The position numbers and the translations under genes were made by a program. Below the pieces are notes generated by a model that was not told the DNA's origin, did not search any database, and saw only the letters and a program-made list of their open reading frames with translations. Positions 1 through 64,000 of a stretch of 64,000 nt of DNA are shown piece by piece. The stretch is taken from NCBI RefSeq assembly GCF_013410115.1, contig NZ_JACCCV010000001.1, positions 2,604,001-2,668,000 on the forward strand. Reading direction: 5' to 3'. Origin of the DNA: Tunturiibacter gelidiferens (GTDB lineage: Bacteria; Acidobacteriota; Terriglobia; Terriglobales; Acidobacteriaceae). Each line of letters opens with the position of its first letter. Position 1 is the stretch's first letter.

Positions 1-640
1 ACTTCCCTTGATCATCTGGCGATTCGGCGATGCGAACGGGGTGCAGGGTTACTGATTCGAACGATATATCGAAGGATGCCAGGGAGGCGATGAGGCCGCG
101 GCCGTCTGCTTTGAGGACTGCTTCTTTGCGGGTCCAGTAGCGGTAGAAGGTTTTGACGCGAGCCTGTGGGTCGGTGATTGCAGCCAGGGAACGGCTTTCG
201 CTCGCCGTGAAGTTGTGGTGGGCGACCTCCATGATGTCGGTCGACCGGTCGAAGTATTCCACATCGACTCCGATGTGGCCAGTGCGGGTGAGTGCGATGA
301 GGATTGTGTCTTTGGAATGAGCTACGTTGAAGGCGATCCTAGGGCCGTTGCGATGGGAGAGCTGAGGTTTTCCGTGAACTCTGGTTGTGATCGTTAGAGA
401 GAGGGGATCAAGTCCCGAAGCGTTTCCGAGAAGGATTCTCAGACATGCCCGTCCGACGGAGAAATGTTCCTGGACCCGTCCCGTTCGGCGACGGCTGGCT
501 TGGAGCTGTTCGGCGTGAGTGAGAAGCGGGGCGAAACGGTCGTGCAGTCCTGTGGCACCGGCCAGGTCGATCCGCCAGAGTTGCACTTCGCCGGCCTCCA
601 GTGGCGGGAGGGTATCGACCTGTTTCCAATCACTCGACAT
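1..640 (-). CDS. Sfp-type 4'-phosphopantetheinyl transferase (3' end off the left edge)
   Basis: Transfers the phosphopantetheine arm from CoA to carrier-protein serines, so it would activate the three synthases beside it. Reading the minus strand from the ATG at 640 gives 213 residues, open to the window edge. The family motifs are in order: FNVAHS (about 104-109), GVDVE (124-128, with the Mg-binding Asp and Glu) and WTRKEAVLK (169-177). The C-terminus lies outside the window. The gene is divergent from the NRPS/PKS operon, with about 340 bp between them, a usual place for a dedicated PPTase. The family call is firm from the motifs; the link to this operon is inferred from position. Confidence 0.9.
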   Translation of the reverse strand, partial: MSSDWKQVDTLPPLEAGEVQLWRIDLAGATGLHDRFAPLLTHAEQLQASRRRTGRVQEHFSVGRACLRILLGNASGLDPLSLTITTRVHGKPQLSHRNGPRIAFNVAHSKDTILIALTRTGHIGVDVEYFDRSTDIMEVAHHNFTASESRSLAAITDPQARVKTFYRYWTRKEAVLKADGRGLIASLASFDISFESVTLHPVRIAESPDDQGK

Positions 641-980
641 AAGAGACAAAAGGGGCGCGATGCAACCGTGTTGCCATCATAACCAGTCCGTTGGGTACTT
701 TAGTTCTCGTGCGCCCGGGAAGACGGTGAAATACTGGGAAACATACAACTTTCAGGTATTTTCGAGCACGATAGTCTTAATCGGTTTTTGGAATTATGCG
801 TACAATTAGGCAACATGAGCGGGTTGACTTCGAGAGCTTCTGGCAGTACCTTTCGCTCCAGTTGCATCCTTTATTTAAGTATTGAGCGATGTCAGCGAAT
901 TAGCGATCGATTAGCCAATGCCGGTAGGGCACTCTGAGTCAATTTCGTTTCTGCTGCGTTTCTGATCTGCGTGGGGCTCG
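641..980. promoter_or_regulatory. Divergent intergenic region between the PPTase and the NRPS operon
   Basis: This 340-bp gap must hold promoters for both directions. On the plus strand the best sigma70-like pair I see is TTGACT (824-829) and TACCTT (847-852), 17 bp apart; the -10 match is weak. No gene or clear operator was recognised here. Confidence 0.35.
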
Positions 981-2975
981 ATGGAGAACGATGGACATGT
1001 TAAGAATTCGGCCACTGAGGGCGAGCGACTGATGGGTCTTTCCCAGACTCCCGAAGCTCCGGAGTTGAACGGATTGGACGGGAGGGCTCTCGACACGATC
1101 GTGAGTGTCTTTGAGCGAGTGGCTGCGGCAAAATCCGACGCGGTTGCGATCGTCTGCGGCGAGACTCGCTGGACTTACGGACTGCTGAACGCGAAGGCGA
1201 ACCATCTCGCCGGGGTGTTACGGGAGATTGGGGTTCGAACGGACTCCTTTGTTGCCGTCTATCTTGACCGCTCGCCTGAGATGGTGGCGGCGATACTCGG
1301 CATCCTGAAGGCCGGAGGCGGGTATCTTCCGATCGACTTTGGATATCCCAAGGCCCGGGTACTGGAGATGGTTGAGGATGCGAGGCCGGTTGCGATTCTA
1401 ACGACTGCATCTCTTGCTTCGGGGGTATCTGGGGAGTTAGCCGCTTTGTCCGTGTCGGTTGTGGAGATGGATAATTCCGCGGCGGACTCTTTGAGAACGG
1501 ACGATCCGCCACCTGCATCGACAGGAGAAGATTTAGCGTATCTGATGTATACCTCGGGTTCGACCGGGAAGCCAAAGGGCGTGATGGTGACGCACAGGAA
1601 TGTACTGCGCCTTCTGGAGCAGACCGATGCGTGGTTTCACTTCGGAGCGAACGATGTGTGGACGATGTTTCACTCCATTGCGTTCGACTTTTCGGTGTGG
1701 GAGATTTGGGGACCGTTATTGACGGGTGGGAGACTGGTGATCGTACCGTTCGCCGTGAGCCGCTCGCCAAGGGATTTCTACGAGCTTCTCTCGATGGAGC
1801 GGGTGACGGTGCTCAATCAGACCCCATCGGCATTCTTCATGTTGATCCAGGTGGAGCAAGACAGTGCTGTTCTTCCGCTGTCACTGCGCGTTGTCATCTT
1901 CGGCGGTGAGGCTTTGCAGTACCGCAAGCTGGCTCCGTGGTTCCAGCGACACGGAGATACGGCCCCGCGGCTGGTGAACATGTACGGGATCACGGAGACG
2001 ACGGTTCACGTGACGTACCGCCCTATCACTGCGGGAGAGGCGGAGTCGGTGCAAGAGAGTCTGATCGGGACGCCGATACCCGATATGCAGCTTCATCTGC
2101 TCGATGAAGCGAAGAGGCCGGTGCAAGCGGGTGAGGTGGGTGAGCTTTATGTAGGCGGCGGCGGGGTTGCACGCGGATATTTGAATCGTCCGCAGTTGAA
2201 CGCTGAACGTTTTATTGCTGATCCCTTTGAAGGGCCGGCTGGCGCTCGGCTGTATCGTACTGGCGATCTTGCGCGGATTCGCCCTGATGGCGAGGTTGTC
2301 TATCTCGGCCGGAACGATAGCCAGGTAAAGATCAACGGATTTCGGATCGAACTAGGAGAGGTTGAGGCGGCTCTGGCCCAGGTTCCAGGGGTGAAGCAGT
2401 CGTGCGTGGTGGCGCATACGGATAAGACAGGAAATCAGCGGTTAGCAGCCTATTTTGTTGCGACTCCGGGCATTGAATTAACCGCTCGGACGCTCGGAGA
2501 GTTTTTTGTCGCTAAGATGCCTGCGCACATGAGGCCCTCTTCTTATACCGCTTTGAAAGAACTGCCATTGACGGTGAACGGGAAGTTGGATGTTGTCGCC
2601 TTGCCTGCTCCTTCGATTGGGTCTGGTGCGACGACGGCGGATTCGGCGTCACAGTCGCTCTCTGAAACAGAGGAGCAGGTGTCGCGGGTGTTTACCGATG
2701 TACTCGATCTCAAGGGAATTGGGTTGGACGATAACTTTTTCGATTCGGGAGGTACATCGCTGCTGCTGATTAGTGCTCACCTGCGGTTGCAGGCTCACTT
2801 TGAGCGGGTGATTCCCGTTACGGTGATGTTCGAGTGTCCGACCGTACGGTCGTTGGCGAAGCGGCTTTTGGCGAATGGATCCTCCACATCGGAGAAAGAT
2901 GCGATCCGGCAGCAGGCACAGAGGGCGAGAGGTGCGTTCGCACGAGCCAGGGCAACGAAGGGTGTGGCGTCATGA
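981..2975 (+). CDS. NRPS loading module, adenylation-PCP, predicted threonine-specific
   Basis: A 664-residue stand-alone initiation module with no condensation domain. The A domain shows [10 protein letters not shown] (A3, about 190-200), FDFSVWE (A4), NMYGITETT (A5), YRTGD (A7), [11 protein letters not shown] (A8) and NGK (A10). Aligned by eye to GrsA, the specificity residues read D-F-W-N-I-G-M-V-H-K, the classical threonine code. The carrier domain has DSGGTSLL, with the phosphopantetheine serine near residue 593. The protein would activate Thr and pass it to the KS of the next gene, to which it is joined by an ATGA overlap. Start chosen at ATG 981; an in-frame ATG at 1032 is possible. 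Confidence 0.93.
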
Positions 2976-5900
2976 GTGAGCGACTGAACCATGAAACTCG
3001 TATGGTGGACCAGAATGCAGGCGACGATCAGCTGCTGGACTGCGTCGCCATCATTGGCATGTCGGGACGTTTTCCGGGAGCGCCAGATGTGGAGGCGTTC
3101 TGGCAGAACATTGCAGCCGGCAAGGTCTCCATCTCTCACTTCTCTCCGTCCGAACTGGAGGCGAGAAACAGTGCGGGACTCGAGAACGGCTCGGATTATG
3201 TTGCCGCGCGCGGAGTGCTCGATGACCCCGGGATGTTCGATGCTGAGTTCTTCGGGATATCACCTCGCGATGCTGAAAGCATGGATCCGCAACATCGGAT
3301 CTTTCTGGAGACATGCTGGAATGCGTTGGAAGATGCGGGCTATGACCAGTCGACCTATGCGGGGCAGATTGGCCTCTTTGGCGGGTGCAGCCTCAATACG
3401 TACCTGTTGGCGAACTTGTGCCGTGATCGAGCGTTTATCGATGAGGTGACGGGAAGTTATCAGGTTGGCGAGTTCCGGTCGTTTATGGGGAACGATAAAG
3501 ACTTTCTGACGACTCGTGTTGCTTACAAGTTGAACCTGCGCGGGCCGTGCATCAGCGTGGCGTCGGCGTGTGCGACCTCGCTGGTTGCGGTGGCGCAGGC
3601 GAGTCAGAGTCTGTTGAACTATCAGTGCGACATGGCGTTGGCCGGCGGTGTTTCGGTCACGTTTCCGCAGAGGCGCGGGCACATGTACTCCGAAGGAAGC
3701 ATTGGATCGAAGGATGGTTTCTGCAGACCCTTCGACGCTGCTGCGACTGGGACGGTGTTCAGCCATGGCGCGGGCGTGGTTTTGTTGAAACGGCTAGAGG
3801 ATGCCATCGCCGACCGCGATCATATAACCGCTGTAATTCGCGGGTTTGGAGTGAACAACGACGGGTCCATGAAGGCCGGATATATGGCTCCCGGCGTGGA
3901 CGGTCAGTCGGGTGTGATTGCTGCTGCGCAGGCCATGGCCGGGGTCGATGCGCGCACTATTACTTATATTGAGGCGCACGGAACGGCGACGCCGCTGGGC
4001 GATCCGATTGAGGTCGCGGCGTTGACGAAGGCGTTTCGTTTGAGCACGGAGGCGTCGGGCTTCTGCGCGATCGGTACCGCGAAGGCAAACGTTGGGCATC
4101 TCGACGCTGCTGCGGGTGTGGCGGGGGTGATCAAGACGGCGCTTTCTCTGAATAAGGCTACGCTGCCTCCTTTGGCGAAGTTCGAGACTCCTAATCCGAA
4201 CATAGCCTTTGAGGGTTCGCCCTTCTACGTCAATCGCGAGCTGAGCCCATGGCGATCCGACGGGCCGCGACGAGCGGGTGTGAGCGCCTTTGGCGTTGGC
4301 GGTGTGAATGCGCATGTGGTGTTGGAAGAGGCGCCCGGCTTCCAGTCGTTGAAACCTTCCTTGCGCTCGGCGCAGTTGCTCTGTGTCTCGGCGAGATCGC
4401 AGAGTGCGCTGCAGGTTGCCATCGACAATCTTGCTCGGTATGTCAGAGAGCACCCTGAAGTTCCTCTCGAAGATGTGGCTTACACGCTGGCGGTAGGAAG
4501 AAAGGCGTTTGATCATCGTGCTGCGTTTGTGTGTGCGGGATCGGAAGATGCGATCGCGAAACTTTCGTCTGCCGGGGCGCAGGCGCAGCGGGTAATCCCT
4601 GCGAAACGGCCGGAGGTAGCCTTTCTCTTTCCGGGGCAGGGGTCGCAGTTTGCGGGTATGGGTAGCTCGTTATACAAGAGCGAACCGGTGTACCGCCGCG
4701 AGGTTGATGAGTGCTCCGAGATTCTGCGGCCTTTGCTCGGCCTCGATCTCCGCGACGTTCTCTTTCCGGTCGATGTGGCTGCGCCGGAGGCTGCGGAGAG
4801 GCTTCAGCAGACCCAGTTCGCGCAGACGGGAATCTTCGTGACGGAGTTTGCGATGGCCAGGCTCTGGCAATCGTGGGGGATTGAACCGCGTGCCTGTGCA
4901 GGCCACAGCATTGGGGAATATGTGGCAGCTGTTCTTGCAGGAGTTATGAGCCGCGAAGATGCTCTTCGGCTGGTGAGCCTTCGGGGCCGAATGATGCAGG
5001 AGATGCCACGCGGAGCCATGGTGGGCGTACGGCTTAGCGAGTCGGAGCTTCAGCCGTATCTCGCTGCCGACATTTCGATTGCTGCGTTGAACGCTCCGAA
5101 GTTGAGTGTACTGGCGGGTCCGCTTGAGGCTGTTGAGCGGCTGGAGAAGAGGTTGACGTCGGATGGAGCGCTCTTCCGCAGGCTGCGTACCTCGCACGCG
5201 TTTCACTCATCGATGATGGATCCGATGTTGGCTGGGTTCGAGGCCGAGGTTGCCAAGGTCACGCTGCACCATCCCGTTCGCCCGTATGTTTCGAGTTTCA
5301 CGGGGACGTGGATTCAGCCGGAACAGGCTACAAGTCCGCGCTTCTGGGCTGACCAGGTTCGTAATCCGGTTCGCTTCGCCGATGCGCTGAAGAGTTTGAT
5401 GTCGACCCCGCAGATATTGCTGGAGGTTGGGCCGGGAAATACGTTGGCTACACTCGCGCGTCAACAGCCGAATAGTAGCGCGGCAGTTATCATCTCGTCG
5501 CTTTCGCAGCGTGATGAACAGTCCCCGGTTGAGGCGGGTTCGCTTCAGGAGGCGCTCGGGCAGCTGTGGATGGCGGGGGCCACGCCGGACTGGACGAAGG
5601 TGTACGGCGAGGAGCAGCGGGGACGAGTCTCCCTGCCGACCTATCCGTTTGAACGCAAGCTGTACTGGGTTGAGCCCCCGCCGTTTACGGCTGGCTCGCA
5701 GAGCAAGGAACGCCCAACTGTTCCTGGAGCAGAGATGTTGGATACACCACGCGGAGGCCAAGTTGTTCCCGCCGTGATTGAACCGTTGAAAGAGGCACCA
5801 ATGCAAGAACGCAAACTGCGTCTGCAGCCGATTGTTGCAGAAGTCTTTACTCAGCTGAGCGGGATTGAAGTCACGCCGGATCAGGTCGATCATCAGTTTC

Positions 5901-8900
5901 TGGAGCTTGGTCTCGACTCACTGTTTCTCACGCAGGCTACTCAAGGAATTCAGAAGAAGTTTGGAGTGAAGCTGACGTTCCGCCAGATTATGGAGCAGTA
6001 CTCCACGATTGCGAGCCTTGCCGGCTATCTGGACAGCGTGCTTCCGCCTGATGCATTTCCAGTAGCGGCGCAGGTACAAGCTGCTCCAGTGAATGGGGCT
6101 GTATCTCCGGTGGACTTCTCCGCTCCGTCTGCGAGTTTCACGAGTGCTGGTTCGCCGGGGCCTGCGGGGTCAGCAGCGGAGCGGCTGTTTAGTGAGCAGA
6201 TGGCGATGATGTCGAAGGTGTTTGAGCAGCAGATGGCAGCGTTGCGCGCAACAACGGGATTGCCGGCGGCAGCTACTCAGGCGTCGTCCGCGACGATATC
6301 TGCGGCGACACCCTTGTCCGCTCCTGCGTCGCCATCAGCGGCACCGTTACCGACGGGCGAAACCTCAGAGGTTAAGCACGGATCTTACAGACCATTGCAG
6401 CCGCGGGTTCAACAGGATCTTAATAGCGATCAGCAACAATACCTCGACACGCTGATCGCGAAGTATGAGAAGAAGACGCCAGGGTCCAAGCGTTTGACCG
6501 ATAAGGCGCGGCCTCATCTTGCAGATCCTCGTGCGGTCGCCGGTTTCCGTCCGCAGTGGAAGGAGATGGTGTATCCGCTTGTGACCGAACGCGCCAAGGG
6601 TTCGAGGATCTGGGACGTCGATGGTAACGAATATATAGACATCGTGAATGGTTACGGCGCAATCATGTTCGGGCACTCTCCGCAGTTTGTGCTGGACGCT
6701 GTTCATAAACAAATTGAAGAAGGAGTTGCCATCGGACCACAGTCTCCGCTGGCAGGGGAAGTTGCGGCGCAGATCTGCGAACTTACGGGAAACGATCGTG
6801 TGACCTTCTGCAACACTGGGTCCGAAGCGGTAATGGCGGCTATACGCGTGGCTCGCACGGTTACAGGACGAGATCGCATCATTTACTTTGCCGGCGATTA
6901 TCACGGAACGTTTGACGAGGTTCTCGTTCGCAATACGCCGCGGGGAACGGTGCCGCTGGCGCCAGGAATTCCACTTGCGAATACAGGAAATGTGGTTGTG
7001 CTGGAGTATGGTGCGGACGCCTCACTCGACTACATTCGCAAAAATGCGAGTGAGATCGCGGCAGTTTTGATTGAACCGGTGCAGACGCGCAACCCGGGCC
7101 TGCAACCCATTGCTTTCATCAAGACAGTACGGCAGATTACCGAGCAGGCCGAGATTGCTCTCATCATTGACGAGGTTGTCACCGGCTTCAGGCTTGCGCC
7201 GGGTGGTGTGCAGGAGGCGTTCGGAGTTCGCGCGGATCTGGCAACTTACGGCAAGGTGATTGGCGGTGGATATCCGATCGGCGTTCTCTCGGGCAAGGCG
7301 CAGTTTATGGATGCGCTCGACGGAGGAGCGTGGCAGTATGGCGACGCTTCAATCCCTGAGGTCGGCGTAACCTTCTTCGCGGGGACCTTCGTTCGACATC
7401 CACAGGCTCTTGCAGCCGCTCGCGCGGTGCTCAATCATTTGAAGGCCGCTGGGCCGCAACTTCAGCTTGATCTGAATCGAAAGACTGCTGAGCTAGCGAC
7501 GCGGCTCGATAATTTCTTTGTGGAGCGCGGCGTTCCGAGCCGGATCCATCACTTCGCGTCCTGGTTTTACTTCACCTTCCACGGTGACGCTCGACTTGGC
7601 AGTCTTCTGTACTATGCGATGCGGGAGAAGGGAGTTCATATTCAGGAGGGGTACCCCTGCTTCCTTACCACAGCGCATTCGGAAGAAGATTTGCAAAGAG
7701 TTGAGGCCGTGTTCCGGGAGACGGTCGAAGAGATGCAGTCAAGTAACGCGCTTCCCAGCCATGGGGAGCACCACAGTCAGGCGGTTACGGCGCCAGTGTC
7801 CGCGATGCATCCTGCGGCTCTGAAGGATACTCCTGCGCAGGTTCCAATCACTGAGGCGCAGCGTGAGATCTACTTTGCGGCCGCGCTAGGCGATGAGATG
7901 AACTGTGCCTTCAATGAGTCGGTAACGCTTCGACTGCGCGGCCATGTCGACGAAGCCGCGCTGAAGCAGGCGCTCGAGTCAGTGTTTGCTCGACACGACG
8001 CCCTGCGCAGCACCATCAGTGAAGATGGCGAATCGATATTGATCGCTCCAACCTTTCATGGAGTTGTTGAACAGACGGACCTCTCTTCGATAACAGCCGG
8101 GGATCGAGAGCAGACGCTGCACGAGGCGATTGAGAGGGAAGGGAAGACGCCGTTCTCGCTTACAGAGGGGCCGCTTGTACGCGCAACGATCTTCAGGATG
8201 TCCGTCGATGAGACGGTGCTGCTCTTTACCGGACATCATATTGTTCTCGATGGATGGTCCGTGAATCAACTCTTCGAAGAGCTCAGCAAGTTCTATAGCG
8301 CAAAGGAGAGCGCAAGCGAAAAATTGCTTCCTCTGCTTCCGTTCAGCAGTTATGCCGTTCTGGAGCAGACCCGTCAGAAGTCGGGTGAGTTTGCGGACAA
8401 TGAAGCTTATTGGGTTAATAAGTTCTCCGGCCTGACGCCGGTGCTTGATCTGCCAACCGACAGACCTCGTCCGATGAATAAGACTTACTCCGGTGCGACT
8501 CTGAATGGTAGTCTCGGGTCCGCACTGTATACCGATCTGAAGGGTGCAAGCGCGCGGTTGGGTTGCACGCTCTATGTCACGCTGCTCTCGGGCTTTCAAC
8601 TTTTGCTGCACCGTCTGACCCGTCAACCGGAGGTAGTAGTTGGGATCTCTACGGCAGGGCAGGCTCTGTTTCAGAATGCGAGTCTCGTCGGACACTGCGT
8701 TCACTTCTTGCCGATGTTGAGCCAGTTAGCAGAGGCCGAGACGGTAAAGAGCCATCTCGCCGCAACTCGCAATGTGCTCTTCGATGCGTTCGATCATCAG
8801 GAGTTTACCTACGGCAGTCTGCTCCACAAGCTTTCGATTCCGAGAGATGCGGGGCGCCTGCCGTTGATCGAGGTGCAGTTCAATCTCGAAAAGATCGGGA

Positions 8901-11065
8901 GTCGCATCGGCTTCGACGGTCTGTCGGCGGAGATCAAGGCGAACCCGAAACAATTCGTAAATACGGATATGTTCCTGAACGTGATCGAAACCGAAGATGA
9001 TCTCAAATTCGATTGTGACTTCAATACGGGCCTCTTTGACGGAGAGACGATTCGCCGCTGGATGCGCCAGTATGCCAACCTGTTGAGCAGTGTAGTAAGA
9101 GATGCGACGGTGCGGGTGGATGAACTGGAGCTGCTGGGTCAGGAAGACCGTTTGGAGATAGTAGAGGGTTGGAACCGGACCGAGGTAACGTTCGACCGAG
9201 AGTTTATTCCGATCCATCGGTGGGCCGAGACACGAGCCAAGGAAAAGGCGGATGAGTTCGTCGTAGAGTGCGGCTCAACGAGATGGACGGGAAGGGAACT
9301 GGATCAATATGCGAATCGTGTTGCCCACAGACTGCATCGGGAGGGGCTGAAGGCGGGCGATCTGGTGGGACTCTGCGTTCCGCGGTCAGTCGAGATGCTG
9401 GGAGCGCTGCTCGGAGTGTTGAAGGCTGGGGGTGCCTATGTACCGCTGGATCCACGGCATCCAAAGGAACGATTGGAGATGGTGCTCGAAGACGCAGGCG
9501 CGGGGCTTCTGGTTGTGGGGAGTTCGTTTGCCGCTGCACAACCTGGATTCAAAACGTCGGCGAAGGTAGTGACGTTGGATTCACGGATAGCCGAGGAGAG
9601 CGATGCGCCTCTTGAAGTGCCGGCCGCAGCGGACTCGTTGGCGTATGTCATCTATACCTCCGGCACAACCGGCCGACCGAAAGGCGTAGCCATTGAACAT
9701 CGGGCGCTGATGAACTTGTTGCGCTCCATGGAGCGTGAGCCTGGACTGAATCGAGCGGATGTGCTGGTGGCTGTGACGACGCTTGCCTTCGATATCGCAG
9801 GGCTGGAACTGTTGTTGCCGTTGTTGACGGGAGCGCGACTGGTGATCGCGAACGAAGAGGAGGTGGCGGACGGCTACTTGTTGCTGCAACTGTTGCAGCG
9901 CAGTAAAGCGACCGTGCTGCAGGCCACTCCAGGAACGTGGAGAATGCTGATCGATGCGGGATGGAGCAGCGAGTTGCCGCTGAAGGTACTGTGCGGTGGT
10001 GAAGCGCTGCCGCGAGACCTGGCAGATCAACTGGTGGAGAGAAGCGAGCAGGTTTGGAACGTCTACGGGCCAACGGAAACAACGATATGGTCGTCCGCAA
10101 CGCGGGTCACCGCTGGGACAGGACCGTTGCTGATCGGGCCTCCGATTGCGAACACCCAGTTTTATGTGCTCGATCATCGGCTGCATCCGGTGCCTGTTGG
10201 AGTTGTGGGAGAGCTCTATATTGGAGGCACGGGACTAGCACGTGGATATTGGAAGCGTCCCGACCTGACTGCCGAACGGTTCCTGCCGAACCCATTTGCT
10301 GAGGGGCGCATTTACAAGACTGGAGATCTGGGTCGCTGGCATGTCAATGCCGAGGGACAAGGACAAGTTGAATTGCTCGGTCGCACCGACTTCCAGGTCA
10401 AGATTCGCGGCTATCGAATTGAGTTGGGAGAGATTGAGACCGCTCTGAACAGACACCCCGCGGTGCGCGAGGCTGTGGTGGTTGCGCACACAAGCAAGAG
10501 CGCTGGAGCGGCGATCACACGACTCGTGGCTTATGTCGATGCCGGCAATTCGGCGGAACACGCTACCGCGCTCACAGAAGATCTACTTACGATGTTGACC
10601 GGTGCACTGCCTGAATACATGATTCCTGCGGTGATCCTGCCGTTGCCGCAGCTTCCGCGATCTCCGAACGGAAAGATAGACCGCAAGAGTTTGCCGGATG
10701 CGGAGATGTTTCTCAAAGGAGGTTTTCATTCTGGACAGCGGCCGTTCACTGCACCTAAGACGGCTGATCAAAAGAAGCTTGCGGAGATTTGGTCTGAGGT
10801 GCTCATGCTCGATCGCGTTAGCATCACAGATAGTATCTTTGAACTTGGAGCAGACTCTTTGCTCATCTTCCGAATTGCCGCACGCTCTCAGAAGGAAGGT
10901 TTGAACGTCACAGCAGCGCAGATATTCAAGCATCGGACTATTCTGGCCTTATCCGATGGTTTGGGGGGGCAAGCGGAGACGAAATCCAACACGATCAAGG
11001 TAGCACCGCGAATTGCCGTAGCTCCACGAAAGGCCTATCGCGGTGAAAGCGGGACGCGCGGATGA
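2972..11065 (+). CDS. Hybrid PKS-NRPS: KS-AT-ACP-aminotransferase-C-A-PCP
   Basis: 2697 residues from the ATG that overlaps the previous stop (ATGA). Domains in order: KS (about 20-450; Cys in VASACATS, His in EAHGTAT, GHL motif); AT (about 545-865; GHSIGEY, and HAFH, typical of malonyl-CoA); ACP (about 950-1025; LGLDSL); class-III PLP aminotransferase (about 1165-1590; Lys in TYGKVIGGG); C (about 1620-2045; HHIVLDG intact); A (about 2075-2575; [23 protein letters not shown]); PCP (about 2600-2665; LGADSL). The A-domain code reads DILQLGVIWK, one residue from the glycine signature. The order recalls mycosubtilin MycA and microcystin McyE, where the aminotransferase turns a beta-keto thioester into a beta-amine. 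There is no KR, DH or methyltransferase. Predicted chemistry: extend Thr with malonate, aminate the beta-ketone, couple to Gly. Confidence 0.93.
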
Positions 11066-13677
11066 AGCAACATTCCCAGGCTGCGACGGGGGTTACCACG
11101 AATACTCCTGAGGAAACGCCTGTCGTAAGCTCGATGGCGCCGCCGGCGGACGAAGTGTACGTCATGCCTGCCACGCAAGGACAGGTTCGCTTTTGGTCAC
11201 TGGATCAGATGCATCCTGGAAATCCTGCGTTGAATATGCCGCTGATGTGGCAATGCCGCGGCGAATTGAATGTGGATTTGCTGGCCATGGCTTTTACCCT
11301 GGCGGTGCGACGACATGAGATGTTGCGAACGACCTTTGCGATGGTGGATGGAAGACTTTCGCAGATCATCGGGGGACCATACAGTGTTGCGCTGCCGGTC
11401 AAAGACTTGCAGGACGTGCCTGATGCGGCAAACTCACCCGAGGCAGGCAGACTGATCCGTGAGCATGCGGCCTACCGCATGGACTTGTTCAACGGGCCGC
11501 TTCTCGCTCTCAAGCTGCTGAAGTTTGCTCCGCAGCATCATCTGCTGCTCGTCACGATGCACCACATCATTTGTGATGGCATCTCTCTTGGCATTCTCCT
11601 GCGCGACATTGCGGTCTTCTATGAAGCTCTGATGGAAGAGAGAAAGCCTGTTCTGCCGGAGCTGCCGATTCAGTTTGCAGACTTTGCCGTCTGGCAGGAG
11701 GAGTGGCGAAAGAGTGAAGCAGCCGAGACTTCGCTGAATTTCTGGCGCGAGACTCTCGGAACAAACTTTGGGCGACTTGAACTCCCACACGATGCGACTC
11801 CCGAAGGCAGGCGAGATGTTCGTACGGACTCCGAGTCAGGAGACATCGAGACGCTTCTGATGTCACCGGAGCTAACTGCCTTAGCTCACGAGTTCTGCAA
11901 GAATCAAAATGTAACGCTGAATATCCTGCTATTCAGTATCTTCTGCGCTCTGCTGCACCGGGTAACCGGGCAGCGGGATATTGTCATTGGATCTCCGTGC
12001 GCCAACCGGAACGAAGATACGGACGAGCTGATTGGGCTCTTCATGAATATTCAAGTGCTTCGTGTGGGGATCGAACCGCAGGAGACGTTTCGATCTCTGC
12101 TTACAAAGGTGCAGGACTGGACGCTTGGCGCATACGAAAATCAGGAGCTTCCGTTTGAGGAGCTGATCTACGACTCACATTTCTCGCACAACAATACTTC
12201 GTTTGAGATTCCGATCTTCTTTCTGTATCAGAAGTCGTTCATGGTGATTCAGCGGGTTGCCGGACTTGAGATTACGCCCCTGCGATCAATGAGTCCGGGC
12301 GCCGTCTTCGAGTGGATGTTCGCCATCGTCGACCGGCCGGAAGAAGGGCCACGGCTGCAGCTTGAATACAATCCCAACTACTTTCGTCCAGGAACAATTC
12401 AACGATATCTGACGAGTTTCATTGCACTGCTGGAGTCTGCAGTGCGGGAATCCTCAATCCAGCTGGAGAAGATGGCTCCGGCAGACGATTTTCTTCCTGC
12501 CAAGCTGCCCGATAACCAGAGCCGAATCGTATCGCGCAGAAACGCGCGGCCTCTCCAGGAAAAACAATTTGATGGTGGCGCTGCGATCATGGAGAAGTTG
12601 GACGACCAGGTCGCGACTATTAGTGACCCGATCGAGATTCAACTGCTTGAGCTTTGGCGCTCGATGCTGGGTGTTGAGGAGATCTCCGCTGATACGAACG
12701 TCTTTTCTCTTGGAGTAAGTTCGCTTTCGATCCTTCGCCTTGTCACGCGAATGAACAGCCTGTATTCCATGGGTTTTGGCCTGGCCAGTTTGATCTCTGC
12801 TCCGACGATCAAGATGGTTGCAGAGCTGGTCCGCAGACGCTACGCGCCTAACACGGTGACCTCGTTGGTGCCGATTCAACCTGTCGGCACGAAACGGCCT
12901 CTTTACATCGTCCATGGTGCGGGAGGGAACGTAGTCAACTTCTATGGCCTTACGACAAGAATTGGTGCGGATCAACCAGTTTACGGGGTGCAGGCACAGG
13001 CGCTTGAGCTCGATCAGCCGGCGCTGCTTCGCATCGAGGATATGGCTGCTCACTATCTGAAAGAGATTCGTCGAGTTCAGCCAGAGGGACCTTATCACCT
13101 GCTCGGTTATTCCTTCGGTGGAATTGTGGTCCTTGAGATGGCCCATCAACTACTTGCTGCGGGCGAAACGATTGGCCTACTGGGGATGCTGGACACAAGA
13201 GCGAGAGATTACATCGAAGGATGGCCGGCCGAACTATCGTCCAACAATGGGCGGACTCAACGCGGCGGTCTTGCGGGATTTTTTCGCAGCCACGCCGGTC
13301 ATGGAAGCGCCAAAGGATGGTGGGATTTTTTTCTCAAAGATCTTGGGGAACGCAGGGTTCGCTACACAATTACATTCGCTGCGCGAATGTTCTCTACGTT
13401 GCCAGCCTTCCTCAAGAATACCCACGAGATCAACTCCGTTGCTGCGCGAAACTATAAAGTGAAACCAGTCTCACAAAAGTTGACTCTATTTCGAGCTGCG
13501 AATCAGGCGGATAGCAGTATCCCTTCTGACAACGGCTGGTCGCCAATCTTCAAAGGTGGAGTGGAAATTCATGAGATTCCCGGAGATCACTGGCAGGTTT
13601 TGTCTGTGCCGGGAATCGACGTATTAGCGAAGTCGATCCATGGGTGCCTTAGTCAATTTGATGAACCCATGGGGTAG
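11062..13677 (+). CDS. NRPS termination protein, C-PCP-thioesterase, lacking an A domain
   Basis: 871 residues, ATGA-coupled to the preceding synthase. The condensation domain (about 33-460) keeps HHIICDG and reads as active. A carrier domain follows (about 520-590, LGVSSLS) and then a type I thioesterase (about 610-865) with the GYSFGG nucleophile motif. No adenylation domain lies between C and PCP, so this carrier must be loaded in trans, or the C domain serves in release or cyclisation. The TE would free the product as acid or ring. Its stop lies 24 bp from the convergent hydrolase gene, closing the operon. Confidence 0.92.
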   Translation: MKQHSQAATGVTTNTPEETPVVSSMAPPADEVYVMPATQGQVRFWSLDQMHPGNPALNMPLMWQCRGELNVDLLAMAFTLAVRRHEMLRTTFAMVDGRLSQIIGGPYSVALPVKDLQDVPDAANSPEAGRLIREHAAYRMDLFNGPLLALKLLKFAPQHHLLLVTMHHIICDGISLGILLRDIAVFYEALMEERKPVLPELPIQFADFAVWQEEWRKSEAAETSLNFWRETLGTNFGRLELPHDATPEGRRDVRTDSESGDIETLLMSPELTALAHEFCKNQNVTLNILLFSIFCALLHRVTGQRDIVIGSPCANRNEDTDELIGLFMNIQVLRVGIEPQETFRSLLTKVQDWTLGAYENQELPFEELIYDSHFSHNNTSFEIPIFFLYQKSFMVIQRVAGLEITPLRSMSPGAVFEWMFAIVDRPEEGPRLQLEYNPNYFRPGTIQRYLTSFIALLESAVRESSIQLEKMAPADDFLPAKLPDNQSRIVSRRNARPLQEKQFDGGAAIMEKLDDQVATISDPIEIQLLELWRSMLGVEEISADTNVFSLGVSSLSILRLVTRMNSLYSMGFGLASLISAPTIKMVAELVRRRYAPNTVTSLVPIQPVGTKRPLYIVHGAGGNVVNFYGLTTRIGADQPVYGVQAQALELDQPALLRIEDMAAHYLKEIRRVQPEGPYHLLGYSFGGIVVLEMAHQLLAAGETIGLLGMLDTRARDYIEGWPAELSSNNGRTQRGGLAGFFRSHAGHGSAKGWWDFFLKDLGERRVRYTITFAARMFSTLPAFLKNTHEINSVAARNYKVKPVSQKLTLFRAANQADSSIPSDNGWSPIFKGGVEIHEIPGDHWQVLSVPGIDVLAKSIHGCLSQFDEPMG

Positions 13678-13701
13678 GGTGTTCTGGTCCGCAAAGATGC
13701 T

Positions 13702-15171
13702 CTATCGAAACAGAGTCGGCTTTAGAGCTGTCTCGACTGATGCTGCTTTGGATTCTGGACTCCAGTGCTCTATCTTGACCTCGCGAAACGGGCTAGAAGT
13801 TCCTGATTCAAGTAGAGTCGGCTTTCTTTCTCGGATAGTCTGATCGAAGAAGGCGAGCGCGTAGGCGCGAACGATAGTTTCTATGCGTCCCGGTGAAATA
13901 TGGCTGGGTTGTGTCCATCTGCGCCACGGACTAACGAGAGGATGGTCTGTAAAGTCCATGTGTGAGGTGTTGCTGATGGATACCTTATACCCGCCAAACT
14001 GCCGGAGACTGGTATCGACCACGTTGCGGTCGGTTGCGTCTAGTTCAGCCTCGGCGCGTGCGGCAGTTCCCAGCGTTGCTGGATCTGGGGGCGGGGCGCC
14101 GCTTCCTAATCCGTAGAGAAACATCGTTGGCTGATTCGCCGCGCGTTGCCGGAGATCTCCGAACGTCCAGCCGTCCATGTTTATAGCGGATTGAATTCGG
14201 GCATCCACCGAGCACACCTGTATTGCGGCTGCGCCACCGAAGGAATGACCCAAAGCGCCGGCTCGCTGAGTCTCGAGTCGACCATACCAGGGGCTCTTTT
14301 GATCCAGATTCTCGTTCTGCAGCGTGCTTAGAACAAAGACCTCGTCGGCCACCCATTTATTGAGCTCTTTATTCCAGGTATCAATAATTTCACTGGCCGA
14401 ATGCAGACTGGTATCCAGTGCATCGCCGCCGTTGATATCTTCGACGATACGATCTCCAGGCAAAGCAACCCGGCTGGAGTTGTAGGTGTGATCAATCGAA
14501 GCCACCACGTAACCATGGCTGGCAAGGTCTTCTGTAAGAAATGTATCCTGCGTACGTCTTCCCGCCCAGCCGTGATTAAATAGCAGGACGGGAAACGGAC
14601 CACCCTGGCTTGCCACGGGTGCATCTTCTCTGGAGTTGGTCCATAGGACGCTTCGGTAAGAGGTGGCGAGAATTGTCTCGGACGTTGTCTCATAGGCAGC
14701 CAGATGATTGTTCGAAGGATCGGCTGGGTACCATAGTTGCACCACGAGTTCTCTGGACGTTCCGGGCTTCTCCGCCCTGTCTTCCATGCGACTCGAATCC
14801 TTGAGATAAATGATGCGTGTTCCGACCGGGTAGGTTCCCGTTGGTTTCGGAAGAGTAAACATGGGTACGATCAGGAGCAGTCCGAACGTTGTGATGGAAA
14901 GCAATGCGACGCCGATGGCCACGGGCTTTCTCATCGCTGGATAGCGTGAAGCTCGACGAGATGCCGTTATCAGCTGCCAGGCCACGAGCAGGATGAGTCC
15001 TGCAAGGACAGGAAACATCTGCCAGTGTGTCCCCTCGTGGATTACATGCCAGGTAGCGACGAGCACTCCGAACACCGTAAGAGGCCTCGACCAATGGGCG
15101 GCCGATTTCGTCATCTGCGCCACGGCGGCAGCAAGCAGGGTTGCAATCAAAATTACTTCAAATAGTCGCAT
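13702..15171 (-). CDS. Membrane-anchored alpha/beta hydrolase (PAF-acetylhydrolase-like)
   Basis: About 489 residues from the ATG at 15171. The reading frame stays open upstream to 15261, with another ATG at 15201, and none has a clear ribosome site. The first 130 residues hold about four hydrophobic segments, beginning FEVILIATLLAAAV. The remainder is an alpha/beta hydrolase: LLFNHGWAG resembles an oxyanion region, GHSFGGAAA holds the nucleophile Ser, and the late SHMDF His may complete the triad. The nearest family I recognise is the PAF acetylhydrolase/dienelactone-hydrolase group. It is convergent with the synthase operon, so it could act on the product or be unrelated; substrate unknown. 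Confidence 0.75.
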   Translation of the reverse strand: MRLFEVILIATLLAAAVAQMTKSAAHWSRPLTVFGVLVATWHVIHEGTHWQMFPVLAGLILLVAWQLITASRRASRYPAMRKPVAIGVALLSITTFGLLLIVPMFTLPKPTGTYPVGTRIIYLKDSSRMEDRAEKPGTSRELVVQLWYPADPSNNHLAAYETTSETILATSYRSVLWTNSREDAPVASQGGPFPVLLFNHGWAGRRTQDTFLTEDLASHGYVVASIDHTYNSSRVALPGDRIVEDINGGDALDTSLHSASEIIDTWNKELNKWVADEVFVLSTLQNENLDQKSPWYGRLETQRAGALGHSFGGAAAIQVCSVDARIQSAINMDGWTFGDLRQRAANQPTMFLYGLGSGAPPPDPATLGTAARAEAELDATDRNVVDTSLRQFGGYKVSISNTSHMDFTDHPLVSPWRRWTQPSHISPGRIETIVRAYALAFFDQTIRERKPTLLESGTSSPFREVKIEHWSPESKAASVETALKPTLFR

Positions 15172-15382
15172 AGCCTGTCGAGTGCACTCATCCGGCGGCA
15201 TGATGAAGCAGCTCGGATAACTCCGAATCGAACCCAAGTGCTGCCAGTCGGTTGAAGCCAACCATGATGATGGCAGGTCGAAGGTCAGAAACGATCTTTA
15301 TTGAAATGGAGAATGCATTTAGTGCAAACCAAGTACTTCAGGCCATGAGAATCCACGCCTGCTCTAAGTTGCTCGGACACTC

Positions 15383-16300
15383 TTACGAAGACTTTCTCAA
15401 GGAAGACAGCTTATGCAAAGCAGCCTTCGCAGCAACCACAGCAACCATGGAGTGAGATTTGAGGTAATCCACCGTGGGGGACTGGCCGGGCGGACGCGGA
15501 GTTAGGCCGAGTGTTCGAAGGGCATGGTTCGCTCTATAGGTGTTGGCTCGAAGCGTGTCTTTGAACTGAACGTTGACATTAAGCGAAACAGAGACGTTGT
15601 CGTCGTTTTCTACCCAGTGAGGGCAATTCACAGGAATATGCACACCATTTCCGGGGCGTAATTTATAGGAAGTAGCGCGGGCCTGAAACTGTGGTTTGTA
15701 GACAGGCGCGTTGTTATCAACCGTCCAGAAACGTTCGATCTCCTCTTCAGGAAGAACCTCTCGATCCGCACGGTCGAAGATGTGAATTGTCTTTGTTCCC
15801 TTGATCTGAAGCAGGAAACTGCACTCTCGATCTATGTGGTAGGTTGCGATGCGCTTCGGGGAGGTGACAAAGATGAGAGCGTCTTCGCGGAGGATTCGAG
15901 ACTTCAGGTCTTGATCAATCTTTGATTTGATCCTTTCCCATCCACTGCCCAGAAATATCTTGTATTTTGGGTCCTTCTGAACGTCCTTGAATAGTAGCCA
16001 CGCGCCACAGGTCTCAATACGTTCCATGGTCTCGACGACCGAGAACTGCTTTGCAGGCATCTGATCCCATCGCTGGTCGACTTTGATATCCCTACCGGCA
16101 TCGTAGTAGATGCCTCCTGGTCTATCTCTTTTCGTACGATCCGCTAGTTCCATGAGTTCGGGGATCTGCAGGAGCGGATGTTCGGCGAGGGAATGAGTGA
16201 TCTCGAAGTGTTCGTGATCGAATCCACTGCTTAGCCGGTCGCTGTCGGTCGTAATCCAGCACTCTTCAAGAAGGTCGTTTGAGATGGTTTGAGTTGACAT
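15383..16300 (-). CDS. Cupin-8/JmjC-type protein, putative Fe(II)/2-oxoglutarate dioxygenase
   Basis: 305 residues. A central beta-rich core contains TYHIDRECSF (an HxD metal pair) and, downstream, NCPHWVEN supplying the distal His, the layout of the JmjC/cupin-8 dioxygenase fold. Such proteins often hydroxylate amino-acid side chains, sometimes on carrier-bound substrates, so it may tailor the NRPS/PKS product; that link rests only on proximity. The C-terminal 50 residues (TPRPPGQSP onward) look like a linker plus helix. An AGGAG lies about 12 nt upstream of the ATG, farther than ideal. A perfect palindrome (16386-16402) lies about 85 bp upstream and may control it. Confidence 0.75.
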   Translation of the reverse strand: MSTQTISNDLLEECWITTDSDRLSSGFDHEHFEITHSLAEHPLLQIPELMELADRTKRDRPGGIYYDAGRDIKVDQRWDQMPAKQFSVVETMERIETCGAWLLFKDVQKDPKYKIFLGSGWERIKSKIDQDLKSRILREDALIFVTSPKRIATYHIDRECSFLLQIKGTKTIHIFDRADREVLPEEEIERFWTVDNNAPVYKPQFQARATSYKLRPGNGVHIPVNCPHWVENDDNVSVSLNVNVQFKDTLRANTYRANHALRTLGLTPRPPGQSPTVDYLKSHSMVAVVAAKAALHKLSSLRKSS

Positions 16301-16644
16301 AACTAGCAGGTACTCCTAGGCCAGAAATTTCACGCAAAGTCTATTCTCTAGCTTCGCGTCCGCACAATGAAAATGTAAGTACAGGTTTAGTAACTTACTA
16401 AAGTAATTTTTAGAAACTCAACCTTGCGTCGGTTTGTCACTATCTCAGAGGTACAGGGTATAGCTTTTTCTCAGTGGAATCACTCAAAATCTTCGATTGT
16501 AATGTGGTTTCGTCTAACGGCCTATCCGCGGGCCTATGGACCGGAACCACCGACAGGCGGTTAAGTGACGAGAGTCGCCGGAACGCCCAAACTCTTTGAA
16601 GCTTTGGCTCATGGGTCGCGTTCTAACTCCAGCACAGGGATAAG
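16301..16644. other. 344-bp intergenic region between two minus-strand genes
   Basis: Holds the palindrome at 16386-16402 and presumably the promoter of the cupin-8 gene. Apart from a repeated GGCCTAT near 16520-16540, I see no gene, RNA or clear terminator. Confidence 0.5.
16386..16402. promoter_or_regulatory. 17-bp perfect palindrome, candidate operator
   Basis: TTTAGTAAcTTACTAAA: two 8-bp arms around a single C, 85 bp upstream of the start of the cupin-8 gene, in an AT-rich patch. Its size and symmetry suit a dimeric regulator of the MarR, HxlR or TetR type. No such regulator gene is in the window. Confidence 0.5.
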
Positions 16645-17631
16645 CTACCGTTCATGAGCGGGATGGATTTTAGAAGGCTCTGCTGGCGGCACAGTCGGCA
16701 GCCCCGCTGCGCGCCACGCATGAAATCCACCAACTATGTCCGTCGCGCTCCAGAGTCCGAGATCCTGCAGAGATGCGGCCGCGAGGCTTGAGGTGTAGCC
16801 TTCCGAACAAAACACGATTATCTGGAGATCATGATTGGACGCGACCGGCAACCGCGCGCTCGATGCTGGGTCGAACCTCCATTCGAGCACGTTACGCTCG
16901 ACAACCAATGCGCCCGCAATACTGCCCTCGATCGCGCGCTGGCCTTCGGGGCGAATATCGACGAGTATCGCCTCTGGTTTGATCATCGCCCCATAGGCCT
17001 CATCCGGAGATAGCCGTTGCAATCGGGCCCGTGCCGCTGAAAGCACCTGCTCAATGTTCGAGGCACCGGTCCGGTCTACTGGTTTCCGCCTCTGCACTGG
17101 CCACTCCTGATCGAGCGTCTCAGCATTCTCAGAAACGCGTTCACGCGGAACCAGTCGACTCCCATCCAGCTCGTACTCGTTCATCTCGTCGAGCGGAGGC
17201 GAATAGGCGTGGATACTGATGGCCGGTGCAAGGGAGATATTTCGGACGTCATGCGCGTAGTCGGGACCGAATGCACGCGGCTTACCCGGATAGATCACAT
17301 GGCTCCGCTCACCAACACGATGCTCTTCAAGAGTCCCAGTCGCCACTACGAAGGCTCCTGAAGACGCGCCGTGATCGTGGAAGCCAGTGGATTGTCCCGG
17401 CATCCAGCTGATCACCCATATGTCATAGTCCTGATCGTGATAGAGCCGCTCATACCATCGCCGTTCGGCGCGCAGTCGCACTCGGTCCAGCCATTCATCA
17501 GACGCCGCGAACAGCGAGACGATATTTTCTAGCTGCTCTGGCGTTCTCGAAACCACGACGGGAAGGCCTTTCGCTGCTATCAATGTGTTGCTAGCGTCAT
17601 GGGCAAGTCGTTTGTCTGTTGCAAGTTGCAT
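16645..17631 (-). CDS. Cysteine dioxygenase-like cupin fused to a rhodanese domain
   Basis: 328 residues from the ATG at 17631, chosen because AGGAG lies 7 nt upstream; the frame is open 13 codons further. The N-terminal half is a cysteine-dioxygenase-type cupin: GFHDHGASSG gives the HxH iron ligands, and a later His lies in DYAHDVRN. The C-terminal third (about 215-320) is a rhodanese module with VDIRPEGQR and a Cys in VFCSEGYTSS at the active-site loop position. CDO makes cysteine sulfinate from cysteine and O2; rhodanese moves sulfane sulfur. The fusion suggests sulfur housekeeping, or supply or modification of a sulfur group. Whether it belongs to the biosynthetic locus is unclear. Confidence 0.8.
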   Translation of the reverse strand: MQLATDKRLAHDASNTLIAAKGLPVVVSRTPEQLENIVSLFAASDEWLDRVRLRAERRWYERLYHDQDYDIWVISWMPGQSTGFHDHGASSGAFVVATGTLEEHRVGERSHVIYPGKPRAFGPDYAHDVRNISLAPAISIHAYSPPLDEMNEYELDGSRLVPRERVSENAETLDQEWPVQRRKPVDRTGASNIEQVLSAARARLQRLSPDEAYGAMIKPEAILVDIRPEGQRAIEGSIAGALVVERNVLEWRFDPASSARLPVASNHDLQIIVFCSEGYTSSLAAASLQDLGLWSATDIVGGFHAWRAAGLPTVPPAEPSKIHPAHER

Positions 17632-17969
17632 GGGACTTCTCCTGCAGCAAAATCTTCGCCAACAAGCCATGCACGGATGCCGGCTTCTCGACGGATGCTA
17701 TGGGTGGACGGTGAGGTTTTCGGATGAGCTTTGGGGAGGGCGCTTCAGGTGTATCTGGGGATGTTGCCGCTCACCCAACGAAGGGCTGGTCACAGCAACA
17801 ACAATGAAATAGAGAAAACGCCATGTTTGACGCTAGCATGGCATGAAGAATCGGGTCAATGTTTTAGGAACCTTGTTCAAGCAGCTTGATCCTTCGGGGG
17901 TGGCATTTTGCGGTCAGAGGCGTGCGACTTCACCGACGCTTACTGGAGGGGCGACCTCGACGGCCTCGG
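17632..17969. other. 338-bp intergenic region
   Basis: Promoter of the cupin-rhodanese gene should lie near 17640-17750. A 53-codon reading frame (17843-18004, plus strand) has no ribosome site and no family resemblance. Nothing else recognised. Confidence 0.4.
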
Positions 17970-18971
17970 CTAAGTTGCGGCAGGTGCTGGAGTTGATGAG
18001 CTAGATCTTACGGTTGCACAGAAGTCATCGAAACTGAGACGCGACGAAGCCCCAATAAGCTGAATCTCGAGTTTCCATCGACATCTCTCTCGCGCCCCAA
18101 GGCTTCGGGCGGTGCGGTTAAGTACCGCGGAGGCGAGGGAGTCGACATTTGAAGTAGTGGGTTCGAGCGCCACGGTGTATTGCTTCTCGACTCCGGTTGT
18201 AGGCCACGTTCCTGCACAGATCCACATGCCTAAGAAGGGAAGGGCGTTTGGATCAAACCGCACGACGAGCCCCTGGCCCACTTTTTCCCGGTAGAGTGCA
18301 CCCCAGCCAGACTTTCCCATGCGGGCAAAGAGTTTGTGTGCCGTTCTTCCATCCTTGGCTCCAACTCTGCTGAGGTCCACTACAGCTCCCGAGGACGACT
18401 GCGCTCGAGGCCACGCGACGGCACTATTTCGCATGACCAGATCGGCGGCTGAATACTCAACCGTGACTTCTTCGATCTCGCTCGGTAGGACGATACGGTC
18501 TCCCGCGTCGACTCGGAGTAGCGGATGGGCGGACCAGAGCCAGGTTGTAGGGGAGTCAGACGGATTGAAGAGGTCGTACTCGAGAACGAGGGAGGACTCC
18601 TGCAAGGTGGCGCGTCGGGTTAGGCTCAATGGTCTCGACGTCGCATCGGCGTGAAGGACAATGCCCTCATCGTGAGAGTCGACATTCCAGTTGATCCGCC
18701 ATAGGTCGCCGTGGTCAGGTACTGGCGCTTCGCATGCAATACTCTCGCAACTCGCAACACTCGGAAGGCACTCGTCAAAACCGCCGCCGTCACTCTCGTC
18801 GAAGTTTGCTGTCGACGAGACTCGATGGTAGCTCTGCAACGGTGGCAATAAAAACTCCTCTCCCGTCAACGTGCTGCACAGAGACGTGATCTTGCCGCCA
18901 AAAGCAGGAAGAATTCGAACCTGCAGGAGGTCGTTTTGAAGCGAAAGTGTTTGTTCCGTGTTCCTCTCCAT
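17970..18971 (-). CDS. Galactose mutarotase-like (aldose 1-epimerase fold) protein
   Basis: 333 residues without signal peptide, so cytoplasmic. It begins with the strand pattern of the galactose-mutarotase superfamily (LLQVRILPAFGGKITSL), then GGFDECLPS near 65, WLWSAHPLL in the middle and FLGMWICAG near 245. These match aldose-1-epimerase-like proteins, which interconvert the anomers of galactose and related sugars. It is divergent from the GH27 alpha-galactosidase gene across a region with a LacI-type operator, consistent with galactose released from alpha-galactosides being its substrate. The exact sugar and the catalytic residues are not established. Confidence 0.72.
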   Translation of the reverse strand: MERNTEQTLSLQNDLLQVRILPAFGGKITSLCSTLTGEEFLLPPLQSYHRVSSTANFDESDGGGFDECLPSVASCESIACEAPVPDHGDLWRINWNVDSHDEGIVLHADATSRPLSLTRRATLQESSLVLEYDLFNPSDSPTTWLWSAHPLLRVDAGDRIVLPSEIEEVTVEYSAADLVMRNSAVAWPRAQSSSGAVVDLSRVGAKDGRTAHKLFARMGKSGWGALYREKVGQGLVVRFDPNALPFLGMWICAGTWPTTGVEKQYTVALEPTTSNVDSLASAVLNRTARSLGARERCRWKLEIQLIGASSRLSFDDFCATVRSSSSTPAPAAT

Positions 18972-19011
18972 AGGTCAATCAGCCTTCATGGTAGACCGTA
19001 TCAAAAATATC

Positions 19012-19050
19012 TTGACAATCAGGAATTGACTGTGACACCTTCTTTAGCGG
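19012..19050 (+). promoter_or_regulatory. Promoter of the GH27 gene (-35 box)
   Basis: TTGACA at 19012-19017. The -10 hexamer is poor (ACACCT, 17 bp on). The TTGACA-to-operator spacing of 39 nt matches two other promoters in the window, which supports it. Confidence 0.5.
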
Positions 19051-19064
19051 TAACGTTCACGATA
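19051..19064 (+). promoter_or_regulatory. LacI-type operator, copy 1
   Basis: TAACGTTCACGATA, preceded by CGG. The left arm TAACGT is perfect and the right arm ACGATA matches ACGTTA at 5 of 6. It lies 39 nt after a TTGACA, so a bound repressor would block transcription start of the GH27 gene. Confidence 0.65.
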
Positions 19065-19222
19065 TTTACACCATTATGCAAATACCGAATTGCTAACGTT
19101 GCATCGTGTACCTACACATTGTATTGCGCTTTGCCGCTTTTGCAGAGGATACGCATCTGAAATGCGATCACACTCATGAAGCTTCGCGCTTCAATCGAGT
19201 AATAGTAATAAGGAGAGGCGTT

Positions 19223-21766
19223 ATGACGGCGAGGATGACAAGCTCCATTGAATCAAAGATATCGAACCTGAAGCATCAGCACGGCGAGGCAGGAAGTAGA
19301 TACTTGCGAGTTGTCTTCGCAATCTGTTTTGCGGTCTTCTTCGGATGTGCTTTAGGTGGACGCGCACAGACGCCTGGAATCGCCGAAAAGCCTTATCAGG
19401 GTTGGAGCAGCTTTAGTCAGCAGACGATCTCGAGTAACTTTCTGACTCAGGCAAATATGACTGCGCAATCGGACGCATTGTTCGCTTCTGGGCTGCAGGG
19501 CCACGGCTTCAACTACATCAACATGGATTCAGGCTGGCAGGGGAGCTTCGATGCTAATGGGCGTCCGATTCCGAATTCCACGATCTTCCCCGATATCACT
19601 GCGCTCGTCGCGCACATCCATACAAACGGGCAAAAGGCCGGAATCTATTGGATTCCCGGCGTGGAATATCCGGCTGTGGTTGCGAACTCGACTATCCTTG
19701 GTACGCCGTACCATATCCAGGACATTCTGGCCGTCCCTTATACGGCTGGGAATGCCTTCGGTGCGCCTGGAACCTCGCCGTATCACTACAAGATCGACTT
19801 CACGAAGCCGGGAGCGCAGGAATATATCAATTCTGTTGTAAATCTCTTCGCTTCGTGGGGTATCGACGCGATCAAACTCGATGCTGTGACGCCGGGCTCG
19901 TATAGCGATGACCTGTCGATCGATAACCGAGCGGATGTGGCGGCGTGGGCGGAGGCAATTGCACAGAGCGGTCGGCCAATCTGGTTCACTATTTCGTGGG
20001 CACTCGACCAGGACTACCTGAGTGTCTGGCAACAGTTTGCGAACGCACGCAGAATTGAAGGCGACATCGACTGCGAAGGAAACTGCTCCACAATTACGAA
20101 CTGGGCCATGGCCTCCTGGCGTTTTTACGATCTAGTGGGTTGGCAGAATGCTGCCGGTCCTTTGGTTGGCTGGAACGACCTTGATTCGCTGGAGGTCATG
20201 AACAACACCACTTCAGGCTTGAGCTATGAGGAGCGGCGATCAATAGCTACCCTGTGGGCGATGGCCAATGCGCCAATGTATCTGGGTGGCGACCTGACGA
20301 CTCTGGATGCTTTTGGGAAACAGCTTCTGACAAATGATGAGGTAATTGCTATCGATCAGTCCGCGCATCCAGCGAAGCAGGCTTTGGGTGGTGATACACC
20401 AGTCTGGGTGTCTGACATGGAAGATGGGAATTACTACGTGGCGTTGTTCAACTTGAACGCGTTCCCATCCCGAGTGGTCGTCCCCTGGAACAGTCTTGGC
20501 TTTGCTCACGCGAGCCGAGTTCGCGACTTGTGGAATCACATTGAGCTGGGAAGCCTAGACCACGGATTCGATACGACGATCCTGGGTCACGGCGTGCGAC
20601 TTCTGAAGGTTACAGGTGAGGGACGCCCCAGACCAACCGAATCGCAGAGCTATGAGGCCGAGGCGGCGACATTGAGCGGCACCGCCGTTATTGCCGCTTG
20701 CTCAGCCTGCTCCGGCGGAGAAAAGGTTGGTGGTCTTGCACTGGGTTGGAACAATGCGGTCACTTTCAACAACGTCGCCACGAGCAGAACAGGGGTCTAT
20801 CAGATGCAGATTGACTCGTTGACCCAGGGTCCACGGTCGCTGATCTACCAAGTGAACGGAGGGCCACTTCAGACTCTTAATGTAGGCGGTGGCAGCTTCT
20901 TTCTCCCGTCCAGCACCACAGTCTCAGTTGCTCTGAATAAAGGTATCAACAGTATTAAATTCGGAAGTCCGACCAGCTATCCGCCGGACATGGACCGCAT
21001 CGTCGTTAGTGGAGATGGTTCCGGAGCTCCTCCTCTTCCGAGCTCGACGACCTTTGAGGCGGAAAACGCCACGCTGGCAGGAACCGTAACTCCGCCCTAT
21101 TGCGAGTACTGTTCCGGCGCGGGCGAGGCGGGAAACATTGGCGGTGGCAGCGGAAATACTGTGACCTTCACGCAAGTCAATGTCGCCAAGACTGGGACCT
21201 ATCTGATGGAAGTTGACTATCTCACAGCCGCGCCACGCTCGTTCTTCATCTCGGTCAACGGTGGTGCCAACACGGAGCTGGATTTGAATGGAAGCAGCTG
21301 GAATCTGCCAGCCAGCACGGTGATTCCTGTCCAGTTGCAGGCTGGATCTAATACGATTCAGTTCGGCAACGATTCTGGTTATGCGCCGGCTCTGGACCGC
21401 ATTGCGATTGCGCCCAGCGTAGAGTCGCCGACGCTGACGGGAGCGATTGCAAGCAAAACAGGTGGAGAGAATCTGCGCGTCTGGAAGATTGCACTGACCA
21501 ACTCGGGTGCTGGTCGCGCTGAAGGCAGCCAGATCAACACCCTTTCTGTGACACAAGCGGGCGGAGACGGTACTTGTCATCCACGGGTGATTGAGCAGTT
21601 GCCGATTCAACTGAACGGAATCGCATCCAGTGGTCATGCTGTCGTTGATGTTCCGATTGACTTCTCCAAATGCGCCAAATCTGCAACGTTCAACGTGAAC
21701 CTTGTCTTCTCCGCGAACAATGGCGCTGATGTCGGAGATTTAGTGGGAACTGCGGAGCCGCGATAG
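19223..21766 (+). CDS. Secreted GH27 alpha-galactosidase with two CBM35-like modules
   Basis: 847 residues from the ATG at 19223, which has AAGGAG 7 nt upstream; the longer open frame lacks one. A signal peptide (VVFAICFAVFFGCALGGRAQ) precedes the GH27 barrel: KPYQGWSSF, YINMDSGWQG, the nucleophile Asp in AIKLDAVTP (near 219) and the acid/base Asp in RIEGDIDC (near 280). Two tandem carbohydrate-binding domains follow (about 475-600 and 610-731), each starting with FEAEx/YEAEA and ending DRI. The last 110 residues form a beta-rich tail. It would cut terminal alpha-galactose from galactomannan or raffinose-type sugars outside the cytoplasm. Confidence 0.9.
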   Translation: MTARMTSSIESKISNLKHQHGEAGSRYLRVVFAICFAVFFGCALGGRAQTPGIAEKPYQGWSSFSQQTISSNFLTQANMTAQSDALFASGLQGHGFNYINMDSGWQGSFDANGRPIPNSTIFPDITALVAHIHTNGQKAGIYWIPGVEYPAVVANSTILGTPYHIQDILAVPYTAGNAFGAPGTSPYHYKIDFTKPGAQEYINSVVNLFASWGIDAIKLDAVTPGSYSDDLSIDNRADVAAWAEAIAQSGRPIWFTISWALDQDYLSVWQQFANARRIEGDIDCEGNCSTITNWAMASWRFYDLVGWQNAAGPLVGWNDLDSLEVMNNTTSGLSYEERRSIATLWAMANAPMYLGGDLTTLDAFGKQLLTNDEVIAIDQSAHPAKQALGGDTPVWVSDMEDGNYYVALFNLNAFPSRVVVPWNSLGFAHASRVRDLWNHIELGSLDHGFDTTILGHGVRLLKVTGEGRPRPTESQSYEAEAATLSGTAVIAACSACSGGEKVGGLALGWNNAVTFNNVATSRTGVYQMQIDSLTQGPRSLIYQVNGGPLQTLNVGGGSFFLPSSTTVSVALNKGINSIKFGSPTSYPPDMDRIVVSGDGSGAPPLPSSTTFEAENATLAGTVTPPYCEYCSGAGEAGNIGGGSGNTVTFTQVNVAKTGTYLMEVDYLTAAPRSFFISVNGGANTELDLNGSSWNLPASTVIPVQLQAGSNTIQFGNDSGYAPALDRIAIAPSVESPTLTGAIASKTGGENLRVWKIALTNSGAGRAEGSQINTLSVTQAGGDGTCHPRVIEQLPIQLNGIASSGHAVVDVPIDFSKCAKSATFNVNLVFSANNGADVGDLVGTAEPR

Positions 21767-21837
21767 CGACTGCGAGCGTTTCGTTTCTCAAGTCAATCAA
21801 CCGAAGTGGAGTTTGCATGCCGCAAGATGCCAAGGGA

Positions 21838-21861
21838 GCGCTGCAGAATCATCTGCAGCGC
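21838..21861. other. Perfect hairpin downstream of GH27
   Basis: Ten-base arms GCGCTGCAGA/TCTGCAGCGC around the loop ATCA. No T-run follows, so it is at best a weak terminator or an RNA-end stabiliser. It overlaps the start of the galactokinase remnant. Confidence 0.5.
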
Positions 21862-22003
21862 TTTGGGCGGTGGGAAACTGCTGGATTGCCGGTCGCTGGA
21901 ATTTGAGTTGTTGAGGTTGCCGGCGGAGGTGAGGGTGTTGGTTTGCAACTCGATGGTGAAACATGCGGTGACGACGGGGGAGTATGGCAACCGGCGCGGC
22001 GGT
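21842..22003 (+). pseudogene. galK: Galactokinase (galK) remnant
   Basis: A plus-strand frame reads LLDCRSLEFELL, LVCNSMVKH and GEYGNRR in the order and spacing of the middle of galactokinase (family pattern LLDCRSLEY...CNTMVKHELA.GEYNRRR). The preceding IICSALG may match the DQ-I-S-ALG strand. Only about 50 codons survive. The N-terminal GHNPD signature, ATP loop and C-terminal half are absent on both sides. It lies between two genes of the galactoside locus, where an intact galK would be expected. A relic is the simplest reading. Confidence 0.72.
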
Positions 22004-22227
22004 TCTGCGGCAAGCCGGAGCGCGGCTCCCTGGTAAGAATTCAGAAATGCATCCTCAACCGTCTGAGGGACGGATGTTGCTAATTCTGCGTGTACGAGCA
22101 CGACAACCGGGGTTTGGTGGCGCATTCCAAGGACGAACTTTGATTCTAAAATCCGAATACGCTAGATTTCATATCGCTGAGGAGCGATGGAAATATCGGC
22201 GAGACAAATGAGTGGTGACATCTTTTC

Positions 22228-22256
22228 TTGACAACGCTGAACTAGCCGCCTAGAGT
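22228..22256 (+). promoter_or_regulatory. Sigma70-like promoter of the DUF5107-transporter operon
   Basis: TTGACA (22228-22233) and TAGAGT (22251-22256) with 17 bp between, followed 11 nt later by the operator. Confidence 0.65.
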
Positions 22257-22267
22257 TTGATTTGCGG

Positions 22268-22281
22268 TAACGTAAACGTAA
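22268..22281 (+). promoter_or_regulatory. LacI-type operator, copy 2
   Basis: TAACGTAAACGTAA, preceded by CGG. Left arm perfect, right arm 5 of 6 against ACGTTA. It begins 40 nt after the start of TTGACA and covers the likely transcription start. Confidence 0.65.
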
Positions 22282-22366
22282 ATGTAAACGCATGATTCAT
22301 AACGCGCTCGCCGGCTCTCAATCCGCACTCCAGTCGCGCAGCCGGCACGTTATCGGGGAATAGGAC

Positions 22367-25300
22367 ATGGCACAACAGAAAGCTTGTAATGTGGACGGGG
22401 ACATCACTGGCGAAGGGCAAGGTTCTGCGCGGTTGCAGTTACCAGACGCGCCGCTGACTGAAAAAAATGCTGTGAAGGCATGGGAAGAACCGGTGATGAT
22501 TCGGTCTTACATGCCAGCCGCACCAGACCTCAATCCGCTCTTTCTCGAAAAGCGTGTGTATCAGGGCAGCAGCGGGCGTGTATATCCTTTGCCTGTCATT
22601 GATCGCGTTAATACAGAGCCGCAACTTCGCGAGTGGAAGGCAGTTCACATCGAGAATGAGTTTATACGGCTCATGGTTATGCCCGAGATTGGCGGGCGCA
22701 TTCATGTCGGTTTAGACAAGCTGAATGGCTACGATTTTTTCTACCGTCAGAATGTGATTAAGCCAGCCTTGGTTGGTCTTGCAGGCCCCTGGATCTCGGG
22801 AGGGGTGGAGTTCAACTGGCCGCAGCACCATCGGCCCGCGACGTTCATGCCGGTTGAAGTGACGATTGAGCGTGATCCGGATGGGGCTGTGACGATCTGG
22901 TGTAGCGATCATGATCCCATGGCGCGCATGAAAGGGATGCACGGAGTATGCCTGAGACCAGGCAAAGCCTACCTCGAACTCCGCGTCCGCCTCTACAATC
23001 GCACACAAGATACTCAGACCTTCCTGTGGTGGGCAAACGTTGCCACACGAGTGCACGAGAAGTATCAATCCTTTTTCCCAAAGGATGTGCGATTTGTAGC
23101 CGACCATGCCAAGCGGGCAGTTACGGAGTTTCCACTCAGCGAGGGTTGTTACTACGGCATCGACTATAAGCAGCGTTCGGTTAAGGGAGTTCCGGAAGAC
23201 GAAAAGCCAGCGAATTTTGTGCCAGATGGATCGTACCCGCCAAACGACCTGAGTTGGTATTCGAATATCCCTGTTCCAACGAGCTATATGGTCGCAAACT
23301 CGAAAGGGGATTTTGCAGGGGGATATGACCACGCTGCCGAAGCCGGCATGGTCCATGTGGCCAATCATCACATCGCTCCCGGAAAGAAGCAGTGGACTTG
23401 GGGGAATCATGAGTTTGGCTACGCGTGGGATCGCAGCCTTACAGATTCCGATGGACCTTACATTGAGTTGATGGCCGGAGTCTATACCGATAATCAGCCT
23501 GATTTCTCTTTCCTCGCTCCGGGGGAGACGAAGGTCTTCAGTCAGTATTGGTATCCTCTCCGCGAAATTGGGCTGCCTGATCTGGCGAATCGTGACGCAG
23601 CGGTCCGCGTGGAGAGAGAACGTGGCAAAGTGGTAGTTCATCTCATGGTCACTCGCGAGCTGCCCAAGGCTACGGTTTCTCTAAGAATTAGCGGGAAGGA
23701 GTCTTCATCTTGGTCGGGCACATTGAACCCTGCGTTTGCGCTGCACACGGAATTCTCTGTCGCCGATGATGAACAAGAGCTGGAGCTTTTGCTTATCGTC
23801 AACGATAAAACTGGCGAGAATGTAGTTCTGCGGTATGCCCCGTCAGAGATTATTGCGGCCCCTTCGCCCGATGTTGCCGAGGAACCTCCTCTACCGGAAG
23901 AGATTCAATCAAGCGACGAACTTTACCTGACAGGGCTGCATCTAGAGCAGTATCGTCACGCGACAATGAGCCCTGAAGGATATTGGCGTGAGGCAATCCG
24001 GCGGGACTCCGGGGACAGCCGGTCGAACCATGCGTTGGGGCGTTGGCATCTAAGATGTGGTGAGTTTACGACGGCAGAGCGCTACTTCCGCACTGCGATT
24101 ACCCGTCTGACTGCCCGCAATCCGAACCCCTATGATGGCGAGCCGTACTACAACCTTGGGTTGGCACTGACCTACCAAGGAAGGATTTCTGAAGCATACG
24201 AGGCCTTCTACAAGTCCACGTGGAATGCCGCCTGGCGGGGGCCGGGCTACCACCGGTTGGCTGAGATCGACAGCAGTCGCCGGCTGTGGGCACAGGCGTT
24301 GGATCATATCGAGCGATCACTCCTGGCCGACGGCGACAATCTGAACGCGCGGAATCTGAAAGTTGTCGTACTACGTCGATTGGGCAGGCAGCCCGAAGCT
24401 GAAGCGTTCCTCAAGCTGACTTGTGAACTCGATCCTCTCGATAACTGGAGCCGGTATCTTGCAACGGGTAGTGTCCCACTAGATGGTCATCAACAATTGG
24501 ATCTGGGTTTCGACATGCTGCGCTGCAATTTGCTGGAGGACGCGTTAGCTGTTTTTTCCGTCGGTTCTACAAAAGCGAAGGACGGATCTTCCGCTATCTT
24601 GCTTTATGCGCTCGCCCGCACCTTTGCTCTGCTTGGCCTCAACGAAGATAGCGCCGTGACATATCAGTTAGCCGCCACAGCGGACGCCGCATATGTCTTT
24701 CCTAGTCGTTTGGAGGAGATCGCGCTCCTTGAAGCCGCAGTTACGCGAAATTCGAAGGACGCGCGAGCGCCATATTATCTAGGGAATTTGCTCTACGACA
24801 AGAAGCGTCATGAAGACGCCATAAGATATTGGGAGCGGGCCTCGGAACTTGATCCTACCTTCCCTACGGTCTGGCGCAATCTTGGGTTCGCATATTACAA
24901 CGTTCGCAAAGATGAGAAGAACGCGCGTGCTGCCTTTGCTCAGGCACGGCTATTTGCTCCCGCGGACGCTCGTATCCTCTATGAACAAGATCAGTTGCTG
25001 AAGCGAACCGGTGAGAGTCCTGGACATCGGCTCGCTGCTCTCGAAGCAGTGCTGGAATTAGTGGCATCGCGAGATGATCTGTCCGTCGAACTAGCCTCAC
25101 TCTATAACCAGGTTGGTCGGCCTGAGGACGCCTTGAAAGTTCTGCTCTCGCGTAAATTTCAGCCTTGGGAGGGGGGCGAGGGATTAGTGCTGACGCAGTA
25201 TGTGCGCGCCAATCTACTGCTTGGCCAGAAGGCCTTGGCAGAGAGAGAGACATCCACTGCGATTCGGAGATTCGAGGCAGCGCGGGACATTCCACCTAGC

Positions 25301-25798
25301 CTCAGTGAGGCCAAGCATTTGTTGATGAATCTGAGCATGATTGACTACTGGCTCGGAGTGGCGCATACGGCAAATCTCGACGAAACGACAGCGAAATTGC
25401 ATTGGGAGCGCGCTGCGAGCCACCGCGGGGACTTTCAACAGATGCAGGTCCACTCGATCTCGGATACAACCTACTGGAGCGCGCAGGCTCTCGTCAGTCT
25501 CGGGCGACACGAAGAGGCGAGGAAGATACTTAAGGGCATTTACGACTACTCGGTCGACCTTGAACATAAAGTTCCTAAGATTGACTACTTCGCTACCTCA
25601 TTGCCTACCATGTTGCTTTTTGAAGAGGACTTGCTCAGACGGCAGGAAATTTCAGCGAAGTTTCTGCGTGCTCAGGCGTTGTTGGGGCTCGAACAGACAG
25701 AGCAGGGATTGATCTTGTTGAACGAAGTGCGCCGGCTCGACGAGAATCACGCCGGGGCTGCAGATCTGTTGGCAGCACTCGAAACGGCAGTGAACTAA
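22367..25798 (+). CDS. DUF5107 domain protein with C-terminal TPR repeats
   Basis: 1143 residues with no signal peptide, so probably cytoplasmic. Residues about 40-480 form the DUF5107 region, with PEIGGRIHVGLDK, GGVEFNWPQHHRP and GNHEFGYAWDR; the opening resembles a mutarotase-type sugar-binding sandwich. Residues about 530-1140 are helical repeats (YYNLGLALTYQGRISEAYEA, APYYLGNLLYDKKRHEDAI) typical of TPRs. The family is common in polysaccharide-utilisation loci, but its activity is not known to me. It has its own operator-controlled promoter and is followed after 3 bp by a sugar transporter, so the pair is co-transcribed and likely handles an imported sugar or oligosaccharide. Confidence 0.8.
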   Translation: MAQQKACNVDGDITGEGQGSARLQLPDAPLTEKNAVKAWEEPVMIRSYMPAAPDLNPLFLEKRVYQGSSGRVYPLPVIDRVNTEPQLREWKAVHIENEFIRLMVMPEIGGRIHVGLDKLNGYDFFYRQNVIKPALVGLAGPWISGGVEFNWPQHHRPATFMPVEVTIERDPDGAVTIWCSDHDPMARMKGMHGVCLRPGKAYLELRVRLYNRTQDTQTFLWWANVATRVHEKYQSFFPKDVRFVADHAKRAVTEFPLSEGCYYGIDYKQRSVKGVPEDEKPANFVPDGSYPPNDLSWYSNIPVPTSYMVANSKGDFAGGYDHAAEAGMVHVANHHIAPGKKQWTWGNHEFGYAWDRSLTDSDGPYIELMAGVYTDNQPDFSFLAPGETKVFSQYWYPLREIGLPDLANRDAAVRVERERGKVVVHLMVTRELPKATVSLRISGKESSSWSGTLNPAFALHTEFSVADDEQELELLLIVNDKTGENVVLRYAPSEIIAAPSPDVAEEPPLPEEIQSSDELYLTGLHLEQYRHATMSPEGYWREAIRRDSGDSRSNHALGRWHLRCGEFTTAERYFRTAITRLTARNPNPYDGEPYYNLGLALTYQGRISEAYEAFYKSTWNAAWRGPGYHRLAEIDSSRRLWAQALDHIERSLLADGDNLNARNLKVVVLRRLGRQPEAEAFLKLTCELDPLDNWSRYLATGSVPLDGHQQLDLGFDMLRCNLLEDALAVFSVGSTKAKDGSSAILLYALARTFALLGLNEDSAVTYQLAATADAAYVFPSRLEEIALLEAAVTRNSKDARAPYYLGNLLYDKKRHEDAIRYWERASELDPTFPTVWRNLGFAYYNVRKDEKNARAAFAQARLFAPADARILYEQDQLLKRTGESPGHRLAALEAVLELVASRDDLSVELASLYNQVGRPEDALKVLLSRKFQPWEGGEGLVLTQYVRANLLLGQKALAERETSTAIRRFEAARDIPPSLSEAKHLLMNLSMIDYWLGVAHTANLDETTAKLHWERAASHRGDFQQMQVHSISDTTYWSAQALVSLGRHEEARKILKGIYDYSVDLEHKVPKIDYFATSLPTMLLFEEDLLRRQEISAKFLRAQALLGLEQTEQGLILLNEVRRLDENHAGAADLLAALETAVN

Positions 25799-25801
25799 GC
25801 C

Positions 25802-27238
25802 ATGCAGACCACCCATGTCCCTCTCGATGCGGCCGCTCCCGGATCGCAGGCGCAACAAACTCCATATCTGTGGGCGATCACACTGGTCGCCGCAATGGGT
25901 GGGTTGCTGTTCGGATATGACTGGGTAGTGATCGGCGGGGCGCGTCAGTTCTACGAAGCGTATTTTCAACTTACGTCGGAGCAACTTGTTGGATGGGCTA
26001 ACAGCAGTGCGCTTGTCGGCTGTTTTTTAGGATCATTGGCTGCCGGGTATCTGGGAGACCGCTTTGGCCGCAGGCGTTTGCTTTTGGTCTCTGGGATCCT
26101 GTTTTCCATCTCTTCAGGGCTGACTGGCCGGGCATCCTCTTTTTCGATGTTTATCCTTTGGCGAATCGTCGGCGGCACTGCAATTGGGCTCAGTTCCAAT
26201 ATTTCACCTCTATATATTGCTGAGATCAGTCCGGCGTCCGTACGCGGCCGACTCGTCAGTTTGAACCAATTCGCGATCGTTGTGGGCATTTTGCTAGCGC
26301 AAATTGCGAACTGGCAGATTGCGAGACCGATTCCTGAGCATATAACCCGCATCGACTTTCTGCAGACCTGGAATGTGCAGTACGGTTGGCGTTGGATGTT
26401 CTGTGCCGTTGTAGTGCCGGCAGTTGTGTTTACCGTCATGTCGCTATTTATTCCTGAGAGCCCTCGCTGGCTGCTGACTAAGAGCCGCGACGATGAAGCA
26501 TATAAGGTTTTGAAACGTGTCGGGGGGTTACCCTATGCGTTGAGTGAACTTCCTGCCATCAAGAAAAACTTGCAGTTGGAAACAGGGATCCAAACCTCCT
26601 GGAAAGAACTCTGCGTGGCTGGAATGCGGAGGGTTGTTTTCATCGGTGCAGCTCTTGCCGTACTCCAGCAGTGGACGGGCATCAACATCCTCTTCAACTA
26701 CGCTGCCGAGGTGTATCGCAGTGCGGGTTACGGTGACAACGACATCCTTCTGAACATCGTGATCACAGGAGCCATAAACCTAGTCTTCACGGTTTTGGCA
26801 ATGTTGATTGTCGATCGCGTTGGGCGTCGCCCTATGATGTTATTCGGTTGTATCGGGATCGGTCTGTCACACTTGCTATCCGCAATGGCGTATCACGCAA
26901 GATGGCACAGCGGCGCCATTCTTGTCCTGACGCTGAGTGCGATCGCGTGCTATGCCCTCACATTGGCTCCCGTCACCTGGGTTCTGATCTCCGAAATTTT
27001 TCCTAACCGGATACGTTCACAAGCAGTGTCATTCGCTGTGTGCGCACTGTGGATTGCGTCGTTTGCGCTAACCTATACCTTCCCTCTAATCAATCGAAAA
27101 CTCGGGAGCTCTGGCACTTTCTTGGGCTATGGAGGAATCTGCATGCTGGGGGCGATCTTTGTTTTGACATTCGTGCCCGAGACGAAGGGGCGAACACTCG
27201 AAGAGATCGAGGCGAGTGTGCTGTCTTCAAAGCAGTAA
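25802..27238 (+). CDS. MFS sugar porter (XylE/GalP-like sugar:H+ symporter)
   Basis: 478 residues with 12 predicted membrane spans. Sugar-porter signatures are present: GGLLFGYDW in TM1, GYLGDRFGRRRLL after TM2, RIVGGTAIGLSS and YIAEISPASVRG in TM4-5, PESPRWLL before the central loop, QQWTGIN in TM7, DRVGRRP, and PETKGRTLEEIE at the C-terminus. It would take up a hexose or pentose with protons. Its start lies 3 bp after the DUF5107 stop, so the two form an operon under the 22268 operator. In this context galactose or an oligosaccharide breakdown product is the likely substrate. Confidence 0.9.
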   Translation: MQTTHVPLDAAAPGSQAQQTPYLWAITLVAAMGGLLFGYDWVVIGGARQFYEAYFQLTSEQLVGWANSSALVGCFLGSLAAGYLGDRFGRRRLLLVSGILFSISSGLTGRASSFSMFILWRIVGGTAIGLSSNISPLYIAEISPASVRGRLVSLNQFAIVVGILLAQIANWQIARPIPEHITRIDFLQTWNVQYGWRWMFCAVVVPAVVFTVMSLFIPESPRWLLTKSRDDEAYKVLKRVGGLPYALSELPAIKKNLQLETGIQTSWKELCVAGMRRVVFIGAALAVLQQWTGINILFNYAAEVYRSAGYGDNDILLNIVITGAINLVFTVLAMLIVDRVGRRPMMLFGCIGIGLSHLLSAMAYHARWHSGAILVLTLSAIACYALTLAPVTWVLISEIFPNRIRSQAVSFAVCALWIASFALTYTFPLINRKLGSSGTFLGYGGICMLGAIFVLTFVPETKGRTLEEIEASVLSSKQ

Positions 27239-27390
27239 GACGGCTGCTTAATTGAAGCGGGCCTAAATTGATCCCGCCTCGCGTGACTGCACTCCGTATG
27301 GAATTCCGAGTCGAACCGTTGTGATGCCAATTTGGTGTTGGCTCTTGGCCGCGTGCGGGTACTGGTGATGAGTGGTGCTTATATTTAAGC

Positions 27391-27404
27391 TAACGTACAC
27401 GTTA
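27391..27404 (+). promoter_or_regulatory. LacI-type operator, copy 3 (perfect inverted repeat)
   Basis: TAACGTACACGTTA: arms TAACGT and ACGTTA are exact inverted repeats around AC. It lies 125 bp upstream of copy 4, so looping between the two sites is possible. Confidence 0.7.
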
Positions 27405-27476
27405 TCGAGGTAAGCGAATCTAGTGAGCGGCTAAGCTTGATAAGGCGGGAGTAAAAGTCTAGATTCCAAAAAGTTC

Positions 27477-27529
27477 TTGACAGTCTTTAGAAATGAGGAT
27501 TACTGTGTTTTACGGTAACGTACACAATA
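27477..27529 (+). promoter_or_regulatory. TonB-receptor promoter with LacI-type operator copy 4
   Basis: TTGACA at 27477-27482, with TTACTG or TACTGT as a weak -10 17-18 bp on. The operator TAACGTACACAATA (27516-27529, preceded by CGG) has a perfect left arm and a 4-of-6 right arm, 39 nt from the -35 start. Confidence 0.6.
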
Positions 27530-27638
27530 GATTTTCAGTTTGAACCTTTCGGTGAAAATCTATTGCTGGCGCGTTCGACTTTTTGAGGGGCCAATGGAAG
27601 TAGGACCAAAGAGATTGATAGCTAGAAAGGGCATTAAT

Positions 27639-30600
27639 ATGATGACCGAACTGCATAGGATTCTTGAACGGAGCGCACGTTATTCGATTCTGCTCCTAAG
27701 CTTTTGTGCGCTTGTATGCTGCTGCTGCGCACGAAGCGCGATAGGTCAGGTGGATCAGGGAGCTATTACGGGGGTCGTACAAGATAGTTCAGGAGCGGCC
27801 GTTGCGGGCGCACGGGTCACGGTGACGAACGTCGACACTGGACTGGTGCTGGAGGGGTCAGCGAATAGCAGCGGTGTTTATGTCTTCTCTCCCTTGAAGA
27901 TTGGCAATTACATTGTGAGTGCCACGGCGAAGGGATTTCAGACGACTAAGCAGGAGAATCTTCACCTTGATGCGCAGCAGCGGTTGAACATTGTCATATC
28001 CCTCAAGCTTGGCTCGGTTTCCGAGGTTGTGACGGTAACCGAGGCGCCGCCTCTACTCGAGACGCAGACGAGCGGAGTCGCTCAGGTCATCAGCAGCGAG
28101 ACCATCAACAATACCCCTTTGAATGGTCGCAATTTCGTATATATCGCTCAATTGACTGCTGGCGTCGCCCCTCCACTCGGGAACACCCGAGGTTCGGGCA
28201 CGGGTGACTTCGTGGCGAACGGGCAGCGCGCGGAACAGAATAACTTCATCCTGGATGGAGTCGATAACAACACCAATCTTGTCGACTTTCTAAACGGATC
28301 GAGCTACATCATTCGACCTCCACCCGATGCTCTGTCGGAATTCAGCCTTCAGACGAGTAATTTCAGCGCGGAGTTTGGACATTCGGCCGGCGCGGTCCTA
28401 AGCGCGAGTATTAAGTCGGGTACGAATCAGATCCATGGAAGCGTCTGGGAGTATGTTCGCAACACAAGTTTGGACGCGAAGAACTGGAATGCGTTGACTA
28501 TCCCTCCGTACCACGAGAATCAATTCGGAGCTACGCTGGGCTTTCCAATTATAAAAAACCGACTCTTCTACTTTGGCGATACCGAGGCTAATCGCATCGC
28601 CTACAGCAATCCGGGTACATACAGTGTGCCTACGGCGCTTATGAGGCAAGGGAATTTCTCTGAACTGCTCAACGCGGGTCTTAACGGTCAGAGTGTTCAG
28701 CTCTATCAGCCGAATTCAGGCGGGGGCGCATCTAACAAGTTGTCGTGCAACGGCGAGAACAATGTTTTTTGTACCAACCAGATCAACACGGTTGCCCAAA
28801 ATATTCTTAAGCTTTATCCATTGCCAAATGCTAACGGTGGGAAGACATTCAACAATTACGTTGTCAATGTGCCCACCCACAACAACACGTTTCAGTGGGA
28901 CCAGCGGCTGGATTGGAACATCAGCGCAAAAGACCAGGCTTATGTTCGATACAGCTATGTGCATCAGATCGCTCAGAACGGCCTTCCGCTTGGCGATCCA
29001 CTGGACGGAAGCGGATACGGCGGTGAATACGACGTTAACCTAGCCCAGAACTTTGTAGGGAGCGAGACTCATATCTTCAGTTCGACTCTCACCAACGAGT
29101 TCCGATTCAGTTTCAATGCAGGCAGGTTCTCTTTCCTGCAGCCCAATGCGAATGTCGACCTGTCGCCTACTCTCGGCCTGGGGGGCATACCCTTCACGCC
29201 GAATGAAGGTGGGCTTCCATTGGGGATAGTCTACGGCATTGCCAACTGGGGCTCGCAGGGCACATCAAATGAATCACAGAACGTCTATCAGATACTGGAT
29301 AACGTATCGAAGACGCTGGGAAATCACTCATTGAAGGCCGGCGTTTCTTTCCAGGCCATCCGCTTCTTCTATCGGTATGCGCCTTCCAATCTTGGCAATT
29401 ATTACTTCACGGGTCTATATACGAGTGACCCCACGGTGAGTGCAACAACGGGTTCCGGCGTTGCAGACTTTCTCGCGGATCAGATGAACACCGGCGCGAT
29501 CTCGAGTGCACCGAATGTGAATGACGCCCAATGGTACGACTCAGTGTATTTTCAGGACGACTGGAAGGTGTCACCGCGGCTTACACTTAATTTGGGCGTA
29601 CGCTACGACTATTACGAGCCATTCAAAGAGAATTCGGGAAGTCAGGAAAATTTCATTCCCGACGTCAACTCGCTCGGAATTGGAACCGGCTCTGGCACCG
29701 TCATTTTCCCGAAGAAGATTCAAAACACGGTTGCTCTTGGTAGCGTCTTTCCGGGGATTTTGGCCAAGGATCATATCGGGATCCAGTACGTGGATAACGA
29801 ACGCCTGACAAGTGCACAGCTGAGTAACTTTGCGCCACGTGTGGGTGTAGCTTACCAACTGGATCCTCAAACGGTAGTTCGAGCCGCTTACGGGATCTTC
29901 TACGGAGGATTGGAGAGCAACGGCGGTACAAATATCGGCGATAACTTTCCCTTCCGTGGCCAGATCAACATCAACCCAAAATCCTGTTCTCTGGGGAATT
30001 GCCCCTCGAATGGGATCACTTTGGAGTCTGGAATGTCGGCTTACCTGGGCAATGGCATTTTGAATGCAGTCAGTAGTCCTGGTTTCCACGCTGTCGACAG
30101 CCAGATCAAGACGCCCTATACGATGAATTACAACTTGTCGTTTCAACGTCAGCTGACTCCCAATCTCGCGGCGACGATCAGTTACGTCGGCAATTCCTCA
30201 CGCCATCTGGGAACGTACGCCGACCCGAATGCAGTTCGCGCTCTCTATCCTGCGGGGACCAGCACTCAGCAATTCCAGCCGTTCCCGGATCTGGGTGGTA
30301 TAGGCACCATCCATTACGGTGGTGTAAGTACGTACAACTCGCTACAAGCTAAGGCTGAGAAACGAACGTCACATGGCCTGAGCTTTCTCGCCACATACAC
30401 TTGGGCTCATGCGATGGATGACACCGGCTCCGCTGGTGGCCTCTCAACCGGAATCGGCGATCGGCAAAGGGCTCTCATTCCGCTCATTGATGAATTGACG
30501 AACTCGGTCTACGACATTCGCAACCGCTTCACGTTGAACGGCAACTATATCTTTCCTTTCGGTAAAGGGCGTACCTATTTGAACCACTCTGAGTGGGTCG

Positions 30601-31166
30601 ACCTGATAGCGGGCGGATGGGCCTCGAGTCTGACGTGGGTGTCTCAGAGTGGGACCCCTTTCACGGTTGACGCGAACAACTCAGGAGCTGCTGGAGCGAC
30701 TGACAACAGGAGAGCGAACGTGGTGCGCGATGCATTCTCCACTGGGGGTTCGCCCGACCCATCGAATACTTCGCTAACACCTGCTGACTGCCCGACGTCG
30801 GTGAGAAATCGTACGAACTGGTACAACCCATGTGCCTTTGCCAACCCCCTGCCCGGTAACTTGATCACTGCACCGGTGACCGATACTGCGACTGCGATCG
30901 AGTATTTAGGGGGGAAGTCCAACCAGATCTACGGGCCTGGATACTATGGCGTAAATATGTCTCTCTTCAAAAACTTTACAACGTGGCGTGAACAGTACCT
31001 TCAGTTCCGTGCCGATGGTTTCAACGTGTTGAATCACCCTACGTTGGCTAATCCATCTACCTACAACATCAATTCCAATGGAGGCAATATAACGGGTCCA
31101 AAATCGTTCCAAAACAATACACCGGACGCCCGCTTCTTCCAGCTGTCATTGAAGTACGCCTTCTAG
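27639..31166 (+). CDS. Oar-like TonB-dependent receptor, galactoside locus
   Basis: 1175 residues from the ATG at 27639 (AAGGG upstream); an in-frame TTG at 27540 lies in the operator zone and is rejected. A hydrophobic signal (YSILLLSFCALVCCCC) precedes a carboxypeptidase-regulatory-like domain (GAITGVVQDSSGAAVAGARV), then a plug domain (NGRNFVYIAQLTAGV, LDGVDNNTN) and a long outer-membrane barrel ending in aromatic LKYAF. It should import a large oligosaccharide across the outer membrane using TonB. Two operators upstream tie it to the LacI regulon. It ends just before a strong hairpin. Confidence 0.9.
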   Translation: MMTELHRILERSARYSILLLSFCALVCCCCARSAIGQVDQGAITGVVQDSSGAAVAGARVTVTNVDTGLVLEGSANSSGVYVFSPLKIGNYIVSATAKGFQTTKQENLHLDAQQRLNIVISLKLGSVSEVVTVTEAPPLLETQTSGVAQVISSETINNTPLNGRNFVYIAQLTAGVAPPLGNTRGSGTGDFVANGQRAEQNNFILDGVDNNTNLVDFLNGSSYIIRPPPDALSEFSLQTSNFSAEFGHSAGAVLSASIKSGTNQIHGSVWEYVRNTSLDAKNWNALTIPPYHENQFGATLGFPIIKNRLFYFGDTEANRIAYSNPGTYSVPTALMRQGNFSELLNAGLNGQSVQLYQPNSGGGASNKLSCNGENNVFCTNQINTVAQNILKLYPLPNANGGKTFNNYVVNVPTHNNTFQWDQRLDWNISAKDQAYVRYSYVHQIAQNGLPLGDPLDGSGYGGEYDVNLAQNFVGSETHIFSSTLTNEFRFSFNAGRFSFLQPNANVDLSPTLGLGGIPFTPNEGGLPLGIVYGIANWGSQGTSNESQNVYQILDNVSKTLGNHSLKAGVSFQAIRFFYRYAPSNLGNYYFTGLYTSDPTVSATTGSGVADFLADQMNTGAISSAPNVNDAQWYDSVYFQDDWKVSPRLTLNLGVRYDYYEPFKENSGSQENFIPDVNSLGIGTGSGTVIFPKKIQNTVALGSVFPGILAKDHIGIQYVDNERLTSAQLSNFAPRVGVAYQLDPQTVVRAAYGIFYGGLESNGGTNIGDNFPFRGQININPKSCSLGNCPSNGITLESGMSAYLGNGILNAVSSPGFHAVDSQIKTPYTMNYNLSFQRQLTPNLAATISYVGNSSRHLGTYADPNAVRALYPAGTSTQQFQPFPDLGGIGTIHYGGVSTYNSLQAKAEKRTSHGLSFLATYTWAHAMDDTGSAGGLSTGIGDRQRALIPLIDELTNSVYDIRNRFTLNGNYIFPFGKGRTYLNHSEWVDLIAGGWASSLTWVSQSGTPFTVDANNSGAAGATDNRRANVVRDAFSTGGSPDPSNTSLTPADCPTSVRNRTNWYNPCAFANPLPGNLITAPVTDTATAIEYLGGKSNQIYGPGYYGVNMSLFKNFTTWREQYLQFRADGFNVLNHPTLANPSTYNINSNGGNITGPKSFQNNTPDARFFQLSLKYAF

Positions 31167-31204
31167 GCTCATTGCGGCGTGGCTCGTAAATCCAGTTTCC
31201 AAAC

Positions 31205-31239
31205 GGTGAATGAAGCTACAACTTGTAGCTTCATTCACC
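31205..31239. terminator. Long perfect hairpin after the TonB receptor
   Basis: A 15-bp perfect stem (31205-31219 with 31225-31239) around the loop AACTT, 38 bp after the receptor stop. Only a short T-poor tract follows, so it may terminate or protect the mRNA end. GH97 starts 22 bp later. Confidence 0.65.
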
Positions 31240-31261
31240 TTGATTCACCTCAACGACTGTA

Positions 31262-33325
31262 ATGCGATTGAGCTCGATACCTAAAGCGATCTCGTCTTTT
31301 CTGGAAAGGCTATTCCCTATGCGTCGGTGCTTGAGCGGGCCTCTCGTTTTGTCAGTTCTAATGTTGATTTGCAATCTTGAAGGATTTGCGGACCCAGACC
31401 CGGTTATTCTTTCTTCTCCCGATCAACAGCTCATCATTCGGTTCGCGACGGTTGCCGGAAACGAATCAAGTGGATCAGGTGGCAAGCTCGTTTACTCTGT
31501 AGACTTTCACGGAAAACACGTAATTGATGCATCCTCACTTGCTCTGGAACTGTCAGGCCAGCCTACTCTGGGAAGCAACATGGAGATCTCCGAAAGCACT
31601 CCCGCAAAGGGGAGTGATGACTACAACCTGATCGGAGGAAAGGTCAGCAACGTTCACGATCTATATAACAGTGTGCAATTGCGTGCCGTCGAAAGGAGCG
31701 AACCGAAGAGGTCGCTCGTGATTGAGGCGCGAGCCTATAACGATGGAATTGCTTTTCGGTATGTCCTACCTGAGCAAGACGCGATGAAGGACCTTCGTCT
31801 GAAACAGGAGGACACCGAGTTTCGCGTTAGTACCGATGCCACCACCTGGGCGCTTGCGCTCCCTAACTATCGCAGTAGTTATGAGAGCGAATACGTGAAG
31901 TTGCCCACTACAGCCTTTAGTAATCAGGGAGGGGTATCAAGTAGTTTTCTGATCGGCATGCCGTTGCTTATGCATCTGCCTGGTGTGGCCTGGGTAACGT
32001 TTACTGAGGCAGATCTTGAAGGCAATCCCGGGATGTACGTCACGAATCCTTCCGGAAATTGGGCAGGCCATTGGTTTGTCTCAAAACTCTCACCGCGGTT
32101 CGATGATCCAGGCTTAGCGCTCACAACGACCTTGCCACATCACTCTGCGTGGCGCGTTCTGCTGGTTGCGGACAAGCCTGGCAAGCTCATGGAGTCTAAT
32201 GTCATCTCGGACTTGAACCCACCGAGTCGAGTGCAGGATACGAGCTGGATTCACCCTGGAAAAGCATCCTGGAATTGGTGGGCGGGCGACATCGGACCGG
32301 ATGGAAAGTCGGCATATACTACGAAAAACATGGAGTACTACGTAGATTTTGCTGCACAGTCGGGCTTTCCTTACATGCTGCTCGACGCAGGTTGGGCCGA
32401 TGGGCGCGACATCACCAAGCAGCGCGGTAACGTCGATGTACCCGAATTGGTGCGCTACGCCGCGGCCAAGCAAGTCAAGGTTTGGATCTGGCTCTACTCC
32501 ACCTCGGTGATGGATCAAATGAAGGAAGCGTTCCCGCTTTTTGAGAGCTGGGGGGTTGCCGGCGTCAAGATCGATTTCATTAATCGCGACGATCAGGATG
32601 GAATAAAGTTCTACTATGACGTTGCTCGCGAAGCCGCGGAACATCACCTCATGGTGGACTTCCATGGAGCCAGCAAGCCCTGGGGCATCGAAAGAACCTA
32701 TCCGAACGTGCTTAGCTATGAAGCCGTCTTGGGAGCGGAGAACAACAAAGTAGGCAGACGCGATAGTCCCGTAGATCGAACCGTCTTTCCATTTACCCGC
32801 ATGGTTGCCGGTCCCTTGGATTACACACCTGGCGGGTTCACTAATGCCACAGAAGACGATTTTGTTGCCCGCGATCGGAGCCCTATGGTGATGGGCACTC
32901 GAGCGCAGCAGCTTGCGCTCTATGTCGTCTTCCAGACTCCATTTCAAATGGTGTCGGACCGACCTCAGGCTTACGCTGATCAGCCTGCTTTTCAGTTTAT
33001 TCGCGATGTTCCGACGCAATGGGACTCGATGTACGTTCTCAATGGCGAACCAGGAGAGTTCGTGACGATCGCTCGGAATCACGGGAACGAATGGTATCTC
33101 GGCAGCATTACCAACTGGACTCCACGCGACCTTCATGTGCCCCTAAACTTTCTCGGTAGCGGACGATACATCGCCGAGATCTATCAGGATGGGGCCGATG
33201 CAGGGGGTCATCCAGAGCATGTCACGATCAAAAAACAGATCGTGGACAGAACGGAGCAGCTGACCTTGCACTTGGCCGCGGGAGGAGGATGCGCGATTCG
33301 TTTCATTCCCAAGAGCAAGAAATAG
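31262..33325 (+). CDS. GH97 glycoside hydrolase, retaining-type (probable alpha-galactosidase)
   Basis: 687 residues; a signal peptide (PLVLSVLMLICNLEGFA) follows an ATG at 31262 or 31319. The N-terminal beta domain (GIAFRYVLPEQ) is followed by the barrel: SWNWWAGD, YMLLDAGWA, GVKIDFINRDDQ, VDFHGASKPWG, LSYEAVLGAE. In GH97 the Asp after VKI (here about 437) is the nucleophile of the retaining alpha-galactosidase branch, while inverting alpha-glucosidases such as SusB lack it; Glu near 487 is the candidate acid/base. So an alpha-galactosidase or beta-L-arabinopyranosidase is more likely than alpha-glucosidase. Secreted to periplasm or surface. Confidence 0.87.
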   Translation: MRLSSIPKAISSFLERLFPMRRCLSGPLVLSVLMLICNLEGFADPDPVILSSPDQQLIIRFATVAGNESSGSGGKLVYSVDFHGKHVIDASSLALELSGQPTLGSNMEISESTPAKGSDDYNLIGGKVSNVHDLYNSVQLRAVERSEPKRSLVIEARAYNDGIAFRYVLPEQDAMKDLRLKQEDTEFRVSTDATTWALALPNYRSSYESEYVKLPTTAFSNQGGVSSSFLIGMPLLMHLPGVAWVTFTEADLEGNPGMYVTNPSGNWAGHWFVSKLSPRFDDPGLALTTTLPHHSAWRVLLVADKPGKLMESNVISDLNPPSRVQDTSWIHPGKASWNWWAGDIGPDGKSAYTTKNMEYYVDFAAQSGFPYMLLDAGWADGRDITKQRGNVDVPELVRYAAAKQVKVWIWLYSTSVMDQMKEAFPLFESWGVAGVKIDFINRDDQDGIKFYYDVAREAAEHHLMVDFHGASKPWGIERTYPNVLSYEAVLGAENNKVGRRDSPVDRTVFPFTRMVAGPLDYTPGGFTNATEDDFVARDRSPMVMGTRAQQLALYVVFQTPFQMVSDRPQAYADQPAFQFIRDVPTQWDSMYVLNGEPGEFVTIARNHGNEWYLGSITNWTPRDLHVPLNFLGSGRYIAEIYQDGADAGGHPEHVTIKKQIVDRTEQLTLHLAAGGGCAIRFIPKSKK

Positions 33326-33364
33326 AGGGGCTGGTCCAGCGGAAATTCGGCGGCTTAGACGGGC

Positions 33365-34444
33365 CTAAGACTGCGACGTGTCCGTGAGGTCGTCCAAGCG
33401 GTCAGTGAAGAGAGGAAGGTTGCTGCGAAAAATAATATGCGGTGCGAGGCGGATCATAGGAGAGGCCTTTTTCTCTTCGAGAAGATAGGCGACGAGGCTT
33501 TCAAACGCAACCTTTCCTTGAGTGAAAGGACGTTGATAAAGCGTTGCGAGAATTTTGCCCGTCTCGATCAGAGGGACCAACTCTTGGAACAGATCGGTAG
33601 TGACGACTTGAATCTTCCCAAGCAGGCCTTCCTCTTCAAGCGCCTGGAGAACCGGAACACTGTTCGCTGTGCTGATATACAGGCCTTGCGGCTTCGTTTC
33701 ACCGCGGAGCAGAGCGATTGTTTGGCGATACGCTTCCTTGGGACGTTCATGCGACTCGACCGCCGGAAGCAAGCTGAGATGAGGAGCAAGCATGGCAAGA
33801 GTAGCCGCGAAGCCGCGAAGTTTGTCCGCGTGATCGAGAGTCGTGAGTTCGCCAGTGATGGTCGCCACATGCGCTTTCCGCGCGAGCTTATGAGCCAGAA
33901 GTTCCGCCGCCAACGCACCGCTGGTATAGGCGTGCGCAGAAACGAGACCGATCCGCTCGCTGGAGGGTGCATCGCTGGCGACACAGAGCATCGCGGTGCC
34001 ATGCGCGGTCAAGCGATTGATGATCGAATCAAGCTTCCTCGGATTTCCGGGGGTAAAGATGATGCCGTCGCATTTCTCCTTCAGCCTGCTCTCGAGCAAC
34101 TCGCCGTCTCCCTGTCCCAAACGCGGATACTCATGAAAGGTGACTTTGACGCGCATTCCGACGGTGGCTTCGGCGGCCGATCTTATCCCCGCGCGCAAAG
34201 GATCGAAGAAATGGGAGATCTGCTTGGGAAGAACGACTGCAATTTCGATCGTGCGGTTGAGCTTCAGCGCCTGCGCGGCAAGATTGGGTTTATAGCCCAA
34301 CTTCTCCGCCGTCTCAAGCACACGGGCCTTGGTCTTCAAACTGACGCCAGTACGGTTATGCAGGACTCGATCGACCGTGCCAATCGAGATCCCGAGTGCT
34401 CGAGCTATGTCTTTGATTCCGGCAGATCTGGGTGTGCTATTCAT
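33365..34444 (-). CDS. LacI-family transcriptional regulator
   Basis: About 359 residues from the ATG at 34444. The frame is open to 34507 and no start has a clear ribosome site; this one places the helix-turn-helix near the N-terminus. IKDIARALGISIGTVDRVLH is the DNA-binding domain, followed by the hinge ANLAAQALKLNRT-like region and a periplasmic-binding-type sensor (IAVVLPKQISHFFDPL, CDGIIFTPGN, VATITGELTTLDHADKLRGF). LacI proteins bind short palindromes as dimers; the TAACGTnnACGTTA sites upstream of GH27, DUF5107 and TonB genes are the obvious targets. The effector is probably galactose or a galactoside. It is divergent from GH95 by about 155 bp. Confidence 0.9.
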   Translation of the reverse strand: MNSTPRSAGIKDIARALGISIGTVDRVLHNRTGVSLKTKARVLETAEKLGYKPNLAAQALKLNRTIEIAVVLPKQISHFFDPLRAGIRSAAEATVGMRVKVTFHEYPRLGQGDGELLESRLKEKCDGIIFTPGNPRKLDSIINRLTAHGTAMLCVASDAPSSERIGLVSAHAYTSGALAAELLAHKLARKAHVATITGELTTLDHADKLRGFAATLAMLAPHLSLLPAVESHERPKEAYRQTIALLRGETKPQGLYISTANSVPVLQALEEEGLLGKIQVVTTDLFQELVPLIETGKILATLYQRPFTQGKVAFESLVAYLLEEKKASPMIRLAPHIIFRSNLPLFTDRLDDLTDTSQS

Positions 34445-34598
34445 CGGGTCAAAAGTTGTGCCACAAAGCACAAGACTCATGTTACGGTGGTTTCGCATCC
34501 GCCGCACAAGCCTTTTATTTTACTTTTATGCCGAGGCTGCCGAGACGTACGTGGTCAGTCAATCCCACAAACGATGAGAGGCATCGAATCTGCCGGTT

Positions 34599-36917
34599 TT
34601 GATCGAGCAGATGACCGTAGATATTGCCCTCTCCCAGCGGGCAGGGGCTTTAGTGGCTCTGCAGAGGGTGTCTGTGTCTCCTACTAGGCGGGAATTTGTT
34701 CGGGCCGGTCTGGCTCTCGCTGCCGTTCCGGTCAACGCACGCCTTGCACTCGGAGAGGAGGCGGGGGCTGACCAGGTTCTTTGGTACCGCGGCGAAGCGA
34801 GGCGTTGGCTCGAGGCCCTTCCTATAGGGAATGGAAGGATCGGCGGGATGGTCTACGGGGGCGTCACGAGGGAGCGGATCGCCTTAACTGAGTCAACGGT
34901 TTGGTCCGGCGCGCCAGGCGTATCCGATATCAATCCAGGAGGAGCGTCGCATCTCGATAAGATGCGCTCCCTCCTCTTTCAAGGAGATTATGTTCAGGCA
35001 CGAAAGCTCTGTGAAGAATGTCTTCTCAGTCACCCAACTTCATTTGGCACAAACCTACCGCTGCTCGATCTGGTTTTAGAATTGACTCATCGCGGTGACC
35101 CAAGCCAGTACCGGCGGACCCTCGATCTGGACGAGGGAGTTGCTCGTGTAGAGTATCGGGCCGACGGGAATCGCTTTACGCGAGAGGTGTTCTCTTCAAA
35201 TCCAGATGGTGTACTTGTCGTTAACCTGCGAAGCGATACCCCTGGGCATGTCAGCCTCAAAATGATCTTCGAGAGTATCAAATTACCAGGAAAGATCGTT
35301 CGGTCCGGATCTGACACTCTTATTTTTCGAGGACATGCATTCGAATCGATGCTCAGTGATGGGAAGCAGGGCGTTGAAGTGGAGTGCAGCGCCCGTCTAT
35401 TCCACGTGGGGGGAGTGATTACGAGCGGGGAAGAGCATCTGCAGATCAATAATGCAGATGCGGTGACGTTAATTGTCGCGATTGCCACCAGCTACGGTGG
35501 TCACGTTCCGGAGATGGACTGCGCTCAGGCATTACAAGGCACGACTTCAAAGAGTTACGCTGAGCTTCGTCGAAACCATATCGCGGACCATCAAACCCTG
35601 TTCCGTCGTGTTCAGATCGATCTCGGATCTCGAGCGGGAGCTAAAAGGATTCCAACCGACCAAAGGCGACGGTCGTTGGAGGCAGGAGTCAGTGATCCTG
35701 GATTGTGTGCGCTTTTCTTTCAGTACGGTCGTTACCTGACAATCGCCGGTTCGCGAGCGAATTCACCTCTTCCACTTGCATTGCAGGGAATCTGGAACGA
35801 TGGACTTGCTTCGAGTATGGGTTGGACCGACGACTTTCATTTGGACATCAATACCGAGCAAAATTATTGGCTAGCCGAGGTTGGCAACCTCACGGACTCA
35901 CAGCTTCCACTCTTCACTCTGATCGAGCAAATGATTGGTTCAGGCAGGCGCACTGCGCGGAGTCTCTACGGTGTGCGCGGGTGGATCAGCCATGTGGTCA
36001 CAAATCCGTGGGGCTATACGGCACCTGGCTGGGGGTTGGGATGGGGAATCTTCGTCACCTCTGGCATCTGGATATCGCTCCAGATGTGGGAGCACTTCCG
36101 TTTTACGCAGGATATAGAGTTCCTTCGCGAACGCGTGTATCCAGTATTGAAAGAGGCTGCTGAGTTCTTCATTGCATATATGGTGGAGCATCCGAAACAT
36201 GGATGGCTGGTCACTGGGCCATCCGACTCACCGGAGAATTGGTTTCGCACTACCTCTGGTGCCGAATGCAGCGAATCGATGGGACCTACGTGTGACCGTG
36301 TCCTCGTTTATGCGCTCTTTAGTATCTGTCTGGAAATTCAGGGGAGGCTCGCAATCGACTCTAGCTTCGGCAGCGAGCTTCGACGGGCGCGAGAGAAGCT
36401 TCCCCCATTCCAGATTGGGCGTCACGGCCAGTTGCAGGAATGGTTGGAGGACTTCGAAGAAGCTCAGCCGAATCATCGGCACACCTCACACCTAATCGCC
36501 CTCTATCCGGAGAATCAAATCTCCCCAGAAAAGACTCCTGAGCTCGCCAACGCTGCGCGCGTCACACTAAAGCGGCGTATCAATCAACCGGATTGGGAAG
36601 ATACAGAGTGGAGCCGCGCCAATCTCGTGAACTACTACGCCAGACTCTGGGATGGAGAGGCGGCGCACCGTCACTTGGTCGGCCTCATCGGCAAAGCGAC
36701 CGAGGACAATCTCTTAACTTACTCACGCGGTGGCGTTGCTGGCGCGACGCAAAATATCTTCGCGGTCGATGGCAATACCGCTGGAGCTGCCGGTCTTGCC
36801 GAGATGCTGCTGCAATCGCAGGGTGATTTCCTGCATCTTTTACCAGCCCTCCGGCAGCGTGGCCAGACGGGCGGTTCAGTGGACTTTGCGCTCGCGGTGG
36901 CTTTCAGGTGGACATGA
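34599..36917 (+). CDS. GH95 glycoside hydrolase (alpha-L-fucosidase/galactosidase), frame-shifted near its end
   Basis: 772 residues as read. A Tat-like signal (TRREFVRAGLALAAVPV) precedes GH95 motifs: LPIGNGRIGGMVYGGV, TESTVWSG, LPLALQGIWNDG (near 395), DFHLDINTEQNYW (near 415-427), WGLGWGIF, DSPENWF and NHRHTSHLIALYP. The family cleaves alpha-L-fucose or alpha-L-galactose side chains. After LLPAL the frame leaves the family pattern and stops at 36917, while the expected PAAWPDG...ARGGFQVDMSW continues in the next frame to 37102. Inserting one C near 36849 would restore it. Either the gene has lost its last domain or the base was missed. Substrate within the family is not resolved. Confidence 0.88.
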   Translation: MIEQMTVDIALSQRAGALVALQRVSVSPTRREFVRAGLALAAVPVNARLALGEEAGADQVLWYRGEARRWLEALPIGNGRIGGMVYGGVTRERIALTESTVWSGAPGVSDINPGGASHLDKMRSLLFQGDYVQARKLCEECLLSHPTSFGTNLPLLDLVLELTHRGDPSQYRRTLDLDEGVARVEYRADGNRFTREVFSSNPDGVLVVNLRSDTPGHVSLKMIFESIKLPGKIVRSGSDTLIFRGHAFESMLSDGKQGVEVECSARLFHVGGVITSGEEHLQINNADAVTLIVAIATSYGGHVPEMDCAQALQGTTSKSYAELRRNHIADHQTLFRRVQIDLGSRAGAKRIPTDQRRRSLEAGVSDPGLCALFFQYGRYLTIAGSRANSPLPLALQGIWNDGLASSMGWTDDFHLDINTEQNYWLAEVGNLTDSQLPLFTLIEQMIGSGRRTARSLYGVRGWISHVVTNPWGYTAPGWGLGWGIFVTSGIWISLQMWEHFRFTQDIEFLRERVYPVLKEAAEFFIAYMVEHPKHGWLVTGPSDSPENWFRTTSGAECSESMGPTCDRVLVYALFSICLEIQGRLAIDSSFGSELRRAREKLPPFQIGRHGQLQEWLEDFEEAQPNHRHTSHLIALYPENQISPEKTPELANAARVTLKRRINQPDWEDTEWSRANLVNYYARLWDGEAAHRHLVGLIGKATEDNLLTYSRGGVAGATQNIFAVDGNTAGAAGLAEMLLQSQGDFLHLLPALRQRGQTGGSVDFALAVAFRWT

Positions 36918-37102
36918 GCTGGGGTTCGAATCGACTGATCTCGGCGGCGATTTCGAGCAAACTCGGCGGGACTTGCAACGTCCGTTACGGAAGAACCGTA
37001 CTCTCGGTTCGTGTAGAACAAGGCCGTAGAGTGCGTTTGACGGATGTGTCCTTCCGAAATAAAGAGAGCATAGGAACACACGAACCGATAGTGTCTTTGT
37101 AA
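36850..37102 (+). other. Out-of-frame C-terminal domain of the GH95 protein
   Basis: In the alternative frame this stretch reads PAAWPDG, then GLCARGGFQVDMSWGS and a beta-rich tail ending in SL at 37102. This matches the C-terminal sandwich expected after LLPAL in GH95 enzymes. It has no start of its own, so it is the lost end of the upstream gene. It ends 31 bp before the GH36 start. Confidence 0.75.
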
Positions 37103-37133
37103 GCAACTGTTCGACAATCGGATGGAGCGACGA

Positions 37134-39434
37134 ATGAATGCTGGGATGACGAAGAAGATTGGGATAGGGACTAGCAAAGGGCCTTTCTGTGGGGATGCAA
37201 TGTACGGACGGAGGCTTCGCTTCATACTCCTGCTTTGCATGGTATTGATGAGCGCGTTCCTTCCCCTCTTTGTCCGAGGCCAATCGAATGCAGCTTTGAT
37301 TCATTTTGACGGCCGGACGCAGGTCTTTCGTATTGACGCGGGTGACATGTCCTATGTGTTTGGAATTAACGAAAAGAAACAACTGCAGGCGATTTATTGG
37401 GGAAAATGTCTGAGTACGGCGGATGCGTTCGCGATGCCGCATTCCGATCCTGGCCCATCTTCCTTTGAATCTTCGATTAACACGACGCAACAAGAGTTCG
37501 TTGGTTGGGGAGGAGGACTTTACGTTGAACCTGACCTGAAGGTTACTTTCCCGGACGGAAATAGAGACTTGGTTCTGGAGTATGTCTCGCATCGCATAGA
37601 CGGGAACCAGCTCACTATTCTGCTGAAGGACGTCTCGCGAGAGGTCTATGTCGAATTGCAGTATCACGTCGATGCAACTACAGGCATTCTGACGCGATCG
37701 GCACAAGTACAGAACAGAACCTCTGTTCCGCTCACAGTTGAGGAGATTGCTTCGGGCACGTGGAACCTGCCGCGCGGTACTGATTACCGCTTGCGTTACC
37801 TCACCGGTCGTTGGGCAGGTGAGTGGAACCTCCGCGAGCAAATCATTCAGCCTGGAAAAACGATTCTCGAGAGCCGTCGCGGATCGACAGGCGCCCAGAA
37901 CAATCCGTGGTTTGCTATCGATCGAAACGGCTCAAATGACCAGGACCACGGCGACGTTTGGTTTGGCGCCCTGGGGTGGAGCGGCTCCTGGCAGATCAGC
38001 ATTGAACAGGATGCCGCACAGCAGGTTCGTGTAACAGGTGGCCCCAATCAATTTGATTTTGGCTATCGTCTATCCCCAGGAGAGCACCTGCAGTCACCCG
38101 ACTTTTATGCTGGCTACTCGCATGACGGCATCGGAGGTGCTTCAAGACTTCTACACCGCTTCGAGATCTCGAGCATCTTGCCGCACGCACCTAATCCGAA
38201 GCTTCGTCCCGTTCTGTACAACTCCTGGGAGGCGACAGAGTTCAAGGTGGATGAGGCTGGACAGGAAGCCCTCGCGGAGAAGGCAGCAAGCATCAGTGTC
38301 GAGCGCTTCGTCGTAGATGACGGTTGGTTTGGGCAACGCTCTACCGATCGAGCCGGTCTCGGAGACTGGTACGTGAATCCGGAGAAGTTTCCGCATGGCC
38401 TCAGGCCGCTGATCGACAAGGTTCACTCTCTCGGCATGGATTTTGGACTATGGGTTGAGCCGGAAATGGTTAATCCGGACAGCGATCTCTATCGCAAACA
38501 TCCTGACTGGGTGTTGAACTTTACCGGTCGGCCACGAACCGAGGGCCGGAATCAGTTGATGCTCAATCTCGCTCATCCGGATGTACGCGAATATGTCTTC
38601 GAGTTCCTGGATAAGCTGCTCAGAGAAAACGACATTGCATTTCTGAAGTGGGATTACAACCGTAATTGGTCCGAACCGGGCTGGCCCGCGGTAGCGCCGG
38701 AGGACGAGAAGAAGGTCTACATCGCCTATATCCAAAACCTATACTCCATCCTCGATGAGCTGCGCAAGAAACATCCCTATGTCGAGATTGAAAGTTGCTC
38801 CGGAGGGGGGAGTCGGGTGGACCTCGGCATCATGCATTACACGGACGAGGTCTGGCCGTCCGACAATACCGATGGGTTCGATCGTCTCTCGATACAGGAC
38901 GGGTTCACCTATGCTTATGCTCCAGGTGTGATGATGGCGTGGGTCACGGACTCGCCGACCTGGGTCAATCAACGAACTCTATCCCTCGAATACCGCTTTC
39001 TCTCTTCCATGCAGGGATCGCTCGGCGTCGGTGCAAACCTGAACAATTGGAAGCCGGAGGATTTTGCAACTGCGAAAAAGATGGTGACCCAGTACAAACA
39101 GATTCGGGAGATCGTGCAGCGGGGATCGCTCTACCGCTTGATCTCACCGCAGAATGGAAGTGAGCAATCCGTGACTGAATCGGTGTCGAAAGATCAGCGA
39201 CACGCCGTCGTTTTCGCCTTTCTGCACTCCAGCCAAATGTTATATCCCTTTCCAAGAATTTATCTCCGCGGATTGAACACCGACGCGAAGTATCGGATCG
39301 CGGCACTTGACGGGAAGCTGTCCGCAGGCTTGGCGGCAGTTGCCAGTGGGGCTTTCTGGATGCAGCATGGCGTTGATGTTGACCTCCGTGGAGATTTCCA
39401 GGCTGCTGCTTTCACATTGGAGAGGGTAGATTGA
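37134..39434 (+). CDS. Secreted GH36 alpha-galactosidase
   Basis: 766 residues from the ATG at 37134, chosen for GGAG 6 nt upstream; ATGs at 37122 and 37200 are alternatives. A signal segment (FILLLCMVLMSAFLPLF) precedes the GH36 N-terminal beta domain, then the barrel with VVDDGWFGQR, LWVEPEMVNPDS, the nucleophile Asp in FLKWDYNRN (near 506), CSGGGSRVD and the acid/base Asp in SDNTDGFDR (near 580). Length (about 740) and motifs fit the family. It removes alpha-1,6-galactose from raffinose-type or galactomannan oligomers. It is the third alpha-galactosidase-type enzyme in the locus, and, as with GH97, I see no operator directly upstream. Confidence 0.92.
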   Translation: MNAGMTKKIGIGTSKGPFCGDAMYGRRLRFILLLCMVLMSAFLPLFVRGQSNAALIHFDGRTQVFRIDAGDMSYVFGINEKKQLQAIYWGKCLSTADAFAMPHSDPGPSSFESSINTTQQEFVGWGGGLYVEPDLKVTFPDGNRDLVLEYVSHRIDGNQLTILLKDVSREVYVELQYHVDATTGILTRSAQVQNRTSVPLTVEEIASGTWNLPRGTDYRLRYLTGRWAGEWNLREQIIQPGKTILESRRGSTGAQNNPWFAIDRNGSNDQDHGDVWFGALGWSGSWQISIEQDAAQQVRVTGGPNQFDFGYRLSPGEHLQSPDFYAGYSHDGIGGASRLLHRFEISSILPHAPNPKLRPVLYNSWEATEFKVDEAGQEALAEKAASISVERFVVDDGWFGQRSTDRAGLGDWYVNPEKFPHGLRPLIDKVHSLGMDFGLWVEPEMVNPDSDLYRKHPDWVLNFTGRPRTEGRNQLMLNLAHPDVREYVFEFLDKLLRENDIAFLKWDYNRNWSEPGWPAVAPEDEKKVYIAYIQNLYSILDELRKKHPYVEIESCSGGGSRVDLGIMHYTDEVWPSDNTDGFDRLSIQDGFTYAYAPGVMMAWVTDSPTWVNQRTLSLEYRFLSSMQGSLGVGANLNNWKPEDFATAKKMVTQYKQIREIVQRGSLYRLISPQNGSEQSVTESVSKDQRHAVVFAFLHSSQMLYPFPRIYLRGLNTDAKYRIAALDGKLSAGLAAVASGAFWMQHGVDVDLRGDFQAAAFTLERVD

Positions 39435-39629
39435 TAGCTTACGGTGAATGCAAACTGGACCAAGACGTAAATAAGTTACCGTCAAGTCCACCGTCAACAA
39501 TCCTCTCCTTGTGAACTGGCCCGTAAATGGCTTTCTGAAAATCACTGACGTGCCAGAAGCACGTGTTATACAACAATTTAGAACAGGGCGTTACCACGCT
39601 CATATTTCGTTGGAAACTCTGAAGGTGTG

Positions 39630-40721
39630 ATGAGCGGAAATTCCAGAAGAATTCGTGTCGGTCTAATCGGCTATGGGTATGCAGGAAAGATCTTTCATGC
39701 GCCACTTATCCGCGCGGTTCCGGGGCTTGCGCTAACGATGGTGGGCTCAAGCAGGCCGGAGGTTGTGCGGAAGGACCTGGGTGAGATCGCGGTTTGTTCT
39801 CCTGCGGAGGTGGCGATATATCCCGATGTCGATCTGGTGGTGATCGCGAGCCCTAACGACAGCCACTATCCGCTTGCTTCGGCTGCGCTGCGAGCGGGGA
39901 AAGATGTGGTCGTCGACAAGCCGTTCACGGTGACGCTGGCCGAGGCGCGCTCTCTGCTGCAAATCGCGGAGGAGCAGGGAAGAATGATTTCGGTCTTTCA
40001 CAATCGCCGATGGGAGAGCGAGATTCAGGCTACACGCGCGGTGCTGCAGTCGGGCGCGCTTGGTGTGGTCTCACATTATGAGTGCCACATGGACCGCTAC
40101 CGGCCTCACGTTCGTCAACGCTGGCGCGAGGATGAGGGCCCAGGTGCCGGATTGTGGTTTGACCTGGGGCCACATCTTATCGATCAGACGCTGTATCTCT
40201 TCGGCCTCCCACAATCTATTAGTGCAAGCTTTGCCACTCTGCGCGAAGGCGGAAAGACAGACGACTGGGCTCATGTTCAGCTGAACTATGAGCGCATGCG
40301 AACTATTCTTCATGCGTCGTTGCTGGTATCGAGAGGCGGTCCAAGGACAATCGTGCATGGGACACGAGCGAGCTGGATGAAGTACGGTGCGGATGTGCAG
40401 GAGGCACAGCTGAAAGAAGGCATGGTACCTGGCAGTCCTGGTTTCGGCTACGACCCTCACCCCGGCCTTCTGTATGACGGCGAGACTGGCAGGCGCACAG
40501 AGATTCCGGCGCCGTTAGGCAATCAGCAGATGTACTACATGCAGATTAGGGACGCGATTCTCGGAGGGCAGCGGGAGGCTTCGATTCCGGGGATCGATGC
40601 GGTTGCGGTGATGGCTGTGCTGGAGACAACATTTCACTCGGCCAAGCAGGGAAGGGTGCTGCCGCTCTCGATGAGCCCAGATGAGATTGCGCAGTGGCGT
40701 CGAGCTCATCCTGCTCTTTAG
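39630..40721 (+). CDS. Gfo/Idh/MocA-family NAD(P)-dependent oxidoreductase
   Basis: 363 residues from the ATG at 39630, which has GAAGG 4 nt upstream; a GTG at 39627 is too close to that site. The Rossmann start VGLIGYGYAGKIFHAP and the VVDKPFTVT motif (the family's EKP lysine, near 95) are clear, and GLWFDLGPHLIDQ carries the conserved His. The sequence resembles the YdgJ/YvaA branch, which oxidises inositols or sugars at a ring hydroxyl. It has no signal peptide. Its place at the end of the galactoside gene run suggests oxidation of a released sugar; the substrate cannot be named. Confidence 0.85.
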   Translation: MSGNSRRIRVGLIGYGYAGKIFHAPLIRAVPGLALTMVGSSRPEVVRKDLGEIAVCSPAEVAIYPDVDLVVIASPNDSHYPLASAALRAGKDVVVDKPFTVTLAEARSLLQIAEEQGRMISVFHNRRWESEIQATRAVLQSGALGVVSHYECHMDRYRPHVRQRWREDEGPGAGLWFDLGPHLIDQTLYLFGLPQSISASFATLREGGKTDDWAHVQLNYERMRTILHASLLVSRGGPRTIVHGTRASWMKYGADVQEAQLKEGMVPGSPGFGYDPHPGLLYDGETGRRTEIPAPLGNQQMYYMQIRDAILGGQREASIPGIDAVAVMAVLETTFHSAKQGRVLPLSMSPDEIAQWRRAHPAL

Positions 40722-40746
40722 TGGCGCGAATCTGAGGACCCGTGAA

Positions 40747-41865
40747 TTACATGGAGAGTGTCGCGATGCTGAGTGGCTCAGGGACCTCTGCTGCCAGTAT
40801 GGGACCACTGAGACGTCCGTCGGCGGGATCTGCTGTAAAACGCAGCACGCCGTCGAAGGTCTCGCTTACGACATGGAGGGTATCGCGCTCTGCTGTCATG
40901 GCGACGGATCTTCCGGAGTGCAGGTGCCAACTCTGGAATCGATTTAGTATGCCGGGGGAGCGATCGATGTGCCAGACCTGAAGGACATCGTCCTCCCTGC
41001 CGCCGATGGTGTAGAGGGCGCGGCCTGATGGATGGAGAGCCAAAGGTCCGCCGGTGTCTTCGGCGATGCGTTGGATGCAGTGGAGAATTCTTCCATGTTC
41101 AGGGTCGTATTTGTAACTGCATAGGGAGCGATTTAGCTGGTTGGCAACGAAGAGAATATCTCCTTTGGGATGCAGTACGAGATGGGCCGGTCCGCTGCCT
41201 GCGTCTGTGGCGAATCTCTGGTGCACTGTGAGGCTGGTTTCGCTGACTGCCAGGACGCTGATTTGGTCACTGCCTGTGTCAGATGTGAGGACGCGGCCAT
41301 GTGTCGTGTCAAAGAGAGCCATGCTGGGATGGGCGGAGAGCTGATGTAGTGCATCGGGTCCGCAGCCAGTTTCCTTGAGAATTCCAGCTACCTGTGGGCA
41401 CTGGCCGCCCTCGAGGAGGGAAAGGAGGTTGTAAGCTCCGCCCCCGTGGATTGCTACGACAGCGCTTTTGCCATCGGGCGATAGAGTGAGGTGCCGGGGG
41501 AGGGTAGCGGAGAGCGAGAGGGAAGTTTTACTGAATGCGGTAAGTGTGCCATCGGGTGCGAGGGTGAAGGTTTCGACTGAGCCTGTGGGCAGGTGTTGGT
41601 GGTCAGCGACCTGGTTGATGGCGTAGAGAGTACGGCGATTCGGATGGACTGTGAGGGAGGCGGGAACTTTGCAGGCTACGATCTGCTTGAGGGCCCAGTT
41701 GAGACCATCAACCTGGAAGACGTGGATCTCGTCGTGGCCGCTCCCGACGTATGCAAGATGAGGAGACGACGGAAGACCACGCGCCATGCTCGTTCGCAGC
41801 GCAAGGGAGGCGGTGCCCACGATGCGAAGGAAGTGTCTACGATTGAGGGAGGAGCGTTGCTTCAT
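40747..41865 (-). CDS. Tat-exported lactonase, seven-bladed beta-propeller (Pgl/YkgB family)
   Basis: 372 residues. The N-terminus has a twin-arginine signal (NRRHFLRIVGTASLAL). The body shows the repeats of the lactonase propeller: YVGSGHDEIHVF, LTVHPNRRTLYAINQV, HLTLSPDGKSAVVA, HLVLHPKGDILFVANQL and LALHPSGRALYTIGG. Family members hydrolyse sugar lactones such as 6-phosphogluconolactone. An exported copy, with unphosphorylated substrates, would act on aldonolactones. It lies 25 bp downstream of the sugar oxidase gene in the same direction, so the pair may oxidise a sugar and open the lactone, although the oxidase itself shows no export signal. Confidence 0.85.
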   Translation of the reverse strand: MKQRSSLNRRHFLRIVGTASLALRTSMARGLPSSPHLAYVGSGHDEIHVFQVDGLNWALKQIVACKVPASLTVHPNRRTLYAINQVADHQHLPTGSVETFTLAPDGTLTAFSKTSLSLSATLPRHLTLSPDGKSAVVAIHGGGAYNLLSLLEGGQCPQVAGILKETGCGPDALHQLSAHPSMALFDTTHGRVLTSDTGSDQISVLAVSETSLTVHQRFATDAGSGPAHLVLHPKGDILFVANQLNRSLCSYKYDPEHGRILHCIQRIAEDTGGPLALHPSGRALYTIGGREDDVLQVWHIDRSPGILNRFQSWHLHSGRSVAMTAERDTLHVVSETFDGVLRFTADPADGRLSGPILAAEVPEPLSIATLSM

Positions 41866-41890
41866 CGGAGTTCCTTGTTGGTTCGGCTCT

Positions 41891-43426
41891 TCAGGGTCGT
41901 ATCGACATGGCGTGATGAAAGATGTTGTTGGGGTCGTACTTGCGCTTTACGGTCTGGAGGAATGGGTATAGTTTTCCGTGGCCATAGTAGAGCTGAGGCC
42001 AGTAAGTGTAGGAGAGCATATCCCGATCGGGGTAGTTGATGTAGCAACCTTCATAGCGGGGGCTCCACCAGGGAGTTTCTTTGTGGTCGGGGTCGGAGTC
42101 GGGGCCCGAGTAGAGATCTTTGTAAATGTCACGGATCCACTGAAGTCTTCCGGCGTCGTCTTCGGGATTTCCCCAGAAGGACATGAATTGGAGCTTGAGC
42201 ACCGAGGACCGTTGCGCGACGGAGGTCGTTTCGAGGAGTTCTTTGCGGTTAATCGCTCCGCCGTAGGAGTCCATCTCGATCACTGAGCCCCGAAGATCAA
42301 CGTTCGGGATCGTCCGGGTCATGTGTTTGTAGATGCAACGAGCTTCAACCTCAGTGAAGCCGCGTTTCATATAGGCAGATTTGTACTTGGCGCGGGCGCT
42401 GCTGCCGGAGCCGTTGTTGCCGCCTGTGGCGTCGAGCCAGTTTCGTCGTCGGACGGTGTGGACTCCAGAGCAGAGAGATTCGCCTGCGTCTTTTCTGGCT
42501 GAGAGTCCTGCATGGCCAGTGCCATCTGCCGGAGATGCTGGGGAACCGCATTGAAGGAAGCAGTCCAGATAATCGTTGAGCGCAGCCAGATCGCGACATG
42601 TGCCGTCGGGGTTACAGAACTGCACGGACATTCCCATGTGCCCGCCGCCCGACTGATGCGAGACCACCAGGACCGCGAACATACCCCAGGCGTCTGGTTC
42701 CTGGCCACGAGTCTCCCAGTACTCTCCGAATGTCTTCAAGAGTGATACGAACTTTTCTTCTGTCATACCCTCCCACGGAAAGGAGATGTAAGCCTCGATG
42801 ACCTCCGCTGGAGGGTGCGGAAGTTTGTTGAATTCGTAGGAGGTGATGACACCCAGGCTACCGCCTCCTGCACCTCGGCAGGCGCGAAAGAGGTCTGCGT
42901 CGTGGTGCGCATTTACTCGGCGAGGAATGACCTTGCCACTTCCATCGACCGTCAGGATCTCTACGGCAGTCAGCCAGTCGGAGGAGAGACCATGGAGCCG
43001 CGACAAGAGGCCATATCCTCCGCCGCTGATGTGGCCACCTGCCGCGACGGTTCCACAAGTCCCTCCTGGAAGCGTTACACCGTAACGCTTGTACAACTCG
43101 AGGTACCCGTTCCAGAGCTGTACTCCGGGACCAATCCGATAGGGCGGGGCACTTCTGCCGTCGTTGACGCCGGAAAGAAGGCTCAGATCCAGAATGGCGC
43201 CGCTGGGATTATTTGCGACGAAGTCCTCATAGCAGTGCCCTCCGCTGCGTATGGTTGGCCGCAGGCCAGCGCTCACAATCTGCTGAAGCGCGTCAGCAGC
43301 GTCGGCAGAGGATTCACACAGGAAGATCCGTTTTGCAGCGTCGGTCTCTTTCTCCGGGAATCGCGCGTTATGGCCTTTTTGCAAGCTCGCATATCGCGGG
43401 TCGTCGCGTGTGATGATAATGGGCAT
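41891..43426 (-). CDS. FAD-linked sugar oxidase (BBE family), bicovalent flavin
   Basis: 511 residues. The FAD domain has RSGGHCYEDF (His64) and LPGGTCGTVAAGGHISGGGYG (Cys124). A His and Cys at these places are the 8-alpha-histidyl and 6-S-cysteinyl attachment sites of glucooligosaccharide-oxidase-type enzymes. The C-terminus carries the BBE motif (RKYDPNNIFHHAMSI). Enzymes of this type oxidise the C1 of mono- or oligosaccharides to lactones using O2. No signal peptide is visible. The downstream lactonase (25 bp) and the divergent aldonate-type transporter fit oxidation of galactose or a galacto-oligosaccharide. Confidence 0.87.
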   Translation of the reverse strand: MPIIITRDDPRYASLQKGHNARFPEKETDAAKRIFLCESSADAADALQQIVSAGLRPTIRSGGHCYEDFVANNPSGAILDLSLLSGVNDGRSAPPYRIGPGVQLWNGYLELYKRYGVTLPGGTCGTVAAGGHISGGGYGLLSRLHGLSSDWLTAVEILTVDGSGKVIPRRVNAHHDADLFRACRGAGGGSLGVITSYEFNKLPHPPAEVIEAYISFPWEGMTEEKFVSLLKTFGEYWETRGQEPDAWGMFAVLVVSHQSGGGHMGMSVQFCNPDGTCRDLAALNDYLDCFLQCGSPASPADGTGHAGLSARKDAGESLCSGVHTVRRRNWLDATGGNNGSGSSARAKYKSAYMKRGFTEVEARCIYKHMTRTIPNVDLRGSVIEMDSYGGAINRKELLETTSVAQRSSVLKLQFMSFWGNPEDDAGRLQWIRDIYKDLYSGPDSDPDHKETPWWSPRYEGCYINYPDRDMLSYTYWPQLYYGHGKLYPFLQTVKRKYDPNNIFHHAMSIRP

Positions 43427-43757
43427 CGTGCTTATTCCGTCTCAGCCGCATATAGGAGGCAACGGGCAGAAGAGTATGTATTAGTAACTAGAGCGAATTC
43501 GACAACAATGCCTGTAAATTGTCATCGGACGAGCGCCAGATTTCCAGATAGGCTAAATGACCTAGCCGTCAGATTCCAGTTTTGTTGACTATAGAGAGGC
43601 AGCGTGAGCTTTATCCGATGAAGTCTCTGCGAGTGATATAGGTCATAAGTCCTAAAGAGAATTGCTCAAGGCATTGTTCAATAGAAGGTCAAAGCGCTCT
43701 GTCAGAAATCGATTGCCAAGATCTGTCCGGGCACGTGTCGCGGTAGGAGGAGCACCA
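43427..43757. promoter_or_regulatory. Divergent intergenic region between sugar oxidase and ACS transporter
   Basis: 331 bp with promoters for both directions expected. The octamer TAGGTCAT occurs twice in opposite orientation (43557-43564 and 43639-43646). No TAACGT-type operator is present, so control differs from the LacI regulon. Confidence 0.4.
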
Positions 43758-45050
43758 GTGTATTTCGAACGCCATACCCGAGTCAGGTTTCTGCTTGCCT
43801 TCTGGCTCTTCGTCCTGAGTGGCGTCGCCTTTCTCGATCGAACCAACATCTCGATCGCCGGGATACAAATCAGTAAAGAGTATGGATTGGGGAATCAGCG
43901 TTTAGGCTGGATCTTCAGCGCATTTCTTATTGGGTATGCGGGTTTTCAGCTTCCGGCGGGATGGCTTGCGGCTCGCTTTGGCCCGCGCCGGGTTCTTACC
44001 CTTGGAGTTTTGTGGTGGGGCATAGCAACTGCGCTAACGGCGATGCTGCCTTCAGGGATATCCCATGCGGTGATGTTGCTCATTGCGATCAGGTTTGCTC
44101 TGGGCGCAGGCGAGGCTGTAATTTACCCCGCGGCGAATCAGTTTGTTGCTCGATGGGTTCCGATTCGTGAGCGCGGCTTCATCAACGGGCTTATCTTTGC
44201 GGGAGTCGGCGCCGGCAGCGGGCTAACTCCACCTCTGCTGACGTGGTTGATCACACATCACGGATGGCGGGCGGCCTTTTGGTTCAGTGCGATTGTGGGT
44301 CTGATTGCGGGAAGCATCTGGTGGCAGTACTCACGAGATACCCCCGAGGAGCACCCCGAAGTTGGACCGCTAGAGCTAAGCGAAATTCATGCCGGAATCA
44401 ACGGAACCGTTCAGGAGCACCGTGCACTCAGCTCCGAAACGGTTGAGATTTCGTGGCGTGCGATCTTCCATCGCCGTGATCTTCCAGCGCTGATGATCGG
44501 CTACTTCAGCTTCGGCTACGTCGCGTGGATCTTCTTTAGCTGGTTCTTTCTTTACATGGCACAGGTGCGAGGCTTCGATCTCAAATCGAGTGCGCGCTAC
44601 GCCATGCTTCCATTCTTGTCGATGACGATCTGCTGTCTCGCGGGGGGTGCAATCAGTGACAAACTCACGGACCTGTACGGTCTGCGTATCGGCCGCGCCG
44701 GTCTGGCGTCGATGGCGCTTCTTGCAACGGCGTGTTTTTTGGTGGTCGGATCGATGGTTCATAGTCCGCAGCTTGCAGGAGTCATCCTCGCAGGTGGGGC
44801 CGGCGCACTGTATCTGTCGCAGAGCTCGTTCTGGTCTGTTTCCATTGATATTGCAGGTCGCAGCTCCGGAGTGTTTTCGAGCATGGTGAATATGGGGGGG
44901 CAGATCGGGGGTGCGGTGACAGCGTCACTGACTCCGTGGATCGCTCAACGCTTCGGCTGGACGACTTCTTTTGCACTTGCTGCGATTTTGGCCGTGATTG
45001 GGGCACTTTGCTGGTTGACGGTGCATCCAGAGCGTCCGCTCGACGCCTAG
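43758..45050 (+). CDS. MFS transporter, anion:cation symporter (sugar-acid) type
   Basis: 430 residues from the GTG at 43758, set by TAGGAGG 7 nt upstream; a TTG-initiated frame from 43662 would add 32 polar residues and has only a weak site. Twelve hydrophobic spans. FLDRTNISIAG in TM1, the LPAGWLAARFGPRR loop, and RFALGAGEAVIYPA with RWVPIRERGF in TM4-5 are signatures of the ACS family (DgoT, ExuT, GudP). These import galactonate, glucarate or hexuronates with protons. Divergent from the oxidase-lactonase pair, it could import aldonate made outside the membrane. Confidence 0.88.
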   Translation: MYFERHTRVRFLLAFWLFVLSGVAFLDRTNISIAGIQISKEYGLGNQRLGWIFSAFLIGYAGFQLPAGWLAARFGPRRVLTLGVLWWGIATALTAMLPSGISHAVMLLIAIRFALGAGEAVIYPAANQFVARWVPIRERGFINGLIFAGVGAGSGLTPPLLTWLITHHGWRAAFWFSAIVGLIAGSIWWQYSRDTPEEHPEVGPLELSEIHAGINGTVQEHRALSSETVEISWRAIFHRRDLPALMIGYFSFGYVAWIFFSWFFLYMAQVRGFDLKSSARYAMLPFLSMTICCLAGGAISDKLTDLYGLRIGRAGLASMALLATACFLVVGSMVHSPQLAGVILAGGAGALYLSQSSFWSVSIDIAGRSSGVFSSMVNMGGQIGGAVTASLTPWIAQRFGWTTSFALAAILAVIGALCWLTVHPERPLDA

Positions 45051-45121
45051 ACGGATCCGTTCGGAGCGGATTCCCTTGCAACGAACAGAAATATGTGTTC
45101 GCCTTGAGGTCTATCTAGATA

Positions 45122-48100
45122 TTGATCAGGCGATTCCATCCCGTTCGAGTGGAGCGTGACCCTCACGCCACGCCGACAGTGTGTCTTCCGCGGGGTGTGG
45201 GTCTGGTTTCGGTCGCGAGCCAGTTTCGTCGTAGAAGCGGACTGATTCTGTCTGTTCTTCTTTATGTGGCTGCGGGGATGTTTGCTTGCGGGGCAATGGC
45301 GCAGACATCCTCTCCGCTCAGGCTTTCCGAGTATCAGAAGCAGGACTGGCAGATAGAGGATGGACTACCTGACAATAATGTCCGAATGATTGCTCAACGG
45401 CCGGATGGACTACTCTTGCTTGCTACCGGATCGGGGCTCGCCACCTTCGACGGACAGCACTTTCACAGTCTTCCCATCGTGGTCGGTGGCCTCGCCGACA
45501 ATGAAGCTATCAATGCGGTGCTTCCCGAGGGCAACGACGATCTCTGGATTGGAACGGACGGCAGCGGGATACTGCACCGTACAGCATCCGGAACTGTTGC
45601 GATCAGCGAACAGGCCGGATTTCATAATGAACGCATTCGAACGTTTTATCGGGATGCACAAGGGGTGCTATGGATCGCTACTCAGAACGGGATCGAGCGA
45701 TTCGTTAGCAATCACCTCGAGGCGGTTGCGGGTGCCGGAATGATCTCCGGCGATATCACGACGCCCTTCGCCGAGGATGGCCATGGAGGGATGTTCTTCA
45801 TTACGTCTTCGGGGCTTTATCACTGGCAAGGCGGTAAGGTCCAACGCTATCGGGTTGGAACGTCGGCGTCTGATACTGAGGTCGCGGTGTATCGCGATGC
45901 GGCACAGCGGATCTGGGTGGGAACGATGACTCACCTGATGCAACTTGTTCCACGCAAGTGCGCATTATGCGGCGAGGCGCCTGCATTTGATCCCGTGGTG
46001 CGTGCAACCCTCGCAAGTCCGATCACTACCCTGCTCGGCGACGCCACCGCCGGGAATCTCTGGATGGGAACCCGCCACGATGGTGTGTGGCGTTTTGGTG
46101 CAGACGGCCTCTCGCATTGGGGCTCGCGCAATGGACTACCCGATGACGCCATCCGAACTCTGTTTATGGATGACGAACAGAACCTTTGGGTCGGGATGCT
46201 CACCGGCGGCCTGAGCCGATGGCACAAAGGAGCACTCGCGCCGTTTGGAGAGCCTGAGGGTTTCCACGCCTCCTACGCCGCCAACGTGTTTGCCGACAGC
46301 CGCGGCGATTTATGGTTTGGCACATGGGGAAATGGTTTATTTCGGCGGCACAACGGCCAGCTTATTCCTTCTACTCCTCCAGGCATGCCGATCACTACGG
46401 CGATCCGAGCGCTTGCCGAAGACCAGAAGGGGCGAATGTGGATAGGAACGTGGTTCAACGGAATTTACAGCTACGACGGCCACTCGTATCGTCACTATCT
46501 GCTTGGCAACGAGTCGCCAGGCAATGCTGTCAGCTCTATTCTTGCGGACAGTCACGGAGGGCTGTGGGTAGGGACTTACACAGGGGTTTTGTACTTTCCG
46601 CAGGGACAGCCGGATCGACAAAATCGTAGGCAGTTCGTCGAGACGAAGCTGATTACATGCCTGATCGAGGATCGGGACGGCTCCATTCTCGTTGGGACGA
46701 GTAGTGGCCTCTACAGTGTTCGAGACGGAACGGTATCGGCGGTCTCCGGCCTTCCTCATCCGTATGTGCTCTCGCTGGTGCTCGATAGCGGAGGGTATCT
46801 CTGGGCGGGCACCAAGGCGGGCGGAATCGTTGCGATTAGACAGGATCATGCGGTTGCGCTGCCTGGCAACGTCAACGCGCCCACGCAACCGGTAAGCACG
46901 GCGACGGAGGATCAGGACGGCCACCTGTGGCTTGGTACCTATCGAGGAATTGTGCGCCTCACCGTAGCTGAGCTGCATGCTGTGATCGAGGGACGACAGC
47001 ATCCGTTATCAGTTGTGATACTGGGGAAGGCCGATGGGATGCGGTCCTCAGAGTGTGGTGGGCCTTCGAAGCCGTCTTCTACGCTTCAGCCTGATGGTAC
47101 TCTCTGGTTTGCGACGACCAAGAGCTTTGTGCATACAACGGATGTGGCGGAGAGGCTAGGCACGATAAGTCCGGCCGCGACAATCACGGGCTGGACACTG
47201 TCGAGCGATCCCGACGCCGCTGATACCGATACGAGGACGGGCGATTCGCGGATCGAATTGGAAGCGGGGCAGCCCGACATTCTGTTCTTCTTCAACGCGA
47301 AGCTGCTCTCCAATCCGGCGCATGTGGAGTATCGCTATCGTCTCGCTGGGTATGACGCGGAGTGGACGAATACTCGCGCTCATGCTGCCCGCTACCGCCG
47401 CCTGCCGCCGGGGACCTATAGGTTTGAGGTGCAGGCCCGGGGCGGCGGAGAAGACTGGACCTCTCGGGTGAGCTCGGTTGAGGTGAAACAGCGGCCTTAT
47501 TTCTACCAGACCTGGTACTTCGCTGCTGGCCTTTGCCTTGTCGTTCTTGCTCTTGCGACGCAATTGTTTCGACGTCGTCTCCAGTTGATGAAAGGGCGGA
47601 TCGGTATCGTACTGGAAGAGCGGAATCGCATCTCCCGCGAGTGCCACGACACGTTGATGGCTGGGTTTGCCGCGATCTCATGGCAGCTGGAGGCCACGTC
47701 GAAGTTATTTCGGGACAGCGATTTGAGTTCTACTCCTGCCGCTCAGTCGTGTGAACTGGCTCGAAGCATGGTCTCTCACTGCCAGGCGGAGGCGCGGCGA
47801 ATCATCTGGGATCTGCGGGATGCAGACGAGATGACCAATCTGTTGTCACGAGCGCTCAGTCGCGTCCTTGAAGCTAATCCTTTACAGGAGAACTTCAAGA
47901 CGACTTTTGAGGTTGAAGGTGAGGAGCAGCCGCTTGCTCCGGGTTGCGTCCATCATCTGGTTTGTATTGGTCAGGAGGCGGTCTCGAATGCGATTCGTCA
48001 CGCCAACCCTTCACGGATTCTCATTCTGCTGAGGTATGAAGCAGATTCGCTAAGCCTCTCTATCTATGATGACGGACACGGTTTTCAAGGCTCGGAGGAG

Positions 48101-48286
48101 AACAGCTCGCGCCGCGGCCACTTCGGCATTCCCGTGATGGAGGAGCGAGCGCGCAAGATCGGCGGCACGTTCCGGCTGCAGACCTCAGCCGAGGCCGGTA
48201 CGGAGGTGACCGTGAAGGTATCCTTCAACGCAGCACGGCAATCGCTAAGGCAGGAGCATCATGTTATACGTTGGATAGGGATATGA
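45122..48286 (+). CDS. Propeller-type sensor histidine kinase (Reg_prop/Y_Y_Y/HisKA_3)
   Basis: 1054 residues from a TTG at 45122 with only a distant GAGG; the true start may be a few codons further in. A signal or membrane segment (LILSVLLYVAAGMFACGAMA) precedes about 12 propeller repeats (LWIGTDGSGIL, WVGMLTGGLSRW, LWFGTWGNGLF), then a Y_Y_Y domain (YRYRLAGYDAEW), a transmembrane helix (YFAAGLCLVVLALAT), the dimerisation/phospho-His helix (RNRISRECHDTLMAG, His near 840) and a C-terminal ATPase domain (GQEAVSNAIRHA, DDGHGF, GIPVMEERA). It senses a periplasmic ligand, typically an oligomer, and phosphorylates the adjacent regulator. Confidence 0.92.
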   Translation: MIRRFHPVRVERDPHATPTVCLPRGVGLVSVASQFRRRSGLILSVLLYVAAGMFACGAMAQTSSPLRLSEYQKQDWQIEDGLPDNNVRMIAQRPDGLLLLATGSGLATFDGQHFHSLPIVVGGLADNEAINAVLPEGNDDLWIGTDGSGILHRTASGTVAISEQAGFHNERIRTFYRDAQGVLWIATQNGIERFVSNHLEAVAGAGMISGDITTPFAEDGHGGMFFITSSGLYHWQGGKVQRYRVGTSASDTEVAVYRDAAQRIWVGTMTHLMQLVPRKCALCGEAPAFDPVVRATLASPITTLLGDATAGNLWMGTRHDGVWRFGADGLSHWGSRNGLPDDAIRTLFMDDEQNLWVGMLTGGLSRWHKGALAPFGEPEGFHASYAANVFADSRGDLWFGTWGNGLFRRHNGQLIPSTPPGMPITTAIRALAEDQKGRMWIGTWFNGIYSYDGHSYRHYLLGNESPGNAVSSILADSHGGLWVGTYTGVLYFPQGQPDRQNRRQFVETKLITCLIEDRDGSILVGTSSGLYSVRDGTVSAVSGLPHPYVLSLVLDSGGYLWAGTKAGGIVAIRQDHAVALPGNVNAPTQPVSTATEDQDGHLWLGTYRGIVRLTVAELHAVIEGRQHPLSVVILGKADGMRSSECGGPSKPSSTLQPDGTLWFATTKSFVHTTDVAERLGTISPAATITGWTLSSDPDAADTDTRTGDSRIELEAGQPDILFFFNAKLLSNPAHVEYRYRLAGYDAEWTNTRAHAARYRRLPPGTYRFEVQARGGGEDWTSRVSSVEVKQRPYFYQTWYFAAGLCLVVLALATQLFRRRLQLMKGRIGIVLEERNRISRECHDTLMAGFAAISWQLEATSKLFRDSDLSSTPAAQSCELARSMVSHCQAEARRIIWDLRDADEMTNLLSRALSRVLEANPLQENFKTTFEVEGEEQPLAPGCVHHLVCIGQEAVSNAIRHANPSRILILLRYEADSLSLSIYDDGHGFQGSEENSSRRGHFGIPVMEERARKIGGTFRLQTSAEAGTEVTVKVSFNAARQSLRQEHHVIRWIGI

Positions 48287-48906
48287 AACAGATTCGTGTG
48301 TTGCTAATCGAAGACCACTTTCTTGCGCGCATGGCGCTGCACTCGGTGCTCTCGGGTCATTCGCAGATTCAGATTATTGGTGAAGCCAGCGACGGTGAGA
48401 CAGGTGTTGAGATGTATCGAAGTCTGCGTCCGGATGTGGTGGTGCTCGATCTACGCTTGCCACGGCTCAGCGGCTTCGAGGTGATCGATCAAATTCGCAA
48501 AGAGTATTCGTCCGCTCGCATTGTTGTGCTTTCCAACTATCAGGGTAGCGAGGATATCTATCGTGCGGTGCGAAGCGGCGCGATGGCATATCTGAATAAA
48601 GATGCGAGTGGAGAGCAGCTTTTGAACGCTATCCAGAATGTGGATCGAGGATTAAGGTATCTTCCTCATCTCGCGCTCGACTGCCTGGCCGAGCGCACGC
48701 CGGTTCTGGAGTTGACGCCACGCGAGAGCGAGGTGCTCGCCGGAATTACGCGAGGACTTAGTAACCGGGAGATCGCGGAGGATCTTCATATCGCTGAGAA
48801 GACGGTGAGAATTCATGTCAGCTCACTGCTCGATAAGATGGGTGCACGCGACCGGACTCAGGCGACGATTTACGCCTTTCAGCGCGGACTTGTCCACCTG
48901 AACTGA
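48283..48906 (+). CDS. NarL/FixJ-type response regulator
   Basis: 207 residues from the ATG that overlaps the kinase stop (ATGA), so the pair is translationally coupled. The receiver domain has the acidic pair in LLIEDHF, the phospho-acceptor Asp in VVVLDLRLP (near 56), a Ser in VVLSNYQ and the Lys in LNKDAS. The LuxR-type helix-turn-helix follows (LTPRESEVLAGITRGLSNRE, then KTVRIHVSSLLDKM). It should bind DNA as a dimer when phosphorylated. The 8-2-8 palindrome 6 bp downstream, ahead of the TonB receptor gene, is a good candidate site. Confidence 0.93.
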   Translation: MKQIRVLLIEDHFLARMALHSVLSGHSQIQIIGEASDGETGVEMYRSLRPDVVVLDLRLPRLSGFEVIDQIRKEYSSARIVVLSNYQGSEDIYRAVRSGAMAYLNKDASGEQLLNAIQNVDRGLRYLPHLALDCLAERTPVLELTPRESEVLAGITRGLSNREIAEDLHIAEKTVRIHVSSLLDKMGARDRTQATIYAFQRGLVHLN

Positions 48907-48911
48907 CGAGC

Positions 48912-48929
48912 CTAGGACATTTGTCCTAG
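48912..48929. promoter_or_regulatory. 8-2-8 palindrome, candidate response-regulator site
   Basis: CTAGGACA-TT-TGTCCTAG, a perfect inverted repeat with 2-bp spacing. NarL-type regulators bind paired heptamers 2 bp apart, which this fits. It lies between the regulator stop and the TonB receptor start (about 185 bp upstream). No T-run follows, so it does not look like a terminator. Confidence 0.55.
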
Positions 48930-49114
48930 CTAAAGACATGGCAACAGCCTAATGACAATCAGATGACCCCGTAATCAAATCCCTGTTAATCCTCAGCCTG
49001 GGATCTGAATCGCTGTACCTGCCGAATCAGCCGACGGTAGGCTACCGCCGTCGCTCTGCAAGCCAGGCGAGTGGACTGTGAATAAATCAACGGACGTCTT
49101 TCGGAGGTCATGCT

Positions 49115-52100
49115 GTGAACAAAGTTCTTCTACGAATTTGTTTGATGTGTCTTCTTGGTGTTTCGGGCGCATCCGCGCAGATCGCTAACAACACAGCTCT
49201 GGTGGGGACGGTCGTTGATGCGAGCGGAAGCTCAGTAGCGGGTGCTCAGGTTACCGCCACAGAAGAGGCCACGCAGCTGAAGTACACGGCGACCACCAAC
49301 TCACAGGGCTACTACTCCATTACCTTCATCAAGAGCGGCGTCTATGATCTGTCCGTCGAAAAGGGTGGATTCAAGAAGGAACAGACGGTGGGTGTTCCCG
49401 TATCGGTCGACCTCGCAGTGCGTACGGACTTTGATCTGAAGATCGGGTCCACAACGGAGACCATTACCATCACCGCCAGTACGGCTCCGCTCTCCACCGA
49501 CGACGCAAACCTCGGAGAGACGTTTTCGACCAAACAGGTTGAGGATCTTCCGGTTCAGGGGCACAATGCGCTCGAGGTGGCTGCGCTCGCCTCGAACGTC
49601 ACGATCGGATCGAAGACCAGCTACAGTGGAAACCCTCCCGGCGTCGACTTTATTGGAGCGGGACAACGTGAGACGCAGAACGATCTGACTCTCGATGGCG
49701 TCTCGATCATGAACAACTTGGGGAACGTCACTCCCGCGCGGCCCGGCACGGATATGATCTCCGAGGTTCAGATGCAGAGCGGAAACTATCCTGCACAGTA
49801 TGGCGCCTACCTCGGCGTGCACATCAATCTCGTCAGCAAGGTTGGTACTAACGACTTTCATGGTGTGGTCTACGACTATGTTAAAAATACGGCTCTGAAC
49901 GCGCACAATTTCCTTGATTCTCCTACGCAGAAGAAGGCGCCTCTGAACTACAACCAATATGGGTTTACCTTGGGTGGGCCTGTCTGGATTCCGAAGCTTT
50001 ACAACGGCCGCAATAAGACCTTCTTTTTTGGTTCCTACGAGAAGCTAAATCAAAAAGCACAGAGCGCTGGTACTTCTACTGTTATGACAGCAGCCCAGGA
50101 AGGCGGCGACTTCTCGGCTTTAGGCACCCTGAATCCTAACGGCGGTTGTACGGGCATCTGTCTTAAAGACCCCTATAACAATAATGCTTACTACCCGAAC
50201 AATCAGATTCCGGTCAGCGAACTGTCGACTCCTGCAGCTTTGATCGCAAAAAAATACGAGGCTTATGTGCCGCTGCCGAACGCCGCTGGGATAAACAACA
50301 ACCTCAACAATGTCTACTTCCCGAACAACCTGTTTATCGCGCAGACGCTGGAGCGCGTCGATGAGAACATCGGAGAGCGGGTGCGGATCTTCGTGCGCTA
50401 CCACTGGCAGAACCTAACCTATGCCAATGGAAATCAAGTTCCAGTAGCCGGCGGATACGGGCCTGGCAATAGCCGAAATCTGGCTGTCGGATACTCCCAC
50501 GTCATTACACCTCGACTCGTCAACGACTTTCACTTCGGCATCAACAAGTTTCTGACCGACTCTCTGAACTACTGGTACGTGAACAACCTTAAGGGAGCAG
50601 GCACCTCTCTCGGTATCCCCGGATTCAACTACGACACCACAACGGGAAACCTTGGAATCCCCAATGTTCAGCTGACTAGCGCAAGCGGTATGAACATTGG
50701 AAACAATGGAACGAACTGGTTTCAGGATGACCGTACGCTCGACGGATATGACCAAGTCAGCTACACCCGCGGCAAGCACAACATTATGGCTGGTATAGAA
50801 CTTCGGAAGCTGACCTTAGGCCGCGCTGCAACCAACGAATCCCTCGGCTTATTTACCTTCAATGGAACACTGACGGGTGACAGCCGGGCCGACTTTGCGC
50901 TGGGCCTGGCGGCGACTGATCAGACGCCTGTAAGTACTATCAAGGGTTCGGTGGCCGAATGGCGCGACGGATTTTTCGTCCTGGACAACTGGCAGGCTAC
51001 CTCGAAGCTGACCATAAACTATGGCCTGCGTTACGACCTGCCGACCGTCCCTTACAGTCTGAACGGCTACGCACGTTTGCTGAACCAAACGGAGACCGCG
51101 CTGATTCCGCCAACGAGTGCGCTGACTCCGAATACCTTCACTCCTACTCCGGGATTCAAACTCGCAAGCGCAACCCACGACAACTGGGGACCGCGTCTGG
51201 GAATCGCATATCGCGCGACCGACAAGACTGTGATTAGAGGGGGAGTGGGTTTCTACTACAACGCCAACCAGCTCAACAGCTTTACCTTGCTCAGCAGCAA
51301 CTACCCGCTGGGAGCCTTCATTGGATACAGCACGACAGCAGCAAATCTTCTGTCCTTCACAAATCCAACTCCTGGGGCGGGCAGTGCTTCTCCAATTGCC
51401 GGTACTCCTGGCACCTTTCAGAGCGCAGTTCAGTATGATCCGAAGAACAAAACGCAGCGCAGTTATCAGTGGAACGTCAGCGTTGGGCAGGAGTTATGGA
51501 GGGGGGCGGCTTTTGAGCTTCAGTATCTGGGGTCTCACTCTCTGCATTTGGATATCAGCGACTACAGAAATCTGCCCACGAATCCTAGTGGAAACGGGAT
51601 TGCATCGTATGCGACTAAGCCCACGCTCAACTCTTTGCGGCCAAACCCGCTCTTTGGTTCGATACGCGATCTTAACAACATCGCCTACTCCCACTACAAC
51701 GGTTTGACCACAATCTTCCGTCAGCGGCTCTTGTATGGTCTATCGGGACAGGCGAGCTATACATGGTCTCACGACCTGGACATTGGCTCAGACTCGAACG
51801 GCGGCGGAACAGCGTCGCAGCCATTCAACATCAAAGCCGACTATGGCAACTCCAACTGGGATATCCGTCATCGCTTCGTCGGCGTATTGACTTACGATCT
51901 GCCGTCCTTCCAAGGAAGAAACCGCTGGGTCCGGGAGACGCTTGGCGGCTGGCAGCTCAATGACATCGTCAATCTGCAGACGGGCATGCCCTTCAACGTG
52001 GTGCTGGGCTATAACAGCGCGGGGTTCGATCAAGGTACGACGCGGCCGAGTTTTGTCCATCAGGCCAGTGCTCACTGCAGTCTGCACAATTACATTACGG

Positions 52101-52513
52101 GCAACAAAACGTCGTGCATCGATGCAACAGCTTACACGCTTCCTGTAGCTCCACAAACGCTGAATTCCGCCGGAGCCATCGTTGCTTACAACTACGCGTT
52201 CGGAAACACCTCAAGAAATACCCTTCATGGACCTGGCTTCTCGTATGACAATCTGTCGCTCTTCAAAGATTTCGGGCTGCGTGAGCGGATGAAGATTCAG
52301 CTTCGTGCAGAGGCACTGAACGTGTTCAACCACCCGAGTGCGGCGAATCCGAACTCTTCCAACGGAAGCGGGAATCCGACGCTCAACGCTGCGTCTCAAT
52401 CGAGTACTGCCGTGAGTACTAGTGGATTCGGTCAAGTTATCGGGGTCCAGACACTTCCCGGTGAGTTGAGTGGAGCTCGTTCGCTGCAACTAGCAGGTAA
52501 GTTCATCTTTTAG
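49115..52513 (+). CDS. Oar-like TonB-dependent receptor, exported-enzyme locus
   Basis: 1132 residues from the GTG at 49115, set by GGAGG 7 nt upstream. A signal peptide (LLRICLMCLLGVSGASAQ) precedes a regulatory carboxypeptidase-like fold (LVGTVVDASGSSVAGAQV), the plug (LPVQGHNALEVAALASNV, LDGVSIMNN) and a large beta-barrel ending in aromatic GKFIF. It would import a substrate the size of an oligomer across the outer membrane. It follows the two-component pair and precedes five exported enzymes, so it is probably the uptake step for their substrate. Confidence 0.9.
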   Translation: MNKVLLRICLMCLLGVSGASAQIANNTALVGTVVDASGSSVAGAQVTATEEATQLKYTATTNSQGYYSITFIKSGVYDLSVEKGGFKKEQTVGVPVSVDLAVRTDFDLKIGSTTETITITASTAPLSTDDANLGETFSTKQVEDLPVQGHNALEVAALASNVTIGSKTSYSGNPPGVDFIGAGQRETQNDLTLDGVSIMNNLGNVTPARPGTDMISEVQMQSGNYPAQYGAYLGVHINLVSKVGTNDFHGVVYDYVKNTALNAHNFLDSPTQKKAPLNYNQYGFTLGGPVWIPKLYNGRNKTFFFGSYEKLNQKAQSAGTSTVMTAAQEGGDFSALGTLNPNGGCTGICLKDPYNNNAYYPNNQIPVSELSTPAALIAKKYEAYVPLPNAAGINNNLNNVYFPNNLFIAQTLERVDENIGERVRIFVRYHWQNLTYANGNQVPVAGGYGPGNSRNLAVGYSHVITPRLVNDFHFGINKFLTDSLNYWYVNNLKGAGTSLGIPGFNYDTTTGNLGIPNVQLTSASGMNIGNNGTNWFQDDRTLDGYDQVSYTRGKHNIMAGIELRKLTLGRAATNESLGLFTFNGTLTGDSRADFALGLAATDQTPVSTIKGSVAEWRDGFFVLDNWQATSKLTINYGLRYDLPTVPYSLNGYARLLNQTETALIPPTSALTPNTFTPTPGFKLASATHDNWGPRLGIAYRATDKTVIRGGVGFYYNANQLNSFTLLSSNYPLGAFIGYSTTAANLLSFTNPTPGAGSASPIAGTPGTFQSAVQYDPKNKTQRSYQWNVSVGQELWRGAAFELQYLGSHSLHLDISDYRNLPTNPSGNGIASYATKPTLNSLRPNPLFGSIRDLNNIAYSHYNGLTTIFRQRLLYGLSGQASYTWSHDLDIGSDSNGGGTASQPFNIKADYGNSNWDIRHRFVGVLTYDLPSFQGRNRWVRETLGGWQLNDIVNLQTGMPFNVVLGYNSAGFDQGTTRPSFVHQASAHCSLHNYITGNKTSCIDATAYTLPVAPQTLNSAGAIVAYNYAFGNTSRNTLHGPGFSYDNLSLFKDFGLRERMKIQLRAEALNVFNHPSAANPNSSNGSGNPTLNAASQSSTAVSTSGFGQVIGVQTLPGELSGARSLQLAGKFIF

Positions 52514-52529
52514 CGGCCTGTTCGCTTCG

Positions 52530-52551
52530 GGCGGCGGCCGGTAGTGCCGCC
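52530..52551. terminator. GC-rich hairpin after the TonB receptor (weak)
   Basis: GGCGGC and GCCGCC arms, loop of 10 nt, 17 bp after the receptor stop. No T-run, so read-through into the downstream operon is likely. Confidence 0.3.
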
Positions 52552-52654
52552 GTCTGCTGCACGAAGTTCATCGAAGGAAGCGCCGGAAACCTGGAAAGAT
52601 CGGATCACAGTTGAGATACGAAGCCTATTATTTTGAGGAGGAGAGTTTTCTATC

Positions 52655-53437
52655 ATGACCTCGAACAAGACCAGTTGGATTCGTCCCATCACCGGTACGG
52701 TTGCGGCCGTTTTTCTTTGTTGTACGGTGCTTACCCTTATGCAGAAGGTGAACGCCGACGCGCAGAAGACCTCAGCAGAATATGCCGCAGACCCGGCGGC
52801 TATGATCGATGCGTATCGTCATGTCGAAGCTGCTTCTGTTTCCGACGCGATCGAACAGCTGCTGCATGAAAAGCGGTATATGTCGCATCGCATGCAGGCA
52901 GTGTTTCCCACGAAGTTTGCCGGTGCGGCGCTTACCGTCAAGCTGACTAAACAGGAGAACCACGACCCCGCAGCGTTGACCGGGATGCTTCAGGCGATCG
53001 ACTCCGGCAGCGCTGGATCCGTGTATGTCATGCAGGTAGAAGACGGGGCAGATATCGCCGGCATGGGTGGACTTATGGGTACCGCCATGTTTGCCAGGGG
53101 GTTCGCCGGCGCGGTCGTCGATGGAGGGGTGCGCGATCTACCGCAGCTCAAGCGCATCGGCTTTCCAGTCTATTCCACGGGACCGGTGCCCTCCACCTCG
53201 GTGAGTCATTATCGCTTCGGAGGAGTGAACGTTCCCATCCTTTGCGATGGCGTCGCGGTTGCTGCCAACGATATCGTTGTTGCTGATCAGGATGGCGTCG
53301 TGGTGGTGCCGCGTGAGCATGCCGCTGACATTCTTGTTCTCGCACAGAAGCTGGATAACAGCGAACACTCCATGTATCCCTTTATTGAAAAGTTTCACTC
53401 CATTACGGAGGCTGTCCGCCAATTTGGCAGAATCTAA
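52655..53437 (+). CDS. RraA-like protein with export signal (HMG/oxaloacetate aldolase fold)
   Basis: 260 residues. A hydrophobic N-terminus (ITGTVAAVFLCCTVLTLM) suggests a Sec signal or anchor. The core has GGLMGTAMFARGFAGAVVDG followed by GVRD (the Arg-Asp of the active site), then VAANDIVVADQDGVVVVP. RraA-fold proteins are metal-dependent 4-hydroxy-4-methyl-2-oxoglutarate aldolases/oxaloacetate decarboxylases or RNase E inhibitors; outside the cytoplasm a lyase role is far more likely. A GAGGAGGAG stands 9-11 nt upstream. First gene of the exported operon, 141 bp after the TonB receptor and 21 bp before the first PLP enzyme. Confidence 0.8.
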   Translation: MTSNKTSWIRPITGTVAAVFLCCTVLTLMQKVNADAQKTSAEYAADPAAMIDAYRHVEAASVSDAIEQLLHEKRYMSHRMQAVFPTKFAGAALTVKLTKQENHDPAALTGMLQAIDSGSAGSVYVMQVEDGADIAGMGGLMGTAMFARGFAGAVVDGGVRDLPQLKRIGFPVYSTGPVPSTSVSHYRFGGVNVPILCDGVAVAANDIVVADQDGVVVVPREHAADILVLAQKLDNSEHSMYPFIEKFHSITEAVRQFGRI

Positions 53438-53458
53438 TAATGCGACCTTCACAGAACG

Positions 53459-54763
53459 ATGTTGCTACTGGAGGCTTTGTTGACGCTCTCTGCACAGGAT
53501 TCACACCTTTTTACGCGAAGACGATTTCTTGGCTGGTCACAGGCCGCACTGGCAGTTCTGGGTGCGGCATCAATCCTGCCGTCGAAATCCAACGCTCTCT
53601 CAACCACTTCTGAGGCGCAATCTGCGGATGACTACTACGCAAAGCTCGGCGTCGAGAAGATCATCAACGCCGCCGGAACCTACACCTATCTCACTGCTGC
53701 AGTTATGCCTCCGCAGGTGCAGCACGCTGTCGCGCAGGCGGCTCTGCATCCCGTTGTGCTGAAAGATCTGCAAAAAGCCTCGGGAGAATATATTGCCAAG
53801 CGGCTTCGATGCGAAGCAGCTCTCGTGAGTTCCGGGGCTTCTGCGGCACTCACGCTTGCAACTGCTGCCTGCATCGCCAACGCGAACGGTGTTGCCGCTA
53901 ACCTGATTCCGGAGAGTGTCGGCGGCATTAAGAATGAAGTGATTGTTCAGAAAGCGCATCGCTATGAGTACGACCACGCGATGCTGCTCTGTGGAGTGCG
54001 CATCGTCGAGGTTACAACGGTGGACGAGTACAGGCGTGCATTCTCTCCAAAGACGATCATGACGAACTTCTTCAATTCAGCCGAAGGGGGTGAGATCGAT
54101 CGCCGGACCTGGCTTGAGGTTGCGCATCAATATAACGTGCCTTGCCATATGGATGCTGCAGCAGATATGCCTCCGATTGAGAATCTGTGGAAGTACACGG
54201 GCATGGGCTATGACCTTGTCTGTTTCTCCGGCGGGAAGGGAATACGCGGTCCACAAAATGCTGGGCTGCTACTCGGCAAAAAGCATCTTATCGATTTGGC
54301 AATGGAGAGCAACAACCCAAACTCAGACGCTGTGGGCCGCGGCATGAAGGTTGCCAAGGAGCAGATCGTCGGCATGGTCGCTGCGGTGGACTGGCTGCTT
54401 GAGCAGAACGACGAGACGGACCAGGCCGAGTATGCGCGCCGTGCCGATGTGATCGTTCGCGAGGTGAAGGACATTCCCACAATGAAGACGGAGGTCTTCG
54501 TGCCTGAAATCGCCAACCATGTGCCGCATCTGATGCTCGCGTACGATCCGCAGGTTGTTGGCATCACACCAAAGCAGGTCCAGGAGCGGCTTCGCGCACA
54601 GCGTCCTCGGATTGAACTCAACCCTGCGACCGGTTCATCTGGCCGTTTTGGCTCTCACTCCAACGAAAACACTATCGTCGTCGGAACCTGGATGCTGCAG
54701 CCTGGTGAGGCCGAGATTGTTGGCCGCCAGCTTCGTGTAGTCCTCTCTCACCCAAACGTCTGA
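53459..54763 (+). CDS. Tat-exported SelA-like PLP-dependent enzyme (copy 1)
   Basis: 434 residues. The N-terminus carries a twin-arginine signal (TRRRFLGWSQAALAVLGAAS). The body is the SelA/DgaE-type fold: GVEKIINAAGTYTYLTAAVM, ALVSSGASAALTLATAA, HMDAAADMPP (PLP Asp) and CFSGGKGIRGPQNAG (PLP Lys). Cytoplasmic relatives include selenocysteine synthase and D-glucosaminate-6-phosphate ammonia-lyase; family members act on amino acids or amino sugars by elimination. A Tat signal fits, because PLP would be inserted before export. The ATG at 53459 has no ribosome site; a TTG at 53480 sits 5 nt after GGAGG and may be the true start. Confidence 0.82.
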   Translation: MLLLEALLTLSAQDSHLFTRRRFLGWSQAALAVLGAASILPSKSNALSTTSEAQSADDYYAKLGVEKIINAAGTYTYLTAAVMPPQVQHAVAQAALHPVVLKDLQKASGEYIAKRLRCEAALVSSGASAALTLATAACIANANGVAANLIPESVGGIKNEVIVQKAHRYEYDHAMLLCGVRIVEVTTVDEYRRAFSPKTIMTNFFNSAEGGEIDRRTWLEVAHQYNVPCHMDAAADMPPIENLWKYTGMGYDLVCFSGGKGIRGPQNAGLLLGKKHLIDLAMESNNPNSDAVGRGMKVAKEQIVGMVAAVDWLLEQNDETDQAEYARRADVIVREVKDIPTMKTEVFVPEIANHVPHLMLAYDPQVVGITPKQVQERLRAQRPRIELNPATGSSGRFGSHSNENTIVVGTWMLQPGEAEIVGRQLRVVLSHPNV

Positions 54764-54810
54764 ACATTACGCTACATTCGATCAGCCCAACAACAGAAAA
54801 GGAGTCAGCC

Positions 54811-55284
54811 ATGGAAAAGCAGTCCAGAAGAGGTCTTCTCAAAAACGCTGCCAAAGCCGCCGTCATTGCAACAGGAGGCGCGGCTCTTGCGGGGACGGCG
54901 AAGGCACAGGTAACCGGCAAGCTCGAGAAGAAATCCTATCCAGCCAAACCAGCTTCAGAACCAGCTCAGCTGTTCTCAAGCGCCGTTTCGTACGGCAACC
55001 TTCTTTTTCTTGCGGGAGTCGGAGCGCACTTTCAAGGAACAATTGAAGAACACACGAAACATGTCCTTGATGAACTTGAGAAGAATCTGACCGCAGCGGG
55101 TTCTTCGATGGAGAAGGTCCTAAAAGTCAACGTGTATCTCAACGACATCAACGACTGGGCAAAGATGAACACCGTTTATGGGGGCCGCTGGGGCAAGATT
55201 CCTCCGGTACGTACTACGATTGCGCCCGCCGGCGGCATTCCGGGAAATTCGCTTGTAGAAATCGACCTCATTGCCTACATCTGA
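54811..55284 (+). CDS. Tat-exported RidA-like (YjgF/UK114) protein
   Basis: 157 residues, AGGAG 6 nt before the ATG. SRRGLLKNAAKAAVIATGG is a twin-arginine-type signal. The mature part is a RidA domain with LFLAGVGAHF, KVNVYLNDINDWAKMN and the conserved Arg in PPVRTT (near 134) that binds the imine carboxylate. RidA speeds hydrolysis of the enamine/imine intermediates released by PLP ammonia-lyases. Placing it between two SelA-like PLP enzymes, all exported, suggests it clears their products in the periplasm. Confidence 0.87.
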   Translation: MEKQSRRGLLKNAAKAAVIATGGAALAGTAKAQVTGKLEKKSYPAKPASEPAQLFSSAVSYGNLLFLAGVGAHFQGTIEEHTKHVLDELEKNLTAAGSSMEKVLKVNVYLNDINDWAKMNTVYGGRWGKIPPVRTTIAPAGGIPGNSLVEIDLIAYI

Positions 55285-55352
55285 TCTTTGATCTAGGTCA
55301 TCAGGGCACGTTCACAAACACGTCTTACTTCAGGAAAAGGGAACGGGTTCCT

Positions 55353-56960
55353 ATGTCACTCTTTCGCACGACACGGTGGTCACGGCGGGAAGTCCTCAAG
55401 CAGTCTGGCATGCTCTCTGCTTTTGGAGCTGTGACTTCAATATCACCTCTGGCTGCAACGGCGCAGCAAAAGGCATCTGCTCAACGGACTATTACGCATG
55501 AAGGCACAGAGACCGACAATCTCTTTACCCGCATCGGCGTACGTCCCATCGTGAACGGCCGTGGCACTTTCACCATTATCAGTGGCTCACGATCTATGCC
55601 TGAGGTGAAACAGGCGATGTACGATGCATCGTTCTACTTCGTTCATCTCGACGAGCTTATGGATGCTGTCGGCAAAGAGCTGGGGCAGCTGACAGGAGCG
55701 GAGTGGGGGATTGCTACGACAGGATGTGAAGCGGCCATTGCACTCGCTACGATTGCATGTATCGCTGGAACCGATCCGGAGAAGTCTCAGGCACTTCCTT
55801 ACATCAAGGCGCGCGATCAGGTCATCATTCCTAAACATTCCCGAAATCCTTACGACTTCGGCGTTCGCATGACGGGAGTAGAGATCGTTGAAGTGAATTC
55901 CGCAGAGCAGCTTCGCAGCAAGCTTTCAGAGCGAACTGCGATGATCTATATCCTATCCGGACCTGATGCAGAGCAGGGCCCGCTGAGTATCCCCAATATC
56001 TGCACAATGGCAATGGAAAAGGGCGTTCCCGTCTTCGTGGATGCCGCCGCTGAGGAGCCGCTTGTTCCTAACATCCATATTCAGCATGGTGCTTCGCTAG
56101 TCGGCTACTCGGGAGGCAAGTGTATGCGCGGACCACAATCTTCCGGAATGCTTATCGGACAGAAAGATCTGTGCCGGGCGGCTTACTTTCAGGCAGCGCC
56201 ACATCATAACTACGGTCGTGCGTATAAGTGCAGCAAGGAAGAAGTGATGGGCCTCCTGGCTGCGGTGCGCCAATGGTACAAACGCGACCATGCGGCAGAA
56301 CAACAGGAGTGGCTCTCCTGGCTTCAGTACATCGAGAGACGAGTGAAGGGGCTTCCTTCGGTGACGACCGAGTACCTGCAGCCGGAAGATCTCTCTAACC
56401 GCTCGCCGCGTCTCCGAATAAAGTGGGACGCAAACGTTTTGAAGATTACGGGTACTGAGCTTGTTGCGCGTCTTGATGCGGGCACACCAAGAATTCTTGT
56501 CGATGGCGGCACCGGCACTCGTCCTGCTCACATGGCCAGTTCGGTCACTATCATGCCGTACATGATGGATCCCGGAGAAGACCACATCATCGCGGATGCG
56601 ATCTACGAAGGCCTTACCAAACCTGGCCACTATGAAGATCCCGTGATTCCGACTGGAGCCACCGCACAAGTAAATGGGAAGTGGGCCATTGCGATTCAAT
56701 ATTCGCGTGGAGTCGGGGAGCAACACTTCGTTCTTGAACAAAGCGGAGAGACGCTTACGGGTAGACAGCAGGGTGAACTCTACAAAGCCGATCTGAAAGG
56801 TACTATTCATGCCAACCAGCTTGAGTTACACAGCAATGTGACTGTTAGCGGAAACACAATTCCGTGGGCATTTCGTGGAATGGTTGAGGGCAATACAGTC
56901 TCTGGAACTGTCAGTATGGGAGAGTACGGAGACGCAAGCTGGAAGGCTACCCGGGTCTGA
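55353..56960 (+). CDS. Tat-exported SelA-like PLP enzyme (copy 2) with C-terminal beta domain
   Basis: 535 residues. WSRREVLKQSGMLSAFGA is a Tat signal. The PLP-fold region (about 55-430) has VNGRGTFTIISGS, ATTGCEAAIALATIA, FVDAAAEEP and GYSGGKCMRGPQSSG (PLP Lys), clearly paralogous to the gene two positions upstream. The last 100 residues (from about VNGKWAIAI) form a separate beta-rich module with HFVLEQSGETLTG and SGTVSMGEYGDASW, absent from copy 1. Similar modules are, in my experience, tacked onto exported acidobacterial and planctomycete enzymes. The two copies may act as a pair or on different substrates. Confidence 0.8.
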   Translation: MSLFRTTRWSRREVLKQSGMLSAFGAVTSISPLAATAQQKASAQRTITHEGTETDNLFTRIGVRPIVNGRGTFTIISGSRSMPEVKQAMYDASFYFVHLDELMDAVGKELGQLTGAEWGIATTGCEAAIALATIACIAGTDPEKSQALPYIKARDQVIIPKHSRNPYDFGVRMTGVEIVEVNSAEQLRSKLSERTAMIYILSGPDAEQGPLSIPNICTMAMEKGVPVFVDAAAEEPLVPNIHIQHGASLVGYSGGKCMRGPQSSGMLIGQKDLCRAAYFQAAPHHNYGRAYKCSKEEVMGLLAAVRQWYKRDHAAEQQEWLSWLQYIERRVKGLPSVTTEYLQPEDLSNRSPRLRIKWDANVLKITGTELVARLDAGTPRILVDGGTGTRPAHMASSVTIMPYMMDPGEDHIIADAIYEGLTKPGHYEDPVIPTGATAQVNGKWAIAIQYSRGVGEQHFVLEQSGETLTGRQQGELYKADLKGTIHANQLELHSNVTVSGNTIPWAFRGMVEGNTVSGTVSMGEYGDASWKATRV

Positions 56961-57067
56961 CGTTTGTCTCGTCGAGCATGAAAAGCTTTCATATTCCAGC
57001 ATAGAAACCAAATGAGTATCACGCATCCAAACTTTGTCTGCGTGGTCAACGCATAGATTGGGGAGTC

Positions 57068-58414
57068 ATGAATTTGTATTTCTGGAAACAAGGTTTAGCG
57101 CTTTCCTGTCTCGCATTAATCCTCACGACAAGCGACAGCTTATCGGCTCAACAGGCTTTGCCGGCCTACGATCTGCTACTGAGCAGCGGTCATGTCCTCG
57201 ATGACAAGAACCACCTCGACGCCATTATGGACGTCGCAATCAAAGACGGTCGAGTTGCAAAGGTTGCCGCGCACATTCCCGCAACCGATGCGCTAAAGAC
57301 CATTGACGTTAAGGGACTGTATGTCACCCCCGGGCTCATTGACCTTCACGTTCATGTCTACGCGGGCACGGGTGAGCGTAACTCCTATGCTGGCGACAAC
57401 AGCGTTCCGCCGGATGGCTTCACCTTCCGTGTGGGCGTAACGACCGTGGTCGACGCGGGTTGCTCTGGCTGGCGTAACTTCGAAGACTTCAAGGACCGCA
57501 TCATCGATCGTTCGAAGACTAGAGTCTTTGCGATGCTCAATATCGTCGGTTCAGGAATGCGCGGGGGTAAGTACGAACAGAACACCGCTGACATGGACGG
57601 AGTGGCAACCGCGGCGATGGCTCTCAAGTATCCCGACACGATTGTCGGAATCAAGACCGCACACTTTGAAGGCCCAGAATGGACGCCAGTCGAGCAGGCT
57701 GTTATCGCCGGGACCCGCGCAAACATTCCCGTTATGGTTGACTTCGGTGTCGATCGCCCAAGTCGTCCGATTCTCGATCTAATGACCCAGAAGCTTCGTC
57801 CTGGCGATATATACACCCACATGTACTCTGGCCTTCGCCATGAGCAGGATCCCGTCACGCTGGGTCCGAGCAAAGCTCTCATCGAGGGTCGCAAGCGTGG
57901 TATCTACTTCGACGTTGGCCAAGGAGGTGGCAGCTTCAAGTGGTCGCTCGCAATTCCTATGATCAAGGATGGATTTATCCCCGATTCCATTTCGACCGAT
58001 TTACACATCACCAGTATGAACGCGGCTATGAAAGACGAGCTGAACGTTGCCGATAAGATCATGGCCGTGGGCGTGCCTCTCAAGGAGGTCGTTGCGGAAA
58101 TGACCTCTCATCCTGCCCGGGAGATTCGCCATGAAGAACTCGGGAATCTCTCTGAAGGCTCGATTGCGGACATCGCGGTCCTTCGTCTGGAAAAGGGCAA
58201 GTTCGGATTTACCGACATGGAGGACAAGCGCCTCGATAGCAACCAGAAGCTTGTCTGTGAGCTCACCATCAAGGACGGAAAGATCGTGTACGACCTGAAT
58301 GGAATCAGCGCCACGCTATGGACGGTGAAGCCGGACGCTAACGAAAAAGAGGCGTACCGATGGAGCACCTTCGCACCTCGCCACGCAGAGGCAAGTACAG
58401 ACACCGAACATTAA
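57068..58414 (+). CDS. Exported amidohydrolase-superfamily enzyme (EF_0837/AHA_3915 type)
   Basis: 448 residues; GGGGAG 2 nt before the ATG, and a signal peptide (LALSCLALILTTSDSLSAQQ). The amidohydrolase motifs are TPGLIDLHVHVYAG (His94, His96), a candidate bridging Lys in VGIKTAHF (near 195), THMYSG, and STDLH for the catalytic Asp. The closest family I recognise is the EF_0837/AHA_3915 deacetylase/amidohydrolase group, whose cytoplasmic members are often encoded beside SelA-like ammonia-lyases. It would hydrolyse an amide, lactam or N-acyl bond. Last gene of the operon; a terminator overlaps its stop. Confidence 0.85.
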   Translation: MNLYFWKQGLALSCLALILTTSDSLSAQQALPAYDLLLSSGHVLDDKNHLDAIMDVAIKDGRVAKVAAHIPATDALKTIDVKGLYVTPGLIDLHVHVYAGTGERNSYAGDNSVPPDGFTFRVGVTTVVDAGCSGWRNFEDFKDRIIDRSKTRVFAMLNIVGSGMRGGKYEQNTADMDGVATAAMALKYPDTIVGIKTAHFEGPEWTPVEQAVIAGTRANIPVMVDFGVDRPSRPILDLMTQKLRPGDIYTHMYSGLRHEQDPVTLGPSKALIEGRKRGIYFDVGQGGGSFKWSLAIPMIKDGFIPDSISTDLHITSMNAAMKDELNVADKIMAVGVPLKEVVAEMTSHPAREIRHEELGNLSEGSIADIAVLRLEKGKFGFTDMEDKRLDSNQKLVCELTIKDGKIVYDLNGISATLWTVKPDANEKEAYRWSTFAPRHAEASTDTEH

Positions 58415-58430
58415 GTCTTCGGTGTCTTTT
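58400..58430 (+). terminator. Rho-independent terminator of the exported-enzyme operon
   Basis: GACACCGAA and TTCGGTGTC, 9-bp stem with a 9-nt loop, followed at once by TTTT. It spans the stop codon of the amidohydrolase gene (58414). Confidence 0.8.
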
Positions 58431-58494
58431 AGACTCGCTCACGCTGGACAGTTCAATTCCACAGAGGGGTCACGTTCATCGACTCGGTCTATGT

Positions 58495-58605
58495 GACGAG
58501 CTCATTTGGGAATCAGACGCTCAAGAACTCTTAAGGCACGCGAACGTTAGGATCACGTTGGCGGTGAACTCCCACAAGCGTTCGGCTCGGAGCAAGGTTT
58601 GCTAA
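58495..58605 (+). pseudogene. Tyrosine-recombinase (phage integrase) C-terminal remnant
   Basis: A plus-strand frame reads LIWESDAQELLRHANVRITL then AVNSHKRSARSKVC, matching the end of the catalytic domain of tyrosine recombinases (pattern QELLRHANVRITLDxYTQA...K..A..KV). The stretch with the nucleophile Tyr appears deleted, and there is no start or upstream domain. A scar of a former integrated element, between two convergent gene groups. Confidence 0.6.
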
Positions 58606-58683
58606 GATGATGATTCCGAATCTGGATGAAACGAAGGTGCTGTAACCTCAAATCGCTCAATAGGTTTCTTACTAAATCCATAT

Positions 58684-61350
58684 TTAGGGTGGAAGTATTA
58701 GCGTATTTTGCACGCTGAAGGCGGCGGTTTTTACAAGACGGCTGTCAGCAGGTTGAGCTCCGCCTACCGCAACAACATAACTACCAGGAACAACAGCTCG
58801 ATTGCCCTTATCGTCTACTTGGGAAAGGATGCGACAATCAAGAGTAAAAGTGACATGCATCGTCTCGCCGGGTTTTAGGTGTAGGCGCGTGAAACCGGCG
58901 AGGGCAAGGTTGGGGGACACCGAGGAGTGAGGTGATATCAGATAGAGTTCCGCAACTTCGTCCCCCTCTCGAATGCCTGTGTTCTTTACATCGGCTTCAG
59001 CTGTAAGGGAGTCACCGGCCTTGAGGTTTGAACTAGAGAGCCTGAGGTTTTGGTAAGAAAAAGTGGTGTAGCTAAGGCCATACCCGAAACCATAAAGCGG
59101 TTTGCTCTTGAAGTAACGATAAGTTCGGTTGGCCATGGAATAGTCATCAAAGGCGGGCAGTTGTTCGACCCCAGCGTAGAAGGTCACGGGAAGACGCCCA
59201 CCGGGGTTGTTCTGCCCGCTTAGTGTTTCAGCAATTGCTTCCGATCCGGCTTCACCGGGGTACCAGGCTTCGAGGATGGCTTTGGCATGCTCATGAGCCC
59301 AATTTACGGAGAGAGCAGACCCGTTCATGAGAACGACCACCAGCGGCTTGCCGGTTGCCGTGAGGGCTTCCAGAAGTTCTTGCTGCGCAGCGGGAAGCTT
59401 GATGTCGGTGCGGTCTCCGCCCGAGAAACCTTCGACATGGAGAGGCATCTCTTCACCCTCAAGATTGGGAGATAAACCTACAAACGCAACAATGACTTCA
59501 GATTTCTGAGCGATAGCGACGGCTTCTTTTCGTAGATAGGAAGACTGTGGGGTCCACTCGAGTGAGAGGTCTGCGCCACGGAGGGGAGCATGATGAATGT
59601 ACTCGACCTTAAAGTCATGTGGATCGGTGTCCACGAAATTCAACCGAAAGTGCGAATCCGAATTCGAGTCACTCCCTGACAGAGAGTCACTCGCAATCAG
59701 TTCTCCATCAACAAAGATCTTAAATTGCTCATGTCCCGTGCAAGGATAGCAGTCACCAAAGTGCATAGTGAGCGCAAGGTCCCCCGTTTGAGGGGCTGTG
59801 ATGGTTCCGGTCCAGCGGACGGCAAAGCTATTGGAGGGGACGCCAGGCGTCGGTGAGGCGGAGTTCCAGTCGAAATCAATTGCTTTGTCAATACGGGTCG
59901 TTACAGGTTTGCCTTCAAAGGTGCCCCCGGAAAAGTACTCACCCTTTAGTCCGTTTTCGGTAGCTGATTTGCTGGGATGAAACACGGTGCGAGGAATAGG
60001 CAGAGGCACCTGGTCTGCGTACGGCGAGCCCTGAGCGTAGAGAATCCTTGAGTTTCTAAACTCAGCGGCGATGGCGTCCACCGGAAGTTTCGCGTCTTCG
60101 GCAATTGCGTTGTAGTTGCCTTCTATGGCCGCCAAAGAAGCCGCATTAGGTCCTACAACGGCAATTGTGCGAGTGTTCAGGTTGAGCGGTAGAAAAGAAG
60201 AGTCGTTCTTTAGTAGCACCATTGACTCCCTGGCCGCGGTTTTAGCCACTTCTTTGTGGGAGGGGGAGTTCACTTCAGAGAAGGGAATTGCAGCATAAGG
60301 AACCTTGAAAGCGTCATCGAAAAGGCCGAGGCGGTAGCGCGCAAGGAGCAGCCGCTTGAGGGAAACATCGATTTGCAATTCGCTAATGAGATGTTTTTTC
60401 AGAGCTTCGGTGAGGGCGAGATAGGTATCGCCGCAGTTTGTGTCTGTGCCGGCTTCAATGCCTGCGACAGCTGCTGCCTCCTTGCTCGGCGAGGTATGAT
60501 GTGCAGTCATTTCATAGAAGTCGTCGATGGCCCCGCAATCAGAGGTGACGAAGCCTTTGAAGGACCAGTCGTCGCGAAGAATGCTTTGGAGGAGGTACTT
60601 GTTTGCGCAGGCAGGATAGTCGTTGATCGAGTTATAGGCGCACATGATCGAAGCGGCTTTGGCTTCGGTAATGGTGGCCCGGAAGGCGGGAAGATAGGTA
60701 TCCCACAGATCGTGAGGTGAGGGATCAACGTTGGCGCTGTGACGTGTGGATTCTGGACCGCTGTGTACGGCGTAGTGCTTAGGAGTAGCGATTGCCCTCA
60801 AATAATCTGGATTATCTCCCTGTAGACCTTCGACGAACGCTACGCCCAGACGCCCGGTAAGGAAGGGATCTTCCCCGTAAGTTTCTTGGCCGCGGCCCCA
60901 CCTCGGATCGCGGAAGATATTGATATTCGGCGACCAGATAGTGAGACCGTAGTAAATGGAATGAATGTTAAGGCGTACGGCTTCGTTGTATTTAGCGCGT
61001 GCTTCGATGGATATGGCTGTTGAGATCTGGTGTATGAGTGGAGCGTCCCACGTGGCGGCCATACCGATAGCCTGAGGAAAGAGTGTGGCGTATCCGGAAC
61101 GGGCAACGCCATGAAGACCTTCACTCCAATAGTCATAGGCAGGAAGATTAAGACGTGGGATTGCTGGCGCAGTGTTGATGAGTTGAGCGACTTTCTCGTC
61201 GAGTGTCATGCGTGACACGAGGTCGTTGACTCGCTCATCGTTGGAAAGGTAGGAATCCAGATAAGGAAGCTGCTTTGACGATTGCGCGAACGAGCCAAAA
61301 GGCATAAGACTTAACACGAGAAAAAAAGCGGAGACCAAGCGCAGCCACAT
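58684..61350 (-). CDS. GH3 glycoside hydrolase with PA14 insert (beta-glucosidase/xylosidase type)
   Basis: 888 residues from the ATG at 61350 (GGAG 11 nt upstream); the frame opens 19 residues earlier at 61407. A signal peptide (FFLVLSLMPFGSFAQ) precedes the GH3 barrel: WSEGLHGVARSG, WGRGQETYGEDP, KHYAVHSGP and GFVTSDCGAID with the nucleophile Asp near 272. A PA14 module (GLKGEYFSGG onward, about 465-610) is inserted in the second domain, and a fibronectin-III-like domain ends the protein. The overall form suits beta-glucosidase or beta-xylosidase secreted enzymes. It faces the exported operon and is likely separate from it. Confidence 0.87.
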   Translation of the reverse strand: MWLRLVSAFFLVLSLMPFGSFAQSSKQLPYLDSYLSNDERVNDLVSRMTLDEKVAQLINTAPAIPRLNLPAYDYWSEGLHGVARSGYATLFPQAIGMAATWDAPLIHQISTAISIEARAKYNEAVRLNIHSIYYGLTIWSPNINIFRDPRWGRGQETYGEDPFLTGRLGVAFVEGLQGDNPDYLRAIATPKHYAVHSGPESTRHSANVDPSPHDLWDTYLPAFRATITEAKAASIMCAYNSINDYPACANKYLLQSILRDDWSFKGFVTSDCGAIDDFYEMTAHHTSPSKEAAAVAGIEAGTDTNCGDTYLALTEALKKHLISELQIDVSLKRLLLARYRLGLFDDAFKVPYAAIPFSEVNSPSHKEVAKTAARESMVLLKNDSSFLPLNLNTRTIAVVGPNAASLAAIEGNYNAIAEDAKLPVDAIAAEFRNSRILYAQGSPYADQVPLPIPRTVFHPSKSATENGLKGEYFSGGTFEGKPVTTRIDKAIDFDWNSASPTPGVPSNSFAVRWTGTITAPQTGDLALTMHFGDCYPCTGHEQFKIFVDGELIASDSLSGSDSNSDSHFRLNFVDTDPHDFKVEYIHHAPLRGADLSLEWTPQSSYLRKEAVAIAQKSEVIVAFVGLSPNLEGEEMPLHVEGFSGGDRTDIKLPAAQQELLEALTATGKPLVVVLMNGSALSVNWAHEHAKAILEAWYPGEAGSEAIAETLSGQNNPGGRLPVTFYAGVEQLPAFDDYSMANRTYRYFKSKPLYGFGYGLSYTTFSYQNLRLSSSNLKAGDSLTAEADVKNTGIREGDEVAELYLISPHSSVSPNLALAGFTRLHLKPGETMHVTFTLDCRILSQVDDKGNRAVVPGSYVVAVGGAQPADSRLVKTAAFSVQNTLILPP

Positions 61351-61712
61351 AGAACGAGTTTCTCCAAAGACATTAAGCAATCCTACCCTCTTGGTGATCG
61401 GTTCCATCCCAGTTGCTTATTCGACTGAATCCTCCATCCGTATTTCATTGGAGAACTTCCGAGCGATCATCGAGATCCCATAAGCTGCACTAAATCGATG
61501 CAATCCAATCATGATCTTTCGCTCATTCTGGGGATTACCTCCCTTGCTCCATTGTTGGATTTTGCTGTGCTTAGCTCATGCGGGAATTCGACATGTGCTC
61601 CCGCATTGAAAAGTGCAGCTTCCTTTGAAGAATGATGAAGCTATTGCGGGCCGTGCGGACGTATACTTTCCGACATCTGTTGATGCAAATGGTGTGGGTT
61701 TGGAGGCAGTTT

Positions 61713-63257
61713 ATGAAGATCCGATCCGGATGCCGGTTACTCCTCGCAATGGCGTTTCCGATGGTGGTCTGCGTTGCGGCAGGAGCGCAAAGTGGAGTGG
61801 TTGGGACACAGGCTAGTGAAACTGCCGTTTCACGTGCTGTGCCGGAGGCGAAAGTCGCGAGGGACAGCAACGGGGCGCTTCCAGGCGATTCGCATGTGAG
61901 GATCGTCCGACTGAGCGATGTGAAAGGCACGCTGCAACTGGATCGCAAGACTGGCAATGGCTTTGAGGCGACGATGCCAAATATGCCTATTGTCGAAGGC
62001 GAGAAACTCCGAACGGGCGAGGGTTACGCGGAGGTGGAGTTCGAAGACAACAGCACTTTGCATTTAGCCCCAAATTCGCTGGTCGAGTTCCCGCTGCTGG
62101 CGCTGCGCAGTTCTGGGACAAAAGCCTCAACGGTTAACGTGGTAAGGGGGACAGTCTATGTGAATCTCGAAAGCACCAAGGGCAATGAGTTTCTGCTCTG
62201 GGCTTGCGGCAGGAAGATGACGGTTGCGCCTGCAACACATCTGCGGGTGACAGTCGAGGGGGAGAAGACGGTCCTGTCAGTCTTCAACGGGAACGTCACG
62301 GTGGAGCGCGGTTCGGAGACAACTCTGGTCAACAAGAAACAATCGCTGACGCTAGGCGCCGATCAGGTGACTGTCGCCAAGAAGATTGATCAGGGTCCCT
62401 ATGACGCTTGGGATAAGGATTCGAACGACTACCACGCACGATATTCGCGAGCCAATACATTCGCCGGTTCAGGATCCTCGTATGGTCTAAGCGACCTCAA
62501 CTACTATGGGAGCTTTATCAACGGTGGGGGGTATGGTAGTTTCTGGCAGCCTTATCTTGTCAGCGCAGGCTGGAATCCCTATCAAAACGGGGTGTGGGCT
62601 CTGTATCCCGGGGCGGGCTACTCCTGGGTCTCGCCCTATCCATGGGGATGGCTGCCATATCATTCGGGCACGTGGTCCTTCTACCCGGGGTACGGTTGGG
62701 GCTGGCAGCCGGGCGGCGTTTGGAACGGGTTGAACAACATAGTGGTCACTAGTGGGCAGACGGCTGGTACACTCGCTCAAAATCCTGTGCGCTCGCCGCT
62801 GCGGCCTGCTGTTCCGCAAAAGCCTGGAGACGGCGCATCTCCATCTTCGCTGGTGCTCGCTGGTGACAAGCCGATAGTTTTTTCCAAAGAAGACAAGCCA
62901 GGAAACTTTGTGTTTCAAAAGAACTCAGCAGGGTTGGGGGTTCCGAGGGGATCGCTTGGGGACCTGAGCAAGATTTCGAATCATGTTGAGCAGCATGGAT
63001 CCGCAAGCATGCCAGTGTATGCTTCTTCGCCTTCTCTATCGACGGGCGGGTCCGACCATGGGGCGAACGTTGGGCCAGTAATTCTGAAGGCCGGATCGCC
63101 TGTCTCAAGCGACAATTCGTCTTTCCCTTCCGCGTCGCGACCGGGGCCTTACACAGGGTCTTCGTCGCAGACAACCCCGCTGTCGCACAGCGGAGCCGCT
63201 TCAGCATCTGGAGGTTCAAGCGGTGGCGGCAGCCGCCCCGGCTCGAGCCCCAAGTGA
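61713..63257 (+). CDS. FecR-domain envelope protein with aromatic repeat region
   Basis: 514 residues from the ATG at 61713, set by GGAGG 6 nt upstream; the open frame begins 27 codons earlier. A signal peptide (LLLAMAFPMVVCVAAGAQ) precedes a FecR-type domain (VRIVRLSDVKGTLQLD, LRTGEGYAEVEFEDNSTLHL). A Trp/Tyr/Gly-rich segment follows (about 265-345: YGSFWQPYLVSAGWN, WLPYHSGTWSFYPGYGWGW), then a low-complexity Ser/Gly/Pro tail. FecR here is not beside a sigma factor, so a structural or surface-adhesion role is more likely than iron sensing. Function unknown. Confidence 0.75.
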   Translation: MKIRSGCRLLLAMAFPMVVCVAAGAQSGVVGTQASETAVSRAVPEAKVARDSNGALPGDSHVRIVRLSDVKGTLQLDRKTGNGFEATMPNMPIVEGEKLRTGEGYAEVEFEDNSTLHLAPNSLVEFPLLALRSSGTKASTVNVVRGTVYVNLESTKGNEFLLWACGRKMTVAPATHLRVTVEGEKTVLSVFNGNVTVERGSETTLVNKKQSLTLGADQVTVAKKIDQGPYDAWDKDSNDYHARYSRANTFAGSGSSYGLSDLNYYGSFINGGGYGSFWQPYLVSAGWNPYQNGVWALYPGAGYSWVSPYPWGWLPYHSGTWSFYPGYGWGWQPGGVWNGLNNIVVTSGQTAGTLAQNPVRSPLRPAVPQKPGDGASPSSLVLAGDKPIVFSKEDKPGNFVFQKNSAGLGVPRGSLGDLSKISNHVEQHGSASMPVYASSPSLSTGGSDHGANVGPVILKAGSPVSSDNSSFPSASRPGPYTGSSSQTTPLSHSGAASASGGSSGGGSRPGSSPK

Positions 63258-63555
63258 AGTGTGGAGAGCATAGCGACACTACACCTCTGTAGAGCTGATG
63301 GATTTGCGCTTGCGGATATCCGTCCAGACTGGCTCATTTCCATGTCCCGGACTGGTGTACAAAAGAACGGCAACTGAGAAAACCCTGTCCTGCCCTGTAA
63401 GAACAATGACGGATATCTTCAGTCTTGTGGCTCACAAGCGACTGAGACCCGTCCTTTGCCTACCCATCCCGGGACCACGCCCTCATCCTCTTCCATAGGC
63501 GCCTGATCGTCGATGAGTGCCGTGGCGGTTTGGCAACAAAACCCGCTTCTGCGGA
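63258..63555. other. 298-bp intergenic region
   Basis: No gene, hairpin with T-run, or repeat recognised in this stretch. Confidence 0.4.
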
Positions 63556-63958
63556 TCATGACCCAATTGGTTCGGAGAGCGATTGTCTGTCACCAGGGAA
63601 GGCTACATTAGCTCGGAAATTTGACATTAGAAGTTTTGCCAGGACGTCCACGAGTTGGGGGTTTTGGCTCGATTGCTGCCAGCTGGTGTGAACGGTTCCC
63701 GAAACACCCAGATAGAACACCTGCAACAGTCCCGTTGGCAGTTGCGCTGCGCTGATTACGTTGTGAGGGAATCCATCCTGGTCCGTTAAACTTATCTCCG
63801 GTGTGGGAAATGGCATGAGCGGACTCCACGATGTGGCGTCGTTTGGACTGCTGTACGAGAACGCCCAGTTCGTTCCACGGTTAGCAACCTGACTGCTGCC
63901 CCAGTTGGCCCAAAGATAGACGCGCCCCTGACCGTAGCCGTCGAGTCGTGGCTCGATT
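63556..63958 (-). pseudogene. Fragment of a secreted protein, N-terminus lost or off frame
   Basis: The minus strand is open from about 63958 to a stop at 63556 and reads GYGQGRVYLWANWGSSQ, NWAFSYSSPNDATSWSP and FPTPEISLTDQDGFPHNV, which looks like the inside of a secreted beta-rich protein. The frame is closed by TGA just upstream and no start fits, except an internal ATG at 63816. Either a remnant or a frame-shifted end of a gene entering from the right edge. Family not recognised. Confidence 0.4.
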
Positions 63959-64000
63959 CAATCTCATTCGCGTCGGGTACCTAACGAGCCTCAACCAGTA

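Follow-up and report, generated by a model that had tools for sequence, protein, structure and literature searches.

The window analyzed here, a 64,000-nucleotide stretch of the Tunturiibacter gelidiferens genome, contains genes for a regulatory pair, an outer-membrane receptor and five enzymes on one strand, together with an upstream transporter gene and a divergent oxidase and lactonase:

40747-41865, minus strand: lactonase, seven-bladed propeller, with an N-terminal Tat-type motif (PF10282, 134 bits)
41891-43426, minus strand: FAD/BBE oxidase, homologue of N-acetyl-D-hexosamine oxidase (7zzk, 686 bits)
43662-45050, plus strand: MFS transporter of the sugar-acid (D-galactonate-like) type (TIGR00893, 210.8 bits)
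45122-48286, plus strand: sensor kinase with Reg_prop propeller, Y_Y_Y, HisKA_3 and HATPase (family profiles)
48271-48906, plus strand: response regulator, NarL/LuxR-type (family profile match)
49115-52513, plus strand: TonB-dependent-type outer-membrane receptor, CarboxypepD_reg plus OMP barrel (family profiles)
52655-53437, plus strand: RraA-like protein with a hydrophobic leader (PF03737, 122.8 bits)
53459-54763, plus strand: SelA1, a DgaE-family PLP ammonia-lyase-like enzyme with a Tat signal (TIGR01437, 160 bits; 7lc0)
54811-55284, plus strand: RidA-family enamine/imine deaminase-like protein with a Tat signal (PF01042, 74.8 bits)
55353-56960, plus strand: SelA2, a second DgaE-family PLP enzyme with a Tat signal (TIGR01437, 148 bits; 7lc0)
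57068-58414, plus strand: amidohydrolase/deacetylase with a hydrophobic leader (PRK09237, 407.6 bits)

The sequence-only reading of the segment 48271..58430 had described the row of five enzymes, and family profiles confirm it, with all five genes on the plus strand. The receptor and propeller sensor pair that it placed upstream are also present, the kinase lying just outside that segment and its ORF sharing 16 bases with that of the response regulator. The unit is larger than first described, since it takes in the upstream MFS transporter, whose true start is probably downstream of the listed TTG, and the divergent oxidase and lactonase. A copy of the transporter gene is found at 14 of the 20 genus loci L063-L082, and several of the remainder end before its position. 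The single terminator said to close the unit finds no support, with 17 terminator-like sites versus 16.2 in shuffles; counts of terminators and sigma-70 promoters equal those in shuffles, and neither is used as evidence here.

We judged export from motifs and hydrophobicity in relatives taken from loci L063-L182. A twin arginine falls within the first 35 residues in 24/24 relatives of SelA1, 45/45 of RidA and 36/36 of SelA2 (21, 40 and 32 distinct sequences, respectively). A strict test, RRx[FLVIMAW] plus a hydrophobic stretch, is passed by 23/24, 44/45 and 35/36; among the remaining ORFs of at least 200 residues from L063-L102, a crude comparison set in which some ORFs are spurious, 21 of 254 pass it. 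Hydrophobic leaders are found on RraA in 35/35 relatives, on the amidohydrolase in 29/31 and on the receptor in 31/32. In the window proteins, matches to solved homologues begin at residues 58 and 54 for the two SelA proteins, 42 for RraA, 48 for RidA and 34 for the amidohydrolase. These results support the earlier claim that the five enzymes bear Tat or Sec-type starts, and the N-termini of SelA1, SelA2, RidA, RraA and the amidohydrolase look exported. The leader in 35/35 relatives also makes it unlikely that the RraA-like protein is an RNase-E regulator. On the oxidase, a hydrophobic leader is present in 0/84 relatives, so the first step, the oxidation, may take place in the cytoplasm; an in-frame stop lies just upstream of the window oxidase ORF. 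The lactonase N-terminus carries NRRHFLR, with a weak hydrophobic stretch that fails the strict Tat test.

Both PLP enzymes resemble DgaE, a cytoplasmic enzyme named for its phosphorylated substrate. Their TIGR01437 (DgaE) scores, 160.1 bits for SelA1 and 148.0 for SelA2, are far under the cut-off of 385.3, and the best solved relative of both is D-glucosaminate-6-phosphate ammonia lyase (7lc0; 91 and 112 bits, respectively). They share the PLP family and the SGGK/SGAK motif, whose lysine we take to be the DgaE-family active-site residue; it is invariant in 26 SelA1 sequences (FSGGK) and in 36 SelA2 sequences (YSGGK, aligned with 7lc0). They differ from DgaE in their Tat motifs and low scores, and SelA2 has an additional C-terminal stretch of about 105 residues. 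Neither appears to be a true selenocysteine synthase, because the TIGR00474 selA model gives 26-32 bits versus 148-160 for TIGR01437.

In RidA, which scores 64.8 bits with TIGR00004, under the cut-off of 106, the arginine of P-x-R-x-T, presumably the catalytic arginine of the Rid family, is invariant in 42 sequences. The window RraA does not carry the full D-X20-R-D pattern that we take to be the motif of the RraA-fold HMG/CHA aldolase: among the matches listed (of 7817 matched), the first Asp is Gly in 120/120, and the R-D is retained. Arg-123 is reported as important in that aldolase (PMC5065237). FlDet, a 2-keto-3-deoxy-hexarate dehydratase/decarboxylase, offers a precedent for a member of the RraA family that uses a 2-keto-3-deoxy sugar acid as substrate (PMC8563752); it is reported there as part of an alginate pathway, unlike the window protein, and is compared here at the family level.

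The amidohydrolase exceeds the PRK09237 cut-off (407.6 versus 371 bits) and also matches TIGR03583 (EF_0837), below the cut-off. Its best solved chains are 8wzy, 8je0, 2ogj and 2ics (119-139 bits), with D-aminoacylase at just 29-30 bits. The site retains its His-x-His, Lys, His and Asp; the strand-5 His of 8wzy, 2ogj and 2ics is Asp (PVMVDFG) in 28/28 sequences. We assume that this His is a metal ligand in the relatives and that the other site residues have their usual roles. The protein is a candidate aldonate deacetylase.

The identity of the nutrient is suggested by the divergent oxidase, which matches N-acetyl-D-hexosamine oxidase (7zzk) over its full length (residues 3-511, 686 bits, E 3.4e-205). 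The FAD-anchoring His64 and Cys124 are invariant in eight acidobacterial sequences, and by pattern the Cys motif is found in 85/85 and the His motif in 81/85. The characterized enzyme (EC 1.1.3.29), from Ralstonia solanacearum, converts GlcNAc and GalNAc to the C1 lactone with sub-mM KM, and with it an orphan activity was tied to a sequence in 2021 (PMC9299179). With full-length similarity and the same two residues for bicovalent FAD attachment, the window oxidase is predicted to have C1 activity on GlcNAc/GalNAc. Its discoverers called the biological role unclear and had already noted homologues in Acidobacteriales; their paper gives no pathway for it (PMC9299179), whereas here a lactonase gene adjoins it and genes for a candidate route of aldonate breakdown lie nearby. 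Solved relatives of the lactonase include 3scy (the best, 53 bits) and periplasmic gluconolactonase PpgL (6igb, 39 bits), and the MFS transporter is under the TIGR00893 cut-off of 395.

The substrate could instead be an amino sugar from peptidoglycan, either MurNAc or an anhydro form, with a PLP enzyme eliminating lactate, not water, from the oxidized sugar acid. Two distinct PLP enzymes would suit two eliminations or two substrates, and a 3-O-substituted aldonate is compatible with the sequences, but we know of no family in the unit that is lactate- or muramic-specific. Moreover, the substrate table of the characterized oxidase has GlcNAc, GalNAc, ManNAc, chitobiose and free sugars and does not list MurNAc (PMC9299179), and we consider a peptidoglycan substrate very improbable. 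The linked oxidase homologue and lactonase point to N-acetylhexosamines oxidized at C1.

The linkage recurs across genomes. The lactonase gene is directly downstream of the oxidase at 54/80 oxidase loci, comprising 33/56 acidobacterial loci (one labeled only ‘bacterium’) and 21/24 from Burkholderiales. Within the genus, the oxidase is present in 28/62 genomes, counting the window genome, and 28/28 of these also have the amidohydrolase and a DgaE-like gene; 2/62 have those two without the oxidase, and 32/62 are without a match at the thresholds used (Fisher 1e-15, which overstates independence because the genomes are related). Co-occurrence in related genomes, which the sequence-only reading had proposed as a check, is thus observed. 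SelA1 proper (at least 60% identity) occurs in 27 genus genomes, all with the oxidase, and G177 has the oxidase without SelA1. Gene order differs among loci: the oxidase is divergent from the MFS gene in the window, L103, L104 and L113, convergent with the amidohydrolase in L108-L112 or with SelA2 in L171 and L173, behind SelA2 in L116 and L124, behind RidA in L115, L162 and L165, and ahead of the MFS gene in L127.

At 50-60% identity thresholds and within 10 kb or to the contig end, none of the five core genes is found at 32 of the 56 acidobacterial oxidase loci or at any of the 24 Burkholderiales loci. Outside the genus, six genomes of other families (G023, G038, G045, G056, G111 and G148) have SelA1 matches at 43-47% identity; the oxidase (E 1e-50) is present in 5 of 149 genomes, none of them among those six, and one, G123, has the oxidase and no SelA1 match. 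A phylum-wide dependence of the set on the oxidase is therefore unsupported. Loci L095-L102 carry a second exported RidA of about 44-55% identity; these eight loci have no other core gene, and L095 alone has an oxidase, about 6 kb off, so they add little.

These distributions bear on another explanation, in which the exported set (amidohydrolase, SelA1, SelA2, RidA, RraA and MFS) uses 2-amino aldonates, N-acetylated or free, that are already outside, for example from C1-oxidizing LPMO attack on chitin. The oxidase and lactonase would then be a later add-on or serve to make peroxide, and extracellular peroxide is one oxidase role that the discoverers proposed (PMC9299179). Such a set would account for G091 and G224, which lack the oxidase but retain the amidohydrolase and a SelA2-like gene, for the 19.5 kb examined at L066 of G091, which have the set without SelA1, oxidase and lactonase, and for the six genomes of other families with DgaE-like genes and no oxidase. 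However, the oxidase and SelA1 are both present or both absent in 61/62 genus genomes and are colinear in L115, L116, L124, L162 and L165, and we regard this explanation as unlikely.

Taken together, these observations favor, in our judgment with somewhat better than even confidence, a catabolic route that is exported, oxidative and non-phosphorylating and that degrades N-acetylhexosamines (GlcNAc, GalNAc or both). From gene content, signal motifs, conserved linkage and oxidase family, we infer the following reactions and their order. The outer-membrane receptor would admit N-acetylhexosamines or their oligomers, and the propeller kinase and response regulator would turn the unit on. The FAD oxidase would convert the N-acetylhexosamine to its C1 lactone, at a site that is itself conjectural, the Tat-type lactonase would open this to N-acetyl-hexosaminate, and the amidohydrolase would take off acetate. 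One or both DgaE-like enzymes, the reason for the pair being likewise conjectural, would then eliminate the 3-hydroxyl of the free 2-amino-2-deoxy aldonate, and RidA would hydrolyze the enamine/imine, releasing ammonia and leaving a 2-keto-3-deoxy sugar acid. This acid or a by-product may be the substrate of the RraA-like protein, and the MFS transporter would bring the product into the cell. Breakdown could be completed by KDG-kinase-like and KDPG-aldolase genes: consecutive genes of the genome encode KduI, a KDG-kinase-like protein that scores below its cut-offs, and Eda. Points that weigh against the model are the leaderless oxidase, the replaced site residues of the amidohydrolase and the RraA-like protein, the low DgaE scores of both PLP enzymes, the oxidase loci with no core gene nearby, the genomes outside the genus in which SelA1 and oxidase matches do not coincide, and a probable ordinary GlcNAc route in the same genome. 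As first proposed, the set is best read as a periplasmic route for a nutrient bearing an amide or amine; the nutrient, then left open, is narrowed to N-acetylhexosamines by the oxidase and lactonase. More tentatively, and with the balance somewhat against it, the whole phosphate-free oxidative path from N-acetylhexosamine to 2-keto-3-deoxy sugar acid (perhaps pyruvate) would be periplasmic, with the signal-less oxidase crossing the inner membrane by Tat as a hitchhiker on its partner, the lactonase, and this would be the missing role of N-acetyl-D-hexosamine oxidase.

The earlier statement that no described system has this set is half right: Pseudoalteromonas prydzensis ACAM 620 is reported to carry out this chemistry in its cytoplasm by the Ong pathway of oxidative chitin breakdown, with enzymes of other families (PMC9537276, PMC12017989). 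In the Ong pathway, the GlcNAc aldonate is deacetylated and a PLP enzyme yields KDG and ammonia, the same chemistry that we propose. Ong also has outer-membrane receptors and a downstream KDG kinase, as in the proposed route, and a RidA protein, OngD, that is essential and of unknown role (PMC9537276); the window RidA bears a Tat motif. The differences are considerable. OngB and OngC are predicted to be cytoplasmic, whereas the window enzymes bear conserved twin-Arg or hydrophobic leaders, by motif evidence. OngB is D-aminoacylase-like and OngC is of PLP fold-type III, whereas the window deacetylase is PRK09237-type and SelA1/SelA2 are DgaE/SelA-like (TIGR01437, 7lc0). The Ong aldonate comes from LPMO plus OngA rather than, as proposed here, oxidase plus lactonase, and Ong has an RpiR-type repressor and an SSS transporter in place of the kinase/regulator and MFS. 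The window thus has a RidA in the cluster, but neither the OngB family, a fold-type III deaminase nor cytoplasmic catabolism, and because its enzymes are of other families, we do not consider its pathway an Ong member. No closer described system was found in the literature searched.

Enzymes of this chemistry can use D-amino acids, as OngC does with D-serine and D-threonine (PMC9537276), and the window set might handle N-acyl D-amino acids or D-hydroxyamino acids (e.g., of the D-serine type) and not sugar acids; linkage to the hexosamine oxidase homologue, the lactonase and a sugar-acid-type MFS transporter argues against this, and we give it little credence. In support of the N-acetylhexosamine reading, oxidase neighbors of Ong-route kinds occur in Variovorax, where 8/9 oxidase loci have, within about 7 kb, genes for a deacylase of the D-aminoacylase type, for an RpiR regulator and for a PLP enzyme of the D-serine-dehydratase type, compared to 0/15 other Burkholderiales oxidase loci. 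We do not claim this deacylase as a proven OngB, as D-aminoacylase (456 bits) and 9g5m (474) score above PpOngB (407).

For N-acetylhexosamine catabolism as favored here, the conserved oxidase-lactonase linkage and, in this genus, the exported deacetylase/ammonia-lyase/RidA set offer a testable role for N-acetyl-D-hexosamine oxidase. If the model is correct, a pathway known inside cells would be placed outside the cytoplasm, with two PLP enzymes and a RidA operating in the periplasm and amino-sugar nitrogen freed there as ammonia. It would also provide a setting for testing what RidA does, a point that the Ong work left open (PMC9537276), and a function for exported relatives that are often annotated as ‘L-seryl-tRNA(Ser) seleniumtransferase’, the name on many of the best 120 of 7765 matches (8000 candidates scored). 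Elsewhere in the genome, a gene resembling SIS-type deaminases (125 bits, below cut-off) lies close to NagA (309 bits, above cut-off), so the ordinary GlcNAc route is probably present too, and this soil lineage would have a second GlcNAc/GalNAc route beside NagA.

The oxidase points to N-acetylhexosamines as the substrate class of the unit, as judged by homology. It matches a solved N-acetyl-D-hexosamine (HexNAc) oxidase, 7zzk, at 686 bits over its full length, keeps both FAD-anchoring residues described in PMC9299179, and is ~57% identical to Ralstonia orthologues of named genomes. According to that paper, the characterised enzyme oxidizes GlcNAc (KM 0.26 mM) and GalNAc (0.32 mM) at C1 to the lactone, its closest homologues occur in Acidobacteriales and Burkholderiales, and its authors call its function unclear. 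In the window, which comes from a 5.29 Mb genome, the oxidase is arranged with the other genes as follows.

Genes of the unit (window coordinates)
40747-41865, divergent strand (same side as the oxidase), lactonase
41891-43426, divergent from the + strand unit, FAD/BBE oxidase
43662-45050, +, MFS transporter
45122-48286, +, propeller kinase
48271-48906, +, response regulator
49115-52513, +, outer-membrane receptor
52655-53437, +, RraA-like
53459-54763, +, SelA1
54811-55284, +, RidA
55353-56960, +, SelA2
57068-58414, +, amidohydrolase

The five core genes, RraA-like to amidohydrolase, are separated by 21, 47, 68 and 107 bases. The oxidase lies 235 bases from the listed start of the divergent MFS gene, with the lactonase 25 bases behind it. 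Close proteins and loci carry the names Tunturiibacter, Granulicella and Edaphobacter, all Acidobacteriota. Glycosidase genes (GH95, GH36, GH3) lie nearby at 34599-39434 and 58684-61407; they are consistent with glycan use, and their link to the module is putative.

Export signals are conserved across relatives' loci (L063-L182), called by pattern tests rather than SignalP among matches that span half or more of the query at 45% identity or higher (30% for the lactonase and the receptor). Some genomes contributed loci by two routes, so the counts refer to loci and not to independent genomes. The twin arginine is kept in 24/24 SelA1, 45/45 RidA and 36/36 SelA2 relatives (21, 40 and 32 distinct sequences), and a stricter Tat pattern in 23/24, 44/45 and 35/36, versus 21/254 other ORFs. 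Hydrophobic leaders are found for RraA (35/35), the amidohydrolase (29/31) and the receptor (31/32). The lactonase has a twin arginine in 43/58 relatives and the strict pattern in 24/58; many of the misses look like start-site errors, and the copy in the window fails the strict hydrophobic test. By the same pattern test, none of 84 oxidase relatives has a hydrophobic leader. Loci L095-L102 carry second twin-Arg RidA copies, ~44-55% identical, apart from the main cluster.

We ran an oxidase profile against 84,980 species, each represented by a single genome, and retained the top 80 of 302 confirmed stretches, 56 acidobacterial (including L181, labelled just 'bacterium') and 24 from Burkholderiales. 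Among these 80, the lactonase directly follows the oxidase (match within 400 bases) in 54 loci, and mostly carries a twin-Arg motif. At least one core gene lies within ~10 kb of the oxidase in 24/56 acidobacterial loci and at least two in 17/56; the Burkholderiales loci have none within that distance (0/24). The oxidase may be divergent from or ahead of the MFS gene, convergent with the amidohydrolase or SelA2, or colinear behind SelA2 or RidA.

Of 62 genus genomes searched, 28 have the oxidase (E 1e-60), all within both the 30 with the amidohydrolase (E 1e-60) and the 30 with a DgaE-like gene (E 1e-30). SelA1 proper (at least 60% identity) occurs in 27/62, every one with the oxidase, and two genomes (G091 and G224) have the amidohydrolase and a SelA2-like gene and lack SelA1 and the oxidase. 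Among 149 genomes drawn from across the phylum, five have the oxidase (E 1e-50), all of the window's family. Six genomes from other families, none of them among those five, carry DgaE-like matches (43-47% identity); the exported PLP set therefore reaches further than its link with the oxidase.

From gene families and context, we propose that the oxidase would convert HexNAc to the lactone, the lactonase would open this to the aldonate, and the amidohydrolase would deacetylate it. SelA1 and/or SelA2 would then catalyze dehydration-deamination, with RidA handling the enamine/imine, and the resulting 2-keto-3-deoxy acid would pass to the MFS transporter or RraA. Host KduI, KDG-kinase-like and Eda proteins would complete the route; their genes stand in a row, KduI and Eda scoring over the cut-off and the KDG-kinase-like gene below its cut-offs. 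The two PLP enzymes may serve the gluco and galacto epimers. Exporting PLP and flavin proteins through Tat would be in keeping with their cofactors being loaded in the cytoplasm. Our boldest guess is that the signal-less oxidase would be co-exported with the lactonase; if the oxidase stayed in the cytoplasm, there would be no explanation for export of the lactonase.

Two of these enzymes have lost a residue of their families: the amidohydrolase has Asp in place of His (28/28), and RraA has Gly in place of Asp (120/120 among the homologues listed). Classical deacetylase and aldolase activity, respectively, should therefore not be assumed. The oxidative route is probably not the host's sole one for HexNAc, because NagA and a SIS-type deaminase-like gene are also present; TIGR00502 NagB was not found in the host genome. 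The chemistry has a described relative, the oxidative chitin (Ong) pathway, and two of the enzymes, the oxidase and DgaE, were known before; within the search words used, we found no description of their combination and export in the open-licence literature.

PMC9537276 describes the Ong pathway as cytoplasmic, with the deacetylase OngB, the regulator OngR and the PLP deaminase OngC. Eight of nine Variovorax oxidase loci (the contig of the ninth is cut short) carry, within ~7 kb of the oxidase-lactonase pair, a D-aminoacylase-family deacylase, a regulator of the RpiR/SIS kind and a PLP enzyme of D-serine-dehydratase type, which are like OngB, OngR and OngC in kind; all three are missing from the other 15 Burkholderiales oxidase loci. 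The eight Variovorax loci (L120, 12839-16544, and seven others) are possibly a cytoplasmic version of the pathway, although the support is suggestive only because the deacylase resembles D-aminoacylase more closely than it does PpOngB. Two ABC transporter genes are also near the pair in 6/8 loci. Achromobacter piechaudii is the only betaproteobacterium that the same paper names as having the complete Ong pathway, and a genome of this species has the oxidase and lactonase (L150). In Terriglobus roseus (L175, 9983-15495), three genes come after the oxidase: a GH29 fucosidase, a DgaE-like gene whose product has a twin-Arg leader, and a lactonase-like gene whose product matches a Tat signal weakly. 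This set hints that fucosylated glycans could be a source.

Two relatives' loci hold a third DgaE-like gene (31-33% identity to SelA1) inside or beside the module, at 18.2 kb in L071 and at 14.5 kb in L080. The C-terminal ~105 residues of SelA2, beyond the DgaE-alignable part, have no Pfam match and show a conserved Gly/Trp pattern. Elsewhere in the window, positions 2834-11065 hold an open reading frame of 2743 residues.
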